Assembly: GCA_903813345.2 (NCBI GenBank)
Contig: CAIIXF020000007.1
Coordinates: forward strand, 30,925,564-30,989,563
Direction of reading: 5' to 3'
Origin: Owenia fusiformis
Lineage: Eukaryota; Annelida; Polychaeta; Sabellida; Oweniidae
Length of the DNA: 64,000 nucleotides
Part shown: positions 1 to 64,000 of the stretch, in pieces
Layout of the letters: each line of letters starts with the position of its first letter
How positions within the stretch are numbered: position 1 is the first letter of the stretch
The notes under the pieces: model-generated
What the model saw: only the letters and a program-made list of their open reading frames with translations
Told to the model about the DNA's origin: nothing
The model's database searches: none
Made by a program: the position numbers and the translations under genes

Positions 1-74
1 GGTAACACTTTATCGCCTTGCCTCTTTAATGTATAATAAATGATTTGCCACTGATTTGATTTGATTATTTTCAG

Positions 75-2879
75 AAATTCCTTGGTGCAATTTTAGATGA
101 GCTCCTATTCATGTTGCATGATGGTCTTGGTACCCTGTCTAGTGTAAGACGACTGGAACAGGCTAAAGCTAATGGTACAAACTCTTATATAAATCTGAAA
201 ATCATTCACTCTATGAAAAAAGGAATATTCACAAATTGATTGAAATTGATTAAAACAACAATGAATAATCACACAGGCCATCTTAAATAGCAGATTCACA
301 TAAATATTAAGATCTCTCTCCATCAAGATGTAATTCCAATCCTCCACACCCCTCGAAACATGGAACTTATACACACAATATTGCCACTTTCATTGAGCTA
401 AAATTATAAGAGTGTACTATAAATCATGCCTTAATTTGTAGAATCCGAATGGAATAAACAAACACCACAGCAACAGCAGGACAAGGAGAAGTTCCTGAAA
501 GCTGAGGAAGCCCGTGCTGCTGGTGCCATGAACATGGCTAACAATCTTATGGCTTTCCTTGAGCTATTAACCAAGTCAGAAGATGTTGCCAGGTGTTTGA
601 CCATGCTTCCCTTGGCACAGAGGGCAGCTAATGCCATTCTAGGCTTTGTAGAGAAACTGTGTGGTCCGAACTCACTCGACTTCAAGGTGAAAGATATGAA
701 CAAGTAAGGATTATACACTCTAATGGGGACATTTTTACTTGGATCTGTTGTACAATTGTCATATCATTAAGAACAGTTGAGTCATCAAAGAAGTATGAAA
801 TATCCTCAAGAGGAAACTACTGTAATCGATGAAGAAGAATTCATCATGATATTTGCCCCTTTAAGAACAGATAAGTTGATATTTTGAAAACTTGTAATTT
901 TTTCATAAGCATATTACATGGAAGTGCTTATAACTAGAAGATTTAAGATTGCAAAAAATCTTACGGAGGCCCCGTAGGTGTTTTGGCAATTTGAAGGTCA
1001 GTCAAAGGTCAATTCTAAAAAAAAGGCATATATGAACTCCAGGGAACTTGTAAATGATTTTTTAAAAAGAAATTGGTGGGGCTTTTGTGATCAAATATAC
1101 CTAAATTTGAATCCAGAAAATCAATTTGAAAAATCAACTTTTTTGACCTTTAAGGTCAGATTTGAGTTCCTGAGAACTTGTAGATGATTTTTAAAAAAAT
1201 TTGGTCAATTTAAAGCAAGTTGAAATTTAGTCTTGAAAAGTTTCGAAATTTGACCTTTTTTCAGTTTTTGAGTTCTAATAACTCAAAACTGGTACACAAT
1301 TTTTATAAATAATCAATTGCTAATATGTGAAGAACCCATAGAGGAATATATATCCTGACTTTCATGGAAAAATATTGATTTGTAGTCACCAATTTTGAGA
1401 AACTTTAAAAACACAGTTTGTGATTTAGTTTGATGACCTTGACCTTTGACCTTGCAAATTTTACATTTTTAGACCTCGATATGTCTTTTGTGACTAAATA
1501 TACCTAAATTTAAATCCAGAAAATCGATTTTAAAAATAAAGTTTTTTGACCTTTCAGAGGTCACTGAAGGCCACCTAAAGGTCAAAAGTGAGGTCAGATT
1601 TGGAATTCTGAGAAGTTGTAGATGAGTTTTAAAAAAAAGTTTGGTCAATTTAGAGCAAGTTGAAATTTGACCTTGAAAATTTTTTAAATTTGACCTTTTT
1701 CAATTTTTGAGCTCTAATATCTCAAAACTGGTGCAAAATTTTAATAGATAATCAATAGCTAATATGTGTAGAACCTTTAGAGAAATATATATCCTGACTT
1801 TCATTAAAAAAATATTGATTTGTAGTCACCAATTCTGAGAAACTTAGAAAACACAGTTCGTGATTTAACTTGATGACCTTGACCTTTGACCTTGCAAATT
1901 TTAATAATAATAATAATGGATCTCATATTTTGTATTTTAGGTATAAGTTTACTCCTAGAATCCTGCTGAAACAAATAGTTGAAATAATCTTGATGGTCAC
2001 GCGCGAAGAATCATCGCGGTCTGAGGGCTTTCTTGTTTCTATGGCAACAGATCCTGATTTCAACGATGCTATGTTTGAGAAGGCGGTTCAAGTGATAGGA
2101 AGAGAGGGACTTACAGAGGAGGCCACATTGAAGGAGTTCCAGGAGGTTTTGCAAGTGGTAAAGAACTCTTGAATTAGCTTGTGATTAGGGTTCACTGAAC
2201 ACACAGTAAGATCTGTGTAATTAGAACACCTTTGGTACCTCAGAATAGTCTAAAATAGTCTCCTGCTTATAGCAGGTGTCTTGCAAACAGAGGTTCATTT
2301 TGCATTAAGGTAATGGCAGGGTAAATGGAATTTGAAGTATTCCACTAAAGGAGGTGTTCCACTTACAGAGGTGTTTTCATTCAAAATTTTTAAGGAATTT
2401 TCCTGTTGTTAGAGGATTCTTAATTCATTTGAGAGATTGATTTGAAGCATTCACTTCACAGGTAATCAAGTTAAAGGAAGAGAAACAGTCAGAAAGTCAA
2501 GCTGGTCATCACATTGAAGCCACTTATAACTGGGAGGATGAAATCACCAAATTGGAAATCAATGAGGAAACTTATGCTGACGCTTATACAAAGTCCCTAG
2601 AGAACTATACATTTGACAGCGCTGATTTACAGGTAAATACCACTGAGATTATTTGGTGGCAATTTATTATTTTCGGAATCTGAGGAGATGAAAATAATGT
2701 TGATTGTAAAAACTGTTTGGAAGACATTATAGTAAGAAATCGTTATCTTTGTACTTAAGTGAACATAATGAGTAAGTAATCTTAAAGAAATAATAATATT
2801 GTACAGTGGATACACTTTGTATATTTTAGGACTGTCATAGCTACACCAGCAACTTTGGAGACAAGCCAGTAGACCCAAG
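75..2879 (+). CDS. BIRC6: Helical region upstream of the UBC domain (five exons)
   Basis: Exons 75-174, 442-703, 1941-2157, 2462-2632 and 2830-2879 encode about 265 residues, largely leucine- and charge-rich helix-forming sequence (for example [14 protein letters not shown] and [20 protein letters not shown]) followed by an acidic stretch rich in Glu and Tyr just before the UBC. I recognise no separate domain. The position immediately before the E2 fold fits the C-terminal armadillo/helical region of BRUCE-type proteins. The minus-strand reading frame over 431-718 is only the shadow of exon 442-703. Confidence 0.7.
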
Positions 2880-5800
2880 GCAAGTATTGAAAGTACTTTT
2901 GGCTGACATTTAGTGAGCCATTCATTTGTCCTATGCACATACTTTATCTTGAAGAAAGAAAATAATTTTTGACAATATATGAGACTAAACCTAGTATAGA
3001 CATGCTTTTACGATTTGATCTACTTTTTGACCTACATATTTTTTAAACGTCAAAGATGTAATGCATATAGGCTCCATTTGATTGAAAATTGTCTATACAA
3101 GAAAACTTTTTTTCATTTCAGAGCTCCAAAGTTGAAGGCATTCAGAAAGGAACTTAAACAATTACAGGACTTGCCTCTCAATATCCATGCAGCTATATTC
3201 ATTAGACAGGTATACATCATGCTTGCTTCGTTTACATAATGCAAATATGAAATTGATTTTATGCTTGCTTAGTTTACATAATGCAAGTATGAAACTGATT
3301 TTTGCTGATCACTCAGAATTTTTCAGTTAATTTTAAGATTTATAACAAATTGATTTAGTTTTGCAATATTTTGATTTATTCTTTAATAATCTTTTTCAAG
3401 TTTTTTTTGATTGGCTAATAAAACCAGTAAGATTTATAAATGATACATATTTAGGTCAGTGTAGACAATAGTTACATAACCAGGGTGACATTTAGTTGGG
3501 TGATACTAAAATACACATAGGTCTTCCCACATGGGGCACCCTGACAGCATTGAAGTTATGAAATAAATGAATTAAGCAAAATTGTTGATAATTCCTGGTA
3601 AAATGTTGTGTAGAGGTCCTTTACCAAAATAAGCCATTCTGACTAATTGGTATGTTGTATAAAATCTCTTTTTATACAGAATTATATGAAGTAAATACAG
3701 AAGCTTTTCTCTCATGTACACTTTAACGAAGCAATGCTGCATTATTTAAGATATAATACTATAGATCAACAAATATTACACTGTAATCTGAAAATTGTAG
3801 GATGAGGATCGCATTGACATGCTACGTGCCCTAGTGACAGGTCCTAGTGGTACGCCATACAGTGGTGGGTGTTTCTGCTTTGACATTTACCTGCCCAACA
3901 ACTACCCAAACATTCCACCTTTAGTGAAGTTCATTACAACAGGGAATGGCACTGTTAGGTAAAAATTAAAATCAATGGAAATTGAACACCTTTGGTACCT
4001 CTTAAAGTGTATTCCAATAACAGAGGTATTCCAATAACAGATGTGTTCCACTTTACAGGTTTTACTGTGGTGTAAAATGAATGGATTTTTATTACATTCA
4101 TGTACAAATACTGGAATGAATTAACATTTTTATCAATCAGGCTGTAGACTGTACAATTCAGTCACTATGGTAACATTAAGCTACAGTAGTGCCTTTAATA
4201 ATGCTTTGATAAAAGCAGATCTCTCAATGAACTTTACCTAATGCACCACTGTTGATTGTTTTTTACTCCATCTTTGATGCTATAGCAACATTGAGTCAAA
4301 TAGATTAACATTAACCTATCAGAAACATCTAGTTTTTGTTTTAATCGACTTCCTTAGTTACCAACATCACATATACAAAACAGGACTCTGATGCCTCTAT
4401 GGAGATTTCATTTTAATTATGGTTTCCTGCAATATTATTCATCATTTTTTAAACTTTAGTACAGGGTGGTAAAAAAAAATGGAAACCCTAATACCATTTT
4501 CCTCATATCTTTATCATTTTATAAAATAACTCTCTGATATTTTACATTTTTATACATCATTCAATTTGCTACCAGCCTACTTTATTTCATGACCATCAGA
4601 TTGATAGTCACAATGTTACAGTACTTTAAAGAACATGCCCAGTGGCCACTATTGCGTTGTGGGGAAACCTGTACTCATCGTCTAAAATGTCCCTACCTGT
4701 GATATGGCAGAGATCGAGTATATGAGAATGACCTCAGGACAATTGCAAATCTCAAAAGTGAGATCATTTGTGTCATTCAGGCCATACCTGCTGAGGAATG
4801 CATTCGGGTCATTGACAACTGTGCTGTTTTGCCCACAGCGCGATAATGGCCAAATCTGAAGCATGTTATTCAAAGTGCTGAAAAATTGTGACTATCAGTC
4901 TGATGGTCATGAAATATGGTAGGGTGGTAGGAAATTGAATGATGTACAAATGTGTGAAATATCAGGGAGTAATTTCTTAAAGAGACCAAGATATAAGGAA
5001 AATGCAGGGTTTCCATTTTTTTGACCACCCTGTAGGATGTATTTGTATCATGAATATAAACATTTCAGGTTCAACCCTAACTTGTACTCTGATGGGAAGG
5101 TGTGTCTAAGTCTATTAGGGACCTGGCATGGTGGCAATGCCAGTGAGAAGTGGAATCCACAGACATCTTCAATCTATCAGGTACATGTATTTACAACTAT
5201 AGACATTTTCGACATACCAAGCATTTAAAGCTTTTGACATCTTTACAATGATCATACAATTGATTTGAATAAAAAATGTTGTTATTGCCATCATCTTTTT
5301 CCTTAGGTGTTGATGTCCATCCAGAGTTTGATCTTGATAAGTGATCCAATGTACAATGAGCCTGGCCAAGAAGGTCTACAAGGCACCACTGAGGGAGATG
5401 TGAGTTTGGACAACTAATTATTTATTGCTTATGTGCTCTGAAATAGTCAAATCATATATTCATTTGAACAGAAGTAGTACTAGATAATAGATGTTCTCCT
5501 TAAAAATGAGATCTTGCAGAGATCACTTTATCTGATTTGCATCCCAAATCAGTTGTTTTCTTTCATCTCGGTCAATCTTGATTAAGTGCTTCTTCTGTTT
5601 TAGATGCGTAGTGAGGCCTACAATCAGAATATTCGTCTCTATACAATAAGGCATGCAATGCTGGGACAGCTACGCCACCCTACCAAAGGTAAATAAATTG
5701 GGTATAGGTGAAAACTGGCCACTACTCATTGCTAGTTAAGGCTACATTAACCCTGTATGCAGAAGTGGTTTCATATTGTTCCCATCCCCAACTTGTTAGT

Positions 5801-6260
5801 AATGTCATTCACTGATTCTTAAGTCATACATATGGTCTTTTCATTATAGCTATTCAATATTTTCAAAAAATTGAAGTTCAAAGATTGGTATTAAAGTTTT
5901 TATCTTTTATAAAAAGCTTTTTTTCAAAATCAACTTCAAAATTACTGGAGTTTATACCTGACTGGAGTTTCCAAAAGTTCTTAATTTTTCTACCAACTTA
6001 TTGTCTTTTACTCAGAAATAGTGTCTTTATGTCACATGATTTATTTTTCAGGTTTTGAGAGTGTCATTCGTCGACATTTCAAGGTTCAGCGTGACCTCAT
6101 TCTGAAACAGTGTTCTGATTGGTTAAAACGTTGTGATGATTCTGGAATTGAAAAGCGGATGAGAAGATGCATTGATGAACTTTGCACTGAAATAGACAAT
6201 ATAGAAATTGAGGAAGAGGAAACATGTGATGATTCAGAAGATGGATCTCTAGAGGATTAG
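75..6260 (+). CDS. BIRC6: BIRC6/BRUCE-like E2 ubiquitin-conjugating enzyme, C-terminal exons (5' part outside window)
   Basis: Eleven exons join in phase: 75-174, 442-703, 1941-2157, 2462-2632, 2830-2879, 3122-3209, 3801-3958, 5069-5180, 5307-5399, 5604-5688, 6052-6260 (stop TAG 6258-6260). They encode about 515 residues of a protein that starts upstream of the window. The last six exons make a UBC fold. BIRC6-type proteins are very large membrane-associated enzymes combining an N-terminal BIR domain with a C-terminal E2 that ubiquitylates apoptosis regulators; the BIR end is not visible here. The identification rests on the motifs [20 protein letters not shown] and EKWNPQTSS, which match the BIRC6 class better than UBE2O (a Trp-Thr-Ser version) or UBE2Z. 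Joins obey GT-AG except the GC donor at 2880. The tail after the UBC is short and acidic. A BIRC6-related paralogue is possible. Confidence 0.85.
966..1905. repeat. Intronic tandem duplication (about 400-440 bp unit) of a GACCTTTGACC-rich repeat family
   Basis: Two head-to-tail copies lie in the intron between exons 442-703 and 1941-2157. The segment starting CTAAATTTGAATCCAG near 1102 recurs near 1505. The segment GATGACCTTGACCTTTGACC recurs at 1431 and 1872. The reverse complement shares its core (CATCTACAAGTTCTCAG) with the larger array at 39496-41580, so both belong to one dispersed family in opposite orientation. Confidence 0.75.
2218..2390. repeat. Short interspersed repeat with ACACCTTTGGTACC and GGTGTTCCACTTACAGAGG motifs
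   Basis: The same two motifs recur in partial or rearranged form at 3980-4080, 13705-13810 and 19340-19410, always in introns of the two genes. No open frame is visible. I infer a decayed transposon family, possibly related to the CAGTAAAACCT-ended element at 26033. Confidence 0.5.
3122..6260 (+). CDS. BIRC6: UBC (E2) catalytic domain of the BIRC6-like protein
   Basis: Exons 3122-3209, 3801-3958, 5069-5180, 5307-5399, 5604-5688 and 6052-6260 form one E2 domain. Visible in order: helix 1 ([13 protein letters not shown]), the beta-sheet core ([15 protein letters not shown], then [18 protein letters not shown]), the active-site segment [11 protein letters not shown] with the thioester Cys codon at 5103-5105, the GTWHG and EKWNPQTSS signatures, and the C-terminal helices ending in FESVIRRHF. 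The Pro-Pro after NYPNI and the intact Cys indicate a functional enzyme, not a pseudo-E2. Residues after about 6190 are acidic ([18 protein letters not shown]) with no recognised motif. Confidence 0.88.
4460..5034 (+). mobile_element. Tc1/mariner-type element, transposase decayed
   Basis: The element is bounded by inverted repeats TACAGGGTGGTAAAAA (left) and TTTTGACCACCCTGTA (right) and is 575 bp long with TA at each end. On the + strand, around 4718-4820, a fragment ([16 protein letters not shown]) matches the C-terminal region of mariner-like DDE transposases, interrupted downstream by stops. A second copy of the same family lies at 47481-48065. It sits inside the intron that splits the UBC domain. 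Confidence 0.85.
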
Positions 6261-6510
6261 AATCTACAATTACTGCAGATGACAGAATGGCAACATGCAG
6301 TTAAACTTTGAAGATTTAATAATTAAGAAAGACACCAATACAAATCATATTCAAATTTCCTTTATATGTGATTCCTCATGGCATAATTTCTTTAGGTAAT
6401 AATGATTCATATGTAATACTTTATATTCAAGTTACTTGCTTATACAAAAATTATGCATATTTGAAAAAGGCTGCATTAAAATGAAAATTGATATTTCTCC
6501 ATTGGTGTAT

Positions 6511-6650
6511 TATGAAAGTGCTTAAAAAGGCAGCTCCATATGAAATTGCTTAAAAAGTCAGCTCCATATGAAAGTGCTTAAAAAGGCAGCTCCATATGAA
6601 TGTGCTTAAAAAGGCAGCTCCATATGAAAGTGCTTAAAATGCAGCTCCTT
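6511..6650. repeat. 28-bp minisatellite, about 5 copies
   Basis: Units start at 6511, 6539, 6567, 6595 and 6623, each TATGAAAGTGCTTAAAAAGG plus CAGCTCCA with few substitutions. They lie in the probable 3' UTR of the E2 gene. Confidence 0.9.
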
Positions 6651-7230
6651 ATATTGGACAAGTTATGTATATACACTCCATATCATTTTGAGGAAGTTGT
6701 TTGAAGAAAACGCATTGTGTTTACCTATGGGAGTCTTAAATCAGTATTAGGGGTATATTGAGCAGCTAACATTTATTCACCAGATGCCTCATTATGGAGC
6801 ATCCGCAAACTTTGCATTTGCTATGCGCTTGTGATTTGTACATTTGCGCTGGCGCAACACTTGAGTTGCATTGTATCATGGATCAGATTAACATTTAACA
6901 CATAAACACAATTAAATAGTCCTGTTGGTCACAGTAAAACAATACAGCTATTTAATTGTGCCAAATGTCTTTGTATAGATTTCCACTTTGGTTTTTATGG
7001 TAATTACATGAAGTTATACACTGGTAAACAATGGCTTCATACTATAACATAGCAGTCTTCAGCTTACATGTATATACTGGATATCTACACGGTACATGTC
7101 GTTTGAGATGGATTTATTTTTAGAGTAACATATCATGTACATATACTTCAAGTTTTGTCAGTATTGTTTAATATTCTTGCTTAATGATACACCCTAATCT
7201 GATCCATGTGGAATCCATGTAGAAACCATG

Positions 7231-7705
7231 TGGATCATTGTGACATGTGTTTCACATGGATGTGGATCATTGTGACATGTGTTTCACATGGATGTGGATC
7301 ATTGTGACATGTGTTTCACATGGATGTGGATCATTGTGACATGTGTTTCACATGGATGTGGATTGGCTGTGTTTCACATGGATGTGGATCATTGTGACAT
7401 GTGTTTCAAATGGATGTGGATCATTGTGACATGTGTTTCACATGGATGTGGATCATTGTGACATGTGTTTCACATGGATGTGGATCATTGTGACATGTGT
7501 TTCACATGGATGTGGATTGGCTGTGTTTCACGTGGATGTGGATCATTGTGACATGTGTTTCAAATGGATGTGGATCATTGTGACATGTGTTTCACATGGA
7601 TGCGGATCCTTGTGACATGTGTTTCACATGGATGTGGATCCTTGTGACATGTGTTTCACATGGATGTGGATTGGCTGTGTTTCACATGGATGTGGATTGG
7701 CTGTG
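7231..7705. repeat. 32-bp minisatellite with a 154-bp higher-order period
   Basis: The unit is CATGGATGTGGATCATTGTG plus ACATGTGTTTCA. A shortened 24-bp variant ending GGATTGGCTGTGTTT interrupts it, and the pattern at 7279-7432 repeats almost exactly at 7433-7586. Short reading frames across it are repeat artefacts, not genes. Confidence 0.9.
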
Positions 7706-7870
7706 TACTGCCTTAAAAACAAACAATGTTCATAACTACATTTTGACAATTGAATCAGAGTCTGAAATTGTGTAAATCAGATTGTAAAGAATTATATAAC
7801 TTTTACAATGATGTAACATGTACTTCTGTACTTGTATTGGATTTTGTAAAATAAATAAATACATTTATTT

Positions 7871-10164
7871 TATTTTTAATATTGCTTTTTGGCCTAACCA
7901 CCATATTTTTATGGATTCACTAAAGTATAAATATAACTTATTATGAAGGGGAAGCCTGGTTTTGCAATGAATTCAAAATGAAGAGACCTAATTTGATAAA
8001 AGAAAGTCAATTACATTTTCGGGGAGGGCTGATATCTCCTGCATAATGCACTATTTAGTGTAGTGAATAGTGCATTATGCAGTGCATATTCTGTATTTAG
8101 TATGATCATGGGCCATGGTATGATCAATTAAAAGAAAAGCTTTTGTCTTTGCCCTGACGTGGCCATTCAAATTATTCAAGTGGAAAATACAATATTTTAA
8201 ATTCAGCAGTCTGTATTTATGAAAAGCTGTGGAGCAGATGTGACAAGTGAAGTTGTTATGTGAAAAAGAACAATGGTTGTATCTATAGATGACTGGCACC
8301 TTGAATTATTTTGTCTCTTAACATTGTTTGTTTGACAGAAAATATTCATGAGTAATTGTCGAAGAAAAGTTGTTTTGATTATTTAATATGTTATGTCATA
8401 TCTGATGTTTTATGAATAATTCTTTATAATTTTATGGAAATTAATTTGAATAATAAAAGATGTTTAATCTTTTGTTCTTCAATTTCTCAATTTTCCATAT
8501 ACCTTTTTTAGAAAACGAGATAAGTAGGAAAACATGTTTATTTAGCGTATAAGATTCATGTGGTATTTCAAAATAAAGAAAAACGTTATTTGATTTATTT
8601 AAGTTAAGGTAGTCCATAAGTGGATATTGATATCTTCATGAGGGAGCACTTCAAAAAATATACAGATATCAAATTATCCCATGGAAAATTACAGTGTTGA
8701 ACTACAGTGTACCACATTTATTACAATTGAAAACCAATTAACATCACTTCTGATATTCAATTTACAAATGGTTGGTTACACTCCATGAACTTAATGTTGT
8801 TGTTAACCTTTTGTTTAAATTTGATTTGCTTGTCCAAAACTTAATTTTTTCATGGGCTTCATGTGGTATTTGCTCTGTATCGGGGACCATGGCAGAAGCA
8901 GGTATAGATGTATAAAAGTAAGAAATATGAAGCACCATAGTGTTTTCCTATCATAATTCATAATTTCTCTAGAAACAATTCAAGATAGATCTGCAGAAGT
9001 TTATTTTCAGTGAAATTATGAAATATGAATTTTGATTATCAAATTTGATTCATTAAAGCAGAAAATATGACAAAAACACACTTTCCTTTGCAGACAATTG
9101 TTTGATTATTTATATGCCAATCAAAGCCGTAAATGTAACCACAATCTTTTGTTTGATTTTCTTATGAATATTCACATTTTAATTTGAAACATATGAAAGT
9201 TATTGATGTGAAATAAAAAATGGCAAATATCAGCAACTTTATGAATATATAATTAACAAAACATTTTATAATCTCATCATATATTCATATGAAAAAGTTA
9301 TTTAAATTCAAACCCTCTTGGATTATCTCATAATAGGCATCAGCAGCATTGTCGAAAGACATACGCCTATTTGTAGTTGATTTTTATCACGTACGCAAAT
9401 CAAATAGAGAGGAGGAAGTATTTGAAAGTTGGTGTACTGAACCCGTGCATTTCAAAGCACGATGAGTGGTGGCGAACCTGCCTTTCTGTCCCATGTGGGC
9501 TGGATGGTGTGTTTCATGCTGCTTAACACGGCTTCGACACAAAAGGACAATAATGGGTAAATGAAACATTTTTGACTCTATATTATGCCACATTCGTGTG
9601 GCTTCATTTCTGTTACAGTCTTCAACTGTTTGTGGATTGTGTTTGGCAGTTGGTGTTTGGAGTTTGGCCTCTGTAGCAATTTGCAATAAGATGGTGACAT
9701 TTTGTCATGTAATGCCTAATGTTGTAATGAAACTCAAATCAGAACAACACCGACCTTTTTAGCATTGTTTGAAATGGAAGTGGAAAATCATATAAAGCTT
9801 TGGGTTAGTAGCATGTCATATGTATTATTATGGGTTACTAAATTGATTAAAATGAATAAACTGTACATGTAAAATTGTGGTTTGCAATGAGAACCTTAGA
9901 AAAAACTCTCATGAATATGATTGACTGCCCATAGCGTGTCATGATATACAAGAATATGAGCTCATACCAAAAGTGAAGAAAGGTAATTTTCCTGATTTTA
10001 AGATGGCTGTCAGACTTTGTAAACCCCGCATTGTCTTTCTATCCATGCATCTCTTAATTTACTTTTAAAATCAACTTAATCAACTACATGTATACTATAT
10101 ATACACATGTGTATATTTGAAGCACATGTACTGCATATAATCATTTTCTCCACCCTTCTTAGAG
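7871..10164. other. Intergenic region without recognisable gene
   Basis: About 2.3 kb of AT-rich sequence. No frame of convincing composition, splice-supported exon or RNA gene was seen on either strand. It contains a strong hairpin at 8041-8080 and should hold the promoter, and possibly a 5' exon, of the SCO-spondin-like gene. No core promoter motif is distinctive enough to call. Confidence 0.5.
8041..8080. other. Perfect-arm hairpin (15-bp arms, 10-nt loop)
   Basis: GCATAATGCACTATT is followed ten bases later by its exact reverse complement AATAGTGCATTATGC. It lies in the intergenic region downstream of the E2 gene. Function is unknown; it could be a palindromic transposon remnant. Confidence 0.8.
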
Positions 10165-10507
10165 ATGCAAAAACAAAATTGTGGCCATTTTGCCCTTCAA
10201 AGTGTCATATTTATCACTATGTGTCTTGTTCTATGTTGCAGAGGTCACTGGTGTGATGTGCCTCAGACCACTAGAGACTACAAGACTGATCTTTGCATGG
10301 ACTTCCTCGAACTTGCTTTCGATGGCTGGCAGTTCCTCCAAGAAGCCCAGGACGAACCTCTCAAATCCCTCTCAAAGAAGGAGATGCAGCGTGCCCTGTA
10401 CAGTTTCATCGTCACTGAATCCGATGAAAAGTGTAATTTTGTTAAAGAAGTTACAACTGATGTAAGGATGTGCTGTGCAGGTTATACAGGGAGAAGGTGC
10501 AAGCAAG
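10165..10507 (+). CDS. SSPO: SCO-spondin-like: possible signal peptide and EMI domain (exon 1 of those visible)
   Basis: An ATG at 10165 opens a frame with a hydrophobic stretch ([13 protein letters not shown]), followed by GHWC and a Cys-rich EMI module ending in [14 protein letters not shown], then donor GTAATG at 10508. EMI domains at the N-terminus of SCO-spondin mediate protein-protein contacts. Two starts are possible. Either this ATG supplies the signal peptide, or the pyrimidine-rich acceptor ending TTGCAG just before the AGGTCACTGG stretch (about 10241) is used and the signal peptide sits in an unseen upstream exon. The Cys-containing N-region makes me regard the second option as equally plausible. 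Confidence 0.7.
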
Positions 10508-13500
10508 GTAATGTTAAATCAGGCCATTGTGTTTTTAATAATCTTTTATTGCATTTTTAAAATACTGGAAGTTGAAGGCCCACCATCAGTTTTTACCTTA
10601 CAAAACTTTTGAACAATCAGGGTGTTCTATGGGTTCCCCCCCCCCCTGGGCAAACCTAACCACAAGAAAAATACTTTTCTTGAATTTGAAATGAATTATA
10701 TACATTTCTACGTATTATTCAGACAATGACTACTACTTCAATCCTGTCATGTTTACTCAACCCCATCATGTTTCAAACTTTTGTTTTCAGCTGTTTGTGA
10801 CCCTCCCTGTGAGAATGGAGGAACATGTGTGAGCCCCCAAAGCTGTAGCTGTCCATCAGGCTATGGCGGATGGCGATGTGACAATGACCTCTCATGTAAG
10901 TACAAAGCCAGCATCCAAGATGATGTGTTTTCATCTCCAACACTATTAACATTATAAATGAGATTCTGTTACAATTATCTCCCCAACATTTAATTAAGTG
11001 CGTGGGTGCTGCACCCACTTGACATTTTGATAAAAGGCAATGCACCCACCTGAGAATCCGTTTGCAGCCACTTGAAAATGAGAAAAATCACGTAAAATAA
11101 GCATGTTTTTACCAATTTTGGTCTAAATTGTGAAAATAAGAATTTTGAACCCATTTGAGAAAAAATCCTGGAGATGATCACCATCCCAATACATTTCATG
11201 TTGAGATGGCATATGTATCTTTTTCAAAAGTGGAACATGTTTTTCTGTTTTAGTGGCTACAGGAGGGCTTGGATTCTGCTATACTGGTGATACATGCTAT
11301 GGTGAGAAGTCCAGGGCCATCAACAGCTCTGTGCCAGTGGTCACCCAGGTATCATGTTTCCAGTATGATGATGCAGGTTCATGGGGTATAGGGGACCAGG
11401 AGTGTATCACAAGGAGTAAGTTTGCAATGTCTAGTTACAACTCTCCCCTCAGTTTTATTCAGAAAAATTTCTAGAATCATTTGATATTTAATTCCAACAG
11501 GCCTGTAGCCAGGATTTGCCAGGGGGGTTCAGTTTTCAAAAATTTCCAGGGGGGTATACATTTGACAATTTTGGCCCAAATATGGTGAAAATCACTTGAG
11601 AAGTGCTCAAAACGGTGCAAAACTGCATGATTTTGAAAGAATTTTTTGCAAACCTCCCTGGCTTCGGGCCTGTTTCCAAGCTGTTTTTGTGGTAGAATGA
11701 AAGGAATATTTGAAATGCACTGTGTTATGTAAAACATGTTAAAGTTAATAATTCATAATTTATTGAATTTCTTATTTCAGACCAAACAAATGGCATAATA
11801 GGTATGTGGGACATTTGGTTAATTCATTCTATTAAAAGGATTTATTTCAGTTGATGATTATTTCATTTAATTTTGATTCAAAATAATTTGGTTAAGAAAT
11901 CAAAAATCTAGAAACTGAGTATATGGTATTAGAGACTGAGAAATATTAGTGACTGAGTTTCTAAAATTCTATTTCTATCATTTGCCCCAACATGTGCCTT
12001 AAAATTATAGCTAGAGATTGATCTTCTTTATACCACTTCTCATATAATGCACTCTAAAATCTATTGTCATATGTTATAATGTCTTAATTTTTCAGGTTAC
12101 ATCGAGAACACCAACAATCTGAACTATCGCACATGTATATCTTCTGGTCCTCACTACCATAGAACCTTTGATGGAACAGAGTTTGAGTTTGCCGGAACAT
12201 GCGAATATACCTTGTTTGAGTCTGAGACTAACCCTGACCTCTATGTCAGTGTCAGCATGAAAGATTGCGTCTCATTTGCTAACTGTAAAAAGGTTTGTTG
12301 CATTGCATTGTTCTGGCTTTCCATACAACCCTTATCAAAATTACCAGTTTTTATGTCACCACCAAGAAGGGGTGACAAATTGTCACCACCTTTTTCTGAC
12401 TGGTGTTTGGTGACATATTGTCACCATCTTTTTCTGACTGGTGTTTGGGGACATATTATCACCACCTTTTCCTGACTGGTGTTTGGTGACACATATTATC
12501 ACCACATTTTCCTGACTGGTGTTTGGTGACATATTATCACCACCTTTTTCTGACTGGTGTTTGGTGATGGCATTTGCATTTGTATCCATTACAAATTATT
12601 ACATGTTTGTAATTTCAACAATTTGGTTACATTTTGTTATGTATTGTAATATTGTTTTGTCTAACTTTCAGAAAGTAACAATAGTGTTCAACAAGAATGA
12701 AGTATTTGAGGCAGTAGGGGGGAACATTTTCAAGATAGACCCTTTAACTGGTGACCTGTCTGATGCCATAGTGTTGCCCTATGCCAGTGGTAAGTTCCCA
12801 TTAAGTCAAGGAGTTGTTAATCAAATATTTTTATTGTTTACACTAAATTTTTGTTCATCATTTATCTCCTTAAAGCTGATTGTGATGTCTTTCATCAGCT
12901 TGTACATTTGAAATTTGGGTATCTTATGGAATTTTTTCCAGTATTTTTTAAAGGTAAATTATAGGCTTTTGATCAATCATATTGAATTGAGATAACAAAA
13001 AATTGGAATAGATAAATTTAATAATGACCAGATATACATATGTAGTATTCAGATTTAATTAGATCCTTGCTACATTGGATGCATTCAGAAAGCACATATA
13101 TGCTCAGGAATCAGACTGACTGTGAACTTCCATCGCATGGATTAGTACCTTAAACTATGTTACAGATCTGTACATACATGTACATTATAATCATATAACA
13201 CTGTTTATTCCTATCTTTGCTCTGTAAATGTGTCTAATCAGCTTGATTAAGAAGCTCTATTAATGATTGAGTTATTTGTGTCATCACTGATTTTTGTATT
13301 TATTCTAAAAAGGTGGCGTGTCGGGCAAGCAGAAAAATGACTTCATATACTTTGAGTCTCAAGGTCTGCGTGTAAAGTGGTCCATATATGGTAGCAACAC
13401 TGTCAAGGTGACTGTTACTGAGGTGTACAATAAGAACAACAAACTGAGAGGCTTGTGTGGCAACTACGACTCTGATGCTACTAGTGAGTATAGTTACATG

Positions 13501-16500
13501 AAACCTCACTTACACCATCTGGCTGTGTAACACCATACATTTTACCTAGTTCAAATCCCTGTTTTATATCTGAAAGCATTCCATTTTTGTGATCATGCCA
13601 AAGGGTACCATTGAGAGTGCATATAGAATGCCCCATTTATATGGTATATAGAATAACACCAAATGGTCCATTTAAAGGCCACAAGTAAAGTAAAACTGTG
13701 TAGGTGGAACACCTTTGGTACCAATCAGAACATAATGTGTTCCACAAACAGTTTTATTTTGCATTAAGGTAATGAAGTATTTGAGGTGTTCCGCTTACAT
13801 AGGTGTCCCAATTTTAATGATATGAGCAATAATTGCAATTTACAGAATTTTACGCATCTACATGTTATTACAGATGACTTTGAGATGAAGGATGGTACTG
13901 TAGTGACATCTATAAGTCAGTTTGCCAATAGCTGGGTTAGGTACGACCCCACAGGAATTGCAGTAAGTATTCCAAGCAGTTAATCATTAACATTTAAGAG
14001 GAACTATTTGTTAAAAGGGGCAGCATACCATTGAAAGGTGGCACCAGTCCAATTTTACTTTTCAAAAATATTGTATTTACAAGACAGTATGACCATTAAG
14101 CCATCGGAAATGGTAATTCTTATCCCAAATAACCCTAAACTATTTGAATTCATAATAATACACGTATGTTTAAAAAATCTGTGCCACCCTCCAAGTTTTT
14201 AGGATGAGAATTACTTTTAGAAAGCCAAAATACAACATTTTATTTTTAAAGAAGATTCTTAATTTACTCTAAAGGTCCTGTGCATCATTAGGAGAAAATA
14301 ATCTAAATTTGTTTTTTAGTACAATTAATTGTATTTTCAGGTAAACATTTTGAGGTATTGAATAAATATATGTTCATGTGCAATATATGTTTATTCCAGG
14401 GTTGTACGACTACAGACTTCAACCCCTCGTGTCAAGGAGATGTAGAAGGCCAACGTCAAGCAAGACAAAGTTGTAGCTATCTCAGCTCTGGAATTTTCTC
14501 ACAATGCCATTCTAAGGTATGGCCTTTTGGCCATGCTTGTCAAATATTCTCTTGATAATGTTTGATAATAACTCGTAAACATCCACATGGTCATTTAGCT
14601 CTTAAATACTTCTTAGCTCATAAACATTTTCTTAAAAATGTATGTATTTTTGTAAATAAACTCCAAAACTTTTAATATCTTGTTAAGTTTTTGTTTGGCC
14701 AAAAATGTTAAATATGGGAAGAAATAAATTTGAAATAATATAAAGAATGTATTAATGCATCTCTAGAAAAAACATTTGTAGGTGTCATGGTACAGTCATT
14801 TTGACCGATGCGTGTCACTTTTCTGTGAAATCAAAAGACTGATTGCCATAAAGAAGAATACTGAGGAAGACATGATCAGGATGATGTGTTCAGCATTTGA
14901 TACTTACAGCGCAGAGTGTTCCAATGCTGGTGCTTGTACCCAATGGAGAAATGGTTTCTCCTACAAAAATATGACATGTGGTATGTTTGTGAAATTCCAT
15001 TGAAATAACTGGAAAGGAAAGTGTTTTGGGATTGAGTCAATAGTCTCTTTGTATTCTGAAACATAGTTGGTTCATTATCAAGCAATGGTACGATATTGTA
15101 ATGACCTTCGATAGCAAGTTGCCACTACATTCTCAGCTGTTTAGTAGTGGCCTACTATGGCTAAGGGGCAGAGTTTTAGACTCTGGAGCGGAAGGTCCTG
15201 GGTTCAATTCCCACATGGGTCATTGAATTTAGCACACTCCCTTTTATGTCAAATATCTGGCTTGTTACACTGAACCTCCCCGGACGAGCAGCATCAGGGT
15301 CGATGCAATATTGTTATGTCTGTATCTGTGACTAGCATTGGCATCTGTAGCATTATCATATTTTGGATTGGATTGACTAAAATTGTAACAGTCAGATTAA
15401 TTTTAAACTCGTACTGTGACCATCTACATGTATCAACACCCAATTCATCAGATTTTATGCAATATTTATGACCATAGCAATAATTCTACTTTGGCTCACA
15501 TATGGTGCGCTTATGGAATAGCCAACTTGGTACAATTTCTGTAATAATGATGTTAACGAAACATGTCATTGTTTTCTCAGAGAAGCAATGCCCTGCCAAG
15601 AAAATCTACAGTGAGTGTGGTTCTAGTTGTCCAAAGACATGTTCGACTCTCTATCAAGTCGTGGATGAGTCATGCTTCAGGTATACCTTTTATACTGACT
15701 AAATATACATGTACAGTATTATGCACATTCAATTCCAAGGTGCAAGATTGCGCATCCAGTGTCTGTTATTAAATAAAATTAATTCAACTAAATTTAGTAT
15801 GTACAGAAATAAATGTATGTCATATTGTGAAAAGGATAAGACAGAAGACATTTGCTCATATTTAGTCATCAAAAATGGCTATAACTGTGGGCTCCCTTGC
15901 ATTTATTCATTCACAAATAGCTATAACTACATGTATATCATAAATGGCTACAATTATATCACAAATAGCTATTACTACAGGGTGTATCATATGTATGCAC
16001 TCCCCCATAAACTCATACATGTAGTATTGCCACCCTATCATGTTATATATCATTTTGTTCCTTATGGAAAGGAACATAGAACGAGTTTCAGTGTGACAGT
16101 TATGCACAAAGATCTATAGATAGGATTCATGTTGTGGCTTTTCACTAAAAATCAGTAGCAGACAAAATGAACAAATCACCAGAGTCCAAAAATGTCTCGA
16201 TATTGCCCTCTAAATTGCCTTGTACCCACTAGTGGACCTAGGGGGCACCCGCCCCCAGCGCCCCTCTAAAATATTTCAAAAAAGAATGTTCTTTTAAATA
16301 TCTGTTATAGTTGTCTCAAGAAGAAGCCTTTTTCATGAAGTCATAAATACTTTGATTGTGGGAAAATGTTCAGATTGCCCCTAATTGCACTCTATTTTCA
16401 AAAATGTTTGGGTGCATCCTCCCCCCACCCATAGCATACACTCGACATTCATTCTCACGCATTTGATACATTTTATCTTTTTTCAGGGACACCCCTTGAT

Positions 16501-19500
16501 TCTTTAACTTTGCAATCTTATGGAACTTTCCATAAAGAACAAAATGACACATAACATGATAGGGTAACGATGCAACATGTATGAGTTTATTTGGGGGGGG
16601 GGGGGGTACATACATATGAAACACCCTGTTTTTCACAAATACCTACATAATGTATAACCATATCACAAATGGCTATATCTATATCACTAATAACTGTATC
16701 AGTATGGCACAAATTACAATTCAGGGAACTAGATCCAGGATGTCAGTGTGAACTGGGGACTTACCTACAAGAAGGTGAATGTGTTGAACCAGAGGAGTGC
16801 AAATGTATGTTCAAGAATGTCCTGCATGCCCCTGGTAGTGTGGTCAAGTCTGGTTGCAATCTATGGTGAGTCTCCTTACCAGTTTCACATTTTCACATTT
16901 TTTATCATATTTCTACATTATACATATAAACCAGACAGTTTCACATTTTCACATTTTTTGTCAAAAATAATTCTGAAAAATAGTCTGATCAAACCTTTGA
17001 TGCTATTTTAGCGTTAAGGAATATATTATGTATGGTAGTTCACTAATGACTCAGATGCGAGTAGGTAGTTACCAGTTTCACCACTAGGTGGCTCGTTCGG
17101 GTCAGATAGCATGGCGGGTATAGGAGAAAGTTCCTTTTAACTTAATATTCATCTGTTTTAGTGGTTCAATTTTCATATCACCCTTATGTATCTAATAGTT
17201 ATGCAAATTAAAATATGTCCAGTTAAAGAAAATATTATCTGTCCTTTACAAGAAAAGATATTTAACTTTTTCTGATTTTGTAACATGGGCTCTATGGGGA
17301 ATCTCCCCGAACTAGAAATTACATTTTCAAAAAAACTAAATTTTCAAAGTTGATAAACAATTTCTGTCACCATATTTCTAGATGTATTTTTACTTGTAGA
17401 TTTCAAATATGATATCACTTTGACTGAATTTTGAATATTTAATGACATAAATCAAGATTAATTCTACTCGCATCTAGTCTATGTTCACTAAAGCAGGGTT
17501 ATTCTTCAAACCCATTCCATTGTTACAGTACATATTGCTGTTCAATTGCAGTACATGTGACAAAGCAAGATGGTCGTGTACAGATGACCCATGTCCCAAG
17601 ACATGTTCTATAGTAGGATTTCTTCACTACACAACATTTGACTCTGTTTCTTACTACACCAAATCTAAGGCGGGATGTTCTTACACACTGGTTGAGGTAT
17701 GTATGTGTGTAATATCTTCAGTAACCACTCAATCATACTCGTATCTTGTCAATAATGCACTCTTCCATGATGTCAGTTATACACTCAGTTATATTTTCTG
17801 TTACATACTCAACCAGGTTGTCAATCATGCACTCAGCCATATTGTCAGTTTTGTACTCTGTCATGTTGCCATTTATACACTCAGTAATGTTGTCAATTAT
17901 GCACCCAACCATTGTCAGTTATGCATTCAGATCAGTTATATTGTCAGTTGTGTACTTAGCCATGTCGTCAGTTATGCACTCTGTCATGTTTTCAGTTATG
18001 TTAATCATATAAAGACCTTTTTCATCATCATATTTTATTTTATACTATTTAGTCATCATCCACAAAAGACCATCGACTAAATCTTCAAATCTCCATCACT
18101 CTTGCCGAATACATGGAGAGCAAAGGATTTCAGAAGGTTGGGAGTATGAAGATTGTTCAGAATGACGCCACATTAGAACTATCTCTCTCAGGTGATGACA
18201 TCACAGTCACTTCAGACAGTGGACGACTGGAGCACAGAAAAGCATCTAATTTGTTTTATGAAATATCAGGATATGGGTTCACTGTGTTATTGGCTAGGAA
18301 CCGCATTTACATCACACTGACACCAGTCTATCAGGTAAGACGGGGGTAAGACACTATGTAGAGTGCCTACACAATGTAACTAAAAACGGATTAATCACTG
18401 CAGTAACTTTTCCAGTTACCATGACAACCAATACAAGGCTGAATGTCAACATATCTCTACTACATTTTCATATGTTTAGTTTAGAATATAAAATCTTTCT
18501 TCTGTAAAATTTAAGTAAACAACATTGGACATAAAAGCTTTAGGGAAAAATTAGCTTTAATTATTGAATGACCTGTATAAATCTAATCCTCTTAAAATTT
18601 ACATCACTCTGGCATACCAGGCCAGAGGTCTGTGTGGTACACCAGATGGACACAACGCCAATGAGATGATGAAGAGAGACAACTTAGTTGAGGCAGATAT
18701 GCATGTGTTCATGAATGAGTATGCAACAAATTGTCCACTTAACTCTGGAGATGGGGTTAGCATGGATGATGTCACTCAGCTCAGTGAATGTCCAGTAAGT
18801 TATCTCAGTTTATTGAATGCCTAGTTAACTATCTTAACTCAAAAGAATTTGGCACTGGCGGATCTGGGGGGGGGGGCTGGGGTCCCGGCCTCCCCCCTTG
18901 GGTGGGCCCAGAAAAAAAAATTGGGGCCAAAAAAAATTTGGGCAAAAAAAAGGCCTTATGGCCTAAAAAATGGGCATAACTGGGCATTGTAAGGCGTTAT
19001 TTTTTTTAATTTAAGGCCAAGTTTTGAGGAAAATGGGCCTTAAAATTTCAAAATTTGGGCCCACTTTTTGGTTTTAACTGACATTTTTTTTAACTGACCT
19101 GAAATTTGAGGCCCCCCTTGTTGGTTCCCAGATCCTCCCCTGTTTGGAGTTGTTTAAGATCAGAGTTAAACTAGCTCAGGTGCACTTTAAGATAGAGTCT
19201 TTAGAGCCAAACACCTCGTTTAAATGAATAATGAGTATATAATAATGATACAAGGGGTGATCAACAAATAACACAAATAGGACCATATATCAGAAACTAA
19301 TTGGAGTTAGAACATCAAATTTGAGACATAACATAACCTGTGTATGTGGTACACCCTTGGTCCTGCCAAAAATGTTTCACTTGTGAGGTGCATCATTTAT
19401 AGAGGTTTATAAAGGTTTTTTACAGAGTGTCACTGGAATTAAAGATTCATTTTAACATGAAAGTAATTTCGTTTGGGAATGGCCTGAGACTAACATAAAA

Positions 19501-22500
19501 CAATTTTATGTTAGTCTCAGGAATGGCTAAAAACATATGGCCATTGCATATACAGTATATAAACCTATATAAATATTGAAAGAATTATTTTTGAATTTCA
19601 GGTTGCTGTAAGAGGCACTATTGAAGATGGATGTAAGAAGTATGTACGAGATATTGTATCAATTGAATCAGTATGCAGTCTTGATAAGTCAGTCATAACT
19701 AAACACCACGACATGTGCTTCGCTGATGGCTGTACTGCCCCATCTTTAGATAAGGTCAATGAGGCAGTCTGCGTACATGCACATGCCTTAATCTTCCAAT
19801 GTTCTCTGAAGGGATCATATTTGAATATTGATGACAGCGCTTATGATGACCTGAGGACTTCTTGCCCTGGATTCCGTGAGTACATTTCTAGTTTACTGAT
19901 ATTACTGACACACCCGGGTAATACAAAGATGTAATATCATATTACATCTTTTCTTATTTTATACTCATTATCATTTTTATTTGAATTTGCAGAATGTGGT
20001 GGTAATCAGGTTTACCATACAAACCTCCCCTGCCAGGCTTACTGTAAAGATGTCACTCTCAGAGTTGCTTGTGGAATCCATGAGACACAACTTTCTGGAT
20101 GCGGTTGCCGTGACGACCAGTACATGAATGAAGCTGGGAGCTGTGTCAAGCTGGAGCAATGTTCTTGTTTTGACAAAGAGAACCCTGATAATCCATACGG
20201 GGCTGCGGGAAAGGAAAGAATCATTGGGTGTTCAGACTGGTAAGTAAAGTAGCGATATACACCCCCAAAATGCAATCTGATTTTCGATGCCGTTTTGGTG
20301 CCAAATTTTGGTGTCTAAAGGTTTCGGTGCTGGAACGGCGCCAAATTTTTTCGATGCCAAAATGGCGCCGAATTATATTAGCTGTGAAAATTACATGTAA
20401 GGGAGCATTTCAAAAGATCGGTAACGGAAAATTAACTGTATTTGCACAGCTAGGGAGGGAGGGGGTCATTGGTCTTAAAGTTTCCTTAGTGCATGCTCTT
20501 TTTGTCCAGTGCACTTCTGGTACGAAAAATAAAAAAACATGTACACAACAAAAGTCAAATTATACAAAAAATTCATTTGTTTTCAACAGTGATTCTGAAT
20601 TCACAAGTCGCGATACTTGTCCAGTATTATACATGTACATGTCAATCCATGTCATTTCTCTTTAAAAATTCCCTACATGTAACTTCATACTATAGGCTAG
20701 TTTATTCATATATTTCCCTCCCCCATCCATTTGACAGGAGAAATCACATTCCTCCATTGGGAAACCTTGGCCTGCAATCTTGGTATTAAGTGCTGACATA
20801 TAATCTAACGATGCATTACTGATTGGATAGATCACTTGATGAATGACAACAATGTCTAAATTTTTATTATTCCCTAATTTCCTGTTTAACATAGCATCTG
20901 TATCAATGGTGAATGGAAGTGTGACACTGAAAACTGTGCAGAGATAACCTGTCCAAAAAATCAAGTCTATATAAAGCAGGACCCCAATGAATGCCCCAAA
21001 GTCTGCTCAGACTATGATAAGGACACTTGTGATCATTATGGATGTGGATGTGAAGCTGGAACAGCTAAGGATGAATATGTGAGTGAATTACTTTATTCCA
21101 TAGTTATTGTGAAATTCATGGAGATCATATCAAAAGAAAGATGGTAATTTTGTAAGCAGTGGAATATTATACTTTTGGCATTGTAATTTGGGAATATAAT
21201 CATAGGATATCTCCACATAGCTATCTTCCTTTTATCTTCACTTTTCTAAACATATCCTGCTGATCCTAATCATTGTGTGTTCCTTTTGAAACATGATCAT
21301 CTAGATAAGGTACATCATATCAATGTAGTAGATATACAGGGTGTCCATAAAGTCTCACTTCACACAGACTTTGTATTGTAATTAATTGTAAAGAGACTTT
21401 GCAGACAAATTATTTCTACAAATGTCTTCCAGGGGAATTGTATAGATCCTGACACGTGTCCCTGCTACCATCAAGGCATGGCTTACAATGCAGGAGAGAT
21501 CCTTGCAGTGGGCTGCCACAAATTGTAAGCGATACTTTTTATTTTATTTAGCAATGGACTTACAGTCTGGAATCTTGTAATGTATTTCAACATTGAATTC
21601 AATAAACTTCACAATAACTTAAATATTTTGATAAATGATAATGATTCAGCTATTCAGTAGACTTAAATTGTGACACAGAGGTTAAAAGAAAAGAAAAAAA
21701 TAAAGATGACCAGTGTTGTGTTACCAACATGCTAAAGTTTCAGTACAACGTATTTTCTTTGATTGATTTTAGCAATTGTTATTCAGGTGAACGTTTAATC
21801 AATAAGGCCTCTATGATTCATAACTTACTTGATCTTATAAGATCATCATGTTTAATATGTATTTATTTGTTTATTTCAGTACATGTCAGAAGCGTAAATG
21901 GGTGAAGCATGACCCAATAGGACAAGACTCCCTCTGCCCAGGTAAAACACAACCTCTCGGTTTTATAGTTTCAGCGTGATTCAATGTGTCCCTCACACAT
22001 ATATTGATCAATAAGGTCTAATTTGACTGAGCACTGACCTGGAACTTGGCACAAAATTCAAACTGTTCATTACATGTCTTCTTGGAATAAATTCAATGAT
22101 GATGATGTCACTGCTTGTTAAGGGGCAAAATTATTTTCTTGACTGTCCCCTCTAGTCCAAAGAACAACTCTTTTCATGGAATTAGGGAACATAGCCTTAA
22201 CCAATAGACATAATTTTCTCAATCATATAATTCATGGAAATAAAGATTCTTCATTCATTGACAACTCCACTCTATTTCATCATGACCAGACATTCGTCAG
22301 AGACACTCAGAGATTTTTATAACTGTATAATACTGTCTAACTTATTGCATGACATCTCAAAATTTTATATGTAGATCCCTAGGGGATATAATAGTGTAAA
22401 CTGTAAACCCTAGGCTAAATAAAATGATTTAAAAAAGGGCGAAATGTGAATGATCTGAGAGGCCCGCTGATGACGCAATGAAGGACTTTCTCATAACTTT

Positions 22501-25500
22501 ATACGAGGCCATCCACCAGTTTGTTTCTCATTCAATTTATAGCAATGCATGGCTGATATTTATTTGAAATGAAAAAATAAAACTGATACCAACATAATCA
22601 TGGGATATAATTGCAAAATGAAATGACAAGATATGATATTTATTCCAGCCCTCTGTGTTATATCTGGCGACCCTCACTACCGAACATATGATGGCTTCCT
22701 GTTCTCCTTCCAAGGCCAGTGCGACTACATACTCACCCAGGATTCTCAAACTGAACTGAAAGTCGTTGCTGGTAACCTGGCATGTGGATCATCAGGAGTA
22801 AGCTGCACGAAGACAGTCTCTATAACCCTCTCTGGTGGAAGAAGCATTTCTCTTGTTAGAGGCAATCCAATTATGTTTGACTCGGGAAATGGCTTTTTGG
22901 AAGAAATAGATGTCTCTATTGGTACTTACTCTGAGGGTAATGTGACAATATCAAGAATTGGACTGTGGATCGTGATCAGCGCTGAAGATAACAATTTCAG
23001 ACTTCTTTGGGATGAAGGTAAACATGAACTCCATAATGTGTGTTAACATGAGCAGAATAATGTATGTAAACAGGAATGTCTAGGCAAGAAGTAATGTGAC
23101 AAGGTGACATTGACTGGAGAATCATCTTACCTTGTATCATGTTAAAAATCAACCCTCAGGCAAGACAGACATCATTTTCAAAATCCTGATGTAGGAAGCC
23201 TCACTTTTAAAATATTGGACCCTCTTGAGAAGTCTCAAAATCCCTAGGAAATCGATGAGATATGAAAATCTGGGACCTATCCCGCTGTGCTTATAACAAC
23301 AGACCAACTGAGGTACATTTTGAGGATAATTCAATAACATTTATATTTTCCATAGGTATGAGGTTGATGATTGAACTGAAGTCAGTATTCAAGAAGAGAA
23401 TGTCTGGCTTGTGTGGTAACTTTGATGGTGATGTAGATAACGAGTATACATCAGCTTCAGGGGTGAGAGAGGAGACTGCAACTGCATTTGCTGATAGCTG
23501 GAAAACTGACATGGCATGTGCCGACACAAAAGAGGTGTCAAATACATGCACTGTAAGTGACGTTGTATGTTTCAAATATTACCTCTTTGACATTACTTTG
23601 AAGCTTCTTGATCATGAAAATATCTATTTTAATCGAATTATTAAATCAATGAAGATGGTCCAAAAATTCAAATTGAAGATTGACTTTAATTTTTAAATGT
23701 AAATAGCTAAATATGTGCATTAGAGTCTCCTCAACTTTACAGCTGTTGATGTAATAAAGTTGATTATCCTTTTGGTCCACATTGGGAGGTCAATGAAGTC
23801 TATGTTTTTTAAATGGGCAACTGCCTATATCGTGTTTAATGGAAATTCTCTGTTTCAGCCGAATGGTTCACTGGCATACAGACTGACATGGGCCCAAGAG
23901 AGCTGCAATATTATAAAGTATGGCACACTGTTTGAAGAATGTAGAACGAACATGCAGGACAGTGCAGTGGACAACTACTACAAGGAATGTGTACACGATG
24001 CTTGCAGGTAAATATATAATATACAGGGTGGGCCAAAAAAAACCACCCCCCTAGCCAATATTCCTGATAGATATTTATTTTTTAACATGCACACCAACAA
24101 TGATATATCATATTAAAGATAATTTAATTAGCAACAAAATGATATATAATAGCACCATTTTCAACAACCCCATATAGAAATATGACCATTTATGTGACAT
24201 GGGGGTCAAAAAACACCTTTTCAATTTTCGTCGATTTTGCGAACAATTGCCTATTTCTACCAAATTTTAGTAAATTACGACATTGTCATGAGTCTTTCAT
24301 AATTGGATATTATATATTGTTTTCATTCAGTTTTTGAACCACACATGCTCAATATACATGTGTATGCTTATAAAACTAATTCATTTCTTCTTCAGTCTGT
24401 CCAAAAATAGCTCAATAGACCCACCCCCCGGACCCATCCTCTGATTGGATTATTTGCTTAAGACGCGGAAGCCATTGGTTGATGGCATAATTGATGGATG
24501 TATGCGGAAGTACCATTCAACTGCTAGTTATTCTTTCTTTTAGTTCCTCTACATCCCTGATAGGCTGGGTATATTTAAATACCAACTGTTCTAGATGCCT
24601 CCAGGTATGGGAATCAACATTATTGGCAACTGGACTGCCAGTAAGCCATTTTTCTGGGCTAGAGATGGTGATATTTCGAATCTCCAAAAACTCCAGGGTA
24701 GCATTGGACCTGTGTGATGGAGCACTGTTCTATCAGAAAATGAAATTTCTTTCACATGATTTTTATATTCTTGAGGAGTCCTTTTTTACCACCTCATGTC
24801 ATTAACATTCAGAGTATATTTTTGCTCCTTGTTCAAAAAACAGGGCCTGTATGGTCTTTCCTTTTTGGGAAACACCGAGTGGACACCACCTACCTTTCAG
24901 AAAAAATGTCATCTCGATTTGAGTAGCCTTTTATCGCAAATGTCACTATTCTTGCTTACTGATATAGAGTATAGCCTTTTGATTACATGTATAGTACTTG
25001 GGGCATTTAGAACAGTTTGTCTATGGAGATCCCTAGCCCATCAGGGGTGTAGACATACTGATAGAATGAATAATTAGGTGTTGGATGGTACTTCTGCAGA
25101 GGTCCATCAATTATACCAATGGCTTTCGCGATTTAAGCGAGTAATCAAATCAGAAGTTGGGTCCGGGGGTGAGTCTATTGAGCCATATTTTGACAGACTG
25201 AAGAAGAAATGAATTAGTTTTTAAGCATACACATGTATATTGAGCATGTGTGGTTCAAAAGTTGAATGAAAATAATATATAATATCCAATTATGAAAGAC
25301 TCATGACAATGTTGTAATTTACTAAAATTTGGTAGAAATAGGCAATTGTTCGCAAAATCGACGAAAATTGAAAAGGTGTTTTTTGACCCCCATGTCACAT
25401 AAATGGTTATATCTCGATCATTTTGTTGCAAATTAAATTATCTTTAAAATGATATATCATTCGTGGTGTGCATGTTAAAAATTGAATATTTATCAGAAAT

Positions 25501-28500
25501 ATTGGCTAGGGGGGTGGTTTTTTTTGGCCCACCCTGTATATATGTACTCAAAGAGCATCATTCTCATATGATGTGGGACAGACAAACTGGTCCTGTTTTT
25601 GAATGTGAAATGAAAAGAATGAACAAAAAAAGTTTCTCATTTTTGACCTGTGTAAACTTAAACTAATAAGATATCCATAAAAGAATTAGTATTTAGATAC
25701 ATTGTGTGGCATTACATGGAATATATTGCTATCAAGAGCCCCACAGGCTTGCACCCTGACTACAAAGGTGCGTGTTAACTGTCTATGTATTCAGGGTGCA
25801 TATTTGTGGATGTTCATATACACCAGTCAGCACCACACTATAGTTGAATCTACCTATAATCAGGAACAGTGTGACAGTGGTACTGTATCATGTACATCTA
25901 TAGTGTATCTCATATTTTGGTGGCTTTGGGGTTGATAACAGCCAGGAATATACAGGGTGTTTCAGATGTATGCACCCCGTCAATGACGGGCCATCATAAA
26001 CTCATACATGTAGCATAGCCACCCTATCATGTTACAGTAAAACCTGCGTATAGTGAACAATTTTTTGCCAAGAAAAAATGTTCACTGTTGGTAGGTGTTC
26101 ACTACAGCAATGATTTGATTTCGCGGCATTTTGCCGTATTATATAAAGAGACCAGCTATTAAAAGAGAGGAGGGAATATTTATTTATTTATCTATTATTT
26201 ATTTATTTATTTAGATATACACTTTTTTAACAGTGGCACTCTTACATTAAGGTGCATGTAATCTAAAAATATCCACAATTCCATGTTGGTTAAAAACAGC
26301 ACATTTTATCAAACTAAAATGAGTCTTAAAAAGAATTAAAACATATTCATATTTGAATAATCAATTTAAATTGAATTTTCTACCCATATTAACCCATGAC
26401 ACTCAAGCGTTAAGTATTTAATTTGTTGTAATGCTATATAGAAACTGACTTATTTTAGACTGACTGTCATCTGAATGGTTCATCCTTTTATTGTCAAATT
26501 TTTATCTCTATATACGGTAATTCTTTTTATCTCATCAAGATGGTCCTTTAAATAGTGGAATTTTTGAGACATTTGAGTCAGTTAAAGGACTTTATTGAAT
26601 TAGTTAAAGGACATGATAGATGCAGTTGATAGTGAAATGATCATGAATTATAATTTTGATCCAATTGTTTTTTTTAAATTGACGGGATGAGAAAAAAGAT
26701 TAAGTTGGGACTTAGCAGATAGAGGTAATAATAGTTAGCTAGATTATCTCCAAGCAATCAATCCCAGACGCATATCCTTTGTAACAAAAACGAAGCTTAT
26801 TAAGAATTATAATTAGTCACACCTGTTTCAATAGAAGAGATCAAGATCTCAAATTGACCTTTTAATTATTTTTGGCAGGTAATATAAACATAAACTGCTT
26901 AACTCTGATAAGGCAGTTGCAGAAAATCCGTGAGAAATCTTATATCTGATTCAATGTTCACTAGAGACAGGATAATTCAATTAATTTTGCCAGGGTTTAG
27001 TGTTCACTGTTCATAGTTGGTAGGCACTTTAACATGGGAGTCAATGGGAGAAAAAGGTTTTGCCGAATAAAAACGTTCACTGTTAATAGGTGTTCACTAG
27101 AGAGATGTGTTCACTAACTCAGGTTTTACTGTATATCTAATTTTGTTCTTCATGGAAAGTTACATAGGAGTGCAGAATTTCAGAATCCAGGGGTGTCCCT
27201 GAAAAAAGATACAAGGTATCAAAGTTTGCAGGTAGGGGGTCAATTAGAGGGTAACTTCTGGTCATTCTTGGACTCAGTCCGGTGATCTGTTCACTTTGTC
27301 TCATACCCATTATAGTGATAGATGTCGCACCAGGGTTCCTGGCCTACTTATAAGCCACTGCATGAATCCTTTCTATATATCTTTGTGCATAACTATCACA
27401 CTCCAAATCTTTTGAAAAAATTCTGAAAGGACGTCAGGAGTGTAATTGAGTCTTAACATGGCAAAGACTGATTGAAATGACAGTAATCCTAATGATAAAG
27501 CTGGAAATGATGAGATAGCATCCAACTTGATTCAAGAATTGCATCAACGTCAAGAAATTCTTATCAAATACTGAAAATGAGACTGCAAACTGAATGTCCT
27601 TGGAAATAGAGATACATGTATATCCCTCTGGATAAACCTATATCCAAAGCCTTCTAGTGCATAACCCTTATGTTTGTACTTGTTGTATAATTTCAGTTGT
27701 GACAGTGGGGGAGACTGTGAGTGTCTATGTACAGCTATTGCCAATTTTGGAGAACACTGTAATAGACTAGGAACACCCGTGAGGTGGAGGTCTCAAGACT
27801 TGTGTCGTAAGTTTATGACTAAACTTGACAATAACTTTGCACTTGTTTCATCCTCTGAATGCAGGGTTCCAGACATCATCCACTATGTTCCTTTCTTCTT
27901 CTTATAAGAAGGAGGTACGAGTTCTGGAGGCCTGTGTTCTGAGGATGCATTTGTTAATGCTTTCTGGTCATATTACTCATATAAAATAACTTAAATAAAT
28001 AACTTAAAGGGGTACTTCTTGTATTCTAAGTATCTTCCAAATACTGAGATAAAGTGTATTTGAGCACATATTTGGCTTTCATTGAAATACTTAAAATATA
28101 TTCCATGTTTACTTGTAGCCATGCAGTGTGACTTTGGACTGGAGTACAAGGCATGTTCGTCACCCTGTGAAGTGACATGTAAAGATATATCCGAAGCGGC
28201 AGAGAGTGAAACCTGTGATAAGACTCTCTGTTTAGAGGGATGTTTCTGTCCAGATGGATTTGCAATGAATGGTAATCCTCACATTGTAGAATTTAAGGCT
28301 AGCAGAGGGTAATCTGTGATTGGCTCACTGAGTGCCAGTCTGGTAATCCTCACATTGTATAATTTAAGGCTAGCAGAGGGTAATCTATGATTGGCTCACT
28401 GAGTGCCAGTCTGGTAATCCTCACATTGTATAATTTAAGGCTAGCAGAGGGTAATCTATGATTGGCTCACTGAGTGCCAGTCTGGTAATCCTCACATTGT

Positions 28501-31500
28501 ATAATTTAAGGCTAGCAGAGGGTTATCTATGATTGGCTCACTGAGTGCCAGTCTGGTAATCCTCACATTGTATAATTTAAGGCTAATAGAGGGTAATCTA
28601 TGATTGGCTCACTGAGTGCCAGTCTGGTAATCCTCACATTGTATAATTTAAGGCTAGCAGAGGGTAATCTATGATAGGCTCACTGAGTGCCAGTCTGGTA
28701 ATCCTCACATTGTATAATTTAAGGCTAGCAGAGGGTAATCTATGATTGGCTCACTGAGTGCCAGTCTGGTAATCCTCACATTGTATAATTTAAGGCTAGC
28801 AGAGGGTAATCTATGATTGGCTCACTGAGTGCCAGTCTGGTAATCCTCACATTGTATAATTTAAGGCTAGCAGAGGGTAATCTGTGATTGGCTCACTGAG
28901 TGCCAGTCTGGTAATCCTCACATTGTATAATTTAAGGCTAATAGAGGGTAATCTATGATTGGCTCACTGAGTGCCAGTCTGGTAATCCTCACATTGTATA
29001 ATTTAAGGCTAGCAGAGGGTAATCTATGATTGGCTCACTGAGTGCCAGTCTGATTCCTATTCTATTCTATTCATGAAGGGAATTTATTCTATGTATGTAT
29101 TCTGTTTGTGTACAGTCATCATGTCTCGTGTAAGGGTCAATTCTGTGAGATAGATCCTTCTTTCAACGGGTACACCAAATTATTATTTATGGAAAAATGT
29201 AGTCTCAAATATAGATAACATGTGACTATACTCCTCAAAGTGTCATGACAATTTTACTGTTTTACTGTATTAAAATATTATTATTCATTGTATTATGTTG
29301 TCTTATTGTTCCAGATGGTGCATGTGTTCCATTGTCTGAGTGTCCCTGTCACTACAAGGGGGTGCCATTTACTAAAGAAACTAACATCACAATTAACTGC
29401 ATGGACTGGTATGTTGATATTTTCCCTTATTTATATTATAGGATATTTTAATCTTCCCAGCAACAAATATATGAAATTATAATATATATAATATGATATG
29501 ATATAATATAATTTATGTTTGTCAAACCTGTTAATCACATAAGGTAGCTATGATGATATTACATAGTGTTCAGAAAGTAATATAATGTTGGGGATATTTA
29601 TGACATCAATAAAAAATCAAACAAAATAAGATACTTTTCAGAATGAACCTATACCCATTCTTTCTCCTGTACCTGGATATACAGCTTATTTATCACATAT
29701 TTTGGTTATAAGTGAGTGCCTAGATGAGAAGATAATATGCATTGCTACTAAACTGCAGCCAATATACAGCTTATGTATGATATATTTTGCTTAATAGTGA
29801 GTGCATAGATGGGAAGATAATATGTAGTGGTGCTAACTGCAGCCAATGTACAGCTTATGTATGATCTATTTTGGTTATAAGTGAGTGCCTAGATGAGAAG
29901 ATAATATGCAGTGGTGCTAACTGCAGCCAATGTACAGCTTATGTATGATATATTTTGCTTAATAGTGAGTGCCTAGATGGGAAGATAATATGCAGTGGTG
30001 CTAACTGCAGCCAATGTACAGCTTATGTATGATATATTTTGCTTAATAGTGAGTACCTAGATGGGAAGATAATATGCAGTGGTGCTTACTGCAGCCAATA
30101 TACAGCTTATGTATGATATATTTTGCTAAATAGTGAGTACCTAGATGGGAAGATAATATGCAGTGGTGCTAACTGCAGCCAATATACAGCTTATGTATGA
30201 TATATTTTGCTTAATAGTGAGTGCATAGATGGGAAGATTATATGCATTTGTGCTAACTGCAGCCAATATACATCTTATGTATGATATATTTTGCTTAATA
30301 GTGAGTGCCTAGATGGGAAGATAATATGCAGTGGTGCTAACTGCAGCCAATGTACAGCTTATGTATAATATATTTTGCTTAATAGTGAATGCCTAGATGG
30401 GAAGATAATATGCAGTGGTGCTAACTGCAGCCAATATACAGCTCATGTATGATATATTTTGCTTAATAGTGAATGCCTAGATGGGAAGATAATATGCAGT
30501 GGTGCTAACTGCAGCCGATATACAGCTTATGTATGATATATTTTGCTTAATAGTGAGTGCATAGATGGGAAGATAATATGCAGTGGTGCTAACTGCAGCC
30601 AATATACAGCTTATGTATAATATATTTTGCTTAATAGTGAGTGCATAGATGGGAAGATTATATGCATTTGTGCTAACTGCAGCCAATATACATCTTATGT
30701 ATGATATATTTTGCTTAATAGTGAGTGCCTAGATGGGAAGATAATATGCAGTGGTGCTAACTGCAGCCAATGTACAGCTTATGTATAATATATTTTGCTT
30801 AATAGTGAATGGCTAGATGGGAAGATAATATGCAGTGGTGCTAACTGCAGCCAATATACAGCTCATGTATGATATATTTTGCTTAATAGTGAATGCCTAA
30901 ATGGGAAGATAATATGCAGTGGTGCTAACTGCTGCTAATATACAGCTTATGTATGATATATTTTGCTTAATAGTGAATGCCTAGATGGGAAGATAATATG
31001 CAGTGGTGCTAACTGCAGCCGATATACAGCTTATGTATGATATATTTTGCTAATAGTGAGTGCCTAGATGGGAAGATAATATGCAGTGGTGCTAACTGCA
31101 GCCGATATACAGCTTATGTATGATATATTTTGCTTAATAGTGAGTGCATAGATGGGAAGATAATATGTAGTGGTGCTAACTGCAGCCAATGTACAGCTTA
31201 TGTATGATATATTTTGGTTATAAGTGAGTGCCTAGATGAGAAGATAATATGCAGTGGTGCTAACTAGAGGTGTGAATTTTTAATCGATCATCGATTAATT
31301 GATCGACACACATTTAATCGAATAAGATTCTTATTACTCAATTAACTGATTCTCAAAAAGTAAATCTTCAATATCCCGCCGCAAGTAAGCTTACGTGACG
31401 TCACTGACTGATTGAGCAGTGAATGTCAGGTTGCCACGCCAAGCTCAAACTACCAAACAAACTAATTACCCTAAGACTGACGCTTACCTGTGACCTTTGT

Positions 31501-34500
31501 TGTTTTTGAGTTTAATACTGATCCAATACATCCCATTGGTTTATTCAGTAGAAGTATGCAATCAAATTCAAGATGAATAGTGGTGTATAATTTGAATGCA
31601 ACCGTCCCAATTTTATTCAGTTCAGAAGCGGTCGAAAAATGGCGACAACACCAGGAAAAAGAAGTTATGTATGGAAATATTTCAACAAAGAAGACGATGA
31701 TCGCGTCAAATGTGTGCTCTGCAATAATAAATACAAATAGTCAAATAGTACATCTACTCTAAGCTACCACTTGTCAAATGCACACGGGGAAACTCCGAAA
31801 ATAAATACTCCGACGTCGCCAATAACTTCATTTCTAGTCAGAAAGTCGGGACCCGGTTTTAAAGTTGCCGCTGAAGATATCACTAATAAATTTGTCAATA
31901 TGATTGTGGTCGACCTTCGTCCAATATCGCTTGTAGAAGGGCGAGGCTTTAATAGAACTAATGGGACATTTACGCCCAGGGTACGATGTGCCGAAGCGCA
32001 AAACAATAACTCGTCGTATGGAATTAGAATTTGAGAAGGGTCAGATATCAGATTGGGGTCGATTAACCGATGATTAATCGATTAATAAGTTTCGTTGATC
32101 GATTAAGTAATGTGCCATCGGTGCACACATCTAGTGCTAACTGCAGCCAATGTACAGCTTATGTATGATATATTTTGCTTAATAGTGAGTGCCTAGATGG
32201 GAAGATAATATGCAGTGGTGCTAACTGCAGCCAATGTACAGCTTATGTATGATATATTTTGCTTAATAGTGAGTGCCTAGATGGGATGATAATATGCAGT
32301 GGTCCTAACTGCAGCCAATATACAGCTTATGTATGATATATTTTGCTAAATAGTGAGTACCTAGATGGGAAGATAATATGCAGTGGTGCTAACTGCAGCC
32401 AATATACAGCTTATGTATGATATATTTTGCTTAATAGTGAGTGCATAGATGGGAAGATTATATGCATTTGTGCTAACTGCACCCAATATACATCTTATGT
32501 ATGATATATTTTGCTTAATAGTGAGTGCCTAGATGGGAAGATAATATGCAGTGGTGCTAACTGCAGCCAATGTACTGCTTATGTATAATATATTTTGCTT
32601 AATAGTGAATACCTAGATGGGAAGATAATATGCAGTGGTGCTAACTGCAGCCAATATACAGCTCATGTATGATATATTTTGCTTAATAGTGAATGCCTAG
32701 ATGGGAAGATAATATGCAGTGGTGCTAACTGCAGCCAATATACAGCTCATGTATGATATATTTTGCTTAATAGTGAATGCCTAGATGGGAAGATAATATG
32801 CAGTGGTGCTAACTGCAGCCGATATACAGCTTATGTATGATATATTTTGCTAATAGTGAGTGCCTAGATGGGAAGATAATATGGAGTGGTGCTAACTGCA
32901 GCCAATGTTCAGCTTATGTGTGATATATTTTGCTTAATAGTGAGTGCCTAGATGGGAAGATAATATGCAGTTGTGCTAACTGCAGCCAATATACAGCTTA
33001 TGTATGATATATTTTGCTTAATAGTGAGTGCCTAGATTGGAAGATAATATGCATTGGTGCTAACTGCAGCCAATATACAGCTTATGTATGATCTATTTTG
33101 CTTAATAGTGAGTGCCTAGATGGGAAGATAATATGCAGTGGTGCTAACTGCTGCTAATATACAGCTTATGTATGATATATTTTGCTTAATAGTGAATGCC
33201 TAGATGGGAAGATAATATGCAGTGGTGCTAACTGCAGCTAATATACAGCTTATGTATGATACATTTTGCTTAATAGTGAGTGCCTAGATGGGAAGATAAT
33301 ATGCAGTGGTGCTAACTGCAGCCAATGTGAAGATGATGAGTTCCAATGTAATGAGACAAAGCAGTGTATACCAAACACATATAGATGTGATGGTGTCAAT
33401 GACTGTAAAGATCTCTCTGATGAATTCGATTGTGGTAAGTGATGTATCAGTAATTCGAACATGACTGTATTCATGCCTTCTACATGTATAAACTTTGAAC
33501 AAGTCAATATTTCTCCCGGGGTATATTCATTAACAATACTCTTGGTAATACGAGTAAAGTGCAACGTCATTACATCGAACCGTTGAAATGGCGGACCATA
33601 ATGAATATTAGAAATATTTTGGTGAGTTTTCATGTTTGAATCGTAATATAGACCTCAGACCAGGTGTTATATTGATGAATAAGCCCCTTAGGGCTAGGCA
33701 TAAAGCTTTCGAACCCCTTAATTCCTTCAGTCTTCAGGGTTTATTTGTCGATATAACACTTGATGTTTGGTCTATATTTCTTGAATAAATGCAGTTAAAC
33801 TAAAAGTGGAACGTCTCCATAAGTAGAAAAAACTATTTTGAGGTACCAGAGCATTATGCTTTCATCATTTGGTAGAAGGTGGCCATTTTGAAAAATGGCT
33901 GCCATTTTTGCTATATACCTTGTTTGTAAATATGCCAGCCATGGCTGTTCGATGGGATTTGCTACGTTTTTGGCATTGCTGTTGTCTAGTATTATATTGT
34001 TTACATTCTACATTTTTACAGCAATGTACGCATGTGATGCCAACAACATGAAATGTGGCAACAATGAATGCATCCACAACATCTATGTGTGTGATGACTT
34101 TGTGTACAATATTGTATATTGTTTACATTCTACATTTGTTACAGCAATGTACGCATGTGATGCCAACAACATGAAATGTGGCAACAATGAATGCATCCAC
34201 AACATCTATGTTTGTGACGACTTTGTGTACAATATTGTATATTGTTTACATTCTACATTTGTTACAGCAATGTACACATGTGATGCCAACAACATGAAAT
34301 GTGGCAACAATGAATATATTCACAACATCTATGTGTGTGATGACTTTGTTTGTAATATTATATTGTTTACATTCTGCATTTGTTACAGCAATGTACGCAT
34401 GTGATGCCAACAACATGAAATGTGGCAACAATGAATGCATCCACAACATCTATGTGTGTGATGACTTTGTGTGTAATATTATATTGTTTACATTCTACAT

Positions 34501-37500
34501 TTGTTACAGCAATGTACGCATGTGATGCCAACAACATGAAATGTGGCAACAATGAATGCATCCACAACATCTATGTGTGTGATGACTTTGTATGTAATAT
34601 TATATTGTTTACATTCTACATTTGTTACAGCAATGTACGCATGTGATGCCAACAACATGAAATGTGGCAACAATGAATGCATCCACAACATCTATGTGTG
34701 TGATGACTTTGTGTACAATATTGTATATTGTTTACATTCTACATTTGTTACAGCAATGTATGCATGTGATGCCAACAACATGAAATGTGGCAACAATGAA
34801 TGCATTCACAACATCTATGTGTGTGATGACTTTGTGTACAATATTGTATATTGTTTACATTCTACATTTGTTACAGCAATGTATGCATGTGATGCCAACA
34901 ACATGAAATGTGGCAACAATGAATGCATCCACAACATCTATGTGTGTGATGACTTTGTGTGTAATATTATATTGTTTACATTCTGCATTTGTTACAGCAA
35001 TGTATGCATGTGATGCCAACAACATGAAATGTGGCAACAATGAATATATTCACAACATCTATGTGTATGATGACTTTGTGTGTAATATTATATTGTTTAC
35101 ATTCTACATTTGTTACAGCAATGTACGCATGTGATGCCAACAACATGAAATGTGGCAACAATGAATATATTCACAACATCTATGTGTATGATGACTTTGT
35201 GTGTAATATTATATTGTTTACATTCTACATTTGTTACAGCAATGTACGCATGTGATGCCAACAACATGAAATGTGGCAACAATGAATGCATCCACAACAT
35301 CTATTTGTGTGATGACTTTGTGTGTAATATTATATTGTTTACATTCTACATTTGTTACAGCAATGTACGCATGTGATGCCAACAACATGAAATGTGGCAA
35401 CAATGAATGCATTCACAACATCTATGTGTGTGATGACTTTGTATGTAATATTATATTGTTTACATTCTACATTTGTTACAGCAATGTATGCATGTGATGC
35501 CAACAACATGAAATGTGGCAACAATGAATATATTCACAACATCTATGTGTATGATGACTTTGTGTGTAATATTATATTGTTTACATTCTACATTTGTTAC
35601 AGCAATGTATGCATGTGATGCCAACAACATGAAATGTGGCAACAATGAATGCATCCACAACATCTATGTGTGTGATGACTTTGTGTGTAATATTATATTA
35701 TTTACATTCTACATTTGTTACAGCAATGTATGCATGTGATGCCAACAACATGAAATGTGGCAACAATGAATGCATCCACAACATCTATGTGTGTGATGAC
35801 TTTGTGTGTAATATTATATTGTTTACATTCTACATTTGTTACAGCAATGTACGCATGTGATGCCAACAACATGAAATGTGGCAACAATGAATGCATCCAC
35901 AACATCTATGTGTGTGATGACTTTGTGTACAATATTGTATATTGTTTACATTCTGCATTTGTTACAGCAATGTACGCATGTGATGCCAACAACATGAAAT
36001 GTGGCAACAATGAATGCATTCACAACATCTATGTATGTGATGACTTTGTGTGTAATATTATAATGTTTACATTCTACATTTGTTACAGCAATGTATGCAT
36101 GTGATGCCAACAACATGAAATGTGGCAACAATGAATGCATCCACAACATCTATGTGTGTGATGACTTTGTGTGTAATATTATATTGTTTACATTCTACAT
36201 TTGTTACAGCAATGTACGCATGTGATGCCAACAACATGAAATGTGGCAACAATGAATGCATCCACAACATCTATGTGTGTGATGACTTTGTGTGTAATAT
36301 TATATTGTTTACATTCTACATTTGTTACAGCAATGTATGCATGTGATGCCAACAACATGAAATGTGGCAACAATGAATGCATCCACAACATCTATGTGTG
36401 TGATGACTTTGTGTACAATATTGTATATTGTTTACATTCTGCATTTGTTACAGCAATGTACGCATGTGATGCCAACAACATGAAATGTGGCAACAATGAA
36501 TGCATCCACAACATCTATGTGTGTGATGACTTTGTGTGTAATATTATATTGTTTACATTCTACATTTGTTACAGCAATGTATGCATGTGATGCCAACAAC
36601 ATGAAATGTGGCAACAATGAATGCATCCACAACATCTATGTGTGTGATGACTTTGTGTGTAATATTATATTGTTTACATTCTACATTTGTTACAGCAATG
36701 TACGCATGTGATGCCAACAACATGAAATGTGGCAACAATGAATGCATCCACAACATCTATGTGTGTGATGACTTTGTGTACAATATTGTATATTGTTTAC
36801 ATTCTGCATTTGTTACAGCAATGTACGCATGTGATGCCAACAACATGAAATGTGGCAACAATGAATGCATTCACAACATCTATGTATGTGATGACTTTGT
36901 GTGTAATATTATAATGTTTACATTCTACATTTGTTACAGCAATGTATGCATGTGATGCCAACAACATGAAATGTGGCAACAATGAATGCATCCACAACAT
37001 CTATGTGTGTGATGACTTTGTGTGTAATATTATATTGTTTACATTCTACATTTGTTACAGCAATGTATGCATGTGATGCCAACAACATGAAATGAGGCAA
37101 CAATGAATGCATTCACAACATCTATGTGTGTGATGACTTTGTGTGTAATATTACATTGTTTACATTCTGCATTTGTTACAGCAATGTATGCATGTGATGC
37201 CAACAACATGAAATGTGGCAACAATGAATGCATTCACAACATCTACGTGTGTGATGACTTTGTGTGTAATATTATATTGTTTACATTCTGCATTTGTTAC
37301 AGCAATGTACGCATGTGATGCCAACAACATGAAATGTGGCAACAATGAATGCATCCACAACATTTATGTGTGTGATGACTTTGTGTGTAATATTATATTG
37401 TTTACATTCTGCATTTGTTACAGCAATGTATGCATGTGATGCCAACAACATGAAATGTGGCAACAATGAATGCATTCACAACATCTATGTGTGTGATGAC

Positions 37501-40500
37501 TTTGTTTGTAATATTACATTATTTACATTCTGCATTTGTTACAGCAATGTACGCATGTGATGCCAACAACATGAAATGTGGCAACAATGAATGCATTCAT
37601 GTGTGATGACTTTGTGTGCAATATTATATTGTTTACATTCTGCATTTGTTACAGCAATGTACGCATGTGATGCCAACAACATGAAATGTGGCAACAATGA
37701 ATGCATTCACAACATCTATGAGTGTGATGACTTTGTGTGTAATATCATATTGTTTACATTCTACATTTGTTACAGCAATGTACGCATGTGATGCCAACAA
37801 CATGAAATGTGGCAACAATGAATGCATCCACAACATCTATGTGTGTGATGACTTTGTGTGTAATATTATATTGTTTACATTCTGTTCTGCATTTGTTACA
37901 GCAATGTATGCATGTGATGCCAACAACATGAAATGTGGCAACAATGAATGCATTCACAACATCTATGTGTGTGATGACTTTGTGTGTAATATTACATTGT
38001 TTACATTCTGCATTTGTTACAGCAATGTATGCATGTGATGCCAACAACATGAAATGTGGCAACAATGAATGCATTCACAACATCTACGTGTGTGATGACT
38101 TTGCTGATTGTACAGATGGAGCAGATGAGGATCCTGTATGGTGTGGTCAGTAGCATTTATATATTCATTTTTCTTTGATATATATTTATTTAATGCAAAT
38201 AACTAAATAGAATATATCTCTTATCACCAAAAGCATTACTGGAGCGAGACATTTATACATAATAGTTCTCTATCAATAAATGAGCCTGGCCATAGGAAAA
38301 CCGGTCTTATCACAAAAATTAGAATTGTGCTTCAGAGCCAAAAAGTGCCTAAGATTAAGAGGAAAATGTGCTAAATTCAAATCCGACTTTTTGGTCTATA
38401 TAATAAATTATATGCAAGGAAAAATTGTTATGACATTAGCCATGGCTCATTTGAAAGGTCTCTTTGTGCTTTCTAAGATAAACAAAAAATCAGAATATTG
38501 AAAAAATCTGTGATAAGACCCCTTTTCCTGTGGCCTGGCTCAAATGACACCTTCAAAGTTATGATAATGGAAACATTACAAAGGATTGATCATATATTCA
38601 TGGCCTACTTGGGTGTAGAAATGCAAGAATATTGTTATAGGATAGCTTAAAAAGATCTCAGCAAAAAAGTTTTCTCAAAAATAGTGTGGCCTACATGACA
38701 TCATAGCATTCATCTTGCGATGTCATTCTATATAATCGAAAATATAAAATGAAATTATATGGTCCAAGTAATCTAACTTACTTAATGTTTCCATTAATGT
38801 TGAAAATAAATTATGTTTAACAATATAAAGAGAGGTAATGGGCCATCTAAAAATCATACCTCCCCCCTATCTTCAAAAGTGATGGGAAATTCAAATATCC
38901 GGTTTTTCAATAATGTGTGAAACAACTTCTTAGTCATCATGTGAAATAGTATTTGAATGATAAAAAACTATTTTCGAAAATTGCATGCATTTCATAAACA
39001 CCTATCAGAAATAAAGGGTTCAAGTTTCTCCACACTTTACATAGGTTTTGTTACTGTAATTGTAAATATACCTTATAGACAACATGTATAACTCTTGTTA
39101 TATATTCTCAAAGAAACTTGAAATTTACTCTCATATTTGTAAATTCATTTAGGTCAACTGAAACAATGTAGCTCAGGTGAATTTCGTTGTTCCAATGGGG
39201 AATGCATTCCTGCCCTGTTTGTTTGTGATGGTGACAGCAAAGACTGTGGCACTGACGATAACTCGGATGAGGCAAATTGCACAGGTATAATTAATATTTT
39301 ATTTTTTATATTTTCTGATTGTTTTTATGTTCATTACAGTTAAACCTCTCTGAGGGAGCACCTTTCTGTACGGAACATTTCTCTACAAGGATCAGTTTTC
39401 AAAAACCAAGTATTTGTCAATTGACTTACATGTCAATGAAAGGAACACTTGTTTATTGGGCCAGTATAGAGAGTGTTTCTTGTACACCCTTTTTTATGTC
39501 ACCACCAAAAGTGGTGACATATTGTTATGGTCTCCGTTTTTTTGCGACGGCGGTTGGTGGTTGGCGTCCGGCGTCCGGCGTCTGGCGTCCGGCGTCTGTA
39601 ACAATATCTTACAACTTCCTATAACTTAACAAATACTGTTTAGACTGACTTCAATTTTTTTCTAAATCATCTACATGTTCTCAGAAGTTCAAATCTGACT
39701 TTAGATTTGACATTTGACCTTCAATGACCTTCTCAAGGTCAAAAAGGTCTTTTTTCAACTTGCTTCACATTGACTAAATTTTTTTTCAAAATCATCTACA
39801 TGTTCTCAGAAATTCAAATCTGACTTTAGATTTGACATTTGACCTTCAAATCTGACTTTAGATTTGACATTTGACCTTCAATGACCTTCTCAAGGTCAAA
39901 AAAGGTCAAAAAGGTCTGTTTTCAACTTGCTTCAAATTGACTAAATTTTTTTTTCAAAATCATCTACATGTTCTCAGAAATTCAAATCTGACTTAAGATT
40001 TGACATTTGACCTTCAATGACCTTCTCAAGGTCAAAAAAGGTCAAAAAGGTCTGTTTTCAACTTGCTTCAAATTGACTAAAAAAAATTTTCAAAATCATC
40101 TATGTATTCTCAGAAATTCAAATCTGACTTTAGATTTGACTTAAGATTTGACATTTGACCTTCAATGACCTTCTTAAAGTCAAAAAAGGTCAAAAAGGTC
40201 TTTTTTCAACTTGCTTCAAATTGACTAAATTTTTTTTTTAAATCATCTACATGTTCTCAGAAATTCAAATCTGACTTTAGATTTGACATTTGACCTTCAA
40301 TGACCTTCTAAATGTCAAAAAAGGTCAAAATGGTATTTTTTCATCTTGCTTCAAATTGACTAAATTTTTTATTCAAAATCATCTACATGTTCTCAGAAAT
40401 TCAAATATGACTTTAGATTTGACTTTAGATTTGACATTTGACCTTCAGTGACCTTCTCAAGGTCAAAAAAGGTCAAAAAGGTATTTTTTCAACTTGCTTC

Positions 40501-43500
40501 AAATTGACTAATTTTTTTTTTCAAAATCATCTACATGTTCTCAGAAATTCAAATCTGAATTTAGATTTGACATTTGACCTTTAATGACCTTCTCAAGGTC
40601 AAAAAAGGTCAAAAAGGTCTGTTTTCAACTTGCTTCAAATTGACCAAATTTTTTTTTCAAATTCATCTACATCTTTTCAGAAGTTCAAATTTGACTTAAC
40701 AAGTTCTCAGAAGTTCAAATCTGACTTTAAATTTGACTTTTGACCTTCAATGACCTTCTCAAGGTCAAAAAGGTCTTTTTTCAACTTGCTTCAAATTGAC
40801 TAATTGTTTTTCAAAATCATCTACATGTTCTCAGAAGTTCAAATCTGACTTTAGATTTGACATTTGACCTTCAATGACCTTGAAAAGGTCAAAAAGGTCT
40901 TTTTTCAACTTGCTTCAAAGGACGATTCTCGGTTTGGAGAACGAAGTGCATCAATCTAAATGAGCATTATCCCTGCTTCGGACAAATTTGATTTTTTTTA
41001 CATAATATAGATTTGAGTGTCTTCTTTTGAATAGTCATAATTTAATTTGGGTAATATTTCTAGATTTTTCGCCAAAAAATATTAGCGCAGTACACTGATG
41101 AACTTCTTTCCCCAAATCGAGACTTGTATTTTATTGAATCGGTCTAATTGAGCGTTATCCCTGCTTCAGACCAATTTGTTATTTTTACATCTTGTAGATT
41201 TAAATGTCCTCTTTTGAATATTCATAGTTTAATTTGGGTAATATTTCTATATTTTTCATGAAAAAATTATTAGCCCAGGAGACTGTTCTCCAAACCGAGA
41301 ATCGTCCTTTACTTAATTTTTTTTTCAAAATCATCTACATGTTCTCAGAAGTTCAAATCTGACTTTACATTTGACATTTGACCTTCGATGACCTTCTCAA
41401 TGTCAAAAAAAGTCAAAGAGGTATTTTTTCAACTTGCTTCAAATTGACGCATTTTTTTTTCAAAATCATCTACATGTTCTAAGAAGTTCAAATCAAACCT
41501 TCTTAAGGTCAAAAGGTATTTTCCAACTTGTTTTAAATTGACCAAATTGTTTTAGGTGGTGACATTTTGTCATGTTAATGCCTTGTACATATTACATTAT
41601 AAACAGAATTAGAGGTTTTGTAAAAACCTTTCATTTATTATAATGTCTTTCCATTTTATTTCATTATAGACACATTGAAGAGCAACGGCTATTAAGAATT
41701 ATTCTCTTTTCAGAGTGTATGATTGGCTCGTTCAAGTGTGACACTGGTTTATGCATTGATATTCGCAAGAAGTGTGATTTCCATGATGACTGTGGAGATG
41801 GTTCTGACGAGAGAGGCTGCCGTAAGTTCACTCATTTTCTTTTTATATAAGTGAACTTTTTAAAAACTGATTTCAACCGCTCTTGTCTCAAGAATAGAGG
41901 TTTGAAATAAAAAGGGTTATAGTTATTCTATAGATAAATCCTATGTTTGCTAAAGGGTTTGCCAGATCATATCAGTTTTGGAGATTTCTGTGGATACCAA
42001 AATTGATTGTACATGGTGGTCCAAAAATTGAAAACCCGTTTTGATACGAAAATGACATAATTTGTATTATGGACGCTGTTTGACAGATATTATAATAAAT
42101 TTGAACTTATTATATACTAAATTAATGATAATTAAATTCCCCATCCACTGGTATATAACATAACATGTTTTCATCAATAAAATCAATGTTAATTTTTGAA
42201 ATATGAGTGTCCCATTTTTTGGACCACCCTGTATATTATAAGCAATGTTTGGGTAGAGCAACACCCTTCTCAAAAGTTTATATCGTTTGTCTAGACAGCT
42301 TTTTTGAATGACTGTCATTGTATAAGGTAGTCAACTGAATATGCTCGAAACTATCCAGATCCATGGAATGTATATACCAAACAATAGCATGTATCTTGTT
42401 TATCAACATTAGTGCAGGAATTAGGTTATCCATTTTAATGAATTAAGTTGAAAGCAATTGTGCAGGGAACTTGATGGACCAGTATGTTGCTCTTGAACCC
42501 CTTAGCCTTATCTGTTTATCTCATTTAGAATTTTCATTTTAGCCACTACATCTGCTCGTCCAACACTATCTACTGAAGGTATTTTAAACTTTTCATTTAC
42601 CTTTAATTAACTTATAAGTCTGCTAAGTTCTACTAGCCACTAAATCATGTGTCACTAAATCATGTGTCACTAAGTGTGTCATCATTTTGTTGGACACACT
42701 CTTCACTTTTCTTTTTTCTGATTGCAACCCATGCCATCCTCACCATTATCAGATATACAGAAAAAATCGTTGTAATATATTTAAATATATGTGAAATTAT
42801 GGATTTTAACTAATATGAGACACCATCTCACAAATCTTTTAGCCAAAAATATTTTTGGATCAATTTCAAATTGCAGAAGTAAGTACACTGAGGCCCTTTA
42901 GTACACCAAAGGGTCTTGCCTGTGTTACCAAAGATGCTATTCAAGACCCAGTTGCAGTTCCTGATGACTTTGTACAACTGGATTCAAGCCTATTGCATAG
43001 CCCACTTAGCAACCTCCGCAACCAAGGAGTGAAATTCTCAGTCTACACAAGTGATCCATTTAACATATCTATTAAATTCGATGACAATGCAAACTTTATG
43101 CCTGTGGAGATGGGAGATATAATTCTGACTGGGGCTGAGGGAATCGACTCAATGACTGTGTATTTGGTACAATTGGGAGACTATGTCATCAAACGGGACC
43201 TAACTATACTAGAAGTAAGTCTGCTAAAAATATGTTGACTTTACCATCTTAAAATATCAGCAACCCTATGTTCATTGTTGCATATTCTGACTTTTTGTGT
43301 CATCATCGTTGTAATGATAAATGTTTTACCAACTGTTCACTGACCAATTATAAATTTATGTATGGTTTTCAACAGCATATGCCAAATAAAAACTTAATTT
43401 TGAAGTACCAAAGGAATACCACTTTCAGAGGATATATGGCACCTTTGTATTTTGCTTCTGAGTTTATTTCTAATAATAAATTGTATTTTGAAGGAGGGAT

Positions 43501-46500
43501 CCACTACTATAATGGATTCATTTGCCTCAGAAGCTATCTCAGTCATCATAGAAATAACACCCAATGACAACGTGGAAGAAGTTGCCATGGCATCACTGCA
43601 AATAATTGCCTGTTTGGAGAAAGGTGTGTTTGTTTTTAGATTTTTATAATTGATCTATGTTTATTTTATAAATATGTTGTCACAAGTACTATTTTAACTT
43701 TTTGCATATTAGTTTGGTTTAGAGCTACATAGACATATCATATCTTTAGAAATTACTCTGTGTGCCCATGTCTTCCATTCTCAATTTCCTATGTTTACAC
43801 AGCCAATATAATTCGACGCCGTTTCGGCATCAAAAAAATTCGGCACGGTTCCGGCACCAAAACCTTTCGACACCAAAATTTGCTACCGGACTAGTCAGTC
43901 CATTTGGTGCCGAAACGGCACTGAAATTTGGCACCGAAACGGCATCGTAAATCAGATTGCATTTTGGGGGTGTATTCACGATAATCTACACGTACAAACA
44001 GAATGAAGTTTAATTGGTTTAAATTTTCAGCCCCTTGTTACCTGTCAAATATAAACCAGCATACGGGGACAACCTTTTCTCCTGATATTGGACCGTACGT
44101 TTCATCAAGAAGGGGGATTGGGCTTCCTGGAAACAGCCTCACCATGCATTTCCCATCTAATCTGTATAAAGAAGTTGTCACTACATATTTACTTTATGTG
44201 AAAGTGACGAACGCTCATAGTGTCACGGTTATGGCTGCTGATAAATTCGGCAACAGTTTAAGTTCTCGGGTAAGGCATTAACTGTTGATCATGTTATGAT
44301 GTACATTTTTTTAAGTTCCTTAATAATATACTATTGTATTTATGTAAGCTAAAACAAATCCTTAAATCAATATACAAAGTTAGGCTTTCCCCGCATTGGT
44401 ATCCATGTCAAAGAACTAAGATTATTGGGATCCAAGCTAGATGATGACAACGGTGCCATGACAACAACTTTTTAGTCAACACACAGCTCCAGAATCGAAA
44501 AGATTATATCTGCTTTTGTTTAATTTGTGATATTTTTATACATACTGATATCTACATGTATGATATTTCATTATTTACGATGTGAGATGAATCAAAATGA
44601 GTATGAATCTTGTAGGTATTCACAGAACGAGGTCGCCAGCGTGGTATTAAAGCAAGAAAGTGGGGAAGGAAATTACTAGAAGAAGACGAAGGACCAATAT
44701 TAGTCTATCAACGATTTGATGGAATAAGGAATATGAAGATCATTGATTTAACGATTATACATGACGACTCTACATCAGAGCCATCTATGGTGTCTCGCTT
44801 GACCTGTAAAGTATGTTTTGAAGGTAAGGTATTTGAAAATGATTTATTCTATCTTTTATGCCGTTAATTCGGTACCCTTCCCATGGTACACAAAAGCCAG
44901 GGATTGGAAATATCATTACAGTGATATTGAATATGTTTATTATATGATTATTTAACAAAAAAATGTTGTTTTTAAGTTTCCAAAGTTTATCTATTATTAA
45001 TATATTAAAGGTTCCAAAATAGTGAATATAATAGCAGATCTTCCAAAGCAGTGTACACAAATGTATTTTAGGAAGCTGAAAATATCCCAGCCTCCAGCAT
45101 GCAACAAGTATTACATTGAATATATTGAATATGTGTCCATATTATTTCAGCTATGTCTACCCCCTCGACACATATCTGTAGTGCTGGGAAGTTCAAATGT
45201 ACCAGTGAACAAAAGAAATGCGCTGTCAAATGTGATGGTATATTGGAGTGTGCTGATGGAGAGGATGAAACGGATGAATGTAAAGGTAATACATTGTTAA
45301 TGTAAAGGTAATACATTGTTAATGTAAAGGTAATACATTGTTAATGAAAAGGTAATACATTGTTAATGTAAAGGTAATACATTGCCAATGTAAAGGTAAT
45401 ACATTGTTATTGTAAAGGTAATACATTGTCAATGAAAAGGTAATACATTGTCAATTCAAAGGTAATACATTGTTAATGTAGAGGTAATAGTCGTTTCAAT
45501 CTTTTTTTAATTCATGTCAATGTAAAGGTAATACATTTTAATGTAAATGTAATTACATTGTCAATGTAAAGGTAATACTTGTCAATGTAAAGGTAAAACA
45601 TTCTAATGTAATGGTAATACATGTCAATGTGAATGTAATACATGTCATTGTAAAGGTAATACATGTCAGTGTGAAGGTAATACATCGTTAATGTAAATTT
45701 GATATATTCCAATGTAATGGTAATACTTCAGTAATTTCTAATTCTCTAGTAAGCCATTAAGGCTTTAGATAAGGTACTTCAACATATCAACTCTTGACAG
45801 TATACTATTTGTTTGAATTCAATGACTGTTAGACCACATGTAAAATGATTGTCATTCCTAGTCTTATGTGGAGCTCGCAAACTTCTATTGACCATATTCT
45901 AGTACGATCCTGTTATATAGTGTATTATTTTATGCAATTTGACCTACTTTCACAACTTGAGCTATTTTTTAAAATGACCATCAAAATACAAATGAAATAT
46001 GATGAAACTTAGGAATTCCAAAAGAGGCTTTTAAAAAGTATACCTTCAGGCATATAATTGTTGTCAATTTGTGAATGATGAAATGAATTAGCATTCGCAT
46101 TGTGAGCCCAAGGGATGATGCAATTCTTATGTCACCACCAGAAGTGATGACATATTGTTATGGTCTCCAACTTTTTGGTGGCAGCAATTTGTGTTCAGCT
46201 TTTGCGTCTGTAACAAATGGCAGGTGGTGACTTTTTGCATGTAAATTGCTTGTTACTTAACACAATGTGTGTAATACTTCAACAAGTGGGCAACTTCTTC
46301 TGATGTAACAATGTGAAAATATATACCTGTCACTCGGTGCTATTAATGAAAATGAACAATTTAATGAGATAAATACCTCTCTTAATCTTTAATTTCAGAA
46401 ACTGTCACACCAACTAATCAAACAATTCCCGAGCCTTGTGTGACATGTGTGAACAGTAATGGGGAGAATGTGTGTGTACCTGTGGATACAGTCTGTCAGG

Positions 46501-49500
46501 AAGAGATGCAATGTTTTGACAAGGATGATGAAGACCTCTGTTGTAAGTACTTAATAAAAAATTGCATGATTACAGAGTGTACCAGAAGTATTGTCCACTA
46601 TACATGCTATAACAGGGTGATCAAAATTTTATTCCCCACCTACCTTTGATATTGTTAAAATAAAGAAAATATGAGGTAAATAGCATTAGCAAGAAAAGCT
46701 CATTAAATACGGATTTAATTCAAAATAAAATGATCTGAATATAATTCTGTAGTTTACAGGGAATATATTTTTATCATTGTACTTTTTGTCTTTTAGTTCT
46801 TTGCAATGATGGACAAGTTCCAGTTCTAAACTGTGATAAGAGAGGAGAGACTACATGTATAGAATATGGTGCCTTCTGTGATGGGGTACAACATTGTGAG
46901 ACTGGAGTTGACGAACTACATTGTAGTAAGTTGAAAAAGCCTCTATACAGAACAATTGTCCATAAAATAACATACACGTTATAAAATAGTTCATCAAATC
47001 TCCTGCATAACAAAGTTGCAATATTTAATGTCAAAACTGAAGTATGTTATATAATATCAATTACATATTTGAACTGTCAAATGAGAATAGCGTGTATGAG
47101 TAATTACATGTATAGATGGTACACTTCATTCAAGGGACAACTTGTATGTAATTCTTTACACTAGAAAAAAAGCTAAACTTGAATTAAACCAGATCAGATA
47201 GAAGAATATTTTATATATTCAGATTGCACTGATCCACTGAACCTCCCTGAAAAGGCATTCCAATCTAATGTCGGGGACACGTCTGGGGTCTCGTTTGAAG
47301 ATCCTGACACTTTCTGGAGTCTCTCAGAATTCCAGAGTGAAGCAAACAGGTAGAGCTTTAACACTGGAATGTTTATAATCTGTTCCAAGCCAGTGTTGGC
47401 ACACATTGCGCCACCTATACAGATTTATTCTGCTTGTAATGAATTGATATAAGCATGATGTAAGCAGAATCTAATTGTATTACAGGGTAGTCAAAAAACT
47501 GGAAACCCTGTCTCCATTTTCCTCATATCTTTGTCATTTTGAGAAATTACTCCCCGATATTTAGCACATTTGTACATCAATTTCCTACCGGCCTACCATA
47601 TTTCATGACCATCAAATTGATAGTCACAATGTTACAGCACATTAAACAACATGCTCCATTGGCCAATATTGCACTTTCGGCAAACCTGCACCTATCATCC
47701 AAAATGTCCCTACCTAACTTCAACCTGTGGTGATACACCAAAAAAGGGTGTACGAGAATAACCCCAGGACAACTGCAGACCTCAAAAAGAAGATCATCCA
47801 TGTCATTCAGGCCATACCTGCTGAAAAATGTAGTCAGATCATTGACAACCTGTTTAGATTTGCCAATAGCCCGATGGTGGCCACACTGGGGCATCTTGTT
47901 CAAAGTGCTGTACCATTGTGACTATCAATCTGATGGTCATGAAATATGGTTAGCTGGTAGGAAATTGAATGTTGTACATATGTGTCAAATTTCAGGGAAT
48001 AATTACCCAAAATGACAAAGATATGAGGAAAATGCAGGGTTTCCAGTTTTTTTGACCACCCTGTATAATGACAGTTTTAATCCACAACTCTTGCCTCTGA
48101 AAATGAAATATGAAACAAATATTGTACACTTGTGGTAATTTTTACTTTCAACTTGCCTGCATCGTTGCTTTTTCCTTTGAAATTAAAACCATTAAAGCAT
48201 GCGGTATAAACATCGACAATTAATTTGAATTTTTGACCTACCAGCTCTTTGAAAATCAAGGATTTCGAGTCTCATACTGCACCTTCAAACTTGTTCCATT
48301 CGAAGCAAAACAAAATTGCCTTTCTGTTAGTACATTGCTTTATTGGAAAGAGTCCCTCATTTTAACAGCGTTTTGGTCCCCAGCTGTTAGAAGCACTTCT
48401 CTCAGATGGGGACCAAAATACCCGAGAAGAAGGGACTCCCTCTTTAGAATACCAACAGAATGGCATATTTTTTTATGCTTTGAATTGAACAAGTTTGAAG
48501 AAAAACAATGCAGTATGAGACTCTCAATCCTTGATTTTCAAACATCTTGTAGGTCAAAAATTCAAATTAATGGTTGAAGTTAGCACCGCATTTAAGACTA
48601 TAAGACTATATCCACATTAATATTTGTGCAAAATATTATAAATCACACCTTCCCCACTCTTGAAAAAAGATCTATCGATTTTCTGCATCATTGAATTTTA
48701 CAATCCATATTTCTTACCTTTAGAACTTTTTGATAATTTTAAAATTGACTACTGTAAGAGAGGAAATGACCCAGCATTCAAAGAAGAATCTTCATATTGA
48801 GGTCATCTTTATATGTAATAACTATGAAAACTTGCTTATTTCCTCCTCATGAGCGCTATTGATGATGTCATTCACATTGCTATCAGGTGGATCACCATGG
48901 ACCTTGGGTCTCTTTATAAGGTATCAGGCTTCAAGATTAGAGTGAACAGAGTGTTAAGTTTTGGAGTAAACTACAAGAAGGATATATATACAGACCAAAC
49001 ATGGATGAAAGTTGACCAAGTAAGTTCACAGATTTTTGCACAATATTTGTTCAAGAAAGAAATTGTGATGATTCTTTAGAAATCGGCCATCATTTAAGAA
49101 AATGGATCGGAGTTAATCAAAATATTATTCCATGAAAATTTTATGAAACTTAAAGATATCTGGAACAAAGAGAAACCCTCACTTGTGCCGTCTATTATTG
49201 ATATTTTAAAAAAACTGTAAATACAAATTTTTGTCACACTTATGTCTTGGCAATAAATATAACAATCAATAAATAAAAGACAAAGTACTAGCTTATTAAA
49301 CTTCATTGCAGGTCGCATATATAATGAATGGTACAAATACTTACACACTCATGGAACAAATAGAAGCTGAGATTATAAAGGTTATCATACTAACAAGTGG
49401 ACAATTGGACTTGAATATTGATGCACTGGGATGCGGTAAGTACTTCATTTATCATAACTTTTAATTTGACCTTGTTATTGGAATGTACTAAAAACCTTTG

Positions 49501-52500
49501 ACCTTACGACTTACTAGGTAAGAATTTTGGAATATATTTTATTGAAAAAACCTTCGACCTTTGATTTTTGATTAATTGGAAAATGTTTTGTACGTACTGA
49601 CTCTTTCAATGGAAAGTGGACACATAGTTGGTACCAGTCCTCTTGAAATAGCCACATAAATATTTTTAATTGATTGAATTTCACAAAAATAAATTTTGAT
49701 GATAAAATGATAAAATCTTTGAAATTTTAGAAAATGGCGGTCATAAAAAGGAAAATAGATGGTTTTTCAATTCAGTTTTTTCATTTTTTTCTTTTTCATT
49801 TGAATGACATCAAATTTTCAAAGATTGTATCATTTAGAGCAATATGGGCAAATTTCTGGAGAATTCAAAAGATTCTGTTCAGTGACCTTTCCTAAGGGCC
49901 TACTTTTAGCTATTTTTCAGTCACATTTTCAGAGGGCTGAAAATGGTATTTCATCATGTTTGGGGTCATTCTGACCATACACACTCCTGGTCATGTAAAT
50001 GACACGTGGAACTAATTAAACTGACTGGAGGTCAATACAGAACTCTGTTATCTTGGTTAAAAAAATGGTTGAAATCAAGCATGATATTTTCACTTCCTGT
50101 TTAAGTCATTTTTTCCTGTTAAGTATCACTGCACCTTAAATGTCACTGATCATTGAGAGCTATACTCATACATGGAATATAAGGATATCAAAATGACAAA
50201 AACCTGAAGCAATTGATATTTTTCTCAAATGTTTTATTTTCATGTTCGTTGCAATTTTTCCTTTTACATCAGGTGTTCACATTTCATAAACATGTAAGTC
50301 AATGGGAGACAACAAATTAAGGATCAAGAAAAGGTGCCCAGATTATGAAGTGTTCGGATTAGAGAGGTGTTCAGATATACATGTTTCACTGTATACATAT
50401 TATATTACCATATTCTCTCTAATAAACACACAGTGCGACTCCCAAATTCTCCTTGTGGAGATGACTCAAATGACAAAATCTCTCAGGAATTTTGAAAGAT
50501 AAATATATGGGTGATAATAGTCTTTCTTGAAAAAGTAGGGTCTGCTTTTATAAGAGTGAATACAGAATATTGAATATACTACATTTTATTCTCAGAAGTA
50601 CTACGACCAGGTGGCATATCCACAGAGGCAACAACAACAACAACAACATCGACTACAACAAGTAAGATTTTACTATTATCTAAATATAAATATTATCCTG
50701 TATATTATATATGATATTATTATTAAATTATGCCAAGATATTTATGTTTCTTCCTAGTTCATAAATACAGTACTTAAACAATATTGGTATCAATATTTTG
50801 ATTTCATCTAATTCAGTATCTTCCTCCTTTATAAGGGGACATCATACAATACATGTATACTACTAATGGAAGCTTTTAGAGTCATATTTAGAGTTATATT
50901 TTGTTTTCAAAACGTTACAGTATATGATTTAAAAATTATTTTTAATATGGTTACTGTGTTAGTAGCACATTGATATAGTAAGATAGCACATTGATATTGT
51001 AAGGTATATTCATCTTTCTCGAGCAACTGACAAAAGTCATATAATGACATCAGAGAACATATGCACTAATAACATACATGTACAGGGTGTCCCAAAAGTA
51101 TGCCCCCCCCCCTAGGCAGACATATTCCAGTGTCCTCATAGTATGTGTCATATATCATTTTAAAGCTCATCCAAAGTTACATTGATTTGCCAAGTATCAT
51201 GGTTGAACTCCCAAATGGGAAAAAGTTACAGTAATTTTAAAAGTTAGTGTTTTGTCAAAACATAGTTCAATTTTACACCACATTACTAGTCAATGTGTCC
51301 CCCTTGGCCATGTTAACAGCAGCAATTATTTTCAGATATGACCTCAGAAGCCCTTCAAATAGGGGTGTTGGATTTTATAACCCTCTTAAAACCTGTTAAG
51401 GGACTTTAGAAGAGTTTCCATAGAGTTTCTACCCTCACCGTTCTCTTTTTCCAACTCAATATCTATCCGACCCGAAAAGAATTGCTGCTGTTAAGATGGC
51501 CCGGGAGGACACATTGACTAGTGTTTTGGTGTAAAATTGAACTTACTTTTGACCGAAACACTAATTTTTGAAATGCCTGTAATTTTTTCACATTTGAGAG
51601 TTGAACCATGATACTTGGCGAATCAATGTAACTTTGGATAAGCTTTAAAATGATATATGACACATACTATGAGGACACTGGAATATCTCTGCCTAAGGGG
51701 GGCCCATACTTTCGGGACACCCTGTACATATCACAATTCTACATGATTGACAAACCAAATTGCCCAACATTTTTATTGTATTCTAGCTGAGAAAGGTGTT
51801 AAGCCAGGGGAGCGGACAACCACAGAAAGTGCCACTCCTTTACCTCCAATAGGTAAATAATCATGTTCTATTCATATTATACATTGAATGTTATAATCTA
51901 TGAATAATTCTAGCAACCGAAAAGATTGTGGAGCCAGCTGGAGTAAATACAACCACGACTGAAACTCCGACAGGTATCATGAGTGTTCTTATTATACTCA
52001 CCATGGTGATGCTTTGTGCCTGGGGCTTTTACTGCATTTGTACTTACAATCATTGTCATATCATCCAATCACATGGGAGCTTTACTTATAATATGCCCCA
52101 AGCGTTGTTACCTCCTACCATTATTTGTGCATGTACATGTATACCATAAAAGAACACCTCTCTCACAGGGTTTCTACTTTGTTATACATGTATATCAATG
52201 ACTCGTTGAATTAAGACTGATTTGATCCATCATTTACAAAATTGATGTCTGATTGTGAAACAGTTAAATTACCTAATAATGAATGATCTCCATCCGTAAA
52301 TGTGTCCAGGTACTCATTTTATAGGCTGGAGCTTTTGAAAATATTATTTTCAATATTTTCATTCAATTTAAAATGGCATCCCCTGAAAAAATACTGTCTT
52401 ACAAGGATTTTGAATTTCCAAGATGGCCTCCATATTCATTTAAGTTATACTGCCTCATATTTTATATGCCATTTACCCTTTATATGCTTATTGGTAGCTT

Positions 52501-55500
52501 TGGTAGAATTGGTTCATATCCTTTACGATATAACATAATTTACCATACTCAATTCATGAATATTGGTGGTAGCATACAATCATTACCATGCCCAAATTCA
52601 TACAAAGTGCTTTATTAAGCTTCATTGAAAGTTATGATTGGCTTAGGTTTTGGCTTAATAAATCATAGAGATACTTTCATGAAAATTATTTAATTTATAT
52701 TTTCTTCAGCCTGCTGATGTTATTGTCATACATGTGGCTGATAATGCTAGCAAAGCTTTTATAGGTGTTCATGTTTTTAGACTATTTATGAAAAATATAT
52801 ACTATAAATAAAATATATCAATTCCAAACTTTTGTTAATAATAACGTTTTCATTTTCTAATTATTTCATCTTCATGTTTTGATTATGCCATTAAAGGACG
52901 ATTCTCGGTTTGGAGAACGAAGTTCATCAATCTAAATGACCATTATCCCTGCTTCGGACAAATTTGATTTTTTTTACATAATATAGATTTGAATGTTCTC
53001 TTTTGAATAGTTATAATTTAATTTGGGTAATATTTCTAGATTTTTCTCAAAAAAATATTAGCGCAGTACACTGATGAACTTCTTTCCCCAAATCGAGACT
53101 TGTATTTTATTAAAATCGGTCTAATTGAGCGTTATCCCTGCTCCAGACCAATTTGATATTTTTACATCTTGTAGATTTAAATGTCCTCTTTTGAATATTC
53201 ATAGTTTAATTTTGGTAATATTTCTATATTTTTCATGAAAAAAATATTAGCCCAGGAGACTGTTCTCCAAACCGAGAATTGTCCTTTTGTTTATGGATGT
53301 CATAGCCTTATCAGCTCATTCCATGATGATTTAGTGTATTTCAACCTTGCAAATCTTATTTTGTGCTTGTAGGTGATGATTGTTTATGGGCTGAATGGTC
53401 TGCATATGGAGAATGCAGCAAGGAATGTGGCATGGGCAGAAAAACCAGGACTAGGACCAAGTTACAACTGGCTAAGAATGATGGAGCTCCTTGTGAAGGA
53501 AGTGATACAGAAACTTTGGACTGTAACACCCATTTCTGCCCAGGTGAGGTTTTATATATTAAGTTATGATGTTTGCACTTCATTCTTATGGTTCTGTCAC
53601 ATTTGCTTTACAGCGAGCTTAGTTTGCCGAAACCAAGAGATACTTACACTGACCATAGAAAGTCTATGTTTTGGTCATCATCAGCATATCACTCTTTTTA
53701 CAAGTTGTAGGGTCAATATGGCAATTACAACATATAGATATATATTTAATAATACAATATTACTGCATTAGAACAATTAAGTCAAACTCATAGTGAAGAA
53801 TGTATCATGATACAGCTATGTGAACTTATCCTGATTATATGTATGTCGTCTCTTGATTTTGTTTTCTATATGATGCTTGACATATGCAATATTAGATGCT
53901 GCAGCCGAACCTTAACTAAGAAAAGTCATATCTTATTTTCAGTTTTCAGAACAAATATGATGATAACTTATTGATATCATTTTGTTGTTTGTTTTTGAAT
54001 CATAAATGAATGTACATGCAATGGTCTTCCATGAATATGTCAACTATGCATAAAAGTGATGTCCAAACATTTAAAGACTAAATATGTACATTAGTCATCT
54101 GAGGAAGATCCTTTTCCGCCACAGTTACTTTTACCAGGCTATACCTACACATACTTGTAACTGAATCATAGAAAGAATATGTTTAGTGCATGCTTTTTAT
54201 TTTATCTTATTCTAAGTCATCATCACTTTCTGATTATAGTTGACTGTGAACTGTCAAAGTGGAGTAAGTTCTCAAAATGTTCAGTGACGTGTGATTTTGG
54301 AGTTAGAATCAGAACCAGAACAGTTGTTAAGGAGCCATTACATGGTGGGAAGGAGTGTGACCCTATGCTGAAAGAACAAGAAAGATGCACAGCAAGGAGA
54401 GGAAAGAAATGCAAAGGTAAATTTACATGTTGGGATATTTCATTTTTCCACATTTTATATATATATGACAAACTACACAACCTATACTGAATTGTAGTAC
54501 TACTGAATTTTTGAAATTTTAGTACCAAATTTTCACAAATTCCCTAGAATCGCATAATGCAGTCTAAGAACAAAGTCACTCTGATGCATTATAATTTACA
54601 ATCAGTCAAAGTCTTCAAAAATATCAATAGTGTACAATGTTTCTGTTCTCAGCTACATTTTTGTATAGGCTATACAATTAATGAATTCAAGTTTATTTTC
54701 CAGACAACTTATAATTATACCCAAGCTTATAATGAACAATGTCTTTTTAGTATGTGAACCACCAAGCTTCAACTCATCATGTGCCAGTAGATCAGCAGCT
54801 GTGACGACATGTGATTGCTTGGATTCCAACTGTAACATCATCGATGAAGTTGAATGTGAACCTGGATGTACCTGTCCAGATGGTATGGTCATGGAAGATG
54901 GAGAATGTAAAAATGTGACTTTATGTGGATGCCTTGTTGGGGATGTGGAATATAATGCTGGGGATAAGTGGAAAGATGAATGCAATGATTGGTGAGATAT
55001 TTTTGTTAATACCTTTTTTTTTGTTACATTACATGTAGTACATGGCGAAGTGGATTATATTTAAGCTCTTGCCTCATAAGTAAAAGGTTCTGGGTTCAAC
55101 ACCAGTTCCCAGTGCTTTTTGTGGATGCTTTAATAATGATTCCTATTGGGTTTATTAATGCACCCGGTAGAAAGTTTTAGTGCTGCTAACTCAATAAAAG
55201 GATTTATTATTTAATAGACACATCGATAGATACAGGATATACGTATATCCAATATACTCGTTTATCCAAGAGGTATTGCTCATCTTAATACGTGGTAAAC
55301 AAAATAAAATTATGTGCATTTTCTACAGTTGATGAACTACATGTATATTAAAACTTGTTATGTTATATTCATTTAATATCTCTCACGTATAGGTTTATGT
55401 TTAGAAGAAAACAAATGTCACCCATACACAATTCATACTTATAGGATATCCTATGATTTTGAGGAATATCATTTTTATCTACGAGGTGATATCGATTTCT

Positions 55501-58500
55501 GCACGAGAGAGCAGAGAGCACCGAGTAGATTAAAATTATATTCTGAAAAAATCATAGGATATTCTTATTATCCTACACTTACAAGGAGCGTACTAAATGT
55601 ATAATATCATTGAAAATGAATTTTATGCCAAATAGAGTCAATTTGGCGGGAAATCAACAAGAGGAGTTTATCGTTACAATATCCTCAGCATATTGGGTTT
55701 TCCGGAGTATACCGTCACAATATCCTCCGCATATTGGTTTTCAGGAGTATATCGTGGTGATATCCTCTGGTTATTCATTTTGCCAATAGATATCAAATTT
55801 ATTTTTTAATGTTATTATACATTTAGCACACTGAGTGAAGGCCAGGATAAACTGGTGTATCATTCCCATGCGTGTATTTGAGAAAAAGTAACATTTTTGC
55901 ATCAAATAAAAGGAATTGCTTTTTTAAATGAAGGAAGTAGTCTTTCATCAACATCTATCTGTGTCTACAAGTGTTTTTCCATCTTCACTGTAATACTTTA
56001 CATTTTTCTTGCAGTGAATGTGTAAACGGCAAGATTAATTGTACTCCTGGCATATGTAATGGTAATAATGCATTTCATTTATTGCTTTACATAATTTGAT
56101 TAATAAATGACCTCCAAATAGTAAAATGTTCTGAAATGTGCAAAATATTCTCACTACCTTTCCAAGCTTTTTCTTGTTTTCGTTATTAACATATTCAATA
56201 TATTTATTTTGATTTATTTTAGTTGATTGCGTATGGAGTGACTGGACAGAGTTTGGAGCATGTAGCAAGGAGTGTGACACGGGAGAGATGGTCAGATATA
56301 GGTAGCCCACTACATATTATATTAGACTGTAATATTTATGAGAAAGATGACATAATTTGGTATGACTTCTGCCTTTTGACCGGCACTTGCTATCTGTAAC
56401 AATTGTTAGCATAAGAAATAAGGTTGATTTTTAACATCAGACTGTGAACGCTGAAAGGAATAGGGCTTAGTAATGTTCAAATTGTCTTGATATTTGTTAA
56501 CCCCTATAGATCCTCGATAGGTTTGAAGTGATTTTTGTACCATGCCATTCACCATGCTCACGCGGTACTAACTTTGAGCGTTAATTTGAATTTTTGACCT
56601 ACCAGATGCTTGAAAATCAAGGATTGCGAGTCTCATACTGCACCGTTTTCCTTCAAACTTATACCATTAAAAGCAAAACAAAATTGCCTTTCTGTCGGTG
56701 CATTACTTTATTGTAAAGAGTTCCTCGATCTAGCAGCGTTTTGGTCCCCAGCTGTTAGAAGGCCTTCGTACAACTGGAGACCAAAATGCGGCTGGAAGTA
56801 GGGACTCTGTTGAAGAGAATGATGTACCATCAGAAAGGGATTTGTTTTATGCTTTGAATGGAACAAGTTTGAAGAAAAACGGTGCAGTATGAGACTCGTA
56901 ATCCTTGATTTTCAAACATCCGGTAGGTCTAAAATTCAAATTAACGGTCGAAGTTAGGACCGCGTGATGTTGAGAGTGATAATTTGTAGAATTGGTAAGA
57001 ACAATGCTCAAATGTGATTTGAAATCCATATCTTTGCCACATATATATTTAAATAGAATCCATGCTAGTAATGTGCACTATCCAGAAGGAGTCAGGTAGA
57101 CTTGCTTTAGGTGATGACATTTTGACATGTTAATGTGTGAATGTTTCCAGGGCTGTTGTATCAGAAGCTTTGGGTTCTGGTGAACCTTGTACAAACATTA
57201 CCAGTGAACGAGCACTATGTAACACAGAGTGTTGTCCAACATGTGAGTACAAAGGCAAAGAGAACCCAATCGGTGAAGTGTGGAATGATGGCCAGTGCAA
57301 ACAATGGTAAGATAAACGAGTTCAAATATTAGATTTAATATTTTTACTTTACTTTTTCCAGGTAAAATTTGACAGAAAATATATTTTATCTCAAATCAAA
57401 GCTCAACCAGGTTTAACCTGACACAAAGTACCAAGTCTGAGTCTTGAAGTACTTTTATGAAAAGTACAATTACCCAAATGCGAGTAGGCAGTTACCAGTT
57501 TCACCACCAGGTGGCTGATTCGGGTCAATTAACATGGCAGGTATATAAGAAAGTTCCCTTAAACTTGAATATTATTAATTTAAGTGGCTCAATTTTCATA
57601 TAACCCTTATGTGTCTGATACTTATACTAATGAAAATATGTCCAGTAAAGCAAAATATTATCTGTCCACTCAAAGAAAAGATATTTCATTTTTTGTGGTT
57701 TTATAGCATGGGGTCTATGGGGAATCTCCCCGAGCTAGAAGTCACATTTTCAAAGAAAATTAATTTTTCAAAGTTGATAAACACTTTTTAAAACCACATT
57801 TCTAGATGTAATTTTACATGTAGATTTCAAATATGATATTACTTTATTAATTTTTAATGACGTAAATCAAGATTATTTCTACTCGCATGTGGGTTATTGT
57901 ATACATCCAAAACCAGTATACAATCTGAATCACCTAAAAGTATTTCACCTTTGGGATACACTTCATGTATGTATGATCACTTTGTTTTCTTTTAGCCTCT
58001 GTCTCTGTGATGGTACATCTAGCTGCTACCCAATTGAACCATGTAAGGACAGTCCTTTTCATTAGAAGTTCATGTATGATTGATTCAATTGTTCTGGAAT
58101 CTCTCGAAAAATCACACATCATTATTAATTTCTATATCCACCACATAAGATATTTAAGTATTATAGCTTTCCTTGTGTGTATTATAATATGCTATTTGTA
58201 TTTAAGGTTATAATGGGACTACTACCATATCACCAAATGTTACTACAACAAAAGATCCTAGTATGTACAATGTTCATATTTTGAAATTTTGTTCAGAAAT
58301 ATGAGATACACATGACACACATAATAACCACTACTCTCAATCTACATAAAACTATAAAATCAATGATTTACAGAAAGCATTTAAGTCCATACTCCCCAAA
58401 AATGACAATGTTTATAATAAATGATTTATTGAACTTAAAGATGCCTGCAAATGGGGTCAGTGGTCTGACTTGGGACCATGTTCGCATAGTTGTGGTATTG

Positions 58501-61500
58501 GTTCTGCAATGAGATCTCGAAGCATAGACACTCCAGCAATTGGTAATGGAGCTCCTTGTATGGGTGAAACTACTGATATTCAGGACTGCAACACTGAAGC
58601 ATGTCCAGGTAAAACTGATATATGCAGAAACACTTACTATTATAAAATAGTATAAAATACTATCACCCATTGCATTTCAGCATATTTCCATCATTCATCA
58701 GTTAAGTATTGATTCATCTGAAAAGAAAGTATGTCATTTGTACTTTACATTTATCTACAAAAAATGTTTTAGTATTGAAAAAAAAATAGTTTCAATACTT
58801 GCATTTTAGTTGACTGTGAATTATCTGAGTGGTCTGATGCCAGTGAGTGTTCAGTGACATGTGGAGTTGGTGTAGTCACCAGGACTAGATCTATAGTAGT
58901 TAAGAGTAAATTTGGAGGCAAAGAGTGTGAAGGGCCACTTCTAGAACAGGACATATGCACCAAGGACCAATGTGATGGTAATTACTTATTAACTAATGCT
59001 TGTCCAACCATAACACTATAAATTACATCAGCATTGTAGGCAATTATTATACAGAGCACTTAAGTTCTTTTTATAAATCTTTTATTTTTAAGTGTGGGAT
59101 ATCTGATAAAAGGATACCATTAAAACGTTATAGTATACATTATTTGTCGCATAGTTAAGATAAAAATTAATGATACATTGTAGAATGTAAATATAAATAT
59201 AATTATTTCATAAAATCTTTTGTTTTTCTAGAATGTATACCTCCAAGCTTCAACTCTTCATGTGCCTCACAATCACTCAGTATCAAATCGTGCAGCTGTA
59301 TTGCCAATCCTGATTGCATTCTTAATAGTGGTAATATCATATGTGAGCCTGGTTGTATTTGCCCTGATGATATGGTCATGGAGCAGGGTGAATGTAAACT
59401 CAGGACAGAATGTGGATGCATGGTAGGAACCACATCGTATCAAAATGGTGACAAATGGAATAAAACTGACTCTTGTGACATTTGGTAAGATATGCATCTT
59501 AAAAATGCCCCTCATGTGTTATGTGTTGAAAAATAGAATAACAAGAAGTGGAAATGAGGACAGTGTTTGTAGTCCTGATCTAAAAAAAATTGTATTCAGA
59601 TATACTTTTGTACACATCTTCATTTCTGATTAAAATTATATAAAATAAATAAATAATATAAAACTAAATAATATTAAACATTCATGCGTTTTGCAGGCTC
59701 TTATTATTTGAGGTTATTTTTGAGTTGGTATTGAAATCACAGTTTCAGTTTCATGTGTATGAAATACAATACGAACTATAGTTTTTGTTTCCCTTGATTT
59801 CAGTGAGTGTATGAATGGCAAAGTTGTATGCACCAATATGGATGAAAACTGTAACAGTGAGTCTGTTATATAATAATTACTATTTATATATTTGTTTTAT
59901 ACATGCACTTACTTTCAAATATACTTGTACATGTTCTTTAATGTAGTGAAGATGAACATGTCATATTCAATTTTTTATTAGTTCCTATAAAAATGATATG
60001 AATGAATTATTGGCAAACACCCTAAAATCTAATTAATAAATATTCATAATAATTACCACTGGTATTTACCTAACTTCTAGTTTCTATTATCTATCTAAAT
60101 TGTAGTTCTATTGGACCATAATCTTGATACTAAAATGGATTCATATCTGGTAATAATATCCGTTTCATAATTTTTACCAAAAAACATGATTTTGACAAAA
60201 ATATGAATTAGTTACCTTCATTTAATAAAATAAGAACAGTTTTTCAATTATTTGTCCAAACACTTTCAATCACTGAATACTCCTTGTTGGTGAAGATACA
60301 AAATTAAGAAATGATCAATTTCATAATTACGGATATGGATTCATTTTTTAAGGACCATTCTCACTGGTTGATCTAGAAGCTATCAATGAGGGGGGGGGCA
60401 CATTTCAAGTCTGGAAAAAAAGTTGGGCCCCTTAAAGCAACATTTTGGCCCAAATGTTGAAAATTTATGGCCTATTTTTTGAAAATTTGGGCTAAAAAAG
60501 ATCCATTTTTGAGGCCCTACAAAATGTTTGGGGCCATTAAAATTTTTCTGGGCCCTCCATTACAAAACAATTTATCATTTGATTTTAGTTCCTTGTATAT
60601 CAGAATGGAGTGGCTATGGCAGTTGTAGTGCAAAATGTAATGGTGGAGAAATGACAAGATATAGGTAGTTTTTTAAGTTTCCATTCTGAAGTAAGACTTG
60701 CATAACAAAAAAAGTTGCATATCCCATTTTTTGCAGCTTATTAATGTGCTAAAACACTTTCACTAAATTACTGTTAGTAACTTCCACTTGTACCTGATAC
60801 AATATCAGTCCATAACAAACACTCAGCCACTTTGGATCATGTTTATCATTTATAGACAGAAATGATTAAATTATCAATACACTTTTAGAACCATTGTGAG
60901 TGTTGCTAAAGGCAATGGTACAAAATGCACTGGCCCAGACAGTGAAACTGTTTCATGTAACACTGACTGCTGTACAACATGTACTTACAATGAGATTGAG
61001 CATGAAGTAGGGACACCTTGGAAGCAGGGCAAATGTACTGACTGGTGAGTCTGATTAAGCTATTGGACATAATTTTCTCCAAAGATCAAAACTAGCAATA
61101 TGATCTATAATTTTTGGTACAATTGGGGTTTGCAATAATGTTAAAAGTTTACAATCTTGCCAATTCTGCAAGACCCTCAAGACCCCTCTCAACTCATTAG
61201 TGTTAGGCATTCAGGATGAAAAATTTGTATATAGGATCACCTATTGGTGGGGACATTTGTGTTCTTGTGTAGATATTGTTTTCTGGATGTTATTTTTTCA
61301 TTTACAACCATTGTTTGGGTGCTTTGTGGTATTTTTCTTACAGATAACATGTTTTGTTTTAGTCATTGCCTTTGTGATGGAAGTGCAGTGTGCCTTGATA
61401 TAAATGGGTGTAAGTATAACTTTATTTCATTACTTTATTGTTAAGTAATCTTGATTAACAAATTGGTCTATGACCACTTACACCCAAATACAGAACCATT

Positions 61501-63085
61501 CAAACAATATATTGATTAATCTTTATGCAATCAACCTCATCCTATACACCCAGAAACTACAATATTTATGTGACAATATAACTTCAAAATTGTTTTATTT
61601 GTATTTCATTCACTAATCATCTTGCCATGAACAATCCACATAATGTTCTTTTGAAAAAAAAACACATTTTCAATTTTAAATATCAACCAATGGGACAGCT
61701 ATGGTCTGTTTAGATGGTCATATTATATTAGTTTCTTCTTTAGTGGTATTTTGTTAGAAAAGGGTATTTATTAGGCCTCCTTTTTACTTTATTACATATG
61801 ATAGAGTTGCACAATATGTTTCGAAGTGCTCCTGTTTGGTGGGAATGCTCAACAGAGTAGTACTAATGTTTTAATGTGATACAAACAGCTGTACAATGAG
61901 TTAGCTGTAAACTATGCTACCTGGGTGATTTTCTTGGAGTAAATCCAGTTTGTAGTAAATCCAAATTGAATCTCACATACTGATTTTATAGTTGTTCTTG
62001 TTATCATTTGGGCTCTCCGGAGACTTTGACATTAAGTTGATAGATTTTGTATTTCTGTTAAATTTGATCAACAGAGACACATTTCCTCTTTTGATTTATA
62101 TTTCGAAGTGACATTTGATATCATGCCCTCTTTTATTTAAAATTTTATCCATGTTGCTCATTTCCTTTTCCTTAATCAATGTTCCTTCTCCAAAAGACAC
62201 ATTCTTGAAGTTTGGTGGTCCTTTTTTATTTGGGTCACCCTGTGTATGTGCAAACTCCCATTTATAGGTGTGGAAGAGGAAACAACTACTTGGACTCCAA
62301 TAACTCCAACTCCATCGCGCACTACTCCAGGACCAGGTTTGTAGTTGAAATACACATATATAATTCAATAGAACATATTCACTGGTTTATATATTTCAAA
62401 CACCCCTACCCCAACATCTATTTGAATCGTTAAATACTTTATTTATAATTTGTGCAGTTGCCTTAGATGTCTACTTTTGTATACATTATCTATTCAGGGT
62501 ATATTAAACTCATAAATATTCCATGCATAGTAGTATATATTTATATTTGTTCTATGTTGACCTTTCTTCACTTTAGATGATTGCATCTGGGAACAGTGGT
62601 CTGAATGGGGTCAGTGTACTAAATCGTGTGGTGTGGGAACTAAGACCAGGAATAGGAATATAGCTAAACCAGCAACAAATGGAGGCAATGCCTGTCTCGG
62701 AGAGAGTACTCAAGTGACAGACTGTAACACAGACTTTTGTCCACGTGTGTACCTCATTCCATTCAACCTATGAGATCTTTAGCAAAATAATCTTGGCCAC
62801 GCTTATTCATAAGTGTTGGTACATTGTTTAAGATTTTTTTTTTTTTTTTATTCACATTTATATGACTAGCTATATACATCATTGAAATAATGCTTATCAT
62901 GAATCATTCTGTTTTAGCTATCTGTACATACACTGCATGGAGTGATTTTAGTAAATGTTCTGTGTCATGTGATGTTGGTGTAAAAACAAGGACGAGATCA
63001 TTGGAAGCACCAGCTCAATTTGGTGTGGAATGTCCCCGTTTCATCACTGAACAAGAAGTCTGTGTGAAAAAGAAAACATGCGAAG
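10165..63085 (+). CDS. SSPO: SCO-spondin-like secreted multidomain glycoprotein (62 exons visible, 3' end outside window)
   Basis: Sixty-two exons with consistent phases, summing to about 9.05 kb coding, read without interruption from 10165 to 63085 and continue beyond the window (last exon ends in phase 1). Domain order is EMI, EGF, (VWD-C8-TIL) x3 with VWC-like segments, LDLa repeats, F5/8C, Thr-rich linkers, then TSP1/TIL/VWC blocks. This order is that of SCO-spondin, which in vertebrates is secreted by the subcommissural organ and polymerises into the Reissner fibre in cerebrospinal fluid. Mucins, vWF and hemocytin share VWD-C8-TIL units but lack the LDLa-F5/8C-TSP1 tail. Differences from vertebrate SCO-spondin are the unknown region inside the LDLa section and the regular eight-exon blocks. 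Exon coordinates are given in the module entries. Cell type and role in this animal cannot be read from the sequence. Confidence 0.85.
10791..10895 (+). CDS. SSPO: SCO-spondin-like: EGF-like domain exon
   Basis: A 105-nt phase 1-1 exon encodes a single six-Cys EGF module: [20 protein letters not shown], then PSGYGGWRC. It follows the EMI module as in other EMI-EGF proteins. Acceptor TTTTCAG and donor GTAAGT are canonical. Confidence 0.88.
11254..11801 (+). CDS. SSPO: SCO-spondin-like: Cys-containing linker and 21-nt microexon
   Basis: Exon 11254-11415 encodes [17 protein letters not shown] followed by a segment with two further Cys ([14 protein letters not shown]). I do not assign it to a named domain. 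Microexon 11781-11801 adds seven codons with an N-x-T sequon (NQTNG) and joins in phase to the first VWD. The microexon is supported by TTATTTCAG before it, GTATGT after it, and preservation of phase 1. Confidence 0.7.
11497..11673. mobile_element. Small inverted-repeat element (MITE)
   Basis: The sequence starting ACAGGCCTGTAGCCAGG is matched in inverted form by CCTGGCTTCGGGCCTGT, about 177 bp apart, with G-rich flanks of the central part (CAGGGGGGTTC). No coding capacity. It lies between exon 11254-11415 and the microexon. Confidence 0.65.
12096..13962 (+). CDS. SSPO: SCO-spondin-like: first VWD domain
   Basis: Exons 12096-12292, 12672-12789, 13313-13483 and 13874-13962. The domain opens with [19 protein letters not shown], the VWD hallmark, and closes with [15 protein letters not shown]. 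The GLCG motif is typical, and the calcium-site residues of VWD (D and N around GNYDSD) are present. Exon 13874-13962 encodes the [15 protein letters not shown] segment that leads into C8. In vWF-family proteins VWD units drive multimer assembly. Confidence 0.9.
12352..12567. repeat. Intronic tandem repeat, about 5 copies of a 39-46 bp unit
   Basis: Units read TTTTCTGACTGGTGTTTGG plus TGACATATTATCACCACC, with variation. The left edge (ATGTCACCACCAAGAAGG) resembles the start of the elements at 39496 and 46134, so this is probably a diverged member of that family that amplified internally. Confidence 0.8.
14400..14980 (+). CDS. SSPO: SCO-spondin-like: first C8 domain
   Basis: Exons 14400-14516 and 14782-14980. 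Cys spacing matches C8: a pair in [16 protein letters not shown], then [26 protein letters not shown] and NAGACTQWR. It follows VWD1 directly, as expected for a VWD-C8-TIL unit. Confidence 0.87.
15147..15390 (+). mobile_element. tRNA-derived SINE-like repeat
   Basis: A polymerase III A box (TGGCTAAGGGG, 15158-15168) and B box (GGTTCAATTCC, 15201-15211) lie about 32 bp apart, followed by unrelated sequence to about 15390. The region around them does not make a clean cloverleaf, so I call a SINE or tRNA pseudogene, not a tRNA gene. Confidence 0.65.
15581..16865 (+). CDS. SSPO: SCO-spondin-like: first TIL domain and start of VWC-like segment
   Basis: Exons 15581-15680 and 16725-16865. TIL sequence runs from [19 protein letters not shown] through [19 protein letters not shown] to EECKCMF. 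The second exon ends in CNLW, joining CTC in the next exon (a VWC-type bridge). The intron between them holds the inverted-repeat element at 15976-16629. Confidence 0.87.
15976..16629. mobile_element. Inverted-repeat DNA element with TACAGGGTGT ends
   Basis: The left end TACAGGGTGTATCATATG and right end CATATGAAACACCCTGT are inverted. The inverted similarity runs on for more than 100 bp (CATACATGTAG, CACCCTATCATGTTA, ATTTTGTTCCTTATGGAA). The right arm carries a run of about 15 G. It is the same family as the interrupted copy at 25951. Confidence 0.82.
17054..17473. mobile_element. MITE with ATGCGAGTAG termini, copy 1
   Basis: The 420-bp element starts ATGCGAGTAG and ends with its complement CTACTCGCAT. 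A second copy with the same internal order (TTACCAGTTTCACCAC, GGGGAATCTCCCCGA, ATTTCAAATATGATAT) occupies 57478-57888. No coding frame. Confidence 0.85.
17552..18794 (+). CDS. SSPO: SCO-spondin-like: second VWD domain
   Basis: Exons 17552-17696, 18053-18334 and 18621-18794. The start [20 protein letters not shown] is VWD-like, but the usual GDPHY is replaced by GFLHY. The middle exon supplies the beta-strands ([28 protein letters not shown]) and the third exon the [11 protein letters not shown] closure. The sequence just upstream of the third exon reads in frame as a second version of the preceding exon end (see findings). Confidence 0.87.
17741..18003. repeat. Intronic minisatellite, about 11 copies of a 24-bp unit
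   Basis: Degenerate units of the form TGTCAGTTATGCACTCAGCC plus ATGT lie between exons 17552-17696 and 18053-18334. The long open frames across it are low-complexity artefacts. Confidence 0.8.
18860..19140. repeat. G-run and GGGCC/poly-A-rich interspersed repeat
   Basis: A run of 11 G is followed by alternating GGCC and A-runs (GGGCC, AAAAAAA). A similar sequence occurs at 60385-60575 with a G9 run and repeated TTGGGCC/GGCCC words. No ends or coding capacity were identified. Confidence 0.5.
19483..19521. other. Perfect hairpin with 18-bp arms and 3-nt loop
   Basis: CCTGAGACTAACATAAAA, CAA, then the exact complement TTTTATGTTAGTCTCAGG. AATGG occurs on both outer sides (19478-19482 and 19522-19526). 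It lies in the intron before the second C8 exon. It looks like a recent fold-back duplication; a miRNA-like precursor is less likely because the loop is so short. Confidence 0.85.
19602..19875 (+). CDS. SSPO: SCO-spondin-like: second C8 domain
   Basis: A single 274-nt exon encodes a full C8 module, with Cys at [37 protein letters not shown] and LRTSCPGF. In contrast to the first C8 it is not split by an intron. It ends in phase 1 and continues into TIL exon 19993. Confidence 0.88.
19993..21941 (+). CDS. SSPO: SCO-spondin-like: second TIL, VWC-like bridge, extra TIL
   Basis: Exons 19993-20239, 20895-21078, 21433-21524 and 21880-21941. The first holds a TIL ([35 protein letters not shown]) and the start of a VWC-like stretch ending GCSDW. 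The second begins [10 protein letters not shown] and starts another TIL ([22 protein letters not shown]). The last two complete it ([18 protein letters not shown]) with TCQKRKW as bridge to VWD3. An extra TIL without its own VWD fits SCO-spondin-like organisation. Confidence 0.85.
20250..20390. repeat. GC-rich interspersed repeat with GGTGCC/GGCGCC words, copy 1
   Basis: It starts near ACACCCCCAAAATGCAATCT and contains CGATGCCGTTTTGGTGCC and AATGGCGCCGAATTATATTA. The reverse-complement copy lies at 43797-43980. Both are in introns of the same gene, in opposite orientation. Confidence 0.75.
22649..23552 (+). CDS. SSPO: SCO-spondin-like: third VWD domain
   Basis: Exons 22649-23017 and 23356-23552. 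This is the most canonical VWD of the three: [19 protein letters not shown] at the start and [20 protein letters not shown] at the end, with the Asp/Asn cluster of the calcium site intact. It ends in [14 protein letters not shown], which leads into C8. Confidence 0.93.
23859..27806 (+). CDS. SSPO: SCO-spondin-like: third C8 domain, split by a 3.7-kb transposon-filled intron
   Basis: Exons 23859-24007 and 27697-27806 encode the C8 pattern: [27 protein letters not shown], then [17 protein letters not shown] and SQDLC. The 3,689-bp intron contains the Tc1/mariner element 24022-25538 and the nested pair 25951-27410, and little else. Confidence 0.87.
24022..25538 (-). mobile_element. Tc1/mariner-type element with TIRs of about 460-500 bp and a decayed transposase
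   Basis: The left TIR (24022 to about 24521) and right TIR (about 25080 to 25538) are inverted copies starting TACAGGGTGGGCC and flanked by TA. The spacer, read on the minus strand (about 24895 down to 24517), contains Tc1-like transposase residues: a GKT...ALFFEQGA stretch, [16 protein letters not shown] and, near the C-terminus, [13 protein letters not shown] followed by a stop. Several in-frame stops and shifts show that it is dead. A truncated end of the same family is at 63505-63662. Confidence 0.88.
24517..24895 (-). pseudogene. Broken Tc1/mariner transposase C-terminal fragment
   Basis: Minus-strand reading gives [16 protein letters not shown], the region around the second catalytic acid in Tc1-like DDE transposases, then EKWLTGSP and the C-terminal VEELKERI. 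Stops TGA and TAG immediately precede NSAPSH and the frame is shifted upstream, so it cannot be expressed. The N-terminal DNA-binding part is absent. Confidence 0.75.
26033..27133. mobile_element. Nested TIR element with CAGTAAAACCTG ends and TA target duplication
   Basis: The 1.1-kb element begins TACAGTAAAACCTGCG and ends CAGGTTTTACTGTA. Direct GTTCACT words recur inside both arms (ATAGTGAACA on the left, GTTCACTAGAG on the right). Comparison with the uninterrupted relative at 15976 shows that the host element resumes exactly at the TA. The ends resemble pogo/Tigger-type elements; no transposase frame was recognised. Confidence 0.8.
26176..26216. repeat. ATTT-type microsatellite
   Basis: About ten TTTA units, with one CTAT interruption, inside the nested element. 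Confidence 0.8.
28119..29408 (+). CDS. SSPO: SCO-spondin-like: third TIL and start of VWC-like segment
   Basis: Exons 28119-28271 and 29315-29408. TIL residues: [20 protein letters not shown], then [13 protein letters not shown], then [16 protein letters not shown], ending NCMDW in phase 2. The donor at 28272 (GTAATC) is the first base pair of a 71-bp tandem array that fills most of the intron. Confidence 0.87.
28271..29052. repeat. 71-bp minisatellite, 11 copies, beginning at the splice donor of exon 28119-28271
   Basis: The unit begins GGTAATCCTCACATTG and ends GCTCACTGAGTGCCAGTCT. Copies differ at only a few sites (GCTAGCAGAGG versus GCTAATAGAGG). Copy 1 starts with the last exon base, so every copy repeats the sequence G|GTAATC used as the donor. 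Confidence 0.93.
31265..32133 (+). mobile_element. hAT-family element with 8-bp target duplication and broken BED-finger transposase
   Basis: The termini TAGAGGTGTG and CACACATCTA are inverted. The 8-bp duplication GTGCTAAC is present at 31257-31264 and 32134-32141, which is diagnostic of hAT. AATCGATTAATCGAT-type motifs lie just inside both ends. The remaining coding sequence is an N-terminal transposase fragment only; the catalytic body has been deleted. Confidence 0.92.
31639..32060 (+). pseudogene. hAT/ZBED-type transposase N-terminal remnant (BED zinc finger)
   Basis: ATG at 31639 opens a BED finger: [20 protein letters not shown], interrupted by an in-frame TAG at 31738-31740, then [13 protein letters not shown] supplying the His pair. 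The region after it ([17 protein letters not shown]) is typical of the hAT N-terminus. Near 31950 the frame shifts by one to give [17 protein letters not shown]. It is non-functional. Confidence 0.85.
33277..33434 (+). CDS. SSPO: SCO-spondin-like: end of VWC-like segment and LDLa repeat 1
   Basis: The exon encodes [18 protein letters not shown], closing the VWC-type bridge, then an LDLa module: [20 protein letters not shown] with the acidic calcium site [11 protein letters not shown]. Its first 50 nt and acceptor are the repeated part of the preceding 84-bp array. Confidence 0.88.
33645..33779. mobile_element. Short inverted-repeat element (about 135 bp)
   Basis: AATATAGACC followed by GTGTTATATTGATGAATAA on the left is matched in inverted form by TTATTTGTCGATATAACAC and GGTCTATATT on the right. 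The arms are about 35-40 bp with some mismatches. Confidence 0.6.
33993..38102. repeat. 121-bp minisatellite, 34 copies, carrying the splice acceptor and 5' 80 nt of LDLa repeat 2
   Basis: The acceptor TTACAG recurs with its final G at 34021, 34144, 34267, 34388, 34509, 34630, 34753, 34876, 34997 and so on to 38022. Spacing is 121 bp, or 123 bp where the tail reads GTACAATATTGTATATTG; there is one 110-bp and one 126-bp interval. A unit is 41 nt of intron end plus 80 nt of exon start. Only the last copy continues into the rest of the exon and a donor. The copy starting at 37060 has a TGA in place of a Cys codon. Confidence 0.94.
38023..38145 (+). CDS. SSPO: SCO-spondin-like: LDLa repeat 2
   Basis: A 123-nt phase 1-1 exon encodes a complete LDLa module: [20 protein letters not shown], then the calcium-binding half [13 protein letters not shown]. 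The donor is GTCAGT at 38146. The first 80 nt are nearly identical to the 33 truncated units upstream. Confidence 0.88.
38281..38542. mobile_element. MITE with 34-bp inverted repeats
   Basis: The left end TGAGCCTGGCCATAGGAAAA and right end TTTTCCTGTGGCCTGGCTCA are inverted with few mismatches. The inner parts GGTCTTATCACA and TGTGATAAGACC pair perfectly. Length is 262 bp, with no coding frame. Confidence 0.82.
39153..42578 (+). CDS. SSPO: SCO-spondin-like: LDLa repeats 3 and 4 and a short Thr/Ser linker
   Basis: Exon 39153-39284: [20 protein letters not shown] with [13 protein letters not shown]. Exon 41714-41821: [20 protein letters not shown] with [11 protein letters not shown]. Exon 42543-42578 is a 12-codon linker, [12 protein letters not shown]. 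The first two are clean Ca-binding LDLa modules. All exons are phase 1-1, so they can be gained or lost without changing frame. Confidence 0.88.
39496..41580. repeat. Tandem array of 11 units (about 135-155 bp) inside an ATGTCACCACC...GGTGGTGACAT-bounded repeat
   Basis: The word TCATCTACATGTTCTCAG, followed by TTTGACATTTGACCTTCAA and CAACTTGCTTCAAATTGAC, recurs 11 times. The left edge is ATGTCACCACCAAAAGTGG and the right edge GGTGGTGACATTTTGTCATG. Related edge sequences occur alone at 9690-9715, 12352, 46134 and 57110. The array is interrupted by the dimeric MITE 40917-41310. Confidence 0.85.
40917..41310. mobile_element. Dimeric MITE with AAAGGACGATTCTCGGTTTGG ends, copy 1 (nested in tandem array)
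   Basis: Terminal inverted repeats of about 24 bp (AAAGGACGATTCTCGG and CCGAGAATCGTCCTTT) enclose two direct copies of a monomer of about 150 bp, each starting TCTAA(T/A)TGAGC(A/G)TTATCC and containing TTTAATTTGGGTAATATTTC. It is 394 bp long. The second copy is at 52893-53287. Confidence 0.9.
42010..42233. mobile_element. Short mariner-type MITE
   Basis: The left end TACATGGTGGTCCAAAAATTG and right end CATTTTTTGGACCACCCTGTA are inverted over 224 bp. Related in its ends to the elements at 4460 and 47481. No transposase remains. Confidence 0.75.
42877..44823 (+). CDS. SSPO: SCO-spondin-like: unrecognised region of about 300 residues between LDLa repeats
   Basis: Exons 42877-43214, 43494-43623, 44031-44269 and 44616-44823. 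The sequence is Cys-poor (few Cys, e.g. [21 protein letters not shown]), rich in beta-forming segments ([39 protein letters not shown]), with a basic stretch [16 protein letters not shown] in the last exon. I do not recognise a named domain. It may be a pair of beta-sandwich folds. The acceptor for 43494 is the weakest (AAG before GAG GGA TCC); all joins are in phase. Confidence 0.72.
43797..43980. repeat. GC-rich interspersed repeat, copy 2 (inverted relative to 20250)
   Basis: It contains AATTCGACGCCGTTTCGGC, GGTGCCGAAACGGCACTG and ends CAGATTGCATTTTGGGGGTG, the reverse complement of the start of the copy at 20250. It lies within the intron before exon 44031. Confidence 0.75.
45151..45285 (+). 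CDS. SSPO: SCO-spondin-like: LDLa repeat 5
   Basis: A 135-nt phase 1-1 exon: [17 protein letters not shown] followed by [18 protein letters not shown], with an intact acidic site. The last nine coding bases and the donor (AATGTAAAG|GTAATA) are the core of the following 22-bp array. Confidence 0.87.
45277..45727. repeat. 22-bp minisatellite, about 20 copies, spanning the exon end and splice donor of LDLa repeat 5
   Basis: The unit is AATGTAAAGGTAATACATTG plus TT, with drift towards the right end. The first unit begins inside the coding exon (from 45277), so each copy reproduces coding end plus donor AAAG|GTAATA. Confidence 0.92.
46134..46250. repeat. Solitary ATGTCACCACC/GGTGGTGAC-bounded repeat
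   Basis: It starts ATGTCACCACCAGAAGTGATG, continues GACATATTGTTATGGTCTCC as in the large array at 39496, and ends near CAGGTGGTGACTTTTTGCATG. This is a member of that family without internal amplification. Confidence 0.65.
46399..46925 (+). CDS. SSPO: SCO-spondin-like: degenerate LDLa and LDLa repeat 6
   Basis: Exon 46399-46542 has a Thr/Pro lead ([13 protein letters not shown]), then [20 protein letters not shown] and ECF-less acidic end [11 protein letters not shown], an LDLa-like module with weakened spacing. Exon 46797-46925: [20 protein letters not shown] and [16 protein letters not shown], a cleaner LDLa. Both are phase 1-1. Confidence 0.83.
47223..49435 (+). CDS. SSPO: SCO-spondin-like: discoidin (F5/8 type C) domain
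   Basis: Exons 47223-47349, 48887-49019 and 49312-49435. Discoidin landmarks are present: Cys near the start ([16 protein letters not shown]), [17 protein letters not shown], and Cys at the end (LNIDALGC) that would close the domain disulphide. At about 125 residues it is slightly short compared with the usual 140-150. The intron between the first two exons holds a mariner-type element and a foldback MITE. The single F5/8C after the LDLa section is a strong SCO-spondin signature. Confidence 0.83.
47481..48065 (+). mobile_element. Tc1/mariner-type element, second copy of the 4460 family
   Basis: Ends TACAGGGTAGTCAAAAAACTGG and GTTTTTTTGACCACCCTGTA; 585 bp. The + strand carries a transposase C-terminal fragment ([33 protein letters not shown]) that stays open slightly longer than in the 4460 copy. 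It lacks the catalytic region. Confidence 0.86.
48211..48582. mobile_element. Foldback MITE with AATTTGAATTTTTGACCTACC arms, copy 1
   Basis: The left arm (TAATTTGAATTTTTGACC, GAAAATCAAGGATTTCGAG, CTTCAAACTTGTTC) is repeated in inverted order at the right end (GAACAAGTTTGAAG, CTTGATTTTCAAACATC, AAATTCAAATTAATGG). Copy 2 lies at 56559-56966. Confidence 0.85.
50596..51973 (+). CDS. SSPO: SCO-spondin-like: Thr/Pro-rich linker exons
   Basis: Three short phase 1-1 exons: 50596-50661 ([20 protein letters not shown]), 51787-51852 ([19 protein letters not shown]) and 51914-51973 ([14 protein letters not shown]). Such segments are normally O-glycosylated and separate the discoidin domain from the TSP1 section. 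The intron 50662-51786 contains the inverted-repeat element 51081-51726. Confidence 0.82.
51081..51726. mobile_element. Foldback DNA element with TACAGGGTGTCCC ends
   Basis: The left end TACAGGGTGTCCCAAAAGTA and right end TACTTTCGGGACACCCTGTA are inverted. Pairing continues inwards for about 200 bp (CATATTCCAGTGTCCTCATA; CATTTTAAAGC; AACTCCCAAAT). It contains a C11 run. No transposase was recognised. Confidence 0.85.
52893..53287. mobile_element. Dimeric MITE with AAAGGACGATTCTCGGTTTGG ends, copy 2
   Basis: It is 395 bp, nearly identical to 40917-41310 in ends, dimer structure and spacer (GAACTTCTTTCCCCAAATCG). It lies just upstream of the first TSP1 exon. Confidence 0.9.
53373..54416 (+). 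CDS. SSPO: SCO-spondin-like: block A, TSP1 repeats 1 and 2
   Basis: Exon 53373-53543 (57 codons): [20 protein letters not shown] and [17 protein letters not shown]. Exon 54240-54416 (59 codons): [20 protein letters not shown] and RIRTRT, ending with a basic RRGKKC. The first has the full W..W..C..CG..R pattern; the second has FG in place of CG..G. TSP1 modules in SCO-spondin act in extracellular adhesion and are often C- and O-glycosylated. Confidence 0.9.
54751..56061 (+). CDS. SSPO: SCO-spondin-like: block A, TIL and VWC-like exons
   Basis: Exon 54751-54991: [18 protein letters not shown] through [18 protein letters not shown] to [16 protein letters not shown] (TIL plus VWC start). Exon 56015-56061: [16 protein letters not shown]. 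The intron between them contains a tRNA-derived repeat and a region of tandem and inverted ATATCCT repeats. Confidence 0.88.
55035..55110 (+). mobile_element. tRNA-derived SINE-like fragment
   Basis: An A-box-like TGGCGAAGTGGA at 55043 and B-box GGTTCAACACC at 55093 are spaced as in a tRNA gene, with ACCAG following. The acceptor stem is not convincing, so a tRNA-derived repeat is preferred. Confidence 0.55.
55435..55765. repeat. Inverted and tandem ATATCCT-containing repeats
   Basis: AGGATATCCTATGATTTTGAG near 55443 is inverted as AAAAATCATAGGATATT near 55548. Downstream, GTTACAATATCCTCAGCATA recurs in modified form about every 50 bp (near 55670, 55715 and 55750). Element type unknown. Confidence 0.6.
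56223..58260 (+). CDS. SSPO: SCO-spondin-like: block A, split TSP1, VWC-like segment and linker
   Basis: Exons 56223-56301 ([20 protein letters not shown]), 57151-57306 (second half ending [19 protein letters not shown]), 57996-58042 ([16 protein letters not shown]) and 58207-58260 ([18 protein letters not shown]-glycosylation and Thr-rich linker). Here TSP1 is split by an intron after RYR, unlike the single-exon TSP1 modules. Phases are 1-2, 2-2, 2-1, 1-1. Confidence 0.86.
56559..56966. mobile_element. Foldback MITE, copy 2
   Basis: CACGCGGTACTAACTTTGAG at the left pairs with AAGTTAGGACCGCGTG at the right. The inner arms are the same as in 48211-48582. This copy preserves longer ends than copy 1. 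Confidence 0.85.
57478..57888. mobile_element. MITE with ATGCGAGTAG termini, copy 2
   Basis: It starts ATGCGAGTAGGCAGTTACC and ends CTACTCGCAT. It is collinear with 17054-17473 over its 411 bp and lies between exons 57151 and 57996. Confidence 0.87.
58441..58977 (+). CDS. SSPO: SCO-spondin-like: block B, TSP1 repeats
   Basis: Exon 58441-58608: [32 protein letters not shown]. Exon 58810-58977: [32 protein letters not shown]. Each is 56 codons, phase 1-1. They correspond one to one with exons 53373 and 54240 of block A. Confidence 0.92.
59232..59856 (+). CDS. SSPO: SCO-spondin-like: block B, TIL and VWC-like exons
   Basis: Exon 59232-59484: [53 protein letters not shown]. Exon 59804-59856: [18 protein letters not shown]. 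The [10 protein letters not shown] start is shared with block A exon 54751, direct evidence of duplication. Confidence 0.92.
60385..60575. repeat. GGCCC-rich interspersed repeat, related in style to 18860
   Basis: A G9 run is followed by repeated TTGGGCC, TTTTGGCCC and GGGGCC words separated by A/T stretches. It lies just before exon 60589. Confidence 0.45.
60589..62336 (+). CDS. SSPO: SCO-spondin-like: block B, split TSP1, VWC-like segment and linker
   Basis: Exons 60589-60664 ([25 protein letters not shown]), 60889-61044 (ending [18 protein letters not shown]), 61363-61409 ([16 protein letters not shown]) and 62268-62336 ([19 protein letters not shown]). The 156-nt and 47-nt exons have exactly the same lengths as their block A counterparts. 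Confidence 0.9.
61410..62267. other. Intron with no recognised feature
   Basis: AT-rich intron between the last VWC-like exon and the linker exon of block B. No repeat with clear ends and no coding frame, apart from a possible mariner-like end (TTTGGGTCACCCTGTG) near 62230. Confidence 0.5.
62577..63085 (+). CDS. SSPO: SCO-spondin-like: block C begins, TSP1 repeats
   Basis: Exon 62577-62744: [33 protein letters not shown]. Exon 62918-63085: [31 protein letters not shown]. Both are 168 nt, phase 1-1, and match the first two exons of blocks A and B. The frame remains open at the end (phase 1), so the gene continues to the right of the window. Confidence 0.9.
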
Positions 63086-63504
63086 GTAATTTGTAAATGA
63101 TCACAATCAGTAGAAGACAGCATATGGTGTGAATTTCAGATTTTTAGGAAAACTAATTTTGCAACACCAAGTCAGTCTGCAAACCTCTTTCGAATTGTTC
63201 TCAATTTCTCTTTCCACTCGTATAATATGATCAATATTATATTGAACTATTATTCCAAAAAGACAGAATAAGATTTTGCCAAACATCAGCATACTGAAGT
63301 TTGGGAATCCTTTGCTGTCCAAGTCGATCAAAAATAAGTTTAGAAGTGTCACTTAAATCAATCATCATAATAATAATGTACCAGTAGATCAAAGAGCCTA
63401 TGGTAAAGGTAATCTTTGTCATTTTTCCATTGCATTTAGTACAGAATCAAATGTTTTGCCCAAAGAATCTGCTGTAAGCTATTTACACTTCAATTTTTCA
63501 ATTT
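63086..63504. other. Intron sequence, no recognised feature
   Basis: AT-rich sequence after the last visible TSP1 exon. Minus-strand frames here do not show clear reverse-transcriptase motifs, although they may be the decayed downstream part of the adjacent retrotransposon. Confidence 0.4.
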
Positions 63505-63662
63505 CAATTTAGGAATGTTGCAAAAATGTTCTATTATATATCATTTTGCTGCAAATGAAATTATCCTTAAAATGGTATATCATTGTTGGTGTACCTGTTA
63601 AAAAATAAATATTTATCAGGAATACTGGCTAGGGGGGGGGGGCATTTTTGGCCCACCCTGTA
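63505..63662. mobile_element. Truncated end of the 24022-family Tc1/mariner element
   Basis: The last 150 bp match the right TIR of 24022-25538 (ATATATCATTTTGCTGCAAA, TATTTATCAGGAATACTGGC) and end GGCCCACCCTGTA with a G-run. The opposite end is absent. It joins directly onto the reverse-transcriptase fragment. Confidence 0.8.
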
Positions 63663-63889
63663 AGTGAAAGTTTATTTGTTTCAGGCCATGCTTGTATTGT
63701 TTTAAGTTCTCGATTCAGAGTAGTTTGTAGGTCCACTAATGTTTTTCCATTGATCAAGATATTTTTGTCATCTGCAAATAGGACAAATAGAAGATCATGT
63801 GAGGTCAAATAAATGTCATTAATATACAAGATGAAAAACAAAGGTCCTAAAACCGAACCCTGGGAGACACCACAATGAATTGTTTATAT
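63663..63889 (-). pseudogene. Non-LTR retrotransposon reverse-transcriptase fragment
   Basis: The minus strand reads CGVSQGSVLGPLFFILYIND followed by LLFVLFADDKNILI. SQGSVLGPLLF...YIND and FADD are the diagnostic motifs of LINE-type reverse transcriptases; FADD holds the catalytic Asp pair. It is cut off on the C-terminal side by the DNA-transposon end at 63662 and by a stop upstream of CGVS, so it is a dead fragment. Confidence 0.85.
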
Positions 63890-64000
63890 TACTTACATTA
63901 CCCTCACCAAATATGTCTCTATCTCTACCAGGAATCACTAGTGAAATCATAGCTAAGAGCTAGATCATCTTTAGTCATACACTAGTGAAATATGTGTCTC

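Follow-up and report, generated by a model that had tools for sequence, protein, structure and literature searches.

Mirage-type tandem arrays carrying exon boundaries in a SCO-spondin-like gene of the annelid Owenia fusiformis

Duplicated exon boundaries in other organisms

Minisatellite-like tandem duplications of an intron-exon boundary, named 'mirages', have been described in amphioxus (PMC3087553, PMC3902484). In these reports, they occur in the globin genes BflGb6 and BflGb9, in Adh3, in TnC and, in an imperfect form, in PGBD5, with AG/GT signals in many of the units, a unit size that depends on the locus, and concerted evolution. Length instability and regular splicing of the mRNA are also reported there. 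Within these papers, cephalochordates are the only group in which mirages are described; they may be general there and may give rise to new introns.

No report of mirages in annelids was found in the literature searched. Four arrays in a SCO-spondin-like gene of the annelid Owenia fusiformis, located in a window of 64,000 nucleotides (the whole stretch of DNA that was analysed), resemble the amphioxus mirages in that the boundary is part of the unit, both 5' and 3' exon boundaries are involved, and many units retain the AG/GT signals (33/33, 34/34, 11/11 and about 15/21). They differ in the host, an annelid, and in size, as 33-34 copies and 3-4 kb are reached here versus 6 and 3 units in the two BflGb6 haplotypes. 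In structure, the O. fusiformis arrays correspond to the mirages of amphioxus. An amphioxus host, which the mirages might have suggested, was rejected: the genome gave 3 matches to annelid-type haemoglobin linkers (best PDB match E 0.0025, with linkers making up 5 of the 8 matches listed) and no match to GFP, the latter being weak evidence because the controls were silent as well. COX1 gave no match, and neither did mollusc haemocyanin, an equally weak negative. An earlier note on this DNA had called them the most unexpected pattern in the window; the structure is real, but the kind had already been named and reported several times in amphioxus.

A minisatellite in the human gene 6-16 (IFI6) reportedly contains multiple splice donor sites, to judge from a title of 1995 (NAR, 23:1854). 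Its units contain a splice donor, as do those of the 71-bp and 22-bp arrays described below (71D and 22D); the title implies that a transcript makes use of the several donors there, whereas for the arrays here such use would be hypothetical. Tandem duplications that include splice signals have also been described in a potato RdRp gene (PMC4974935) and in Drosophila (PMC2891723); in those cases a new intron or exon arose, whereas here the exon number is apparently unchanged and an existing intron grows.

The four arrays and their host exons

Analysis with TRF and reading of the sequence identified the four arrays as intronic, two of donor type and two of acceptor type, each with an authentic splice site in its unit. 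The arrays, the exons on which they border and a transposable element are as follows, with a slash marking the splice junction.

28119..28271, + strand, exon with a TIL domain (Pfam TIL 2e-9 for its open frame alone, 4.7e-11 when joined to the following exons)
28270..29052, + strand, 71-bp array, donor-type (TRF: 11.0 copies, 97% match; TG/GTAATC in each unit, 2 exonic bases)
29677..33326, + strand, 84-bp array, acceptor-type (33 copies; TTAATAG/TGAGTGCC, 50 exonic bases)
31265..32133, no strand assigned, hAT-like transposable element inside the 84-bp array (flanked by copies of an 8-bp target duplication, GTGCTAAC, 31257-31264 and 32134-32141)
33277..33434, + strand, LDLRa exon whose acceptor, TTAATAG/TGAG, lies in the final 84-bp unit (LDLRa match 33326-33433)
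33983..38103, + strand, 121-bp array, acceptor-type (TRF: 34 copies, 95% match; TTGTTACAG/CAATG; the unit includes 81 bases of an LDLRa exon)
38023..38145, + strand, LDLRa exon whose acceptor lies in the final 121-bp unit (domain match, acceptor, exon joining)
45151..45285, + strand, LDLRa-like exon whose donor, AAAG/GTAATA, opens the 22-bp array (LDLRa match ending at 45281)
45277..45726, + strand, 22-bp array, donor-type (TRF: 20.7 copies, about 21; 80% match)

In 4/4 cases the array holds the splice site of the neighbouring exon, as the earlier note had proposed, and the edges it had placed at 28271, 33276, 38022 and 45285 were correct on reading of the sequence. The overlap on the exon side is 2 bp in the 71-bp array (28270-28271), 50 bp in the 84-bp array (33277-33326), 81 bp in the 121-bp array (38023-38103) and 9 bp in the 22-bp array (45277-45285). 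The 71-bp array, the first copy of which provides the donor of the TIL exon, has a spacing of exactly 71 bp across 11 copies, with TGGTAATCC intact in 11/11. The 84-bp array was reported by TRF as two blocks of 93-94% match, 29677-31265 (18.9 copies) and 32134-33326 (14.2 copies), and the 121-bp array was found at a single location on a search of the genome. The splice AG, counted at the AG columns alone, is retained in all copies of both acceptor-type arrays, and the 22-bp array is the most decayed of the four, with the exact donor motif GGTAATAC lost in the copies beyond the 15 that keep it. The remaining 5/9 arrays in the window, at 6511, 7228, 12371, 17746 and 39845-40899, are without a splice anchor, and the last of these falls within the interval that the earlier note had covered. 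An Rfam scan of the window gave 0 matches.

When exons 28119-28271, 29315-29408, 33277-33434 and 38023-38145 were joined, a coherent protein was obtained with no new exon required, in which the TIL domain is complete (profile 1-55 of 55, versus 1-47 of 55 for the open frame of the first exon unjoined) and is accompanied by two LDLRa stretches. Three of the four boundaries are therefore supported by domain continuity across the joined exons, and the donor at 45285 is placed by the LDLRa match ending at 45281.

It is likely that the arrays are mirage-type minisatellites, tolerated local tandem duplications that have grown by unequal exchange including the real exon edge. A local tandem duplication would by chance have taken in an exon-intron boundary. 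The copy at the exon-side end, which is the first in a donor-type array and the last in an acceptor-type one, would have kept the authentic boundary, all remaining copies would have become intron, and for this reason the duplication would be tolerated. Growth and homogenisation would proceed by unequal exchange, presumably the driving process rather than some other, with the real exon edge taking part as the end unit; the spliceosome would use the end copy, and copy number would be expected to vary between individuals. Tolerance of redundant splice sites, an option raised in the earlier note, holds up.

The hAT-like element has 72 matching pieces genome-wide, including the copy in the window, and the best other copy is 97% identical. 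The 84-bp array is older than the insertion that splits it.

Placement at exon edges in the window and at other loci

With each array collapsed to one unit, the interval 28,000-45,800 was reduced to 8,176 bp containing 24 exon edges, or 1 per 341 bp. In a simulation of random placement over this interval (some exon ends were off by 1-2 bases, which was immaterial to the outcome), all 4/4 units fell on an edge with P = 0.001-0.0017, and when the fifth array (39845-40899) was counted, at least 4/5 did so with P = 0.016; these values are post hoc, as the region was picked for being striking. The earlier note had argued that chance would rarely hit a splice site four times in 17 kb. This uses the wrong length, as over half of the 17 kb consists of repeat copies and the transposon.

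Other loci surveyed amounted to 270 kb of LDLRa-rich sequence, in which 53 TRF rows gave 52 arrays (two were merged). At least 11/52 were found by reading to be single-exon-edge arrays, 4 donor-type and 7 acceptor-type, a lower bound given that consensus units were read for all 52 and flanks for about 20. Six of the 11 were confirmed against LDLRa edges located with an HMM; the authentic exon of one (L030 9267) lies outside the fetched locus, and that of another (L040) is an open frame that matched no domain. Two more arrays, both in L003, contain the whole LDLRa exon and were kept apart. The exon types at the other arrays presumably include, besides LDLRa, MAM, CUB and YWTD look-alikes, going by the translated sequence. 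Unit lengths of anchored arrays range from 22 to 131 bp, and splice-edge arrays extend beyond one gene of the genome.

The placement of arrays outside the window was examined at 331 edges of LDLRa exons, located with an HMM across 27 loci of 10 kb each. Ten edges were covered versus 5.2 expected (P 0.04), with 4/10 coming from the two whole-exon arrays. When arrays had to reach 90% match and about 3 copies, 5 edges were covered versus 1.8 expected (P 0.035), for arrays at 93% match 5 versus 1.6 (P 0.023), and for periods of 20-150 6 versus 3.9 (P 0.20). Coverage of splice sites outside the window is therefore 1.5-3 fold over expectation, with P 0.02-0.2 depending on how an array is defined. 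The overlap of arrays with splice sites does recur across the 27 LDLRa loci, but its excess over random is modest.

A mechanism of amplification that favours exon edges, such as one acting through R-loops or through composition steps and nucleosome borders found at exons, would account for the 4/4 flagged arrays anchored in one gene interval and for the excess of high-identity arrays at edges outside the window (5/331 versus 1.6-1.8 expected), with coverage down to 1-2 of 322-330 at intron positions 60-300 bp from the edge. However, the excess is smaller for periods of 20-150, intron positions 400 bp from the edge are covered nearly as often (4, 6 or 9 of 317, depending on the array definition) as edges are (5, 6 or 10 of 331), the unit lengths vary widely, 5/9 window arrays are unanchored, and the window was selected for being striking. 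Such a bias is possible but unlikely as the explanation, with a splice site every 341 bp and an excess of 1.5-3 fold outside the window. The pattern is real and recurrent and at most few-fold commoner than random placement, and a strong preference of amplification for exon edges is poorly supported.

Repeats collapsed or expanded in assembly are a further consideration, as the arrays are known here from one assembled haplotype. An artefact of this kind is extremely improbable, given the copy-specific variants in the units, the transposon with its clean 8-bp target duplication inside one array and the similar arrays at other loci.

Splice-site strength and possible exchange with the working exon

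The donors of the 71-bp and 22-bp arrays are weak (2.1 and 1.1 percentile of 189 reference donors), as is the acceptor of the 84-bp array (3.6 percentile of references), though the reference sites were picked by a consensus-favouring score and the weakness of the array sites is thereby overstated. Weak donors in both donor-type arrays of the window are not predicted by a view of pure tolerance. The acceptor of the 121-bp array is ordinary (40th percentile), and at other loci the donors of 104-, 131- and 44-bp arrays resemble the consensus on visual inspection.

Selection for redundant splice sites, reinforcing weak sites or permitting alternative splice-site use, would be consistent with the three weak sites, scored against references picked for strength, and with the splice dinucleotides retained in every acceptor copy. 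It is nevertheless improbable, as the 121-bp acceptor is ordinary and the three donors at other loci are consensus-like, the donor motif has been lost in part of the 22-bp copies, and use of another copy would result in in-frame stops in 4/4 window arrays.

Of the 15 single-edge arrays, 71D, 22D, 44D, 93A and L040 were excluded and the other 10, of which 9 had coding changes, were examined for such changes, with one of six 126A copies dropped (<80% identity) and deletion counts inflated by end-of-unit gaps. The exon-derived unit parts contained 32 synonymous changes, 42 non-synonymous changes and 1 stop versus 18.0, 54.8 and 2.3 expected (P 0.0003), and internal copies only (8 arrays) gave 23/38/1 versus 14.7/45.6/1.7 expected (P 0.013). 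Coding changes were neutral in 84A and 66A, which have the most diverged exon parts (4 synonymous versus 4.2 expected and 5 versus 3.9), though the excess was sorted by array identity post hoc, once the result had been seen. Variants per base were fewer in exon-derived than in intron-derived parts (0.119 versus 0.207, P 0.00025); for internal copies only, the values were 0.123 and 0.150 (P 0.28). Constraint on the exon parts of the 104-bp array (1 versus 16 alleles) was considered and rejected, the variation lying in one short intronic stretch (31 copies), and this array was kept in the totals (1 synonymous change).

The synonymous excess would not be expected of copies that are wholly dead intron, and exchange between the array copies and the working exon may account for it. 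In the 121-bp array, copy 27 is identical to the authentic unit while copies 28-33 differ by 2-6, and in a 117-bp array (L032) a variant of the authentic unit is shared by the six nearest units and units 1, 2, 11 and 12. Array edges, which are expected to be less homogenised under exchange, are clearly so in 84A, where the first copy and the copy adjoining the transposon have 12 differences (median 3 of 33), and in 104D, where the last copy has 10 differences from the authentic copy and the others 2-5, but 121A and 95A have no evident extra divergence at their edges. Identity was independent of inter-copy distance in four arrays tested.

The synonymous excess could also arise if exon-derived copies were still coding, as alternative or cassette exons or as read-through repeats, with the arrays expanding the protein. 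In line with this, a 96-bp array (L030) is open in frame across all five units, a 93-bp array (L034) is open, and 7/9 unit lengths of acceptor-type arrays are multiples of 3 (P 0.008) versus 0/6 of donor-type (P 0.09). Coding use as a general explanation is very unlikely, given the in-frame stops in the window arrays, the neutral changes in the 84-bp array, and the stop in one copy and 11-bp deletion in another of the 121-bp array, though some arrays, such as that in L030, may be partly coding. Candidate mini-exons in the 121-bp array (84 nt, phase-compatible and open in most copies) were rejected on donor strength and intron length, as the cryptic donor scores -7.9, whereas none of the 189 reference donors falls below -3.8, and their use would leave a 37-bp intron (minimum 69 in 122 introns).

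It is conceivable, though doubtful, that the arrays are live partners of the exon and not dead intron, with young exon fragments constrained by exchange or by occasional coding use, and that intron growth, splice-site turnover and the multiplication of exons or domains (as in the whole-exon arrays of L003) are all parts of a single process across a protostome genome. If mirages occur in many annelid genes, the process would not be restricted to chordates, and a genome with many independent arrays would be a test bed for how the spliceosome chooses among 30 nearly identical sites and for whether arrays seed introns or exons.

Arrays at splice sites of the SCO-spondin-like gene

The gene hosting the four window arrays was found to encode VWD, TIL and spondin-type TSP1 domains (matches in 4 of the 10 open frames submitted) as well as LDLRa domains, a content that fits the SCO-spondin-like label of the earlier note. 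That note had also placed the adjoining exon's splice site in each array, and this was borne out for all four when the units were read in the sequence (slash, exon edge; D, donor-type; A, acceptor-type):

28270-29052: 71-bp array (71D), 11 copies, intronic, donor TG/GTAATC in the unit, exonic share 2 bp
29677-33326: 84-bp array (84A), 33 copies, intronic, acceptor TTAATAG/TGAG in the unit, exonic share 50 bp
33983-38103: 121-bp array (121A), 34 copies, intronic, acceptor GTTACAG/CAATG in the unit, exonic share 81 bp
45277-45726: 22-bp array (22D), about 21 copies, intronic, donor AAAG/GTAATA in the unit, exonic share 9 bp

As joining four exons at the array splice sites gave a complete TIL domain (profile 1-55) and two LDLRa stretches, three of the four predicted exon boundaries are probably well placed. 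Splice-site anchoring was absent by reading from five further window arrays (6511, 7228, 12371, 17746 and 39845), making the anchored share 4 of 9. The unanchored 136-bp array at 39845-40899 lies near a GGTGACATATTG-type motif, and a motif resembling it by eye occurs at 12371-12567 and close to 46135. Also by eye, an open frame at 63632-63883 (minus strand) is like a fragment of a non-LTR reverse transcriptase.

The 84-bp array is interrupted by a hAT-like element (31265-32133) with an 8-bp target duplication, GTGCTAAC, and is older than this insertion. The element has 72 matching pieces genome-wide, itself counted, the best other copy being 97% identical.

Both donors of the donor-type window arrays (28272 and 45286) have no G at +5 and rank within the bottom 1-2% when set against 189 LDLRa donors from the same genome, a rank exaggerated by the selection of the reference donors with a consensus-favouring score. 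In computed translation, an alternative copy replacing the authentic one, i.e. the end copy at the real exon edge, led to in-frame stops in all four arrays. Use of the 121-bp units as 84-nt phase-compatible mini-exons is unlikely, the required donors scoring below all 189 reference donors and the remaining intron being 37 bp, against a minimum of 69 among 122 introns.

Array placement relative to exon edges

According to the earlier note, chance would rarely hit a splice site four times. With every array in 28,000-45,800 collapsed to a single unit (8,176 bp, 24 exon edges), all four units landed on an edge under random placement with P 0.0010 when placement was free and P 0.0017 when positions inside exons were disallowed; with a fifth, unanchored array included, at least four of five did so with P 0.016. 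As this region had been picked for the very feature in question, loci outside the window were examined, comprising 27 stretches of 10 kb hand-picked from the LDLRa match list, several of them adjacent pieces. An LDLRa HMM from 132 seeds gave 273 hits, 190 with an acceptor and 214 with a donor above our own score thresholds; distinct exon edges numbered 403 in window and loci, and 331 outside the window once arrays were collapsed.

Array units covered 10 of these 331 edges versus 5.2 expected (P 0.040) for all arrays, 4 of the 10 coming from two whole-exon arrays. The corresponding figures were 5 versus 1.8 (P 0.035) for arrays with at least 90% match and about three copies, 5 versus 1.6 (P 0.023) at 93% match, and 6 versus 3.9 (P 0.20) for periods of 20-150. 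Of the 304-330 intron positions taken 60-700 bp from an edge, strict arrays covered 0-4, and the full set of arrays 4-9. Any excess of coverage at exon edges over intron interiors is therefore no more than a few-fold, with marginal support. The excess outside the window is modest (P 0.023-0.20), and the claim of a strong edge bias is weakened under the proper null.

Recurrence in other LDLRa-rich loci

The 27 loci hold 52 arrays (53 TRF rows, two merged), with flanks inspected for about 20 and the unit alone for the rest, and 11 of the 52 were single-edge arrays by reading (locus, then position in it):

L009 6504: 44-bp donor-type array
L010 8382, running into L017: 104-bp donor-type array, 31 copies
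L012 4219: 131-bp donor-type array
L012 8075: 75-bp acceptor-type array
L016 6348: 95-bp acceptor-type array
L030 3138-3614: 96-bp acceptor-type array, five units, all open in frame
L030 9267: 126-bp acceptor-type array ending at the locus border, authentic exon outside the fetched sequence
L032 2746: 117-bp acceptor-type array, 24 copies
L034 6939: 93-bp acceptor-type array, 2 copies
L038 5578: 66-bp acceptor-type array
L040 1638, minus strand: donor-type array of about 122 bp, exon inferred from the open frame

Upstream acceptors of the 96-bp array, if used, would lengthen the protein in frame. L040 also has a 63-bp (21-codon) array at 3669-4265 that by eye looks coding, with many Thr codons when read on the minus strand.

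Two whole-exon arrays in the LDLRa-rich L003 (4822-5619, 289-bp unit; 7606-8472, 291-bp unit) repeat an entire LDLRa exon together with its acceptor and donor, and arrays with zero, one or two exon edges look like a single continuum of tandem duplication. Among the 15 single-edge arrays of the window and the loci, unit length was divisible by 3 in 7 of 9 acceptor-type (P 0.008) and 0 of 6 donor-type arrays (P 0.09), a small sample in which lengths are TRF periods and the L040 array has a second TRF row of period 105.

Coding changes and relation to known structures

Exon-derived parts of 10 of the 15 single-edge arrays carry 32 synonymous changes, 42 non-synonymous changes and 1 stop, versus 18.0, 54.8 and 2.3 expected (P 0.0003). 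Outside-window arrays alone gave 20, 19 and 0 versus 10.4, 27.5 and 1.1 (P 0.0009), and removal of the outermost copies, in the eight arrays with enough copies, left 23, 38 and 1 versus 14.7, 45.6 and 1.7 (P 0.013). By a split made after seeing the result, the synonymous excess comes mainly from 121A, 117A, 96A and 131D (20 versus 6.9) and is absent from 84A, 95A, 126A and 66A (11 versus 10.7). The 84-bp array, with 4, 18 and 0 versus 4.2, 16.9 and 0.9, changes as neutral DNA would.

In the 121-bp array, copy 27 is identical to the authentic unit and copies 28-33 are not; in the 117-bp array, the six units beside the authentic end differ from the authentic unit by 1-2 bases and those elsewhere by 1-5. 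We read the synonymous excess and shared variants as suggesting exchange with the functional exon, in which synonymous variants are the ones tolerated; the excess could alternatively mean that some units are coding at times.

The same structure is described in amphioxus as mirages, minisatellite-like tandem duplications of an intron-exon boundary, in BflGb6, BflGb9 and Adh3 (PMC3087553) and in TnC and, as imperfect repeats, PGBD5 (PMC3902484). Regular splicing and unstable length are reported there. In the genome studied here, annelid haemoglobin-linker C-terminal domains form a cluster (3 matches, best E 5e-7), the best match being weakly closest to linker chains in the PDB (E 0.0025), which fits an annelid host. 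No report of mirages in annelids was found among the titles and abstract openings listed by a literature search, most subscription journals lying outside its reach, and the nearest kin outside amphioxus among the literature matches listed were cases of intron gain. The splice-site arrays are real and recurrent, and they give a structure already known in kind a new host, O. fusiformis. The aspects most worth following are the excess of synonymous changes and the suggested exchange between array copies and the authentic unit.
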